Positions 1 through 42,924 of a DNA stretch of 42,924 bases are shown here, in pieces. The notes beneath the pieces are model-generated. The model did no database searches and was not told the origin of the DNA. It saw only the letters and a list, made by a program, of their open reading frames with translations. How positions within the stretch are numbered: the first letter of the stretch is position 1; each line of letters begins with the position of its first letter. The DNA comes from Chrysophaeum taylorii (taxonomy: Eukaryota; Sar; Pelagophyceae; Pelagomonadales; Pelagomonadaceae), in assembly GCA_029834535.1 (NCBI GenBank), contig JAQMWT010000465.1, positions 1-42,924 of the forward strand, written 5' to 3'. The position numbers were made by a program, and so were the translations under genes.

Positions 1-1220
1 CGTTGCACTTAAATATAACACCGGCCCTCTTGATCTGAAAACCATGGCCTAATAAACGGGTAACGCTCTGGACATTGAACCACGCTAATTCCATAGAGTA
101 GCAAGTTAATAGTCGACGAACATAGGACGCAGGTCGGCCTGACGCTACGCCGCGGTATGCACATCTAAAACCTGGCGGCGTCATACAGGATCGTGCGCTT
201 AACTGTGACTGAGCTTGAAACGCCCATTTATGTTCCTTCGTCTGCACTCTAATAAAACGATAGAACATCCAGTCAAGATAGAGCGGAGAACGCCGACCGC
301 TAGGATTCTTAGACTGATAAAACAAGCAACATGGTCTATTGAACTCGAAGCGTGCTCCTCTATATTATGGGACAACACGTTCTGAAATCATGCTGCGGTC
401 GCTTTCGTATTACAGCATAGGATCTAACCGACAAATACTGCCAAACTGCCGAAATAAAATGTACCTTCCTCCATCGTTTGCATCACCGGTGAGAAGACGC
501 ACTTGAGCAGAACATGACTGAGGGGACCTGCTCATATTCAATACCAGGCACATATAAATAACTTGGCAAGCGCGTGGCGGCCTAGCGCTGGATGCCGGAA
601 TCGATGGACGACATCTCGAACCGCGTACTGGTTTCTTTGGCTTTACCAAGCGTGTGATAATGTGGAAAATCAAGACACGCGTAGTTAGAGTACAACGTCG
701 CGTATACTTCTCTGTATTTCGATTACGAAATCTTCTACAGGAAAATCGTCTCAGGAATTTATCGATGTGACTTTAAGTGACAATACATCATGCAACAGGC
801 CTCGCAGCTTTATTACAATCATTGACGGAAGATGGTGTAGTTCGTGCCGCAATACGCCTACTCACACCATTCGTGGGTTTTTAAATATGCCATTTGTACG
901 ATCCACGATCTATCATCATTAAACAACTCGCGACATTGGCACGCGCCAATATGCTTTAACCTGGCAAATAGAGGCAATTCTGTCTTTGTCCCCGGACCTG
1001 GTGAATATAATGTGAATGCGCTTCGCTGGAACATATCATGATTTTATAAGATCAGCTTGTGCTATGACGGCGTAAATTAACGCTTATAACAATGTTGACC
1101 CTGATCATGCTTTATACCAAAACTGGCGGTTGAAGCATTTCCCAGGCAATATTCCCAACAGATAACATCGGCGTATTAAGAGTTTACATTGCAAAGTTGC
1201 ATCATACAGCGACTAGCTGG
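1..1220. other. No recognisable feature
   Basis: I find no convincing coding region, repeat or RNA gene here. The open frames are short, lack recognisable motifs and read like chance frames on both strands. Confidence 0.5.
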
Positions 1221-1535
1221 CGACTTCAGACATGCAAGCATGGGAGCAGGCCGAACCGACGGGCATTAAAATCACGGGCCTGTAGACGAGCGCCAGGTGA
1301 TCGGCGAAGTGACCGTAAGCTCGTCGTCATGCGACGAGAGACCTGATGTGACTGACAACCAACTGCGTGGATGTCTTCGTCTTAGCCCCGGCCATATTAA
1401 TTAATGCGAACGTTTGACTCCAACCGGCCCGCCCGGGGCGAATAGGTGCCAACCTACGCCGGGAGGGCGGATGCCTGGGCTAAGATTCGGATCAGGCACC
1501 GTCCTCCATCGCAACCGCAGTCGGCGATCAGGATG
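1221..1535 (-). repeat. SINE-like repeat, eroded copy 1
   Basis: This stretch aligns by eye with the reverse complement of the short GC-rich repeat seen intact at 10251-10617 and 41507-41873. Shared blocks include CACGGGCCTGTAGACGAG, the AATAGGTGCCAACCTACGCC block and CATCGCAACCGCAGTCGGCG near the head end. It is the most diverged full-span copy: it has many substitutions and small gaps, lost the long frame present in other copies, and shows no clear TTAG tail. The divergence suggests an old insertion. Confidence 0.75.
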
Positions 1536-2615
1536 AAACTTTCATGTTGTGATAATGGCTCTAACCACAGACTTATCTTTTTATCTTGATTCAGTGGCTG
1601 GGCACGGCCAACTTGCGCGAGATATGTAAATAACGCGCTAAAAAACATATTCGCGAAATAACGCCAGACAGCTCCATAAAGAAGCAGCGCCCTTCGATAA
1701 GTGGCGTACCAGAGAGCACCCTTGCATTTCGAGATGCGCAACAACGAGCCACAATTTTCTAACATCCACCATTCTAGTGATTCTCAAGCGCAAGCTGTTC
1801 AGGTTGGCGCCAGTCCTGGACACCACCATCTGACGTACCCTACCGGTTCGTGTGGATTGTACGATTCGCAAAAGGCCTCATCCACATCACATACCAAGCA
1901 ACCGTATCATTCGAAAATTTTCAACCTGGTGAAGCCACGGGCATGTGACGGTGGTTACGTATCTGCGGCTCTCGAATGGGGATCCTTTCGACATATCAGT
2001 GGGCAGGTTGTGCAATTCAGAATTTCTGTTAGTGTAGTCGTAGCATGACTCAGCAGTTTTGTAACGCCCCTTGGTTGTCCACCTTTTGCTACGCGTTCAT
2101 GTGGCAACTGGCTCGTTGGCGTGATTCGCTTAGCCCGCGCATCTCAGCATATTACGACCCCTCGTGTGGAACATAGTGGCTGCTGCCGCGTTCCCCACTT
2201 CGCTGGCAATCATGGTAGAAGCCGCTGTTGGTCACATAGCCACTGCCGCGTGTACGACTAAGCATATGCTTGATGTATCCCACAAAGGTCACCCCTAACG
2301 GATCGCTTCCACAGTGGCTGTTATACATGCCGTCCAATCGTACGATCTCCTCTAACGGCCCTCGAACATTTTACAATAAGTACTAAGCCCCAACAGGTTT
2401 GTTAGACCAATGTAATGTTTTAACAGGACTGCCCGCCGACGGCGGTTCTGTTTGTTATCTGCATTTGGAACCTAACGGACGCGAAATATGAACCCGATGT
2501 CGTACGTGCCTTATGTGGTGGCTAACGTTGCAACCGGCGATAACACCCCATTAATCGTGCGACCGATGTTGTTAATCCAGGAATGGTAAGTCGTGTTTCC
2601 TCTAAACTGACTTTT
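1536..2615. other. No recognisable feature
   Basis: A plus-strand frame of 115 codons (1701-2048) and a few shorter minus-strand frames exist, but none shows a known motif. Nothing here can be supported as a gene. Confidence 0.4.
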
Positions 2616-3686
2616 CCTCATCTTGTTACAAAATCTTGCTCCCGATTATGAACAGCATCCACCTCCCACCTTCACCCGACATTCCGCACTCTGTTCACAG
2701 CACCCCAATGATGGCGGCGCAGCTGCTATGCTCCCTCTCCCGCATGTGCTCCAGCTGTGCCTGCACCCGCCCTTCCGTCACCACGCTTCTGACATTTTCA
2801 ACAACGCCACCCACTAAATCGGTCTCTCTATTCCCAGGATATGCCGCGTCTCACCAGGTCCTCATCACCCTCAGCCTCGTCGCAAAACCAATCTCACGGA
2901 TGTTCTTACTCGTATTGCGCCTACTGTTGCCGCTTATAACCACGCCGGTGGTACGGCAGCCGACTTCAAGTATGACCTTCAAGCGGCGCATGACCTTCTG
3001 CGACCCACCCTCCTCCCTTCATCTTGCTCATGGCATCACTGGACAGTTTGTACGCCAGAGAGAATTTACACTATCGCCATCGCCATGTGCACCAAGCGAT
3101 CTCCACAGTCATATTCCGTTATGTGGCATAGAGCCGACCACCGTAGTGATGCTCCTCATGTTCACTTCTGCGACGACCAACCTTGCAGACGCATCCACAA
3201 GCTCGTTCATTTAATTTCTGAACATGCTGCAACTCAAGTTCGCCGCTCAATATGTTTATGGCGTTCACGCCCCTCATTTTGGATCATAATGACGGCTTGT
3301 GTGGTGCCTCCGAGCCTCATATCCGCCATCGAAGACGTATCACCGTGCAATCGCATTACATTGAGGCCCACCTTGGTGATGCTCCTCTACTAGGTGTTGC
3401 TCGTCGAAGATTCCGATCACGCTCATGCACGATAATGCCGCTTCTTACGCATTATAATCTGACGACGATATGACCCCAGCACGTTGTTCGGACAGTACAA
3501 GATTCAAGCCAAAGATGTAAAATTGATGAATAAGTTCAGCTGCCTCAAAGGTTATCAGACGCTGATCGCAAAGCGTGTTTGCTGCCATCTCAAGGAGATT
3601 TTTGATATTATTAAGTTTGGCTGATTTAAACTAAGCATAATGGGTCAACTCAAGCGCATTGACACCGCCTCGTCCTACGTGTAACC

Positions 3687-4315
3687 AACGCTGCTGGTCA
3701 GTACATTAAACATAAAGCACGCCTGGTCCGCGCGGATTCTTAGCGGGCACCGATTTTCAACACGTTCAGCCCATGGCACGGCATCTGGCATCCGTTTGTG
3801 TTCTGGCGCTAACAGCAGCTGCGACTTCAGTCTACCATGGCGTCCCTAACGGCTTTGTTCAAGCTCCCATCGTTCTCATGTCGTATCAAACTGCCACTAG
3901 GCATTTACCTTCGATCCGAAGAACGCGGTACCAAGCCGTCGTCTCCCTAAGCTACTTAAATCTCTCTATGGTTGCGTCAGACCCTGCCCTTTGGAATCAA
4001 ACCATAAACGGCTTTGATTCATTAGGCTGCCGATTTCGAACAGACACGTACGCTAAAGTCAAGCTGACGCTACGCATAATCTGCACGCTATATACTACGA
4101 CGTGGTAGCACTTCGGAACCTGCGTCGTGGTTCAGCAAGCCCGAAAAAAGGTCAAGTCGACACCTTCGAGGTCAATACTCCTAGGCATGCGCATAACGCG
4201 TACAACCGATGATATATATCGGACTGTCAGGCTAAACGATGCATTGTTCGAAGAGTACCCCATTTTAATGCAGTTACGTCCACTTCGCACACCGATGTCA
4301 CCATCAACCACGTAA
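3687..4315 (+). pseudogene. Copia reverse transcriptase remnant
   Basis: The palm start reads YIKHKARLV, the classic copia KARLVA-type motif, followed in a shifted frame by DFQHVQPMARHLASVCVLAL, matching the usual copia D-F-x-x-T-F-S-P-V-A-R-x-x-S-I-R block. Then comes PNGFVQAP (equivalent of AFLNG) and, later, ALWNQTINGF and RTDTYAKV, the YGLKQ-side region. LLGMRITRTTDDIYRTVRL is the connection motif that follows the catalytic loop. The YVDD box itself is not recognisable. At least four frame changes are needed, so the product is not made. Confidence 0.7.
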
Positions 4316-4319
4316 AACG

Positions 4320-4700
4320 AAGCCATCTTCTGATATGGACATTTGGCCTTCATAACTCTACCGGCAAACTCACTGTCAGTTGGCTTGTCGCCCGATCATA
4401 ACAAAGTCTTAGTCGTTGCTCTCGAGGATGCATAATCCAACATTTCGACAGTACTGCAGGAACGACGCTCCGCTACGTGCGCAAGCGCGAAAATCGTAAT
4501 CTTCGCCTCTGGTACTACTCTGGTTCTTCCGCTCTAATGGACCACCTTCGACTTCTTATCGGTAATCGTACTGACATGGCCACCATGTTGGATTACACTA
4601 AAGAACAAGTAAAAGCATCCACACGCGGTTCCGTATTCGCGACTACGCAGTTAAAACGTACGTACATCTTATCCGGTACCCAAAACGCCGATGGTTTACT
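4320..4700 (+). pseudogene. Copia RT-RNase H linker remnant
   Basis: Frame-hopping gives GKLTVSWLVA, then SRCSRGC, then an uninterrupted stretch from about 4477 with RKRENRNLRLWYYSG and NRTDMATMLDYTKEQV. The same sequence of motifs occurs in the open copia frame at the right end of the window (GKLVFMQVA, GRCSRGM, KKPENRSLRLWF, NRIDLSTVVDYQPQDV). The RNase H catalytic part that should follow is not recognisable, so this is a partial fossil of the D-type family. Confidence 0.65.
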
Positions 4701-4860
4701 AAACCGGCGAGCTCCGCTCTTCAGTAGATTTCGCACGTTACTCGGCTTACAACAACCATACTCAACAATATGGTTAATCCTTAGCCCTTCATTAGCGTGC
4801 AAATGACTTAAACTAACCCTGCATGCAAAGGAATACTGACTCGCTAAAACGTGAAATGCA

Positions 4861-4938
4861 ATGAAAGATGGATGCGGATATTTTTACGATGGATCCACTA
4901 AAAACAAAGATGCGCGAGCCGGCGCCATTCTACCCTGA
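4861..4938 (+). pseudogene. Possible RNase H first-motif scrap
   Basis: ATG followed by KDGCGYFYDGSTKNKDARAG then a stop. FYDGSTKN-x-x-x-AGAIL resembles the first beta strands of an RNase HI-type domain (Y-x-DGS...AG). Only about 25 residues are present and the catalytic aspartate is the only motif visible, so this could be chance. Confidence 0.2.
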
Positions 4939-5380
4939 ACCGTGGTCGTGGTGGTGCACTGTCACTATCAACAATGCTCGACTCAAGCGTTGTGAGTTTC
5001 CCTAATCGGAAGCATCAAACCTATTGTAGGTGGCTCAGGACATCAATCTACGCCCGTTACGCCTAAGGCACCCAAGGCAACTGTCCAACAACCGTGTAAT
5101 CGCAACCATAAAAGTCTTGATATTTGCGTTAAGCCGTTTGACGCACTTGATGATGTCAGGAGCATCGCCCTTGGTGCATCCCCGCCAGACTTCATCATCC
5201 CGCCGCATAAGAATCCTCAGTGTTGGCTTAAGTCTGTGCAGCAGCTGCCACCAGCCAACCGACAGATGGACGATATCGGTATCTTTATGTTTGCTGTCAA
5301 AGCAAAGCGCATTCGGAATGCCCCGCTATATCTCCGAATGAAGGCATTGCTCACAACTCCACCATTAAAGGGTTGTCAAA
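4939..5380. other. No recognisable feature
   Basis: Open frames overlap here on the plus strand (5030-5341, 5236-5418) but show no recognised motif. The stretch may be the decayed upstream part of the coding region that becomes clearer after 5600. Confidence 0.3.
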
Positions 5381-5875
5381 GTGCATGTGGCGTGTACAAA
5401 GTGTTACAACAAAACTGAGATGCCGGGCACACCCCTCGTGCTCATCATCTGTACTGAAGATGAGCTTAAAATTGACAGGATTCGCCAAATGTTGAGGATC
5501 ATCTCGCGTCTGAGCAACATGCATGCATTGCTTCGATGTACCGCGCCCTTTCTTTTGTTGATTTGTGTGATGTGTAGCTTGTCGAATCATGGGATAGCGT
5601 TAATTCGCAATAATCAGCAGCCCTTCCAACTCTCTTGTTATAATGATCCAGCTGCCCACATACGCGCTATAGTCCTCCGCCTTGGAAAGTCCATTGCTAT
5701 TAACAAGCTGCTCAAAGAGGCAATCATGCAGACTGCAACATCCCATAACGTTGATGCTTCTAAAACTCTCGTCAACCCTGACGCTAACACCATGCTCTTA
5801 CTGCAGCTGCCCTTCATTTCGAGTGTAAATCTTGAGATTCTTGTAGCAACCTGGTCTTTGTTACAATCAGTGTAA
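5381..5875 (+). pseudogene. Unknown coding remnant upstream of coiled-coil ORF
   Basis: A 164-codon frame in the same frame as the downstream ORF at 5918, separated from it by a single TAA at 5873-5875 and fourteen codons. The second half (from about 5640, NDPAAHIRAIVLRLGKSI onward) looks protein-like. The first half looks shifted, because the alternative frame reads LASEQHACIASMYRALSFVD, so an older frameshift near 5500-5640 is likely. I do not recognise the family. The simplest reading is one long gene broken by a nonsense change and at least one indel. Confidence 0.4.
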
Positions 5876-5917
5876 GATAAAACCTGCGTAGTTACCAATC
5901 CTGAGGAGTTACTTAAC

Positions 5918-6658
5918 GTGCTCATCGAACGCTTTGTTAACGATGTGTCTCATCAACTTGACGCAACTTCTTCCGAGACGGTACCGCCAATGCTACACTA
6001 CTTTCACCAACTTCCACCTAATCAACAACTAGCATTTAAAAACGTGTTAATTCAAGTTGGCTACCCATCCCATATCATTGACACTTTCACTAATAATACC
6101 CCTTCTGAAGATGTGTCATCAGCGCCAATCGATAATCCACCCGCCGAGCCCACGCCAGATAAAGCTAACGACAATATGGCTGAATCCCTACACCAATTAA
6201 AAGAAGAGATTCGGTCTTTATCTCTACGTCTCACTAACACCGAACAGCAATTGATGGCACGAGAACATCAACTATCGCTTGCTCTAACATCTCTCACACA
6301 GATGCAAGAAGCCTACGAGAACCTTAATACTCAAGTGACCGAGAACATTAAACATGTCTCTTTGTTAGATAACATTTTGTCAAGTCTTCAAATGCATCAG
6401 AACACCATAATACCGACCTCTGCTGTATTTGTCCATATCATTTCTCGGTCGCTTATCTCGTCTATTGGACAGCTCCCTCCAGATACGTATAATGAGGCAC
6501 AGCGAGTTCAAATCGACGCAGCAGCTCATCACCTCCACACAGCTATGTCTGATGCACATGATCGTGTTATCCCTGCATTGGATCTACACGCTCTTACACC
6601 AGATGCTGCTATGTCTTTCCTTTCGTCTGTCATGTCACCCCTTGGTCACCTTGAGTGA
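5918..6658 (+). CDS. Unrecognised coiled-coil protein, 246 aa
   Basis: The frame reads as real protein. It has a helical N-terminus (residues 1-55), a Pro/Asp/Glu-rich linker (about 60-90) and a long amphipathic helix (about 92-150, including LHQLKEEIRSLSLRLTNTEQ) typical of a coiled coil. A second helical block at 170-246 follows. The frame is open upstream to the TAA at 5873, so the chosen start is only the first convenient codon after that stop. No zinc knuckle, protease or enzymatic motif is visible. A coiled-coil protein near retroelement debris could be a Gag, but I see no capsid signature, so function is left open. Confidence 0.5.
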   Translation: MLIERFVNDVSHQLDATSSETVPPMLHYFHQLPPNQQLAFKNVLIQVGYPSHIIDTFTNNTPSEDVSSAPIDNPPAEPTPDKANDNMAESLHQLKEEIRSLSLRLTNTEQQLMAREHQLSLALTSLTQMQEAYENLNTQVTENIKHVSLLDNILSSLQMHQNTIIPTSAVFVHIISRSLISSIGQLPPDTYNEAQRVQIDAAAHHLHTAMSDAHDRVIPALDLHALTPDAAMSFLSSVMSPLGHLE

Positions 6659-6662
6659 TGCA

Positions 6663-6839
6663 ATGACTACACACAATACCAACACTGCTAACGACCTATC
6701 CTCTGATGATCATGATTCGTCTTCTCCAGAGTTAAAGGAACTGGACGATAATAGCGAGGATGAACTGGACCACACATCTGATGTTGTGGATACCGATACA
6801 GCTTCTTTGCGCAACATCACAACACGCTCGACATCATAA
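6663..6839 (+). CDS. Acidic C-terminal tail, shifted frame
   Basis: A short frame starting at an ATG seven bases after the TGA start of the coiled-coil ORF's stop codon and encoding about 58 residues very rich in Asp, Ser and Thr (for example KELDDNSEDELDHTSD). The frame is open upstream across the preceding stop, so it is best read as the original C-terminus of the coiled-coil protein cut off by a one-base frame change near 6650. A separate small cistron is the alternative. Confidence 0.35.
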   Translation: MTTHNTNTANDLSSDDHDSSSPELKELDDNSEDELDHTSDVVDTDTASLRNITTRSTS

Positions 6840-7660
6840 TTAATTTGTCCTGTTCTGTTGTTGTTTGTTCCACTGTTCACTGTTCTCATGTATATTGCAC
6901 AAGTTCCGCTTCAAGAACGTCTGAAATGCATAAACCGTTTTCACACGTTGAGGGGGTCCAGAGAGCTACACTAGTATGTGCGCGACACTGGAACATTTCA
7001 CATCTATCTCTACACGAGGGTTTTCTCTCCGTAATACGGCTTTCCCTCCTTCCTTCCTTACCCTTCCGCAATTACTTTTTCATGACTATGAAGAACCCAG
7101 TCTGAAGCTCTTTTCCAACATGGAGTAGGCCTCCAGGTGCGTACCGTCAGGTGCGGGGTTGTCTGTTTAATTAACAGAGGCTTCGTTCCTCGTTGTCAGT
7201 GTAAACGCTTCTATGGGACCTAATGTCCTTAAGGAGTTGGGGCTTAAATCCCTACCTTATGTAGTAGCATGTGGCAAGCGGAATGGTCTGTACACGCCTA
7301 CGACTGTACGCAGTCTCTACCATGTACCCGGCGAGGGTCAAATCTCTCCAGCATTAGGCCGGGCTCGCTGTGCCCTCACCGCCCTCACACATGTCGCCGA
7401 ATCGGGGAGCCCCACCCAGGCCGCCCGATCCCAGCAGGACGTCATCCTTCGTCGCACATACGTCCGGCGGCAGCATGCGTGCGACCTCCGGGCGGGGCCC
7501 GTCCTCTCTTCGCCTGCCCCACGACTCGGCGATGACCCCGACTAGGTCTCGCATACTTATCTACGCCCGTCAGGCAGATCCCTCCTACCCCACAAAACCA
7601 CCCACATCCTTCATGCACCACACACACCCCCCCCTCTTCGCAGTCGACCTTTAAAGACAA
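6840..7660. other. Intergenic, no assigned gene
   Basis: T-rich sequence to about 7100, then a GC-richer part. A plus-strand frame of 110 codons (7213-7545) has no recognised motif. The end, 7630-7656, has CCCCTCTT followed by GACCTTTAAAGAC, which recurs at 20390-20419. The two flanks do not otherwise match. Confidence 0.35.
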
Positions 7661-7956
<296 letters not shown>

Positions 7957-8261
7957 CCACCGTCGTGAGTCGTGGTTTAGGTGGCTTCTACGAACGATGG
8001 AAGGTACGAGAATGGGCCCAGCTTAAGTACGCCAAGCCGTGGGAATCTGCTCTCGAGGCCGCGCGTCGCTGCCCGCTCTCCTTGCGTATCGCCGCGCTGT
8101 CTTAGGATCTCCATCTAAGGCAGTCATGGGGGGGTGCCCATGCCGCGCGTGTAACGCCACGGCAGATTCTGCGTAGCTGCACCACCGAGCTCTCGTTTTT
8201 AAAGCATTTTCGCACCAAAAGCGCTCACGCGTCCCCTAAAAAAGCCTCCTTAACTTTGATT
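7957..8261. other. No recognisable feature
   Basis: I see no gene or repeat between the microsatellite and the motif cluster at 8262. Confidence 0.4.
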
Positions 8262-8514
8262 TTAAAAGCCAAAGTTTGGTCAATACCGTGGAAGTTCGAG
8301 GAGTAGTGATCAAACTTGTTGACCAAACCTACAAGGCTATTAATCAGACTTGGAGGGTTGATTGACCAAACTCGATGCAACTTCGGAGTGACCAAACTAA
8401 AATGATCAAACTTATGTTGAAAGTGACCAAACTTGTGAATTGTCTCTTAAACATACATCAAATCGAGCAAACTTGAAAGAAATCGACCAAGTTTGTTAAC
8501 CAAGCTTGACCGAT
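8262..8514. repeat. Cluster of TGACCAAACTTG-like motifs
   Basis: About nine to ten copies of a 10-12 base motif, consensus (T/C)GA(C/T)CAAACTTG, lie in 250 bases, for example at 8308-8318, 8319-8330, 8363-8374, 8389-8399, 8403-8414, 8424-8435, 8464-8475, 8484-8495 and 8500-8511. One inverted copy (AAGTTTGGTCAA) is at 8272-8283. Spacing is irregular (10-45 bases), so it is not a simple tandem satellite. Element A inserted just after it. Confidence 0.7.
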
Positions 8515-8520
8515 CCCTTG

Positions 8521-8834
8521 TGTGGCGGAAAGGAAAATTTGCCTACCTGGGCTCACCTTCGAATCCAGGCTCGCCGCTCGCGCCCGTCTCTTGATCGAGT
8601 CAACTGGACGTGGAAGGCCGTTCACCCGCCACACAATCACAAACAACTTCCGTGGCTGGTCATCCCAACTTGAGGATCGGCTGTTGCTTTATGATTAAGA
8701 ACTCTCGAAACACCCAAATCAGGGAAGATGATGTCATAGAGAAAACTGACATCATCAGATCGGAGTAGGGTGCCCCTGATAACGGGGGGGCCTAAAGGAG
8801 GGGTAAGCCTTAGGAGGAGGAAGTTTCCGCCACA
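8521..8834 (-). repeat. 3' LTR of element A
   Basis: 314 bp, TG...CA ends, matching 18955-19271 along its whole length. The left flank CCTTG is the target duplication. The inside flank at 8835 gives a modest purine tract on the minus strand (AGGGGAG) as a candidate polypurine tract. Confidence 0.93.
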
Positions 8835-10250
8835 GGACTCCCCTGGTAAGAATACGAGCTGCCCCAGCGAGCGGCTAGCGCAAGGAGCGCGGCTCGCCTT
8901 ACGTGCATCTCGTGCACGAATCTTCTTGTAAACGCGGGTGATTATCGGTTCGGGAACTCGACCACTGCGCAAAGTAAACTTGGGCACCAACACATCAATC
9001 TCGTGCGGAGCGAACTCCGTGACACAAGGAGTTGTGCTGGATGAGATCTTGGACTTGTCGGCGAAACTGCGACCGTCAGCGTCCTTGTACTCAGGCTTAA
9101 GCTTGCGGTTCGAAAGGTGAGCGGTCGGTTCGAAATAAGCGACATCATCATTCGGACCCAAATCGGAATAGAAATGTAGAGCAACACGATCATTCTGGTA
9201 ATCGTAAGGCTCGTAAACTTCAGCAACATAGATCTTCTTGCGCCAATCAGAGCGCTTCCGGTCAGGAATCCGGAAAACAACAAACTTGCCGTGCTGATAA
9301 TCGTCGCGGAAAGTTTCTTCGGGTTTGCGGATGGCTTGATCAACGACCGGAGGAACCATCACAGGCGTGATCTGAATAACATGAACGCGTCGTTCTTCGG
9401 CCGGAGAGTCGAGAGACTCCATCTTATAGGTGACCGGGGAAAGGCGTTCCTTGATAATAAACGGTCCTCGCCATTCTGGTCGAAGCTTGTTCTGAAGGAA
9501 AGGAATGTAAAGCAAAACACACGATTATCCCTTGTATTTCACATCGACATGGTCGGCATTGTAAGCCAATCGTCGTTTCTTCAAAGCTTTATCACGAGCT
9601 TCGTGGACGATCGTCGTATAATACTTCGATCGTTCACGAGGTTCAGCGACTGCATCAGAGCGAGTCTTCGGCAACAGTCTGGTATCGAAATCCGTAAGGG
9701 GATAATCGGTTGGCAACATAGGCTGACGGTTCAGGCGTAGCATAAAGGGGGAAATGTGCGTGCCTGGGATGAATTTGCCGTTGTAGCAAAACGCAATATA
9801 ATGGGCAAAGTCGGGCCAATCCGCGATGTTCCGACCCTGAATGCAGGCACGGAGGAATGCCTTGATAAATCGGTTCACACGCTCAGCAGGATTCGACTGG
9901 GCATGATGCGGGATCGTAGTTGTGTAGCGCGTGTTGAAGAGATGGCAAAACTCGCGCATCGACTTGTTCACGAACTCTTTACCATTGTCGGTACGAATCA
10001 TCTGGGACAAGTAGCCCTTTAGGAGGATGTTAAAGACAAAAGACTCTATAATGGATTCAGCAGTCTTATCGTTCAAAACATCCAAAATCCAGAAGTGCGA
10101 GAACGGATCGAAAAACACTAGAAGATACGCCTCGGGACCAGCGCTGAGCAAAGGTCCAAATAAATCCATGCATAGAACAGCACCATCACCATCGTAGACA
10201 GGCTGCAGCAAAAGTCCAGCTCGTATCGGCTCATGTGTACGAGCTTTCTG
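8637..10250 (-). pseudogene. Integrase core and C-terminus of element A
   Basis: The catalytic core (9525-10250) shows the three acidic residues: MDLFGP, RTDNGKEF and NPAERVNRF, spaced as in retroviral-type integrases that insert cDNA into the genome. One in-frame TAA at 9525-9527 follows KYKG; the frame then continues with LLYIPFLQNKLRPEWRGPF and VHVIQITPV, the GPY/F module of Ty3/gypsy integrases. The protein then runs on about 200 residues, first with an aromatic-rich segment (about 9130-9300: FVVFRIP, SDWRKKIYVAEVYEPY, RVALHFYSDLG) that could be a small barrel fold. The last part reads into the LTR. The stop inactivates this copy. Confidence 0.85.
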
Positions 10251-10617
10251 ACTAACTAACTAACTAACTTCAGACCTCTCCCGAGCATGGGAGCCAGGCC
10301 GGACCGACAGGAGCCAGTCCGGAATCACGGGCCTGTAGACGAGGGGCGCCGAAAGGTGGGTCGGCGGAGAGTGATCATCAAGCTTGTCGCCATGCGACGA
10401 GGAGACCGCGATGTGACTGACAACCAACTCGTCGATAACCTTCCGTCTGCGCCCCCCGGCCATACCCCGTCTCACTGCGAACGTTCCGGCTGCCAACCGG
10501 CCCGCCCGAGAGGCGAATAGGTGCCAACCTACGCCGGGAGGGCGGACGCCCTCGCAAGGCTCAGGATTCATGAGGCACAATCCTCCATCGCAACCGCAGT
10601 CGGCGATCAGGGTAAGG
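10251..10617 (-). repeat. SINE-like repeat copy 2, inside A integrase
   Basis: A copy with (TTAG)n tail (TAACTAACTAAC on the plus strand) at 10251-10269 and head CGGCGATCAGGGTAAG at the other end. It splits A's integrase between the zinc-binding module and the catalytic core, so it inserted after A did. In its own sense the repeat keeps the 103-codon frame ending in the tail (10260-10571). I see no clear target duplication here. Confidence 0.9.
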
Positions 10618-10834
10618 GTATAACAGAATAAACATTCAGCAATTAAGATTCCGACTTCGTTCGACATGTGGGGTCACCGAAATCGTCCCTGGATAGCCTG
10701 GACGGTACTGTGACGTCCCATATGACCGCCGTTAACCGGAGTGTCATGGTAGAGTCGAATAATGCGCTTACGCAACGTGGCAGGGGCCAGAATCATCGAG
10801 TGCAAATCAGCAGAAATGCGGCAGAGAATGTATT
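10618..10834 (-). pseudogene. Integrase zinc-binding (H2C2) module of element A
   Basis: One minus-strand frame reads LAPATLRKRIIRLYHDTPVN then GGHMGRHSTVQAIQGRF, a stop, PHMSNEVG and ECLFCY. This is the H-x7-H ... C-x2-C integrase N-terminal zinc module. The stop (TGA) stands where a tryptophan is expected (FRWP), a one-base change. The module is cut from the core by the SINE-like insertion. Confidence 0.8.
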
Positions 10835-11775
10835 TCACAACGTCGATGGTTCGTTAGCTCTGTAACGTCGCGACGTATGACCTTGGGCCATCCGATGGCG
10901 AATATCATCGCAAGTAGCATCAGCTTCTTGCTCGCGCGCGATCTCATCGAGCGTCAAATTATCGGGAGTTTTATCAATGTAATCCTTGTATGCGGCTGCG
11001 TCCTTGAAGATCTGCGGCTCATCGCGCACGCGGTGCTTCTGACGCTGTCTCGTAGCGTGAGACGTTGCCAGTTTCATCGGATCTTGTTCGGGATCTTCCT
11101 CCTCGTCTCCCGGAAGTTCGGTCCCGACAAACGACAATATAAAGTGACAGCCGGAGGTAGGCATTCCTTGGTCATCAATAGGTCGGGGAAGCTCTTGGAA
11201 CACCAATAAGCGTGGTTCAAAGGTTCCCCAAACTCGTAAGTCTCGATGACATGATCTGTCGGATTGCGGGGGAGACAGTCAGGGATACTCATCCCCGGTG
11301 ACTTTCCAGGCTTGGAACCAAGTTCAGGGTAAAAGTTGGCGAGGCGCATCGCCCAACGAGCAAGCTGTCCAGACGAGTGCGTCGCCTTACGTAAATACGT
11401 CAAATGTCAAATTTCGGTGTTCGGTCTCCAGAACAGTCCGGTGCCCTTCGATATAGGCTCGAAAGTGCGATAGAGGAAGGATAACAACCAGTAGCTCCAG
11501 CCGACGGGGCTCATAATTGCGCATCTCCTTCGGCACGGCCCGGCTCCGAAATTCAATAGCTCGTTCTTCTCGGGTCACTCTTCCTGCCTTGTCCTTGACT
11601 TCGACAATCTGGAAGAGATATGCTCCAATTCCATCCTTGGAAGCGTCGGATCGGATCTGAAAGGGCAGATCATAATCGGGGTGGTAGACTCCTCGGGAAT
11701 GGACCAAGCTTCAATAATCGTATCCCAAGCCTTTTGACACTCGACGTCCACTCGAACCTTACGCCTTCGAGACAT
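10835..11775 (-). pseudogene. RNase H domain of element A
   Basis: Frames from 11707 leftward give RSDASKDGIGAYLFQ (first catalytic aspartate), NYEPRRLELLVVI (catalytic glutamate) and LETEHRNLTF, where the usual TDH is TEH. SGQLARWAMRLANFYPE and DCLPRNP follow, the standard end of gypsy RNase H. A linker toward integrase lies in 10835-11206 (IAREQEADATCDDIRHRM). Frame changes are needed near 11690, 11400 and 11200. The domain degrades template RNA in reverse transcription; this copy is broken. Confidence 0.8.
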
Positions 11776-12673
11776 AGTCGTCTCTGCGGTTCCACAATCT
11801 TCGAGTAGCCTTTCACATATCGGCGGCAGTAAATGCTCATGCCGATGAAAGATCGTATCTGGGTTTTCGGAGAAGTATTCGGTAAAGTACCTGGAATCGG
11901 CATCTTCTGCAGTGCTTCCAGCGTCTTCGGACGCGGCTTCGAGCCTTCTGGGGTCGAAATGTGCCCCATAAATTCTATCTCATCCTTGAGAAGATGGAAC
12001 TTTGCGGTCCGGCCGCTGTACCCTCTCTGTGCCAAATGACACATATCCTCGATCAAAACTTGTAAATGTCGATGAAGATCGTCGGATCCCATCATAATAT
12101 CGTCCCCAAACGCAACCAAGTCTCGATACATCCATTTCGAAAGGTCGCTCGCCATCTGCTTGCAAAAGGAGCTCCGGCAGTCTTCACACCCAGAGGTAAT
12201 CGCAAGAAACTATGAGCTCCAAGTGGGCTAACCATCGTGACAGCGTCATGAGCTGCCGTATCAAGACGAAGGTTGTGATATCCCCATCTAATATCAATGC
12301 ATGTTCGCCAGCGTCGCACGGCGTGAAAAGCTAAAGCGTCGTCTTGTCGAATGTTCGGCCAACTGTCATTGACCAATTGATCGTTGAGCTGACGTAAGTC
12401 AACTCCAGCGCGGAACGCGTTTGACGTTCCAATTTCAGCTCCTTTCTTGGGAAGCATCAATACAGGAAAGCCCCGAGGTGAATTAGCCGGGCGAATGACT
12501 CCATCGCGACACCATTCACTGATCTGCTTGCGGAGACAATCGAGCTTCGCAGGCGTCAATCGGTAGGGCGTCATCTTAATCGGTCGCGGATTCGCGTCTT
12601 TGAATCGTAGAGACACAGGTGGCGAGTCCACAGGTCTCATAATCGGGTCGAAAAAGGCCCAAGAATATTGCAC
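11670..12673 (-). pseudogene. Ty3/gypsy reverse transcriptase of element A
   Basis: The segment 12092-12673 has SPRGFPVLMLPKK, RAGVDLRQLND, DIRWGYHNLRLD and LRLPLGVKTAGAPFAS, the fingers and palm motifs of gypsy RT. A one-base loss near 12152 moves the reading to the next frame, which carries the catalytic box as FGDDIMM and the thumb/connection FIGMSIYCRRYVKGYSKIV. FGDD in place of YVDD/FIDD is a tolerated variant. Another indel at about 12690 breaks the link from the upstream polyprotein (CTCGTCAC, where B has CTCCGTCAT). Confidence 0.9.
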
Positions 12674-15600
12674 ACAGTGACGAGCATCAGCTTCGCGTCG
12701 TCATCTAGGTGCGGCTTGTCAGGAATTCCAAGCTCCTGAACAACCTTGTCAACTTCTCCCTTCGTAGGAATCTTCACTTCCATAGCTTCGTTATCCTTGA
12801 CATGCTCGGGAGTTTGCGGCAGCGGTGCACCATCAGCATCGCGCGGCGCATCTTTCCATGGCACATCGAACTTTTTCTCGTATTTTAATCTCACTTCCGG
12901 GTGGCTTTTGTTGATCTTCTCGCCTTTGATACGAACGCTCGGCTCGCTCTTAGTCTTCGGTACCCGATCTTGCTCAGGATCTGGCGGAACGTTCAAATTT
13001 GGTTGTCGATAATTTGGTAGTCGGGGGGGCCCAGCAGAAGAAGCGTGAGACATCCCCGGCTCATCTGTTGCAGGCGGAAGCAAAGGCACACCCGGCGGTT
13101 TCCATTCGGTGCGATCTTGCTGATCATCAGTCGACACCCATCTTACGACACGTGTGCGCGTGTTTAACAGCGGAACTTGGACGTGACGAAGGGTGGTTTC
13201 CTCGATTTGCAAATAATGTTCGAACGGTCGATCTGCAGGGCTCAACGCGGACGGCAAAGCCTCGCCGCTCAAGTGAAAATCCTTGGTCACAGAGTTGTGC
13301 AGATCGAGTATTAATAAAGCCATCGTGACTGGTGGCACGACAAACGCCAAGTGTTTCAACGAGGTCGTCCTGGAGAAGCCGGCCCCATCAAAATCAAGGG
13401 GCATCGAAAGCAACTCCGCAGTCATTTTAAAATTCAGAGATCGGTAATCGGAACGGTGCGGTCCTACGCGAAGCGGGACACGCGCAACGGTATAAGCTGC
13501 GTCCGTCGCGGCTCGTGATGATCCTAAATTGTTCATCTGAAGTAAATGCCGTTCGTCTGCGTAGCCAGGCGCAGCGGCGAATTCTTGTTGCATATTATTG
13601 CAAGTCTGGGGAACTGCGCGCAAGTGGAGCGGGTGGCTGGAGACGAACAACCGCACGCGACAGCTCATCAAGTTGGGCGTTGTGTCGTAAAAATTGACGA
13701 CGTACACATAAGGATGGAAACGTGCAACATAAGAAATAATCGAGGCCTCCTGCTCTATCAACCACATGAAGAAACCAGCCATCAAGCATAATTTCATCGT
13801 CCAGTGGGAGGCGGTGACTCCCTTGCCAACATCTCTGGAAGTCAAGTTGCACTGAGCGGAGTGTACACAGGGTGGCGACGCGATGCACATCGACGACCAT
13901 TCCGCGTAAGGTAAATCAGTTTCGATCAACCGCAAGGTTGTAACATAGCGACCACGAAGCGTGTGCTGCACCACAGGAATGCTAGGGAAATTCTTGCAGT
14001 GGATCTTGTTGGCGGTGTCCGACGAATCAAGTGCTGACACGACTCGAAACGACGTCCCACACATTTCGTTGGCTCGTTGGAGACCGAAAGTACTGCCTCC
14101 GGCTCCACTGAACAGTATCACCACCTTGCGATAAGTGATCTGAAGCGAATGAGCCTTTTCGTATCGGCGGCGGATCTCCGCTTCGGTGATCTCGCGGCAC
14201 TTCTTCTCATCTTTCTCAGACCGTCGAGCGAAATCGTCGTCTCGCTTGGGTCGTTTGGGGGAGGACGCGTCCAAAGCAGCAGCTGGAGCGTCCTTCTGCG
14301 CCGTGCTCAGCAACATCGGCGGGGGAGATTCGTCGCAGCGCGTCAAGTGGCTAGCGACGGAAACGGTGAAGGAAAGGTTCCCCTTGTCGTACCCTTCTTC
14401 ACATTCGTTCGTAAGCTCGTTGATCGTATAAACGCTCGACTCATCTTCGTATCGAACGATATCGCCACTTGCGAGAACCTCGCCTTGAGTGACGACCGTC
14501 GGCACTACTTGCGTGGAAGTAACAGCCACGCGAGCAGATGACTTGTCGTGCTCTTCGCAAGAAGAGCACATTCCCTCGACAATTCCCAGCTGCTCGTTTT
14601 CAGCAAACGTAGCGACGAAGACCTGTCCTTTTTCCATAGTCTTCGACAAAATAACCGGCAAATTGCAAGTCCGACCGGGCTCGATTTGTAGCGTGCGCGC
14701 AGCGTAAGCAACAACTTCCTGCGCGGCTTCTCCCGGAGCTGTGGAAAGTTTGGTTGTAGAATGTCCCCGCGTCGTCAAGGCTACCGCTCGTTCCGGCGGC
14801 GGGCTGCGGAGATCTTTAATCGTGCTCAAACGAGCGTAAACTCGAGTCTCGACCAGGTCGAGACTCTGCCAAAAGGCGTCGTGCTGATGGTCGTAAATCG
14901 GCACGGTTATCGGATCTCGATCGTAAACAGATCGAAAGGTCACAATGGGTGTATCGACTCGTTCACCCTTGACTTTAATCTTCTTGTGTCCGTAGACGAC
15001 TTGGGTTCGGAGAAAACAGATTCGGTCGTGGGGGTAGTCCACCGCGGCTCCTAAAACTCGGATATCGCGCCCTCCCAACAGGAAAAGACAATTGGTGTCG
15101 GCCACAATAGCGACAATGGGTGCAGCGATGTCGTCGGCGAGACCAACCCGGATCGCGATCCAACGATAGATCGTCGTCGTATTCAACCCCGATCCGCACA
15201 GCCTGCGCTTAATCGGAAGCTCGCCTTCATCGAAAATCAACTTATCTTTGGCCAACTTTCTGACCATTTCGCGGCAAATATAGGAAACATCTGCCATTCC
15301 ATCAACACCGATGGTCGTCGAGAATTTCGGTCCGTCACGATTCCTGTAGATGTGACAAGCCATAAACGTCAGAGTACCCGTATCCAAACAACAGAGTGTA
15401 ACCAAATCATCTTCGATAGTCTTGCCATCTCGCGGCGTTAACGAAGTGTGAGAACATTGGGCCCTAACTCGCTCGTCGCCGGGATTGGGCATCGACACCG
15501 CGGCTTGAGCTCTCGTTTCATTTGTCGTCGTCGTCATCGACGCAGCGCTCGCGGCAGCCTCTTTATCTGGCGCCTTCCGCTCTTCCATGACAATCTCGGA

Positions 15601-15840
15601 GGGAATCAATATCGGTAGGGGATCCCCATCTTCGGCGTTCTCTGAAGCAAAAGACCTCCCCCATAACTCGTTCATTTCGTCTTTCCATAATGCGTCCGTA
15701 TATTCATTCGTCATCTGTTGATCGTCACAGTCGGTGCCGATCGGTTCCATGTCGGCTGCGGCTTCGATTCCGTAGCTGAGCGGTCGTTCTGGTGACTTCT
15801 TTGGCAAGAAGCTCCGAGTTCTCGTCCACCAATTCTGCAA
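12637..15840 (-). CDS. Protease - C5 cytosine methyltransferase polyprotein segment
   Basis: 1067 codons without a stop. Residues 150-290 look like a retropepsin: VDGMADVSYI in the active-site place and LFLLGGRDIRVLGAAVDY as the C-terminal I/LLG strand. Residues 570-880 carry C5-methyltransferase motifs in canonical order: I, VVILFSGAGGSTFGLQ; IV, ASPPCVHSAQCN with the catalytic Pro-Cys; an ENV-like WLIEQEAS with the glutamate; VIII, SCRVRLFV; IX/X, RSLNFKMTAELLSMPLDF and LAFVVPPVTM. Such enzymes methylate cytosine C5 using S-adenosylmethionine. Residues 950-1067 are the linker to RT. The frame is open from the TAG at 15853, so the start is nominal; it was probably one Gag-Pol frame. Element B has the same arrangement at 32114-35358. 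Confidence 0.85.
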   Translation of the reverse strand: MQNWWTRTRSFLPKKSPERPLSYGIEAAADMEPIGTDCDDQQMTNEYTDALWKDEMNELWGRSFASENAEDGDPLPILIPSEIVMEERKAPDKEAAASAASMTTTTNETRAQAAVSMPNPGDERVRAQCSHTSLTPRDGKTIEDDLVTLCCLDTGTLTFMACHIYRNRDGPKFSTTIGVDGMADVSYICREMVRKLAKDKLIFDEGELPIKRRLCGSGLNTTTIYRWIAIRVGLADDIAAPIVAIVADTNCLFLLGGRDIRVLGAAVDYPHDRICFLRTQVVYGHKKIKVKGERVDTPIVTFRSVYDRDPITVPIYDHQHDAFWQSLDLVETRVYARLSTIKDLRSPPPERAVALTTRGHSTTKLSTAPGEAAQEVVAYAARTLQIEPGRTCNLPVILSKTMEKGQVFVATFAENEQLGIVEGMCSSCEEHDKSSARVAVTSTQVVPTVVTQGEVLASGDIVRYEDESSVYTINELTNECEEGYDKGNLSFTVSVASHLTRCDESPPPMLLSTAQKDAPAAALDASSPKRPKRDDDFARRSEKDEKKCREITEAEIRRRYEKAHSLQITYRKVVILFSGAGGSTFGLQRANEMCGTSFRVVSALDSSDTANKIHCKNFPSIPVVQHTLRGRYVTTLRLIETDLPYAEWSSMCIASPPCVHSAQCNLTSRDVGKGVTASHWTMKLCLMAGFFMWLIEQEASIISYVARFHPYVYVVNFYDTTPNLMSCRVRLFVSSHPLHLRAVPQTCNNMQQEFAAAPGYADERHLLQMNNLGSSRAATDAAYTVARVPLRVGPHRSDYRSLNFKMTAELLSMPLDFDGAGFSRTTSLKHLAFVVPPVTMALLILDLHNSVTKDFHLSGEALPSALSPADRPFEHYLQIEETTLRHVQVPLLNTRTRVVRWVSTDDQQDRTEWKPPGVPLLPPATDEPGMSHASSAGPPRLPNYRQPNLNVPPDPEQDRVPKTKSEPSVRIKGEKINKSHPEVRLKYEKKFDVPWKDAPRDADGAPLPQTPEHVKDNEAMEVKIPTKGEVDKVVQELGIPDKPHLDDDAKLMLVTVCNILGPFSTRL

Positions 15841-15852
15841 GTTCCACGTCGA

Positions 15853-16875
15853 CTATGCTTCGTCCAAATCGAGAGTGCTGCTAATCTTCTTCTTAAATCC
15901 ATCTTCTTCGCTTGGGTTCGGCTCTACTCCAGCAACGCCGTCACGGCTCTTCTCTCTTGGCGGTGACAAATCCGGGCATTGCTTAAATCGGGAAAGCGTC
16001 CCTTTCGTCTTCGGACCGTGCACGTGGCCTCTCGTCCGACGTATTATGCGTTTTCGTGTCCTTTTCTTCCGGCGGCGAGTCCGTGGCTCGATCCGTCGTA
16101 ACCGAAACCGTTTCGGGGGGTCCGCAGGAAAAGATGGCGTCGTCCCCGATGTCAACTCTATCGCAAGATCATCGTCTGTATCGCTCGCAATTGTCATCGT
16201 CTCAACTGTCGAATGATCATCCGTGTTATCGCTGTAGAAATCCTTGTCTTGCTCACTGCCAGTCCGGTCGCAAAAGGTCATCTCGGGGGGATCCAAAGAT
16301 AAGCCGATAGCGTCGAGGGCTTCCTCGTCAAAAACAAACGGCGGGTCGTCCTTGGACGACGCGCAAAGTAACATAATCGAGGACACTGGTTCACAAGGTA
16401 TGGCCTCTTCGTCTTCCGAGTCCGAATCGCCTTCCCAGTATCGTGGAGCTTCGAGTTCATCGCTCGACTCTTCGAGTTCATCGCTCGACATCTCTTCATA
16501 AATCTGTGCCAAAGACCGACGATCGGTCAGCACGACGTTGGGTGGCTCGTCCGGCTGTGGGCGAGCAAGATCTTCGAATGCGGCCGCAAAAGCGTCGGCT
16601 GCGTTGTCGGAGCGGGTGTCCGTGTTCGGGTACATCATCACTCCTAATGGTAGCTGTTGACCGCACGGGGTCGTGAACGCGAAAGTAGCGCTCAAAGAAC
16701 CCAAATTATATCGGTATCGGCCTCCGTCGTGTTCGTCGTCGCACGATCGGCGTCGTCTGTGCCGGCGCGAACTTCGACTGGAGCTCTTGTTATCTTTGTC
16801 TCTCTCTGGCGTCAGTTCGGCAGGTCCTAGCATCTCTGGATCGGCTTCGTCCCTGTAGGCGACTGGTGCTCCCAA
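15853..16875 (-). CDS. Gag C-terminal / pre-protease segment of element A
   Basis: About 340 codons in the same frame as both neighbours, bounded by in-frame TAGs at 16882-16884 and 15853-15855. It begins with an Arg/Ser-rich stretch (SSSRSSRRHRRRRS) that may bind RNA in place of a zinc-knuckle nucleocapsid. Then come TTPCGQQLPLGVMMYPNTDT and an acidic Ser/Glu region. Element B has the same segment with DEDEPTWNLQ where A has DEA-stop-STWNLQ, so the second TAG is a nonsense change of a GAG codon. Confidence 0.7.
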   Translation of the reverse strand: MGAPVAYRDEADPEMLGPAELTPERDKDNKSSSRSSRRHRRRRSCDDEHDGGRYRYNLGSLSATFAFTTPCGQQLPLGVMMYPNTDTRSDNAADAFAAAFEDLARPQPDEPPNVVLTDRRSLAQIYEEMSSDELEESSDELEAPRYWEGDSDSEDEEAIPCEPVSSIMLLCASSKDDPPFVFDEEALDAIGLSLDPPEMTFCDRTGSEQDKDFYSDNTDDHSTVETMTIASDTDDDLAIELTSGTTPSFPADPPKRFRLRRIEPRTRRRKKRTRKRIIRRTRGHVHGPKTKGTLSRFKQCPDLSPPREKSRDGVAGVEPNPSEEDGFKKKISSTLDLDEA

Positions 16876-16881
16876 GTCTAT

Positions 16882-18684
16882 CTAAACTGCCTCAATCGTC
16901 TCGTCTATCGAAACATCGACACGTGCGTCGTCTTCTTGCCCGAACTCCGACCAAACGTAAATTAACTCACCGTTGGCGAATAAATCCATGCCTCGGGGTC
17001 GGAATCGAAATTCTTTCCGCTCTGGCGGTTTCTTCCTTAGGAAACAGTGAGCTCGCATCCTTATCGTCGGCACGCTCATCTTCCTCTTATCCATGCTGAT
17101 CGTCCCATCCAAATTCGATTCTGGGCGGCAGCTATACTCATCCCTCATAGTCTGTTCGGGATCTTTCTTTATCACATAGCCATCATCATATGCAGGCTGC
17201 AAATCTTTGAACTCTTCGTTCGTGAGTAATACGCCAGGGCTTTCACAGAGCTCCAAAGGCGGTTCATGCATTTTAAGGTTCTTCACCTCGTATTTCGTAT
17301 CCATCTTCTCGGCCACTTCACTCGGCCTATCATCAGCTCCATCGCTTTTAATGCCGGCAGTCGCCTCGTCACTAAAAATGTCCGCACACGAAACGTCTGC
17401 CATCGTCATAAAGAACAAAACGTATGCAAAAACGTCTGCAATCGGTTCGTCGGGGGGCCCTGCGAGAGAAGAAGACGTCGTCCCCGACGTCACATCTGTC
17501 AAGAAATGGCCATCAGAGAGCACGTGACGTTCGATGGGCGTGTAAACAGGTGCGCGCTTATCATTAGAGATAATCCTCTGCGACGCATCGTTGATCGATC
17601 GTGGAGACGAAGTGTCATCCACTCGAATGTCCGGAGGTAGACTCATAGCATCGAGCGTAGCAGCGGCGGGTCCATTCCTTTGGGCGTCATCGGCTGCGCG
17701 GGGCTCGTAAATCGGATTCAAACTTAACTCCGGCTCGTCGTCAAAACCAAGGGCTGTGTTAGCTGACGACCAATCGTATCGTGCCACAAACGGTGACGCC
17801 GGGTCAGAAGCGGTTGTTGGCTTCGGCCCGTAGTCTAACGACGCTTCGGTCAGATTCTTCGATCCTGTGGGGATTTTGGTTTGGGTGAGCTCCTTCGACT
17901 TGGATTGCTCTTGCTCGTAGTTTAACGACGTTTCGGTCATCTCGGACGACTCGTCGTCGTCGTCGCGCGGCTTCCTAACTTTCGCGCGCGTTCGCGTAGG
18001 CGGCGGTTCCTCCGAGGGTCGGAATTCTCCCTCAGGACTGCTCGCTCGCCTCGAGCGACTCGGCGTGCGCCATTCATCCCTCCCGCGGGTCAACAGTCGT
18101 GCTTGCTCGTATAACTCATATGATCGAGCGTGTGCGTGCCGCAGTTGCTCTTGCATTACCCCTATCTTCTTCTGGCGTAGCCATTCACGCCGCATATTCT
18201 CTTCTTCTATCAGCTGGATGAGGATCTCTTGGGCGCGCTCATTTTCTCGACGTATATCGCGCAAATGCGCTTCGTATATTTTCGTAATGTTCGGTGGTTC
18301 ATCGTCTCGCGCACGTTCTGGATGGGCTGCCGGTTGCCTCGCCGGCGGCACTCTCGGCGGTTCATCGCCGTTGTAGTTCGGCTCCTCTTCCTCATCATCA
18401 TCATCATTATCATGCCGTTCGTTCGTCCCCTCGGGACGACTTGAAGGTTCGGTTTCTCGTATCTGCTCGTCAGCAGCGTCGTCTTCCTCCATATCGGCGT
18501 CGGCTCGCTCCAATCGGCCAAAATCAGAACGGGTCCAAGAAGGTCGAGTCGTCGTCGTTCTCGTGCTCCTACGACTCTGGGACTTTAACTCGTCCACGTC
18601 ACGCGCAATATCGTCGCCGCGTGCGTCTTCCACCGACCGATCTATCGGTTCCGGTGGGCGGCAGAGTCCGTCTCTGCCCGGCAA
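16882..18684 (-). CDS. Gag-like N-terminal protein of element A, 600 aa
   Basis: Residues 60-110 are acidic. Residues 130-200 form a charged coiled coil (IYEAHLRDIRRENERAQEIL). A basic patch follows (TPSRSRRASSP, then TRAKVRKPRDDDD). These parts match element B's N-terminal Gag. After about residue 245 the similarity stops. Where B has a capsid-like helical domain, A has unrelated sequence, including two copies of a peptide (MTETSLNYE, LTEASLDYG) encoded by the recurring 20-base motif. No capsid fold is recognisable, so A may have needed capsid in trans. Ends in TAG at 16882, in frame with what follows. Confidence 0.7.
   Translation of the reverse strand: MPGRDGLCRPPEPIDRSVEDARGDDIARDVDELKSQSRRSTRTTTTRPSWTRSDFGRLERADADMEEDDAADEQIRETEPSSRPEGTNERHDNDDDDEEEEPNYNGDEPPRVPPARQPAAHPERARDDEPPNITKIYEAHLRDIRRENERAQEILIQLIEEENMRREWLRQKKIGVMQEQLRHAHARSYELYEQARLLTRGRDEWRTPSRSRRASSPEGEFRPSEEPPPTRTRAKVRKPRDDDDESSEMTETSLNYEQEQSKSKELTQTKIPTGSKNLTEASLDYGPKPTTASDPASPFVARYDWSSANTALGFDDEPELSLNPIYEPRAADDAQRNGPAAATLDAMSLPPDIRVDDTSSPRSINDASQRIISNDKRAPVYTPIERHVLSDGHFLTDVTSGTTSSSLAGPPDEPIADVFAYVLFFMTMADVSCADIFSDEATAGIKSDGADDRPSEVAEKMDTKYEVKNLKMHEPPLELCESPGVLLTNEEFKDLQPAYDDGYVIKKDPEQTMRDEYSCRPESNLDGTISMDKRKMSVPTIRMRAHCFLRKKPPERKEFRFRPRGMDLFANGELIYVWSEFGQEDDARVDVSIDETIEAV
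17833..17852 (-). repeat. Recurring 20-base motif, copy 1
   Basis: Reads TGACCGAAGCGTCGTTAGAC on the minus strand, two differences from the consensus TGACCGAAACGTCGTTAAAC. Lies in A gag, encoding LTEASLD. Confidence 0.7.
17920..17939 (-). repeat. Recurring 20-base motif, copy 2
   Basis: Exact consensus TGACCGAAACGTCGTTAAAC on the minus strand, followed by TAC, encoding MTETSLNY in A gag. It lies 87 bases from copy 1. Confidence 0.8.
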
Positions 18685-18934
18685 TAAATGCCTTAGTGAG
18701 TTGCGATCTCACTCCGCTCGCCTGCGGCAGCGGTACCCGGGTTGCGCGTCGGCTCGAACCGATCCGCGCGTCGTCACCTCCGACGACCAAAGTATCCGGC
18801 CGGGGATCTTTCCCACGGCGATGGTCCCTTTCGAACTCTTCTCGGCGCGCTTGATCAGGGCGCGCACGGCTTGTCCGGACCGTGTAGAGAATGCAAGATG
18901 CACTCGTCCGCTGCGACCGATGTGGTCGCTCGAA

Positions 18935-18952
18935 TCTCGCATTCCTCAACCA
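18935..18952 (-). promoter_or_regulatory. Primer-binding site of element A
   Basis: Two bases inside the 5' LTR the minus strand reads TGGTTGAGGAATGCGAGA. A TGG start is expected for pairing with a tRNA CCA end. Element B has TGGTGGAGAAATACGAGA at the same place. The primer tRNA is not identified. Confidence 0.7.
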
Positions 18953-18954
18953 TA

Positions 18955-19271
18955 TGTGGCGGAAAGGGGAATTTGCCTACCTAGGCTCACCTTCGAATCT
19001 AGGCTCGCCGCTCACGCCCGTGCTCTTGATATCGAGTCAACTGGACGTGGAAGGCCGTTCAACCGCCACACAACCACAAACAACTTCCGTGCCTGGTCAT
19101 TACAACTTGAGGATCGGCTGTTGCTTTATGATCAAGAACTCTTGAATCACAGAAACCAGGGAAGATGATGTCATAGAGAAAACTGACATCATCAGATCGG
19201 AGTAGGGTGCCCCTGGTAACGGGGGGACCAAAAGGAGGTGTAAGCCTTAGGAGGAGGAAGTTTCCGCCACA
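18955..19271 (-). repeat. 5' LTR of element A
   Basis: 317 bp, TGTGGCGGAAA...TTTCCGCCACA, followed on the right by CCTTG, the target duplication shared with 8516-8520. The LTR should hold promoter and polyadenylation signals; no strong TATA box is obvious. Confidence 0.93.
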
Positions 19272-20996
19272 CCTTGTTAGATTTAGACGCAGGTTTGGGG
19301 GGAATGTTAGGAGATACTGTGAATGACGACATCCACCCTCGGACCCTACTCCAGAGGCTGGAAAAGTGCGTCAAATCATGAATATTCAGTATGTAGTGCG
19401 CGCGCAAGGCCTCCACGCTCGCCCACTGTGAGACCGCTTAGTGAGAGCGCCGGCGTGCACGTTCGTGTTGGTGTCATGGGCCACACGCTCGAGTGGGATG
19501 GGCGGGAGGTCCCCCCCGCGGTTCACAAGGCGCGGAGTGCACCTTACAGGGATCAACCTTTCAGAGACAAAGGGTTGAAAGTGCTGGCGTTCTTTAGTGA
19601 AGAAGAGGCGGTGCTGGACGCCCCTAGAACCTCAACACGGACGACTCCGTCGAAGTTGACGGTCGCGGCGAACGTCAAGACAAAGCTGACGCTCAAGGCG
19701 AGCCCATTGTGGTCTAGAGTTTCAACGCGCGAACATAGGGGACTATCTGCCGGGTGAGAGCCACGATGACGACAATGGCCGCAAGGACGACGGAGATGTT
19801 GATTTGGAAGACGACGATTACGGGAGAGACGAAGAGCAAGATGGTACGGTCTAATTCGACGAGTTTTAAGTTCCTCCAGGCTTCTCGTTCGTCGACAAGC
19901 CGGCATCCTTTCTCCGCGAGGACGAAAGATCCCGCTCTACGTTCTAATTTGCTGCTTGGACACCTCGACGAGGACCTTTGAGAGCCATATGTGGTGATTC
20001 GGGAGGGTGGTCAAGTTCAAGCCGCGGGCCCGGGTCTACAACTGCGACGTTCAGTGGGACAGCAACACGCCTCGTCAGCAGGGGCTTAAACTCGAAAACA
20101 GTGTGGACGACAGTCGAACTCCGACTGTTAAGGCTGATTGCTGGTGCCAGAAGAAGACACTCCCCTCTGCCTCTGCTGCCTCTTCCCGCCGGCCGCTTAT
20201 CCTAGATGGCGCCGACGTCGACGAGACTCCTCGCCAGCACCGCCGCATCGACGACGGAGGCTCGAAGCTCTCGAAGCTCTCAAAGCCGCAAGCGTTGCGA
20301 CTGAAACGCTGCTAGCATTGCAATCGAAGTTAAACGCAACACTCAAACAAACCACCGAGGCAGCCGCATGCTCACGTTCGCACTCCCCCCCCCCTCTTAG
20401 CAGTTGACCTTTAAAGACTTTCCTAAAACCACTGAACGCCTTGCGTGCTCACACCACCGCACTCCCCGCGCTGGTGGCGGTCGCAGACACCTCAGTGGAC
20501 ACCCACGTGTCTCTATTGAGCGTTTTAGCCACTTTGGGCTCAGTCCGCCAGGTGGCCGATAATCTCCTCTCCAGTTCCAAATTTCCGCGGAAATGGAATA
20601 AACTGGAAATTCCCGGAAGTTTCCAGATCGGCTGTCCACTTTTCCGGAAATACGCGAGTCATACCTTGAGGACCTTGAGGGACTTCTGGATGTCTTCTTG
20701 GCTTGCTTGGGTAGATTCCCTGGCGGACTTCTTTGCCAAGGTTTGAACAAATTACCGGGTGAAAACTTCGGTCTGGAAGCGCACGTTATTGCGTCTGTTT
20801 TGTCGCGGAGTGATCCCGGCAGGGCGCCTGGGATCCCACAACCTTGAAGCAACAAAACTCAGTCACTCCAGAGAGTGATTGACCTAGAGGGAGCCCGTGA
20901 TGAACACGGCGTTAGACATCTCGCCATGTTAATGGTAGTAAGAGACTAAGAAAAGAATGGCTAGGGTCACTAGTATAGGGCTAGGAGCACTGAAGT
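19272..20996. other. Unassigned sequence right of element A
   Basis: After the target duplication, 19290-19330 reads GGTTTGGGGGGAA then TGTTAGGAGATACTGTG, which looks like a plus-strand polypurine tract and LTR start of copia type, but no second copy or end was found. The rest holds frames of 70-150 codons on both strands (for example 19323-19757 plus, 19553-19906 minus) without recognisable motifs. 20390-20419 shares CCCCTCTT and GACCTTTAAAGAC with 7630-7656. Confidence 0.3.
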
Positions 20997-21495
20997 CAAC
21001 GCGCGCATGACGCGGCCCTTCCTGGAGACGAGGCGTCGGAGTTCTTTTCGGACGACGAGGTGGGTCGGAAGACGATGCCTCGCTCTTTCCAGTCGAGTTT
21101 CTCAACTTCCTGACAACCAACGGCAGGCCGACGTTGATCGCGAGCGTAAAGTCTTCGCAATCTCGACCCGTCGCACGGCCACTGCAACGGCACCCGATAC
21201 ATCATCGATCGTGTCGTGTCGCCGAGGCTCCTCCAACCAGTTTCCCTGAAGGCCCGCCTTCGCCAACACGATCGACAAGAACCAGGGCCAGACGCCCCGC
21301 AATGTCGGCGTCCTCTTGCCCAAGCCCGTCTTCAGCCACGGCCATCTTAACATGGCTCTCCGCTGAGTGGGCAAGCCCGAGGACATTGTCTCCTGGGTCA
21401 CCGACTCCACCCTACCCCACACGTGCTGCGCAATACCGATAAGCCCTCTCCCGGCGTCTACTCGCGCACTGTCGTCTATGGGGAGGTCCTCGGGT
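20997..21495 (+). pseudogene. Helitron/PIF1-type helicase C-terminus, copy 1
   Basis: Frame-hopping gives GDEASEFFSDDEVGSEDDAS, then VEFLNFLTTNG, DPSHGHCNGTRY-like residues, then QGQTPRNVGVLLPKPVFSHG. The frame ends with PGVYTRTVVYGEVLG and a stop at 21493-21495. The order of the SaD, EFLNSL, NGTR, SQGQT and NVVYKEVL boxes is the C-terminal end of Helitron Rep-helicase, which unwinds DNA for rolling-circle transposition. Several frameshifts and stops are present. No Rep domain or Helitron ends were found. Confidence 0.8.
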
Positions 21496-21600
21496 AGCCA
21501 CCCTCTCTCCCACAGCAGAGTCGTCGGGTTTAGAGCTCAGCAGGCCGCAGCACTGACACATGCGTGTTAAACAGAGAATGAAGAAGTTGAACACCCCTAG

Positions 21601-21815
21601 AAGGACGAGTGTTTGCGAGGGACCGGGTCGAAATGAGCCCAGAGCTAAAGGGGTGTAAGCTCTGGTTTCAACTGGACTTACTGCCTGCACTTGAAGGCGA
21701 GTGTTTGCGAGGGACCGGGTCGAATTGAGCCCAGAACTAAAGGGGTGTAAGCTCTGGTTTCAACTGGACTTACTGCCTGCACTCGAAGGCGAGTGTTTGC
21801 GAGGACCGTCGAAGT
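21601..21815. repeat. Tandem repeat, about 92-bp unit, 2.3 copies
   Basis: Units start at 21601, 21694 and 21786, each with CGAGTGTTTGCGAGG, GGGTGTAAGCTCTGG and ACTTACTGCCTGCACT. The first two are nearly identical and the third stops after about 30 bases. The array lies just downstream of the Helitron helicase stop. Confidence 0.9.
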
Positions 21816-22252
21816 CAGCACAGAACGAAACTTTGTGGGGTTTGAGATTTAGGAAAAAGTGAATGTGGGGTTGGAGATTGGGACCAGGTGAACTTACCGG
21901 CCTGCACTGGCAAAAAAATTAGGGCCGGCGCGGCAGGGCCTTTGGTTGAAAGTATACAAGAAACTATATAAGACACCTTCAAGTGAGAACTACAAGTATA
22001 TAACACAGCGTTCAAGTCATCGAGGTCAAGGTTCGCCTGCGCGGGCGATGGCGACGCCTTCGGCGTGGCGGAGCGCAAGCGGGACGGCGAGGCGCGGGTT
22101 CGGGCCGGCGATGGGCGGCAAGTGGTCTCCCGCCTCGCCGACCGCCGGACGGTTTGTCTCGTCATCCCGAGCCCGCGGCGGTCCGCCGTCGCTCGCCACG
22201 AAGGCGCGAGCCATGACGCGGTTTATCGCGAGAAAAAAACGGAAGATGTCCT
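21816..22252. other. Helitron-associated repeat edge and GC-rich island
   Basis: 21866-21910 contains GGAGATTGGGACCAGGTGAA and ACTTACCGGCCTGCACTGG, which recur at 27592-27840 beside the other helicase copy. From about 22020 to 22230 the sequence becomes GC-rich, with open frames on both strands but no recognised protein. Confidence 0.4.
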
Positions 22253-22390
22253 AAGCAGTCTTGCGTCCTATTGGTAATTTCTCTCTCTAACAAGCTACTT
22301 ACGGCTTATCTTTTCGGTTTTTCTTCTTTCTTTCCTGGTTTGGAAGCAGTGTTGCATCCTATAGGTCATTTCTCTTTATAGCAAGTAAAA
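22253..22390. repeat. Imperfect direct duplication, about 45 bp
   Basis: AAGCAGTCTTGCGTCCTATT at 22253 recurs as AAGCAGTGTTGCATCCTATA at 22344, both continuing into a TTTCTCT tract and an AGC(A/T)A(A/G)... stretch, 91 bases apart. The flanking AAACGGAAGA / ATACGGAAGA is also repeated. Confidence 0.7.
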
Positions 22391-22990
22391 AGAAAATACG
22401 GAAGACTGACAGGACACACAGACGGGACGTACATTGAACTTCCCGTTTTTTGCGATCCGTCTAGTATGCAATATACTGATATACGGAGTTGGCGACGACG
22501 GTTTCGCGCACGCATTAATCACCCGAAGAGCTTTGGCAAACAGCCTCTCTTCGAGAGGGTTAGTTTTTCAACCAAAGGATAAAGTCTGCGCCTCTCAACT
22601 CGTTAACAGCTACAAATCCTGTTGATGGAACCGAGTTCCAGAGACAGCTGCGAAATCGGATAATGGGGCCGGCCGTCCGTCCGACCGTCTACTATCGAAA
22701 ATATAAGGGCGATGTAGCTATTAGGGGGCGACCACGTTGGATTTTATATGTATAGAGAACAGTAATCACAACTGTGTTGCCCTTCAGCAGAGCGTGAGAA
22801 CAGTGGTAGTCTGTCCTCGAATCTGTCTCTTAATCGAGGACAGCCGGTGTGAATAACACAGCGTTTTCTTAAATCAAAAGGTGGCAAAGTTAAGTGAACT
22901 AACCCTATAATAGGGGGTACTAACCCTAATTCGGATTTTCTATCTCTACGCCCTCACAGATTGAACGCGGGGAGCGAAATCTGGATCAAA
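22391..22990. other. Possible 3' LTR/UTR region of element E
   Basis: This lies directly 3' of the copia RNase H frame (minus strand), where a 3' UTR, polypurine tract and LTR would be expected. On the minus strand a purine-rich run (GAGGGCGTAGAGATAGAAAA, 22935-22954) could be the polypurine tract and TACATATAAAA (near 22750) a TATA-like site. No second LTR copy exists in the window, so boundaries are not called. Confidence 0.3.
22811..22843. other. Perfect 10-bp hairpin
   Basis: CTGTCCTCGA, a 13-base spacer, then TCGAGGACAG. The arms are exactly complementary. It lies in the presumed 3' region of element E. No poly-T run or other terminator feature follows. Confidence 0.7.
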
Positions 22991-23690
22991 CTAAGCAGGA
23001 AGCGTCTTACCATCGACAAGAATGTAGAGAGTGTTCTGGACAGAGTCGTACGGTGGAAGAGTAGCCGAAAGAGTAACTTGATGTGATGGTGGTGAGGATG
23101 AAGTGGAGTGAACGCCGTAGGCGTTTTTGAACTTGTGAAACAAGTTGCGTGGAAGGAGCTTCGAAAAATGATCAGCGACCTGGTAGAGAGTAGGACACCA
23201 GAGAGGTCTAATGATCGAATTAGCTTGGTAGTCACGAATGCGAAATTCTCGTAAGTTGATATGACGAGAAGGAGCACTGACTTTAGGATGATTAGCGACA
23301 TGTAGTGCGCTAGCGTTATCAATAAGCAATGGAATAGCGTGAGCGTGATCACACGAAAACAGATAGGGGTGAGATGAGAAAAGCTTGTAGAACCAGTGAC
23401 ATTCATCAGCGGCTGCGCTGGCGGCGATGAGTTCAGCTTCCATGGAGCTTCTGGCAGTAAGAGTTTGTCGTTGCTAGACCAAAATACGAGATTGCCAAAG
23501 ACGAATATACATGCACCAGCATTGGACCGTAAGCGAGGGCCAGAACGATCAGCAAAGCTTGCATCAGCAAAACAGATGATAGGTGAACGAAGGTGATGCA
23601 GTTCAGAATAGCGGGCGATCAGATGAAGAACGAAGGGGGTAATAGACGGGCTGGCGGATGAATGGTCGAGGGAGTCATTCGGAGTGCCCT
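22991..23690 (-). pseudogene. Copia RNase H of element E
   Basis: From 23690 leftward one frame reads IICFADASFADRSGPRLRSN and NLVFWSS (first aspartate and the W-S-S strand). After a frameshift near 23440 it continues with MEAELIAASAAADECHWFYK, LLIDNASALHVANHP and SRHINLREFRIRD. VADHFSKLLP is the normal end of copia pol. The residues are well kept, the frame is not. Confidence 0.85.
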
Positions 23691-23691
23691 T

Positions 23692-24852
23692 TCAGTAGCG
23701 AAGTAAAACATATAAGTGCAGAAGGTGTGTTTGGTCGGGGTTGTGCATCCCCTTGCAGGATTTGTTGCACAAGGTGGTGATGTCAGGCCGACATGTGACA
23801 GACAAATAAATGCTGGTGCCACAGTAGAAAGGGAAGTTTTGGCGTAATACGTCTAAGGTAGTAGCCAAGTCTGAGAGAAGTTTAGTAGAAGGTTTTTGGA
23901 TGAGGATGTCCGAATAGGGGACGTCTAGACTATGTAGGTTGAGCTTATGCTCAGCAGGCATCTTGTTGATCTTCGCTGCTACATTCATAGTGAGATGACC
24001 AGCGGAGACATTGTAGTGAACATCGATGCCAAGAAAGGATCGGATGTTGTCATGCCACGTACCTTTGCCATATTCAGTCTCCAGAGCGGTGCGAAGAGAC
24101 GCAATTTTGGCAGTGTTGGTACCAGTGATCAATAGGTCATCGACTGTAACGGATACTAATACCCATTTGTTGATAGGCCGATCCCAATTAATATAGAGAC
24201 AAGTGTCGGCTTGTGAGCGTTCGAACTCGTGTTGTCGAAGAAACGAGTCGAGCTTAGTGTTCCACAACAAAGCTGACTGTTTGAGGCCCTAGAGAGCCTT
24301 GATGAGTCGGAGAGCGAGCTTCGACTCTTGATGGTTCTTCTGTGTCTGCTGGATAAGATTCGGCGAGACACGTATTCCTCCAGGAAAGTCGATCCATACT
24401 GGGCGATCGAGTGCCGATTGGATGAATGCCTGAGGAATGTCCGCGTGCGCGACCGGGAGCTTGTGCTTCACAGCGATGGCGAGCAGTAGCCGGTTGGTAG
24501 CAAGCATTGCGGTTGGGGAGGATGTGGCATAAAAGTCAATGCCTACACGTGCCAAGCAACCTCGGGCGACTAGACGAGATTTATAGCGGCCCGGAGTGCC
24601 GTCAGCAAAGTACTTGATCTTCAGCACGAGCTTCGTCGAGATAGACGAACGGTCGGGCGGTAAAGGTTCCAGCTTGAAGACACCGTTGGAGCACAATCCT
24701 TCCATTTCCTTGTGAATCGAAGCGACATGCTTTAACTTATCATCTTCGCGGAGTCCTTTGAGTTCGACAATCTTTTCAGGCTCATAGACAATATCCTCGG
24801 CGGTCACGAGCTGTAACACGACGTGATCGATGTGCTTCAAATCATAGTCCAT
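23692..24852 (-). pseudogene. Copia reverse transcriptase of element E
   Basis: The N-terminal half (24289-24852) has HKEMEGLCSNGVFKLEPLP, YKSRLVARGC and HADIPQAFIQSALDRPVWI, the fingers/palm of copia RT. A stop/frameshift at about 24285 precedes the C-terminal half (23692-24270) with the catalytic box as SVTVDDLLITG and FLGIDVHY as connection. VTVDD replaces the usual YVDD. Reverse transcription activity is lost through the break. Confidence 0.85.
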
Positions 24853-24855
24853 GAC

Positions 24856-25989
24856 TTATTGTAGAATATCTTGATTCGGATCACTTTGGCTTAGGAAGAG
24901 GTGTCCGAGTTCGCCAGAATCATGCATGAAGGCATGCCTGCGACGAGAAGCTAGGTGGTAGTGTTGATGCGCGGAGATGTCCCACAAGAGAGAGGAACCC
25001 ATACAACAAAATTCTCGATTCCATTGACGCACATAGTACTCTGCCGGTGACATTTCGTCATGGCACACGTAGTTCTCGAGAACATAATTGTCGTTATCAA
25101 GGTGGTCAACCAACACAGATGAGTGGTATGGCTTCCTGGGGAAGTCAACATGCAAGAGTTCTGCGTCGGTTTCTCTCTGCAAGTCCAGTGCGGTGCCGCC
25201 CATGATACCATAGTCTTGTGTGGTGCTTGCAAGGAGACATCCTTTCGGGACATCATTAGGCGGCTTAGCATCTCTTCGAATGTTGAGAGCAGAGGCGATG
25301 CTGGTGGCGTGGCCCTGGTGCAGATCGCTGACACTGATGAGGAACATCAATGTGCTGGACATGTTGGCTGTGGCGTGAGCCGTGGATTGCTCCTGCTGGT
25401 GTTTTCAATTGCGACCATACTCTGAGGCGATAATGCGTCTGGTGAAGAGTTTTCCATCGTCAACACGTTTCACAATATAGAGTTGATTCTTAGGGATGCG
25501 GAATCCACGTTCGTCATTGAGATCTGCTTTGAGCTTGTCGCTCTGGTTGCGATGCACGAGAACTGGTGTAAAAACTGAATCGTCGAGAACAACCTCTAGG
25601 CGATATTTTCGTTTGGGCATCGGCATGCTACCATCCGGCGGAGGTGGCCGGTTGAGGAACGAAAAATCCCGTTCAGATGTCGCGTCGCTGACGGGACTTG
25701 AATCAGCAGCGGGAGTTGGATCCGGTTCTTAGTGTTCGTCGTCATCGCTAGGTTTATCATCGTGCTCGTCTTCGTGCGTGTCGCCCTCATTTTTTGATTC
25801 CTGTCTAACTTCCGGCATTTGCTGTTCGCTTATAGCTGGTAGCGGGTCCTCTTGTCGTCCCTTTGTTGGGATCTGTGCGAGTGCTTTGATCCGTTCGATC
25901 TCCTTGTTACTGTTGACTGGCATGTCTGCGTCGACATGGAAGTCGTTTGAGGTGACGATTTTCCCATATCGCCATTGATGTACAAGCAA
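24856..25989 (-). pseudogene. Integrase-RT spacer region of element E
   Basis: Three consecutive minus-strand pieces (24856-25362, 25405-25626, 25729-25989) fill the gap between integrase and RT. The middle one (RLEVVLDDSVFTPVLVHRNQ) and the acidic end of the third (EDEHDDKPSDDDEH) resemble variable copia spacers. No enzymatic motif is visible. Stops between pieces show decay. Confidence 0.5.
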
Positions 25990-26043
25990 GATAGAGCTGT
26001 GAACTTCTCGGATAAATCGGTCCGTTCCGGGGAGGTTCGGGAG

Positions 26044-26893
26044 TTAGTTGTTACTATGAAAGTAAGAGGCGGAGACGCTGGAGGGTTCCAGCTTGCGACT
26101 TCGAGGGTAGACAAAAGTGACAGGTTCGCCAAAGGGGGGAAGCTTCAAGAGCGGTGCCATGGGTGACATGATACACCGGGGAACGGTGCATGGCAAGTTT
26201 GTGCGCGAGGGCAGTCCATGAGAGCGCTGGTTGTCGGCTTGGATCTTATGCAGGAGAGCAAATGGGTGATAATATTCAGCGGCAATAGACTTTCCTTCGA
26301 TGCGTACACTGCGAAGGTGGAGGAGACGAACTACGGTGCCTCGGGTGTTTTCCTTGATAATGTTTTCAGCAAAGTTCCGCTGGTGGAGGTGGCGACCAAG
26401 GATTTGGAATTGGAGACCAAGCTGCATCTTGAGGGAGTGGAAAGCTTCGGAGCGAAAAGTTGAGAAGGCATCAGATGATATGATCTTCGCATTGACATCG
26501 AATTCGACTTTAATCACATTGGCCACATAGAGGATGCCGGCCAGAACATCCTGTGCGTCTAATTTCCGCAGGAAATAGACCCATTTGTGTGCTGAGATAA
26601 TACACATAAAGTGCATGATATAGCGAAATCCGCCGTAGCACTTGCGGATGCTCGGGTATGATACTTCCATGTGGAGGTGTTGGCCAGGAGCGTAGGCCAG
26701 TTCGTCCGGTGACCAGAAATTGTTCTTGTGACTGAAGCTTACATGCGATTGATTGACAGCGCTTGCATTCACTGCAGTCTTGCAGACACCGATCATCACC
26801 TGGGCGGAGATTCGTTACATTAGCGGCAATCGTGCGGCGAAGAATCTCGGGTTGTTGGTGGTGTATGCGGTGCCAGCGAGTGACGAAAAGCAC
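26044..26893 (-). pseudogene. Copia integrase of element E
   Basis: The upstream piece (to 26893) shows WHRIHHQQ and CSECKRC, the H-H-C-C zinc module. After a frameshift near 26800 the core reads HMEVSYPSIRKCYGGFRYIM, KIISSDAFSTFRSEAF and NFAENIIKENTRG. The second acidic residue (SDAF) and third (FAEN) are in place, but the first is E instead of D, and the usual SDNG is SDAF. It looks mutated at the active site as well as frameshifted. Confidence 0.75.
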
Positions 26894-26905
26894 TCTTTTG
26901 GCGTG

Positions 26906-27540
26906 CTGAATGGTGCCGGGCTGGTGCCCGCGAGCCAGGCAGGCATTGATCCTCCAAGCCGTCTACGGCGACCTCGCAGAGTATTTCCACGACCCGCGGC
27001 GGCTCTTTCAGCGCGCCATTCTCAGGCCCCGTCGAAACGATGTTGTCGATGCTGACAACGCGGGCATGACCGCGGCCTTTTTTTCCCGGAGACGAGGCGT
27101 CGGAGTTCTTTTCGGCCGACTAGGTTGGGTCGGAAGCCGACGCCTCGCTCTTTACAGTCGAGTTTTCAACTCCCTGACAACCAACGGCATGCTGACTTTG
27201 AGCGCGAGCTTAAGGTCTTCGCAATCTCGACCCGTCCCACGGCCACTGCAACGGTACCAGATACATGATCGATCGTGTCGTTGTCACCGAGGCTCCTCCA
27301 ACCTGTATCCCTGAAGGCCCGCCTACGCCAAACGATCAACAAGAGCCAGGGCCAGACGCCCCGCGAGGTCGGCGTCCTCTTGCCCAAGCCCGTATTCTGT
27401 CACGTCCAGCTAGCTCTACGTGGCTCTCTGTCGATCGGCAACCCCGAGGATTTGCTCTTCTGGGTCGACGACTCCACCCTACCCCACACGTGCTGCGCAA
27501 TACCGATAAGCCCCCTCCCGGCGTCTACACGCGCACTGTA
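26906..27540 (+). pseudogene. Helitron/PIF1-type helicase C-terminus, copy 2
   Basis: Starts further upstream than copy 1: QALILQAVYGDLAEYF, LFQRAILRPRRNDVVDADNA (the RAILAPxN box), then SEFFSAD, NSLTTNG, DFERELKVFA, DPSHGHCNGTRYMIDRVV and INKSQGQTPREVGVLLPKPV. It stops at GVYTRTV, just before the VVYGEVL ending seen in copy 1, and joins a short-repeat region. Roughly 85-90 percent like 20997-21470 by eye. Frameshifts and a stop are present. Confidence 0.82.
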
Positions 27541-27840
27541 GGTGAACTTACTGGGACCAGGTGAACTTACTGGAACCAGGTGAGCTTACTGGGGTTAGAG
27601 ATTGGGACTAGGTGAACTTTGTGACCCGATGAGCTTCCTGGGTCCAAGTGAACCTACTGGGGTTTTTAGAGTAAACTCAAAGGATAGCAGCGTGTGCGGA
27701 TCAAAGCAGCTTAGATTGGCGGGGGTGACGGCGACGAGTTCAAAGGAGAGTGGGGTGAGTGGATGTGAGCACGAGAGGGTTTACGCCGAATTTACTGGGG
27801 TTAGAGATTGGGACTAGGTGAACTTACTGGCCTGCACTTG
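27541..27840. repeat. GTGAACTTACTGG short-repeat region
   Basis: Three back-to-back 19-21 base units (AGGTGAACTTACTGGGACC type) occupy 27539-27597. Looser copies follow at about 27608-27622, 27645-27662 and 27813-27832. The right end (GGCCTGCACTTG, 27829-27840) is the same as the edge of the arrays at 21684-21694 and 21893-21910. It cuts off element C1. Confidence 0.75.
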
Positions 27841-28200
27841 TCTCAATTATGTCACAATAGAATGTGCGCCTTTCCTCTGGTGAGAGTGGGTGAAGATGGT
27901 TAATAAAGGCGGGGAGATATTCAAATAATAATACAGTAGGAAAACGGTGGCGTAGCATACGAACAAGCGTATCATCAGACTCAACAACAAATTTTACAGT
28001 GATATTTGAGCCTAAGTCATTAGTGGCGTGAGACAGGAACGCCGGAGTTGACAAACCAGAACAAAGTAACATGACAGAGGGTTTGCGGAGATTGGACTCT
28101 TGTGAGAGAAACACTGGGCGTGAGAGTAGTCAAGTTAATGGCTGCGTATTTTGCTGAACAAATTTGTTATGTTTCCGAAGATTGAGAACCAAAGGGCGAA
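27841..28200 (-). pseudogene. Possible C5-methyltransferase N-terminus in C1
   Basis: The frame PWIRPLVLNLRKHNKFVQQN runs into a stop (TGA near 28129), then continues in frame with VMLLCSGLSTPAFLSHATND and VKFVVESDDTLVRMLRHRFP. This resembles methyltransferase motif I (L-F-S-G-x-G/S-x...), the acidic end of the next strand (VVESD) and the following NFP-type helix; A has VVILFSGAGGSTFGLQRAN, VVSALDSSD and NFPSIP in the same order. Motif IV would follow but the sequence is cut at 27840. It sits downstream of the protease, as in A and B. Chance resemblance is possible. Confidence 0.45.
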
Positions 28201-28265
28201 TCCACGGGCGATCTGGTAAAACTCTTTGGAGTAGGTAGTTGTAGTATGCCAGTAGATCCCTGTTT

Positions 28266-29435
28266 TCATGGTATCGCTTGAGGGGAAATGCGAGAGACCG
28301 AACAAAGTTCGAGCCGCTTGTCGCGCGCGATGTTGTAAGTGAGACAAGGGAGAGCAGGTAAATTAGCGGCTACATAGTGTATGGGTATACGTACATCTTT
28401 GTCTATGCGGCTCGTGAGAGCGCTGGGCTTTGGCTCAGCTCGATCATTGAACACAGTGGTCAGGTTCGTCCGGTTCCACTCGAGCATGCTCAGGATAGCG
28501 AGATGTCGGTCATGCACTGGCGGAAGACATAAAGCGAAGTCGATCTTAACATAGCCGACTTGTGGATGATCTGGTAGGGGAATAACAATGTTACGTGTTA
28601 ACATCATGTGTGATGCCCGTTGTTGTCCTGTAGCCGTCCGAATAACAATCGGCGCGTATTTGGAGTCCAATGGAATTATATGATTGGGTATTGCGAAATC
28701 GTAGGTGGACATCAATGAGATGGTAGCACAAGAGTCAATATATAGAAAAGAGCAATGTGGAGGGACACTGTTTACCTTCATGTAGTTGGTGAGGAAGGCG
28801 TTTTCCGAATGTGGGCGAGTAGTGGAGAGGCTGGCTGTGAAGAAGTTCTTCAGCAATAACAGATTCGTTGGAATAATAATCGGTTGAACAGGTGGTGATG
28901 GTTCGTCAGCCTCATCAGCCATGCCGTGCTTTTCATCAAATGACGATAGCGAAGTATGATCGGCATCCCTTTTGGTTTCGGCTTGTGATGATGTGTTGAG
29001 GGCAGATTGGACCTGTGAAGATAGCGAGGACAATAATGCTGGTGGTAAAGCCGAGATGGCGGAAGCGGTAAAGAGGTTAGACACAGTATTGGAAGGATTA
29101 CCCTGTGTGTTTGTAGTAGGAGGAGTTGTCTTTGGGGTGGGAGCAGCAACAACAGTATGGTGTTGTGGCTCCACGTAGTTTAACGACTTTTCGGTCGAGG
29201 ATAGATGAACGTCTACATCACAAATGATGTCTTCTGCAAACATGAGCTGTTCGTTTAGACGAAGTAAACTACGGTTGTCCTCAGTAGATGTCGTTGACAG
29301 AATGTCAGCTGATTGTAATAGAGTCTCAAATAACTTGTCGATACTGTGTTGTAGCTGAGCCGTGGTGTCATTATCTGTCACATGCTTCGTGAGTTCGCTA
29401 CACTGTTCTCGCAGGGTGTTTAAGGTGTGGTCGAT
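28266..29435 (-). CDS. Protease-like polyprotein part of C1
   Basis: Open from a TAA at 29436-29438, overlapping the end of gag by 38 bases in the +1 frame, so probably reached by frameshifting. Residues 1-100 are helical and include the peptide STEKSLNYVEP encoded by the recurring 20-base motif. Pro/Thr- and Ser-rich linkers follow. About 28450-28760 resembles a retropepsin: FLYIDSCATISLMS in the active-site place and LAILSMLEWN in the place of the I-L-G strand, but the glycines of D-S-G and I-L-G are replaced. It may be mutated or a distant type. Confidence 0.55.
   Translation of the reverse strand: MDHTLNTLREQCSELTKHVTDNDTTAQLQHSIDKLFETLLQSADILSTTSTEDNRSLLRLNEQLMFAEDIICDVDVHLSSTEKSLNYVEPQHHTVVAAPTPKTTPPTTNTQGNPSNTVSNLFTASAISALPPALLSSLSSQVQSALNTSSQAETKRDADHTSLSSFDEKHGMADEADEPSPPVQPIIIPTNLLLLKNFFTASLSTTRPHSENAFLTNYMKVNSVPPHCSFLYIDSCATISLMSTYDFAIPNHIIPLDSKYAPIVIRTATGQQRASHMMLTRNIVIPLPDHPQVGYVKIDFALCLPPVHDRHLAILSMLEWNRTNLTTVFNDRAEPKPSALTSRIDKDVRIPIHYVAANLPALPCLTYNIARDKRLELCSVSRISPQAIP
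29178..29197 (-). repeat. Recurring 20-base motif, copy 3
   Basis: Minus strand CGACCGAAAAGTCGTTAAAC, two differences from the consensus, followed by TAC. Encodes TEKSLNY in element C1. Confidence 0.7.
29398..29435 (-). promoter_or_regulatory. Candidate +1 frameshift overlap gag/protease
   Basis: The gag frame ends at TAG (29398-29400). The next frame is open from 29435. Within the overlap lies CTT-AAA-C (29418-29424). Slipping from CTT to TTA would give AAC next, exactly the downstream frame. This is the logic of the Ty1 CUU-A-GGC site, with AAA as the hungry codon instead of AGG. Confidence 0.45.
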
Positions 29436-30993
29436 TTAACAATTTCATGTTAGACCGAGAGGACCTGTCAAAAGTGCGGGGGTAAATTGGACGGTCATGA
29501 GACTGGCCGGCAGTTTTCTTGGTGACGTAAGAATCACCAGAACGATAATACGATAAATCGCTGCGAGAGAAAGGCTGGCGAGCATCATTAGAGTTACGCA
29601 AGCGTCTAGCATTAAACGTGGAAGATGTACCAGGTTGGGACGAAGTGATGAAGGCGAGTGTGTTAGCAGTTTGAGTCAGACTTTTGTCTGATGAGTCCAA
29701 AGTGTGTGTAAGTAGTAACTTTGGCTTTGGTTGAGATGATAAACCTTCGACATAGGGTTGCCAAGAAACAGGGCGTTCTAAGCGTCTTTTGTTCGACCCA
29801 TTTGATACTACATTGTAAAGGTCTAATGCGTATTCTAAAATGTAGCTAGGGTTGGTAGGGTGACACAATCGTTCAGCTTCTGGCACAGGCCGAGATGAAG
29901 ATCGGGTTTCGTACATATAACACCAATCTACCCAACCACGATCGTAACGGTTGTTGCTGGTATTATCGGCATAATGCCGATGTATCTCTTCATAGATTTT
30001 TCTGCAAAGAGTGCCAAAGTCGAATTGAAGGTCAGTCTCTTCCTGGTTAAGTTGGTAAGAGATTTGCCTAAATGCTAGGACAGCTTCGATAAATACATGG
30101 ACATACCAGTTAGGATTATAAACAACAGAGTTAAATTGCTGTTTCAAATAGGACACATCAGTAGTCGTAACAGACTCGTAGTGACTAAAGGCGATGAGCA
30201 TAATAGCTCGAGCCTTGTTGGGTAAATAACTTTTGTTGTATACCTCATTGATGGCGGGCCAGGCCGCAAGTGCCGGTTTTCCAACACTTTCGAGATTGAA
30301 GTAAGTATGCAAGAATGTAGCATACGTGTTCTGATAAGTGTGCCAGTCAGCAGCAGTTAACGAAAACATGGTAACAGGGGCACGAACACGGGTGTCGAAA
30401 GCTAGTGCCTTCGGGTGCGCGCGATTTGAGATTCGTTCCTCTTCTAAGAAACGAGCATTGATTTCAGGACGTAATGCCTTGACTTCATTGTCGTAACAGA
30501 CAGTAGCTAGCTGAGCTACTTCTGCATCAGGTAAGTGGGGAAAAGCTTCGTTGGTGAAATGCCATTCCTGGTACTCAGGGGGCAATTCACCATTAGCTAA
30601 ACGGAGATCAGCAGCCCTATCGGTCTTCCATTCCAGGAAAACGCGATCGAGAATTTGATTCCGGAGGATCTCGTAGTCCTTGCATGACCGAGTATATGCT
30701 TCGTACGAGTCGTACTCGAGGAAAGCATCGGCATGACTGGACCGTAACAATTGCTTAATGTGCTTGATTTGCAAGGATACCTTGCGAGTTTGAAGCTGAA
30801 ATCGATTTCCATCGTTAAGAAACTCAACGACAGGAGCTTCGAGCTTCGATATATCCGCACCTGTGATCGCCTTGGGTGCGGCTCGTGCTGCGTGTTCTGC
30901 CATAGCAGTTGACGGGGAACCTGTGGGTTCAGTCACGCAGTTGATACTGTCTATACATTCTAAGGGGGTCTGTCTATCGGTGTCTATGTACAC
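29398..30993 (-). CDS. Gag-like protein of element C1
   Basis: A 531-codon open frame; the likely start is the ATG at about 30903 (MAEHAARAAPKAITGADISK), as the upstream part looks like leader. The protein is mostly helical with a conserved-looking middle (WYVHVFIEAVLAFRQISYQL, EEIHRHYADNTSNNRYDRGW). Its C-terminus is Ser/Arg/Asn-rich and basic (ending RPHLKHPARTV), suggesting nucleic-acid binding; no zinc knuckle is visible. Position before the protease-like frame supports Gag. Parts are repeated in C2 at 38499-39392 with small changes. The frame is intact, so this copy is younger or better kept than its surroundings. Confidence 0.65.
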   Translation of the reverse strand: MYIDTDRQTPLECIDSINCVTEPTGSPSTAMAEHAARAAPKAITGADISKLEAPVVEFLNDGNRFQLQTRKVSLQIKHIKQLLRSSHADAFLEYDSYEAYTRSCKDYEILRNQILDRVFLEWKTDRAADLRLANGELPPEYQEWHFTNEAFPHLPDAEVAQLATVCYDNEVKALRPEINARFLEEERISNRAHPKALAFDTRVRAPVTMFSLTAADWHTYQNTYATFLHTYFNLESVGKPALAAWPAINEVYNKSYLPNKARAIMLIAFSHYESVTTTDVSYLKQQFNSVVYNPNWYVHVFIEAVLAFRQISYQLNQEETDLQFDFGTLCRKIYEEIHRHYADNTSNNRYDRGWVDWCYMYETRSSSRPVPEAERLCHPTNPSYILEYALDLYNVVSNGSNKRRLERPVSWQPYVEGLSSQPKPKLLLTHTLDSSDKSLTQTANTLAFITSSQPGTSSTFNARRLRNSNDARQPFSRSDLSYYRSGDSYVTKKTAGQSHDRPIYPRTFDRSSRSNMKLLNRPHLKHPARTV

Positions 30994-31739
30994 TCATCGT
31001 TTTCGATGGAAATATGTATATTTGACGACTGTGCAAGCTGTGAGTCCAGAGTAGTGTCGCTAAGCGTAGTCACTCAGGCAGCTGGTTAGTTTTGGTGCTC
31101 TCAAGGAGCTTGTTAAGTGCATTGCCATGGAATGTGCGAGTGGACGTACCCCAAATATTCCATAACATGTGTGCAAGAGTACAGGTTAGCCAATTACACA
31201 CACATCAACATTGACATGACAATACGATACTATGAACAGGTGCACACAAGGTTACACGATCACGTGTGCAAAAAAATGCTATATACAGCCCAATGGTAAT
31301 GGCGTTGTATTTACAAGTGTGTTTTCGTGGCGAGGCTAAACAGGCGCGGTAATTGTTCAAAACCCATAGGTTACGTGCGCGTTTTAACACATGGTTTCTC
31401 AGGGACCCGCCTGGGCCCATAACCTGCAGAGCAGTAGCACGCAGTGGTAAGTCACCTGGGAAACCAGCCCGTCTCATCATGAACGTCTCGAAGTATTTAA
31501 TTCGGGGAATGAAAAGGTATGTTCCCTATATCCTCAGAACACGACAGGCGGCATCTAGAACTACACGAGAAAGGTAAAGTGTATAGTGCTACATACCTCG
31601 GGACGCGCTAGACCATGATGATGAGCGTAGGCACAAATCAGAGGACTATTTGATTGCGTAGAAAGGAAGAAGAAGGGGTAAGGAAGAGATCACGTTCTCG
31701 ACGGACGGATAAGGGTAAGAGACAGCAGATTTCTCTGCA
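30994..31739 (-). repeat. 5' LTR and leader of element C1
   Basis: 31426-31739 is repeated almost exactly at 39393-39687 plus 40094-40113, which fixes its outer end at TGCAGAGAA (31739). The inner limit of the LTR cannot be set because C2 is deleted there. On the minus strand TGGACTCACAGC (near 31045) could be a primer-binding site. Confidence 0.65.
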
Positions 31740-32113
31740 CACAGGAGGAGGCGAGTCCACAGGTCTCATAATCGGGTCGAAAAAAAAGCCCAAGAATATT
31801 GCACACAATGACGGAGCATTAGTTTCGCCTCGTCATCTAAGTGCGGATTGTCAGGAATTCCCAACTCCTGAACAACCTTGTCAACTTCTTCCTTCGTAGG
31901 AATTTGAACTTTCATGGCTTCGTTATCCTTGACATGCTCAGGAGTTTGCGGTAGCGGTGCACCCTCAGCATCGCGCGGCGCATCTTTCCATGGCACATCA
32001 AACTTTTTCTCATATTTTAGTCTCACTTCCGGGTGGCTTTTGTTGACCCTCTCGCCTTTGACACGAACACTCGGCTCACTCTTGATCTTCGGTCCCCGAT
32101 CTCGCTCATGATC
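31740..32113 (-). pseudogene. Pre-RT linker of element B
   Basis: Matches A 12614-12990: RLKYEKKFDVPWKDAPRDAE, EVDKVVQELGIPDNPHLDDE and CVQYSWAFF. A run of eight T (five in A) shifts the frame and ends it with STRL-stop, just where the RT would begin. In A the same junction is broken by a different indel. Confidence 0.8.
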
Positions 32114-34063
32114 TTACGGAACGTCCAAATTTGGTTTTCGGGGGGGGGCAGCAGAAGAAGCATGAGACGTCCCCGGCTCATCTGTTGCAGGCGGAATCAA
32201 CGGTACCTCGGGAGGTTTCCATTTGGTGCGATCTTGGAGATCATCAGTCGATACCCATCTTACGACACGTGTGCGCGTGTTTAACAGCGGAACTTGTACG
32301 TGACGAAGGGTGGTTTCATCAATTTGCAAATAATAATCAAACAGTCGGTCTGCAGGACTCAACGCCGACGGCAATGCTTCGCCGCTCAAGTGAAAGTCCT
32401 TGGTCACTGAGTTGTGCAGATCGAGTACTAACAAGGTCATCGTGTCTGGTGGCACGACGGACGCCAAGTGTTTCAACGAGGTCGTCCTCGAGAAGCCGGC
32501 CCAATCAAAATCAAGGGGCATTGTCAGCAACTCCGAAGTCATTTTCAGATTCAGAGATCGGTAATCGGAACGGTGCGGTCCTACACGAAGCGGGACACGC
32601 GTAACGGTGTAAGCTGCGTCTGTCGCGGCTCGTGATGATCCTAAATTGTTCATCTGAAGTAAATGTCGTTCGTCGGCGTAGCCAAGCGCGGCGGCGAACT
32701 CTTGTTGCATATTCTTGCAAGTCTTGGCAACTGCGCGCAAATGGAGCGGATGGCTAGAAACCAACAATCGCACGCTACAGCTCATCAAACTGGGCGTTAT
32801 GTCGTAAAAATTGACGACGTACACGTCAGGGTGTAAACGTGCAACGTATGAAATAATCGAGGCCTCCTGCTCTATCAACCACATGAAGAAACCAGCCGTC
32901 TTGCATAATTTCATCGTCCAGTGGGTAGCGGTGACTCCCTTCCCAACATCTCTGGATGTCAAGTTGCACAGAGCGGAGTGTACGCAGGGTGGCGACGCGA
33001 CACACATCGACGACGACCATTCCGCGAATGGTAAATAAGATTCGATCAACTGTAAGGTTGCAACATAGCGACCACACAGTGTGTGTTGCACCACAGGAAT
33101 ATTAGGAAAGTTCTTGTGGTGGATCTGGTTGGCGGTGTCCGACACATCGAGTGCTAGCACGACTCGAAACGACGTCCCACACATTTCGTTGGCTCGTTGG
33201 AGACCTAAAGTACTGCCTCCGGCTCCACTGAACAGCATCACCACCTTGCGGTAAGTGATTGGAAGCCATTGAACCTCTTCGTATCGGCAGCGGATCTCCG
33301 CTTCGGTGATCTCGCGGCATTTCTTATCATCTTCTTCCGACCTTCGAGCGAAATCGTCGCTGCCCTCGGGTCGTTTGAGGGTGGACTTGTCCGCCATAGC
33401 GGTCGTAGCGTCCTTCTGCACCGTGCTCAGCAGCATCGGCGGGGGAGATTCGTCGCATCGCGTCAAGTGACTAGCGACAGAAACGGCGAAAGAAAGGTCC
33501 CCCTTGTCGTATCCTTCTTCGCATTCTTTCGTAAGTTCGTTGATCGTAGAGACGTTCAACTCATCTTCGTATCTAACGATACCGCCAATCGCAAGGACTT
33601 CGCCTTGAGTGACGACCGTCGGCACTTCTGCCGTGGCAGTAACCGCCACCCGAGCAGCGGACCGGTCGTGCTCTTCGCAAGAAGAACACATTCCTTCGAC
33701 AACTCCCAACTGCTCGTTCTCAGCAAACGTAGCGACGAAAACCTGTCCCATTTTCATAGGTTTCGACAAAATAACCGGTAGATTGTAAGTTCGACCGGGC
33801 TCGATTTGAAGCGTGCGCGCAGCGTAAGCCACCACTTCTCGCGCGGCTTCTCCCGGAGCTGGGGAGAATTTGGTCGTAGCATGTCCCCGCGTAGCCAAGG
33901 CTACCGTTCGTTCCGGCGGCGGGCTGCGGAGATCTTTAATCGTGCTCAAGCGAGCGTAAACTCGAGTCTTGACTAGGTCGAGACTCTTCCGAAAGGCATC
34001 GTGTTGATGATTGTAAATCGGTACGGTTATCGGGTCTCGATCGTAAATAGATCGAAAGGTCAC
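32114..34063 (-). CDS. C5 cytosine methyltransferase domain of element B
   Basis: 649 codons open. C5-methyltransferase motifs in order: motif I VVMLFSGAGGSTLGLQRANE (33190-33245), motif IV ASPPCVHSALCN with the catalytic Pro-Cys (about 32970-32995), the glutamate motif as WLIEQEAS, motif VIII as SCSVRLLV, and IX/X as RSLNLKMTSELLTMPLDF and LASVVPPDTM. Versus A the first arginine of motif VIII is Ser, which may weaken binding. Highly similar to A throughout by eye. The domain should transfer a methyl group from S-adenosylmethionine to cytosine in DNA. The N-terminal 300 residues are the unassigned region between protease and enzyme. The start is arbitrary, because the frame is broken at about 34120 by a stop. 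Confidence 0.83.
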   Translation of the reverse strand: MTFRSIYDRDPITVPIYNHQHDAFRKSLDLVKTRVYARLSTIKDLRSPPPERTVALATRGHATTKFSPAPGEAAREVVAYAARTLQIEPGRTYNLPVILSKPMKMGQVFVATFAENEQLGVVEGMCSSCEEHDRSAARVAVTATAEVPTVVTQGEVLAIGGIVRYEDELNVSTINELTKECEEGYDKGDLSFAVSVASHLTRCDESPPPMLLSTVQKDATTAMADKSTLKRPEGSDDFARRSEEDDKKCREITEAEIRCRYEEVQWLPITYRKVVMLFSGAGGSTLGLQRANEMCGTSFRVVLALDVSDTANQIHHKNFPNIPVVQHTLCGRYVATLQLIESYLPFAEWSSSMCVASPPCVHSALCNLTSRDVGKGVTATHWTMKLCKTAGFFMWLIEQEASIISYVARLHPDVYVVNFYDITPSLMSCSVRLLVSSHPLHLRAVAKTCKNMQQEFAAALGYADERHLLQMNNLGSSRAATDAAYTVTRVPLRVGPHRSDYRSLNLKMTSELLTMPLDFDWAGFSRTTSLKHLASVVPPDTMTLLVLDLHNSVTKDFHLSGEALPSALSPADRLFDYYLQIDETTLRHVQVPLLNTRTRVVRWVSTDDLQDRTKWKPPEVPLIPPATDEPGTSHASSAAPPRKPNLDVP

Positions 34064-35358
34064 GATGGGTGCATCGACTCGTTCATCCTTGACTTTAATC
34101 TTCTTGCGCCCGTAGACGACTTAGGTTCGATAAAAACTGATCCGATCGTGGGGGTAGTCCACGACGGCTCCTAAAACTCGTATATCGCGCCCCCCCCCAA
34201 CAGGAACAGATTGTTCGTATCGGCCACAATAGCGACAATGGGGGTGGCGATGTTGTCGGCGAGAGCGACCCGAATCGCGATCCAACGAAAGATCGTCGTC
34301 GTATTCAACCCAGATCCGTACAGCTTGCGCTTAATCGGAAGTTCGCCTTCATCGACAAACAGCTTATCTTTGGCCAACTTTCTGACCATTTATCGGAAAA
34401 TATAAGAAACATCTGCCATTCCATCGACACCGAAAGTCGTCGAGAATTTCGGTCCGTCACGATTCCTGTAGATGTGACAGGCCATAAACGTAAGAGTACC
34501 CGTATCCAAACAACGCAGGGTAACCAAATCATCTTGGATCGTCTTGCCATCTCGCGGCGTCAACGCAGTGTGAGCACATTGGGCTCTGACTCGCTCATCT
34601 CCGGGGTTGGGCATCGATACCGCGGCTTGAGCTCTCGTATCATCCGTTGTTGGCGTCATCGACGTGACGCTCGCGGCAACCTCTTTATCTGGCGGCTTCC
34701 GCTCTTCCTCCGTGACAATCTCGGAGGGAATCAGTGCTGGTAGGGGATCCCGATCTTCGTTATTCTCGGAAGCAAAGGACCTCTCCCATAACTCATTCAT
34801 TTCGTCTTTCCAGAATACATCCGTAGATTCATTCGTCATCGGTTGATCATCCTCATCCTCGGCGATCGGTTCCGTGTCGGCTGCGGCTTCGAGTCCGTAG
34901 CTGGGCGGCTGTTCTGGTGGCTTCTTTAGCAAGAAGTTCCGAGTTCTCGTCCACCAATCCTGCAGGTTCCACGTCGGCTCGTCTTCGTCCCCATCGAGAA
35001 CGCTGCTAATCTTCTTCTTAAATCTATCCTTCTCTTCCGGCGGCGTGTCCGTGGCTCGATCCGTCGTAACCGAAACCGTTGTTTCGGGGGGGTCCGCAGG
35101 AGAAGATGGCGTCGTCCCCGACGTCAACTCTATCGTAAACTCGTCGTCTGCATCACTCGCGATGGTCATCGTCTCGTCCGTCGAATGATCATCCGAGCTA
35201 TCACTGCAGAAATCCATGTCTGGCTCACAGACAGTTCGGTCGCTAAAGGTCGTCTCTGGAGGGTCCAAAGATAAGCCGATAGCGTCGAGGGCTTCCTCGT
35301 CAAAAACAAACGGTGGGTCGTCCGTGGACGACTCGTCAAATAACGTTATCGCGGACAC
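34064..35358 (-). pseudogene. Protease and pre-protease region of element B
   Basis: The open piece 34390-35358 ends at FGVDGMADVSYIFR then TAA, where A has CRE (GAA to TAA). The frame continues as MVRKLAKDKL and reaches NNLFLLGG, where a run of C bases (about 34189-34198) shifts it. The same D-G-M-A active-site variant as in A is present. The upstream part is acidic (DDPPFVFDEEALDAIGLSLD), as in A. Protease would cut the Gag-Pol chain. Confidence 0.7.
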
Positions 35359-36918
35359 TGGTTCACAAGGTGTAGCTTCTTCATCTTCCGAGTCTGAATC
35401 GTCTTCCCAGTATCGTGGAGCTTCGAGGTCATCGCTCTATTCTTCGACTTCATCGCTCGACATCGCCTCGTAAATCTGTGCCAAAGACCGACGATCGGTC
35501 AGCACGTCGTTGGGTGGCTCTTCCGTCGGCGGGCGAGCAAGATCGTCGAATGCGGCCGCGACGCGGGCATAGGCTGCGTCGTCGGTGCGGGTGTCCGTGT
35601 TCGGGTACACCATCACTCCTAATGGTAGCTGTTGACCGCAAGGGGTCGTAAACGTGAACGTTGCAGACGAATGTCCCGAGTCTTCTCGGTAACGTCCATC
35701 GTCCGAATTTCGATCGCAAGATCTTCGTCGCCGGCGGCGGCGTGAATGTCTACTAGAGCTCCGGCTTTCTTTCCGTCGGCGCGGGCGCGAGCTGCTACGG
35801 CCCTTGTCGCGGCGTCGGGGGCTCCGGCTATCTCGACGGCCCGGTCGTGTCGAAGACGATCGGCCGTGTCCATCTTTCAAGTGCTTCACGGAATCCATAA
35901 CCGTGGTCAGCTGCGTGCCCATGTCGTTGAGTCTGCTCTGAATATCGTGAGCGGCGCTCGAACCGAGGGTGGCATTGGAACTGCCGTCGTCACGCGAATG
36001 ATTATCTTTCTTCTGTCGGCTCTTCCATCGTCCCCGAGAGATGGGCTTTTTACCGTCTTCGATGTACTTACACATCGCCACGTAATAGTCATCAGGCTCG
36101 CGATTGCAAATGACCCGGTTCCCGTGTTCATCCTTTTCGTGGGTCGTTAAGAAGAACCCACAATCCTTGAGTGTGCTCTCGAACCACTTTTTCGGATTAT
36201 CTTCTAAACGCAATGCTTCATATTTCGGCGTCTTATCTTTCGGTCCCGAGGCGAGCGCTCGTCCTCCGCGTCCAGACGGTGGCTTCTGCGGCTTCCCGCC
36301 CGACGGGTTCGGTGAATTTCGGCTGTTCCGCTCCGCCATTGCGGTTGCGAAATCGTTCTCGAGCCGTGTAATCAATGACAACGTCGACGTGTACGTATTA
36401 AACGTCGTCGGGTGCCCGCTGCGCATGGTTCGCACGCGGGATTTCAATTCGCTGGACTCCAGTCCACGTATCAAGTAAGAGATGATCTCCACGTCGTTGA
36501 GATCTCGTTGGGCCACAGAGCAGTACGCCATGGCCTCTTTCTGAAATTTGATGCAATAAGTATGCACGTGGCGTTCTCCAGATCGTTTCGGAACGGTCGA
36601 TTGGGTCGTGCCTTGCAGTTTTCGTAGCAATTCCTCTGCCGTCATCGGCAATGGGCAACTCTCTCGGAAGTATCTCAAAATCTTGAGGCAGTACTTCTCG
36701 TTCAGTCGTCGTAGTCGTCGTACCACTGAACCGTACTCCTCATCGTCGATATCCCGACGTAAATAAAAAGACGCTGGATGATCGAGATCTGTACACACGT
36801 CTTCGTACTTCTTCAGATGTTCTCGGAAAATCGGTGCGACGGTGTCGCGCAGGCTCGCGGGCAGTAGGTACCGCAGCTTCTCCATGCTAAAATGGTCTTC
36901 GGCTAACGTACTCATCAC
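35359..36918 (-). CDS. Gag capsid and SR-rich region of element B
   Basis: 493 codons to a TAG at 35437, then further in frame. Residues 1-180 look like a retrotransposon capsid: LRRLNEKYCLKILRYFRE, FQKEAMAYCSVAQRDLND, VEIISYLIRGLESSELKSRV and a final helix with LITRLENDFATAM. Residues 330-400 are Arg/Ser-rich (SRSSSRHSRRRRRRRS) with no CCHC knuckle, a likely RNA-binding substitute. The TAG replaces a codon in the EES-DDLEAPRYWE stretch kept in A. A lacks the capsid part at this position. Confidence 0.7.
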
Positions 36919-36929
36919 CGCGCCCGCAT

Positions 36930-37697
36930 CTAAATCGAACTGATCCTGATCGCGTCCATCAAGAACCAGTTAAAAAAAAGAGTTTCGGTCTTTAATCCGG
37001 AGGTCGGTCGCCGATCCTTGCTGCGATCGTGCTTGGCTAACGCGCTGGCGAAACGATCCGTGAAGGCCATAAGGAACTTCTGGTTGTCAGTTCTTCCGTC
37101 GTCATGCGTCTCCTCCTTTTCTTCGCAATCGTCGTCTTCATAGCGCGGCTTCCTAGCTTTCGCGCGTGATCGTGTAGTTGGCGGCTCTTCCTCGGCTCGG
37201 GACCCCGGGCTGCTCGCTCGCCTCGATCGACTCGGCGTACGCAACTCGTCCCTTTCTCGGGTCAATGAATTTACTTGATCTTGGAGGTCATCTGCTCGAG
37301 CGTTGGCCTTCCGCACTTGCTCTCGGGATTCTTCTGCCTCCTTCCGCTGTAGCCGCTCCTTTCGATCGCTCTCTTCCGCTATTTGTTGTAAAAGTCGTTC
37401 CTGCGAACGTTCGTTTTCTTCCCGTATCGAACGTAAATGGGCCTCGTATAATTCATTCATTCTCGTTACGTCCGGGGTTCGTGCACGCGTTGACGGGGCT
37501 GTCGGTCGTCCTCCCGGCGGTCTCTCCGCCGGTTCGCCGTTGTTGTAGTCTAGCTCTACTTCCTCGTTGTCAACTTCGGTGTCGTGCTCTTCGTCATCAT
37601 CATCATCATCTTCATCATTCCTCTCGCTCGTCTCATCCTGACGGCTTGGCGGTTCGTCGTATCGCGTCTGCTCGTCGGCAGCATCATCGTCTTCCAT
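36930..37697 (-). CDS. Gag N-terminal region of element B
   Basis: Acidic N-terminus (DEDDDDDDEEHDTEVDNEEV), Pro-rich linker, then a charged coiled coil (NELYEAHLRSIREENERSQE) and TPSRSRRASSPGSRAEEEPP. The first 200 residues match A's Gag. It then reads NQKFLMAFTDRFASALAKHD and is thrown out of frame by an A8 run near 36970. The other frame continues as LVLDGRDQDQFDLDAGAV into the capsid part, so this was one protein. Confidence 0.7.
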   Translation of the reverse strand: MEDDDAADEQTRYDEPPSRQDETSERNDEDDDDDDEEHDTEVDNEEVELDYNNGEPAERPPGGRPTAPSTRARTPDVTRMNELYEAHLRSIREENERSQERLLQQIAEESDRKERLQRKEAEESREQVRKANARADDLQDQVNSLTRERDELRTPSRSRRASSPGSRAEEEPPTTRSRAKARKPRYEDDDCEEKEETHDDGRTDNQKFLMAFTDRFASALAKHDRSKDRRPTSGLKTETLFFNWFLMDAIRISSI

Positions 37698-38139
37698 ATC
37701 GGCCCTGGCTCGTTCTAATCGGCCGAGATCAGAGCGGGTCCAAAATGGGTGAGTCGTCGTCGTTCTCGTGCTCCTTCGACTCTGGGACTTCTACTCGTCC
37801 ACGACACGCGTAATATCGTCGTCGCATGTGTCTTCCATCGACCGATCTATCAGTCCGGCGGGCGGCAGAATTCGTCTCTGCCCGGCAATCAATGCCTCAG
37901 TGAGTTGCGATCTCACTCCGCTCGCCTGCGGCAGCGGTACCCGGGTTGCGCGTCGGCTAAAACCGAATCGCGCGTCGTCTCCTCCGACGACTAGCGTATC
38001 CGGCCGGGGAACTTTCCCACGGCAGTGGTCCTCCTGGACCTCTTCGTCGGCGCGCTTGATCAGGGCGCGCACGGCTTGTCCGGACTGTGTAGAGAATGCA
38101 AGATGCACTCGTCCACCGCGACCGATATGGTCGCTCGAA

Positions 38140-38157
38140 TCTCGTATTTCTCCACCA
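38140..38157 (-). promoter_or_regulatory. Primer-binding site of element B
   Basis: Two bases inside the 5' LTR the minus strand reads TGGTGGAGAAATACGAGA, the counterpart of A's site with four changes. Confidence 0.65.
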
Positions 38158-38159
38158 CC

Positions 38160-38498
38160 TGTGGCGTAAGGAGAATTTGGGCCTACCTGACGTGCCTTCG
38201 AATCCTGGCTCGCCGCTCGCGTCCGTGCCCTTGACGGATGGAGTCACTGGACGAGGATGGCCGTTCTCTCGCCACACAACCACAAACAACTTCCGTGCCT
38301 GGTCCTCACAACTTGAGGATCGGCTGTTGATTTATGATTAAGATATTATCGAAACACAGAAATCAGGGTGACACATGTCACGGAAAAGGAAGATGATGTC
38401 ATAAAGAAAAGTGACATCATCATGACGGAGTAGGGTGCCCCTGATAAGGGGGTCCCTAGAAGAGGGGTAAGCCGTAGGAGGCGGGAGTTGCCGCCACA
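38160..38498 (-). repeat. 5' LTR of element B
   Basis: 339 bp with ends TGTGGCG...CGCCACA, aligning with both A LTRs over its length, with about 20 bases extra near 38370 (ACACATGTCACGGAAAAGG). The right flank GTTCG should be the target duplication. Its partner is lost with the 3' end. Confidence 0.9.
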
Positions 38499-39392
38499 GT
38501 TCGACCCATTTGATACCACACTATATAAGTCTAATGCGCATTCTAAGATATAGCTAGGGTTGGTAGGGTGACAAAATCGTTCAGCGTCTGGCACAGGCCG
38601 AGATGAAGATCGAGTTTCATGCATATAACACCAATCTACCCAACCACGATCGTAACGATTGTTGCTGGTATTATCGGCATAATGCCGATGTATCTCTTCA
38701 TAAATTTTCCTACAAAGAGTACCAAAGTCGAATTGAAGGTCGGTCTCTTCCTGGTTAAGTTGGTAAGAGATTGGCCTAAATGATAGGACAGCTTCAATAA
38801 AGACATGGACATCCCTTACCCTGATCGCCGACTGCGGTTGCGATGGAGGACGGTGCCTCATGAATCCTGAGCCTTGCGAGGGCATCCGCCCTCCCGGCGT
38901 AGGTTGGCACCTATTCGCCACCCGGGCGGGCCGGTTGGCAGCCGGGACGTTCGCAGTGGGACGGGGTATGGCCGGGGGGCGAAGACGGAAGGTTATCGAC
39001 GAGTTGGTTGTCAGTCACAACGCGGTCTCCTCGTCGCATGGCGACGAGCTTGATGGTCACTCTCCGCCGACCGACCTTTCGGCGCTCCTCGTCTACAGGC
39101 CCGTGATTCCGGACTGGCTCCTGTCGGTCCAGCCTGGCTCCCATGCTCGGGAGAGATCTGAAGTTAGTTAGTTAGTTATACCAGTTAGGATTATAAACAA
39201 CAGAGTTAAACTGCTGTTTCAGGTAGGACACCGCAGTAGTCGTAACAGACTCGTAGTGACTAAAGGCAATGAGCATAATGGCTCGAGCCTTGTTGGGTAA
39301 ATAACTTTTGTTATAGACTTAATTGATGGCAGGCCAGGACGCAAGTGCTGGTTTTCCAACACTTTCGAGATTGAAGTAAGTATGCAAGAATG
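38499..39392 (-). pseudogene. Gag fragment of element C2
   Basis: Reads ISYQLNQEETDLQFDFGTLC and NRYDRGWVDWCYM, as in C1 Gag, with a few changes. Interrupted by the SINE-like repeat at 38815-39178, truncated left by B's LTR and right by the 1.1-kb deletion. Comparison with C1 gives the empty site: GGACATACCAGTTAGG. Confidence 0.8.
38815..39178 (+). repeat. SINE-like repeat copy 3, in C2 gag
   Basis: Starts CTTACCCTGATCGCCGACTG and ends in GTTAGTTAGTTA. Insertion is proven by the uninterrupted C1 copy at about 30106-30115. The flanks ATCC / ATACC suggest a short imperfect duplication. A 103-codon frame (38860-39171) runs to a stop inside the tail. Confidence 0.9.
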
Positions 39393-39687
39393 TGCAGAGC
39401 ATTAGCAAGCAGTGGTAAGTCACCTGGGAAACCATCCCGTCTCATCATGAACGTCTGGAAGTATTTAATTCGGGGAATGAAAAGGTATGTTCCCTATATC
39501 CTCAGAACACGACAGGCGGCATCTAGAACTACACGAGAAAGGTAAAGTGTATAGTGCTACATACCTCGGGGCGCGCTAGACCATGATGATGAGCGTAGGC
39601 ACAAATCAGAGGACTATTTGATTGTGTAGAAAGGAAGAATGAAGGGTAAGGAAGAGATCACGTTCTCAAAGGACGGATAAGGGTAAG
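39393..39687 (-). repeat. LTR fragment of element C2
   Basis: Near-identical to 31426-31725. The remainder, 40094-40113, lies beyond the SINE-like insertion and ends at TTCTCTGCA like C1. Confidence 0.85.
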
Positions 39688-40093
39688 AACTAAGTAACTA
39701 AATTCAGACCTCTCCCGAGCATGGGAGCCAGGCCGGACCGGCAGGAACCGGTACGGAATCACAGAGGAAAATTACGCAGTTGGGGCAGAGGCGAGGGACG
39801 AGGACGGGCTTGTTGATGGTGGACCGCCACTGCCCGCGGTCTTGTGCGAGGTCGTGCAAAAGCGTCGCAGGCCGCGGACGTGTTGGTCCACGAACAATCG
39901 ACCTGTCCGTCGCGTTCTGCCCAACCGAGCGAACCCCATCCCAGCGCGGACTTTCCGGGTGCTAACCGGCCAGCCCGGGAGGCGAGCAGGCACCGTCTCA
40001 CTCCGGGACGGCCGGGGCCGCCGCACGGAGCAATCGTGTTAGGCGACGTCCTCCATCGCAACCAACGGTTAGCGATCGCAGGGTTAGGGTAAG
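39688..40093 (-). repeat. SINE-like repeat, variant core (copy 4)
   Basis: Tail side AACTAAGTAACTAA then TTCAGACCTCTCCCGAGCAT as in the other copies; head side CCTCCATCGCAACC then CGATCGCAGGGTTAGGGTAA. The middle 280 bases are different from copies 2, 3 and 5. Flanks show AGGGTAAG on both sides (39680-39687, 40086-40093); the uninterrupted C1 site (31712-31719) has this octamer once. Confidence 0.8.
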
Positions 40094-40113
40094 AGGCAGC
40101 AGAGTTCTCTGCA

Positions 40114-40836
40114 CCCCCTCGAGATGTCTTAAGCGCAAGGTGCGACTGTAGAGCATCTCTTGAGAAAGATGATGATGAAGAAAAATGAGGGAATACAGTC
40201 GTGATGGTCACAGAGGTCACATACGAAGCATCAAGAGTATAGAAGGGTCTTAGGACTTGGACTTGGACTTGGTGGAGCTGAGAGTCGATTTGACCCTTTT
40301 GAACAGAACATTAAGAAACACAGATACAACAGACAGTGTGTTAGGATTATCAATCATCGTCAGCTTCTGCTGTAAGGTGGTGAACACCAATAGCTGAATG
40401 ATGTGGTGCCAAGAGAAGGGTGGTTCTCCAGGGAGGTGATTGAAGCAATGGCAGCCTCGGTAATACAGATTCGAAGAGTTTCCTGGAGTTGGTTGACTTG
40501 TTGGCACAAGACGTCGAAATCAGCAAGCGAAGCAGAAGGCGTAGGTGACGATGGCGAAGATATCTCCAGAGTAGCGTATAGCGTGGAGTGTGAGTAGTTT
40601 AACGACGTTTCGGTCAACGTTATATAAAAAAAAAGGGGTGCAGGAAGCCTTAATTAATGTTCTGCCTGAGCATAAGTGTGGCCGAACATTACATCCCGGA
40701 GTGATAGCGGTTCTGTATCATCAGAGGATGATGCGTAGTCGTCAAGATGTTGTACACGCGATCGAGCAACAGTAGTAATCAAATGCTGAATGGATGGCTT
40801 GTATAGCCTGAGCTGTGCGACTCTGTGTTCGAACAC
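40114..40836 (-). other. Decayed gag-like continuation of H
   Basis: Minus-strand frames 40654-40836, 40360-40617 and 40250-40507 follow ORF H. One frame reads QLLVTRVRTQSRTAQAIQAI immediately past H's stop, as if a frameshift had cut it. The piece 40360-40617 begins MTETSLNYSHSTLYATLE and contains a helical FDVLCQQVNQLQETLRICIT. No enzyme motif is visible. Confidence 0.35.
40597..40616 (-). repeat. Recurring 20-base motif, copy 4
   Basis: Exact consensus TGACCGAAACGTCGTTAAAC on the minus strand, followed by TAC. Encodes TETSLNY at the start of a gag-like frame downstream of H. Confidence 0.8.
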
Positions 40837-40839
40837 GAG

Positions 40840-41376
40840 TCACGAGTAACTGATCGGTGTTGTGATAATGGGGATGTGACCATTCTTCTTATGGTCGTCC
40901 GTGTTGAGGTGACTCAGCACTTCAGTGGGGAGTTCACGAGGTGTTTGTGCCTTGGAACTGTACGTGGTCGCTACTAGGAAAGTCGGTTGTCCACGATCAT
41001 TGAGGCACTGCGTAAAAAAGGAAAGCGACAAAATTAAACGTTCGTGTTTGGGGCCTCTGTAGCAGCCAATATAAGCAATAGCATGAGCAGCTTCCCAAAG
41101 TATAGTAATGGGTAAGCGCATGGATATGAATGTGGTCAGGTCTACAAACAATGAAAGGTTAGTAGACTCGTAGGGCAGTGTGAGTTCCACTCGCATAAAA
41201 GAAGAGATAAATGGGGTGACAGGGACACGGAAGTTCTCAAGTAGAGAGATTCCTCGCTCGTAAGCAGCATAGTCAATACTGAGGCCGTCCTGGAACGTCA
41301 GCGACCGAGGTGAGATATGCACGGTTGGTGTCGGTGCAACCGCAGCAGCCAGTGTGGTGGCAGTAGTAGCAGCCAT
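40840..41376 (-). CDS. Gag-like ORF 'H', 178 aa
   Basis: Start chosen at the ATG 41374-41376 (MAATTATTLAAAVAPTPTVH), because the frame further upstream runs into a SINE-like repeat. The protein has an Ala/Thr-rich start, then DGLSIDYAAYERGISLLENF, RVELTLPYESTNLSLFVDLT and a helical/aromatic end (AAHAIAYIGCYRGPKHERLI). I do not recognise a family. The position among LTR elements and continuation into frames with the recurring motif suggest Gag, which remains inference. It does not join D in normal order, as D's RNase H lies 5' of it. Confidence 0.4.
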   Translation of the reverse strand: MAATTATTLAAAVAPTPTVHISPRSLTFQDGLSIDYAAYERGISLLENFRVPVTPFISSFMRVELTLPYESTNLSLFVDLTTFISMRLPITILWEAAHAIAYIGCYRGPKHERLILSLSFFTQCLNDRGQPTFLVATTYSSKAQTPRELPTEVLSHLNTDDHKKNGHIPIITTPISYS

Positions 41377-41506
41377 GGTTCGTTGCTTTTGCGACAACCT
41401 GGGGGAAGGTCCGGCCGTGGAGAGCGATAAAGGACTGTCCTTCGACCGACGAGGGAGATGCCGCGGCCACGGGAGTGCCAAGAAAAGACATGAGCAACAC
41501 TCGCAC

Positions 41507-41873
41507 CTTACCCTGATCGCCGACCGCATGGTTGCGATGGAGGACGGTGCCTCATGAATCCTGAGCCTTGCGAGGGCATCCGCCCTCCCGGCGTAGGTTG
41601 GCACCTATTTGCCTCTCGGGCGGGCCGGTTGGCAGCCGGGACGTTCGCAGTGGGACGGGGTATGGCCGGGGGGCGCAGACGGAAGGTTATCGACGAGTTG
41701 GTTGTCAGTCACATCGCGGTCTCCTCGTCGCATGGCGACAAGCTTGATGATCACTCTCCGCCGACCCACCTTTCGGCGCCCCTCGTCTACAGGCCCGTGA
41801 TTCCGGACTGGCTCCTGTCGGTCCGGCCTGGCTCCCATGCTCGGGAGAGGTCTGAAGTTAGTTAGTTTAGTTT
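41507..41873 (+). repeat. SINE-like repeat copy 5 with 12-bp target duplication
   Basis: Head CTTACCCTGATCGCC, tail GTTAGTTAGTTTAGTTT. Flanked by perfect 12-base direct repeats CAACACTCGCAC (41495-41506 and 41874-41885), the signature of target-primed retrotransposition. A 103-codon frame (41554-41865) ends in the tail. Confidence 0.93.
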
Positions 41874-41927
41874 CAACACTCGCACGCGTACAATACTTCG
41901 TGGCAAAAGAAGGTAAGGCCAGGGCTA

Positions 41928-41947
41928 GTTTAACGACGTTGCGGTCA
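41928..41947 (-). repeat. Recurring 20-base motif, copy 5
   Basis: Minus strand TGACCGCAACGTCGTTAAAC, one difference from the consensus. It lies between D's stop and H, and the TETSLNY-type frame meets TAG right after, so here it is not coding for that peptide. Confidence 0.75.
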
Positions 41948-41963
41948 CTAGAGTTAGGCATAT

Positions 41964-42924
41964 TCAATCCTGTAACGGCTTGTCGTCAGAGGCATGATGC
42001 ATACCGAGTAGAGGACGAAAAGTGGAGAACTCAGCAGCAAGTGGATTTGTAAAACCATCCGCCAGGTTTAGCTTGCCGGGAACATGATGGACTCGTATTT
42101 TATGTAGCGAGATGTACTCACGGATTTTAAACCATCTGGTCGACAGTGCCTTGGATCGAGAGGACCCATCTGGGTTATTAGAGGTGTGAACAGCGGCAGC
42201 ATTGTCAGACAATAGAGGGAGGCTTCTGATGAGGCGCATATCTTCAGCAATTGGGTTGTCATTGTCATCGAAGTGGACAGGGTCAGCGGTGTTCTCCCCA
42301 TTAGCATTGTTGACGTAGAAGGTGGGGTTGACGACAAAGGAGAGTTCCAACAGCAGCTTGCGTAGCCAGACAGCTTCATCAGCACAAATACTGAGGGCAA
42401 CCAACTCAGCTTCGTGGGTTGAGCAGGAGACAATCGGTTGAAGTTTGCTTTTCCAACCAACAAGGCAGTTGAAAAGATAGAAGACAAACCCGGTGGTAGA
42501 TTTCCTATCTTCCTGTGCTAAGGAAGGGGCGTTGTCAGCGTCAACCATGGCAACTAAGGGGTCAAACTGTCCAGTATATACATCCTGCGGTTGGTAGTCG
42601 ACCACAGTGGATAGATCAATTCGATTAGCGGAGACAGTGCGAAGGTGAGCTTCAATGGCATTACCTTTAGGAGGATGGAACCAGAGGCGAAGTGAGCGGT
42701 TTTCCGGCTTCTTGAGGTAGCGAAGCATATGCTCTAGCATTTGGACGTGAACATACGTGGGTGCATGCATACCACGCGAACATCTGCCCAAGGCTTGCGA
42801 GAAGTCAGGTCTACAGGCAACTTGCATGAACACCAGCTTGCCAAGGAGGGTGGCAAAGTGCGAATTGATGTACACCTCTGTTTCAGAGCTGGGAGTGCCA
42901 TCTTTATACTTGAAGGACGATGAC
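41964..42924 (-). CDS. Copia RT C-terminus and RNase H of element 'D', partial
   Basis: Open frame continuing off the right edge (KDGTPSSETEVYINSHF before the readable start). GKLVFMQVACRPDFSQALGR and LEHMLRYLKKPENRSLRLWF are the end of copia RT. RNase H follows: VDADNAPS (first aspartate), DRKSTTGFVFYLFNCLVGWK, STHEAELVALSICADEAVWL (glutamate) and LLSDNAAAVHTS (third aspartate). It ends HHVPGKLNLADGFTNPLA. An insertion with an Asn/Asp-rich loop (NNANGENTADPVHFDDNDNP) precedes the third aspartate. All catalytic residues are present and no stop occurs in 320 codons, making D the best-kept copia element here. G at 4320-4700 is a decayed relative. Confidence 0.9.
   Translation of the reverse strand, partial: SSSFKYKDGTPSSETEVYINSHFATLLGKLVFMQVACRPDFSQALGRCSRGMHAPTYVHVQMLEHMLRYLKKPENRSLRLWFHPPKGNAIEAHLRTVSANRIDLSTVVDYQPQDVYTGQFDPLVAMVDADNAPSLAQEDRKSTTGFVFYLFNCLVGWKSKLQPIVSCSTHEAELVALSICADEAVWLRKLLLELSFVVNPTFYVNNANGENTADPVHFDDNDNPIAEDMRLIRSLPLLSDNAAAVHTSNNPDGSSRSKALSTRWFKIREYISLHKIRVHHVPGKLNLADGFTNPLAAEFSTFRPLLGMHHASDDKPLQD

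Follow-up and report, generated by a model that had tools for sequence, protein, structure and literature searches.

A conserved C5-methyltransferase domain between the protease-like region and the reverse transcriptase of a Ty3/gypsy retrotransposon family in Chrysophaeum taylorii

Does a long open frame of this locus encode a cytosine-5 (C5) methyltransferase as part of a retrotransposon, and what could such an enzyme do for a mobile element? The window, i.e., the whole stretch of 42,924 nucleotides analysed here, had been described in an earlier note as holding a Ty3/gypsy element in which a retropepsin-like region, C5-methyltransferase motifs and the linker to a reverse transcriptase (RT) follow one another in one frame, all between LTRs with a CCTTG target duplication. 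The parts of this element, designated copy A, are as follows.

8516-19276, minus strand: copy A, a Ty3/gypsy LTR element, recognised by paired LTRs, target duplication, DD35E integrase and Ty3-type RT
8516..8520, no strand: left target site duplication, CCTTG (sequence)
8521..8834, minus strand: 3' LTR, TGTGGCGGAAAC...CTTTCCGCCACA (repeat comparison and sequence)
8637..9515, minus strand: open frame, part of which weakly resembles Integrase_p58_C (23.5 bits, below the cut-off of 27)
9525..10211, minus strand: integrase core (rve), PF00665 E 9.1e-11
10253..10618, plus strand (orientation arbitrary): dispersed repeat of 366 bp that interrupts the pol region and has inverted copies
11000..12673, minus strand: RT region, broken by stops and frame changes
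12637..15840, minus strand: open frame of 1067 aa with protease-like region, linker, C5-methyltransferase domain and linker to RT
15016..15393, minus strand: retropepsin-like region, by motif reading only
15853..18684, minus strand: two open frames (340 and 600 aa) in the gag position, from the ORF list
18930..18952, minus strand: putative primer binding site, TGGTTGAGGAATGCGAGATTCGA, two bases past the 5' LTR
18955..19271, minus strand: 5' LTR (repeat comparison and sequence)
19272..19276, no strand: right target site duplication, CCTTG (sequence)

The LTRs and the CCTTG repeats on both sides are thus as first described. The LTR pair (TGTGGCGG...CCGCCACA) ends in TG...CA with the 5-bp duplication outside, and the 5' and 3' LTRs share 92.7% identity (K2P 0.085). 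The integrase, which lies downstream of the RT on the same strand, carries the triad D16-D75-E110 with a D-E spacing of 35. Judged by these features, copy A is an old Ty3/gypsy LTR retrotransposon. No domain above the Pfam cut-off was found in the gag-position frames; in two intact copies on other contigs (L031 and L023) the frame continues from the gag position into pol. The candidate primer binding site looks complementary to the 3' end of a tRNA; a search of the window and further loci detected no tRNA gene with which to compare it, and Rfam gave no match at gathering thresholds in the window and six loci. The 366-bp repeat recurs as inverted copies at 38813-39178 and 41506-41872 with 96-97% identity.

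The single-frame layout holds in part. The methyltransferase does follow the protease-like region in one frame, but the RT of copy A starts in another frame than the 1067-aa ORF and contains stops, and its RVT_1 match (E 0.0079, within 11670-12155) falls below the cut-off. Single-frame copies exist elsewhere: on other contigs the methyltransferase domain and RT share uninterrupted frames of 3067 and 3063 aa. The intact copies match RVT_1 at E about 5e-12 (5.3e-12 in L031) and RT_RNaseH at 2.7e-25 (L031) and 1.6e-25 (L023), and the best PDB match of the L031 RT is the Ty3 RT (4ol8, E 7.3e-47), with Ty3 Gag-Pol at 1.4e-46. The retropepsin-like region likewise stands only as motifs, which read ...VDGMADVSYI...LLGGRDIRV in copy A, with DGM in the usual place of D-S/T-G; VDGMA occurs in 28 of the 30 frames scanned (VDGLA and VDVMA in one each), and no Pfam protease was matched in two intact copies. 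A DTG is present slightly upstream of VDGMA in copy A and L031.

The methyltransferase motifs FSGAGG, PPC, IEQE, RVR and VVPP claimed for the 12637-15840 frame were verified at the codon level.

13126..14163, minus strand: C5-cytosine-methyltransferase domain (residues 560-905), PF00145 22.2 bits, E 1.1e-4
14095..14112, minus strand: motif I, FSGAGG (codon-level reading); LFSGAGG in 28 of 31 copies
13867..13875, minus strand: motif IV, PPC with the putative catalytic Cys; PPC in 31 of 31 copies
13747..13758, minus strand: motif VI equivalent, IEQE (usual ENV); LIEQ in 31 of 31 copies
13651..13662, minus strand: motif VIII equivalent, CRVR; 30 of 31 copies have RVR, and all 31 keep its final Arg
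13330..13341, minus strand: motif X candidate, VVPP; in all 29 copies listed, of 31

The isolated domain of copy A passes the PF00145 cut-off of 22 narrowly, and the full 1067-aa frame, at only 18.2 bits, does not. The profile check that the earlier note had proposed came out positive in every stop-free copy tested (27/27, counted at E <= 0.1; best E 2.1e-6). DNA-methyltransferase families of PHROG were matched by both copies searched (best E 1.7e-6 and 8.1e-6), and NCBIfam dcm, weakly, by three of three (E 0.0009-0.026; 14-19 bits, where the cut-off is 100.65). Among the alignments listed, PF00145 covers just 56 to 86 residues, from motif I to IV; the candidate motifs VI, VIII and X were identified by motif reading and conservation. 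The order of motif I, PPC, motif VI Glu and motif VIII Arg is kept, motif VIII is without the usual Gln, and the spacing from Cys to Glu is 38 residues, as it is in HhaI. The AlphaFold model of the domain has a mean pLDDT of 31, too low to be of use. On profile and motif grounds, the domain is a diverged, conserved member of the C5-cytosine-methyltransferase superfamily (PF00145).

Divergence of motifs VI and VIII, and a profile match limited to the N-terminal part, would also suit a domain that no longer catalyses and serves the polyprotein as a SAM-binding or structural spacer. We consider this quite unlikely, as the predicted catalytic Cys, the motif VI Glu and the motif VIII Arg are invariant across all 31 copies, which differ at other positions. 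That the motifs are a chance string or an assembly artefact, with no methyltransferase present, is hardly credible: the sub-threshold score of the full copy A frame would fit it, but it is already contradicted by the PF00145 matches, by the two further libraries that name the same function, and by the near-constant distance to RT where both are listed. At least 117 copies of the domain (those scored among 1064 candidates in the 70.8-Mb genome) occur on 107 contigs, and 93 are stop-free. An assembly join is rejected because the domain is repeated on so many contigs, and the expectation of many genomic copies is borne out.

The position between protease-like region and RT, as originally proposed, recurs throughout the family. 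The domain lies upstream of RT in 49 of 90 scored RT matches, at 280-579 bp, with at least 43 of these at 516-527 bp. Eleven RT matches have a protease-region match and no listed methyltransferase match; in 10 of them protease and RT are still 2.13-2.35 kb apart, so the domain is probably standard across the Gypsy family. Its median pairwise dN/dS is 0.22 (31 copies), close to that of the protease region (0.24, 29 copies); the linkers before and after it give 0.30 (31 copies) and 0.20 (22 copies). Distances in the domain and in RT are correlated (Mantel r 0.61, reached in 0 of 2000 permutations, 19 copies). As read from these comparisons, the Gypsy element captured the domain long ago and retains it under purifying selection. 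The window holds a second copy, B, whose domain is 86.5% identical to that of copy A.

32243..33283, minus strand: C5-methyltransferase domain of copy B, PF00145 24.6 bits in ORF 32114-34063
about 38160-38499: 5' LTR of copy B, an LTR-like repeat

The best methyltransferase match of the domain in the PDB, a weak one, is DNMT2/TRDMT1, a stand-alone tRNA C38 methyltransferase with ENV and QxRxR motifs. Chains of this enzyme were the sole methyltransferases matched in four PDB sequence searches, all weakly and over motifs I-IV only (best E 0.37 for copy A, 0.082 for L031, 0.011 for copy B and 1.0 for the profile); no significant similarity across the whole domain was found (E 0.011-1.0). By hhalign, motif I aligns with that of the host DNMT2 (E 3.5e-4, probability 37%), and a recent origin from the host DNMT5 was unsupported (E 0.36). 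These matches, along with the lack of a CpG mutation footprint described below, would accord with an enzyme that acts, or once acted, on RNA (element RNA or primer tRNA) and not on DNA. We judge this to be rather unlikely, as the DNMT2 matches are short and not significant alone, unrelated GGA1 chains (E 0.069) outrank DNMT2 in the profile search, and motif I is common to the entire superfamily. No relatives were found in viral contigs with three queries or in plasmids by DNA search; phage records gave three matches, all at E 0.2 or worse, of which two are annotated as methyltransferases.

The earlier note had also suggested a separate capture event. According to the available text of PMC5890265, the published Gypsy precedent, KnitGypsy-Dnmt3 of Klebsormidium nitens (de Mendoza et al. 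2018), is likewise a multi-copy Gypsy LTR element with a C5 DNMT inside Pol and under purifying selection (Ka/Ks < 0.2, against the median of 0.22 here). It differs in carrying a Dnmt3-related enzyme and repeats arranged as in DIRS, whereas the present family has two ordinary LTRs, a 5-bp target duplication and no detected DNMT3 match. In PDB no DNMT3 chain was matched at E up to 10, a test of low power because bacterial C5 enzymes (HhaI and others) go unmatched too. As the precedent is a Dnmt3 and no such match appears here, a capture separate from the KnitGypsy-Dnmt3 event is favoured but not proven.

A Ty1/copia family of the same genome, which the earlier note did not mention, carries another C5-methyltransferase directly after a protease-like motif, and PF00145 and RVT_2 occur within single Copia frames (L012, L013). 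The window contains one shortened member.

20997..27539, minus strand: shortened Ty1/copia copy, integrase and RT region present, gag-protease-methyltransferase half absent

Its LTR-like repeats (20997-21472 and 27056-27539) are 87% identical. It matches RVT_2. Its identity with the L012 frame is 93% over residues 997-1952 and 89% over residues 934-998, and residues 1-844 of that frame have no match in it. Integrase matches of the family are weak. The AlphaFold model of the Copia region has a pLDDT of 31, likewise too low to be of use, and a 2-oxoglutarate oxygenase considered downstream of the Copia domain was dropped, there being no such Pfam match. That the Gypsy and Copia domains share a recent ancestor was unsupported (hhalign E 0.07, probability 0.8%), and at the sequence level the two methyltransferases have no detectable kinship beyond the superfamily. 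Their equal place in the polyprotein would point to selective use at that position, and two captures at one position suggest that a methyltransferase within the particle has been selected for more than once.

What, then, could the enzyme do? We find it moderately probable that an old capture of a C5-methyltransferase by Ty3/gypsy has been selected, is packaged and marks the element's own cDNA or RNA/DNA intermediate. Because the domain belongs to the polyprotein, it would be packaged along with RT and integrase. Most likely it would methylate cytosines of the cDNA or the intermediate before or during integration, new copies would arrive already marked, and the host DNMT5 could then maintain the mark; the element may gain host tolerance or delay host defences. 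This model draws on the polyprotein position, the de novo CG methylation by other retrotransposon DNMTs reported in the available text of PMC5890265, and the DNMT5 gene of this genome. The copies themselves show no excess of C/T differences at CpG (CpG 0.0166, CHG 0.0151, CHH 0.0194) and no CpG depletion (o/e 1.28-1.38 in Gypsy loci), thus giving no sign of sitting methylated. Host loci are likewise CpG-rich (o/e 1.22-1.46; six loci, two contigs) despite the DNMT5 gene.

The host genome has a DNMT5 and a DNMT2 gene, the only two outside retrotransposons among the 12 PF00145 places examined, and both retrotransposon families are abundant. This could mean that the enzyme acts in trans, the retrotransposons providing de novo methylation of the host genome and DNMT5 only maintenance. 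We regard this as decidedly improbable, as the survey took in 12 of the 57 PF00145 places listed and scored 123 of 474 candidates, so that an intron-rich host DNMT could escape it. It would be a long shot, too, that two LTR superfamilies independently took different C5-methyltransferases into one slot, directly behind the protease, and through the packaged enzymes supply host de novo methylation which DNMT5 only copies; if true, mobile elements would write the host epigenome. Under the cDNA-marking model, mobile elements might themselves be capable of setting the silencing mark that hosts normally use against them, and the family offers a compact system for testing whether cDNA is self-methylated and whether a DNMT5 host is supplied with de novo methylation.

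In the sources as available, the lineages with retrotransposon-borne cytosine methyltransferases number two, the dinoflagellates and the charophytes. In that part of PMC5890265, SymbioDIRS-Dnmt3 and SymbioLINE-Dnmt of Symbiodinium resemble the present families as retrotransposon C5 DNMTs in hundreds of copies; their carriers are DIRS and LINE elements, in contrast to LTR Gypsy and Copia here, and Symbiodinium Copia elements are without any DNMT domain. The SymbioLINE DNMTs form an orphan lineage, and their copies are CpG-depleted, unlike the Gypsy copies here. The orchid Ty3/Gypsy element Gypsy_Pa_2799 (PMC9289625, in its available text) has also captured a nucleic-acid methylation enzyme, but this is an AlkB-type RNA demethylase (m6A eraser) in a separate ORF and not a C5 methyltransferase inside pol. 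Titles and abstract openings of the literature searched gave no Copia element with a C5-methyltransferase and no Gypsy capture besides KnitGypsy-Dnmt3, and the available parts of PMC9998398 and PMC11105155 hold no further case. Within these sources, a Gypsy element with a C5-methyltransferase is of a known kind and a Copia capture was not found; the present family extends the record by one more case, whose enzyme looks different, in a 70.8-Mb genome where Gypsy and Copia captures share one polyprotein position. PMC12344493, in the portion available, places DNMT3 in 'LTR Copia and DIRS', citing PMC5890265, which calls the charophyte element Gypsy.

The frame under study belongs to a Ty3/gypsy element, copy A, and is encoded by the minus strand of contig C465, in a genome of 70.8 Mb in 697 contigs. 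The features of this element are:

8516-19276, minus strand, copy A, Ty3/gypsy element
8521-8834 and 18955-19271, minus strand, LTRs of copy A (92.7% identity, K2P 0.085)
10253-10618, 366-bp dispersed repeat in the pol region of copy A

The LTR termini are TGTGGCGG at the start and CCGCCACA at the end, and reading of the sequence places CCTTG on either outer side of the element. A candidate primer binding site, TGGTTGAGGAATGCGAGATTCGA, also read from the sequence, begins 2 bases past the 5' LTR; neither the window nor the loci searched yielded a tRNA gene to compare it with. Two frames in the gag position, neither with a domain above the Pfam cut-off, are followed by the 1067-aa frame with the C5-methyltransferase domain, a broken reverse transcriptase (RT) and an integrase with D-D-35-E. 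Because its LTRs have diverged, its RT is broken and the 366-bp repeat sits inside pol, we conclude that copy A is old and damaged, yet its methyltransferase frame is open.

The methyltransferase domain is part of the Gypsy element. A genome-wide search with P0001 gave at least 47 match rows (43 scored of 1622 candidates), while the domain alone gave at least 117 matches on at least 107 contigs (117 scored of 1064 candidates); among those listed, 93 were stop-free and 79 of these were at least 340 aa long. The RT search gave at least 90 matches (90 scored of 1350 candidates), and in 49 of the 90 listed the domain lay upstream on the same strand, at a distance of 280-579 bp, which was 516-527 bp in at least 43 of the 49 copies having both among the matches listed. 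The domain is thus carried in many genomic copies at a mostly fixed spacing. The earlier note's placement of domain and RT in one frame fails for copy A, where the RT is broken, and holds for two Gypsy copies on contig C5, whose frames are continuous (3067 and 3063 aa) and each contain a 2050-aa stretch with the domain, RVT_1 and RNase H.

The other 41 RT matches had no domain among the matches listed, and 30 of them had no listed protease-region match either; such absence carries little weight, since the matches listed are a part of the candidates. The gap between protease region and RT was 2.24-2.30 kb in 31 of 33 copies with the domain (1.91 and 2.62 kb in the other two) and 2.13-2.35 kb in 10 of the 11 RT matches with a protease match but no listed domain. 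At C119:3430-6753 this gap is 1.22 kb, about 1 kb below the usual, and this copy may be without the methyltransferase region.

Identity of the domain was assessed with PF00145, which scored 18.2 bits against the whole 1067-aa frame and 22.2 bits against the copy A domain alone (cut-off 22). Of 31 copies in hand, four with a stop inside the domain were excluded, and the remaining 27 all matched at E up to 0.1 (best 2.1e-6), in agreement with the assignment first made by eye. Two PHROG methyltransferase families also matched (best E 1.7e-6 for the intact copy L031 and 8.1e-6 for copy A), and the NCBIfam dcm model matched weakly, far below its cut-off (E 0.0009-0.026). The PF00145 profile spans motifs I to IV only, so that the later motifs are judged by motif reading and conservation. 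Motifs I (LFSGAGG, 28/31), IV (PPC, 31/31) and VIII (RVR, 30/31; final Arg, 31/31) were conserved as originally read, and LIEQ was present in 31/31; the motif VI equivalent is IEQE instead of ENV in 30 copies and IEQG in one. The AlphaFold model of the domain had a pLDDT of 31, too low to be of use. From profiles and motifs, the domain is best read as a C5-methyltransferase that has diverged but retains its key residues, a putative enzyme.

In a deeper Gypsy subfamily (C235, C244, C676, C619, C665 and others), the domain is 78-81% identical to that of L031 and the protease region 65-66%. As this subfamily also has the domain, the domain was probably gained before the subfamilies split, and it appears to have changed less than the protease region. 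Median pairwise dN/dS was 0.22 for the domain (31 copies), and 0.24 for the protease region (29); for the linkers preceding (31 copies) and following (22) the domain it was 0.30 and 0.20, respectively. Domain and RT distances were correlated (Mantel r 0.61, 0/2000 permutations, 19 copies). By these sequence measures, the element transmits the domain together with its RT, under constraint.

Genome-wide, PF00145 found at least 57 places, none of those listed inside the window (123 scored of 474 candidates), and 12 of the 57 were examined. One is the host DNMT2 (PDB 1g55, E 3.9e-39). Another is the host DNMT5 (locus L016, 2910-9170), with PF00145 and an SNF2 domain in one 2086-aa frame; its sole PDB match was 7r76 (1012.8 bits, molecule name Rad8), which we take to be the Cryptococcus Dnmt5 structure. 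The remaining ten all encode one further methyltransferase (pieces 69-100% identical), that of a Ty1/copia-type family:

L003-L013 (contigs C4, C120, C64, C326, C683, C564, C582, C96, C314), Ty1/copia-type family loci
20997-27539 of the window, truncated Ty1/copia copy of this family, gag-protease-methyltransferase half missing, between the two Gypsy copies of the window

Copia-type RVT_2 was found in three of the ten loci (L004, which equals L009; L012; L013); two of them, L012 and L013, have it in a single frame with the methyltransferase (1952 and 1868 aa, respectively). The L012 frame gave at least 42 match rows genome-wide (24 scored of 2317 candidates). The methyltransferase lies between a protease-like motif (IDGGASF, by motif reading alone) and an integrase region whose Pfam matches are sub-threshold (E 0.0061-0.093). 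A conserved stretch separates methyltransferase and integrase. The Copia domain retains LPCQ, VENV and ISK.R (9 sequences), and its profile matched bacterial C5 enzymes weakly (E 0.011-0.34). Comparison of the Gypsy and Copia domains detected no relation beyond the superfamily.

Retrotransposons with a DNMT are already described, namely SymbioLINE, SymbioDIRS and KnitGypsy-Dnmt3 (PMC5890265). Since KnitGypsy-Dnmt3 is a Gypsy element with its DNMT within Pol, as here, the kind is already known; its enzyme is a Dnmt3 (PMC5890265), whereas our Gypsy domain has no detected DNMT3 kinship in a low-power test. As far as searched, what is new is an enzyme without such kinship, on this weak test, and a second capture, by a Copia family, alongside it in this one genome; the literature searched held no report of either, and one under the host's name could have been missed.

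Because the enzyme lies inside pol, it should be made and packaged along with RT and integrase. Its likeliest substrate would be the element's own cDNA; other retrotransposon DNMTs are reported to be capable of de novo CG methylation (PMC5890265). An RNA substrate is a less likely alternative: the domain has weak PDB matches to DNMT2; in the profile search, unrelated GGA1 chains outrank DNMT2. Were cDNA methylated, the host DNMT5, a maintenance enzyme, could keep the marks. C/T differences between nearest Gypsy copies (26 pairs from 30 copies) were not enriched at CpG (0.0166 CpG, 0.0151 CHG, 0.0194 CHH), nor were those between nearest Copia copies (6 pairs from 9; 0.0338, 0.0363 and 0.0416, respectively). 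Gypsy loci showed no CpG depletion (o/e 1.28-1.38); o/e was 0.99-1.10 in Copia loci and 1.22-1.46 in six host loci on two contigs. The absent CpG footprint would count against self-methylation, but as a weak test, because the host itself is CpG-rich despite its DNMT5.

The 366-bp repeat has further copies in the window:

38813-39178, 366-bp repeat
41506-41872, 366-bp repeat
1223-1532, 366-bp repeat

It occurs in either orientation; three copies are 96-97% identical and the fourth about 78%. A long AG-rich microsatellite of about 49 six-base units occupies 7661-7956.
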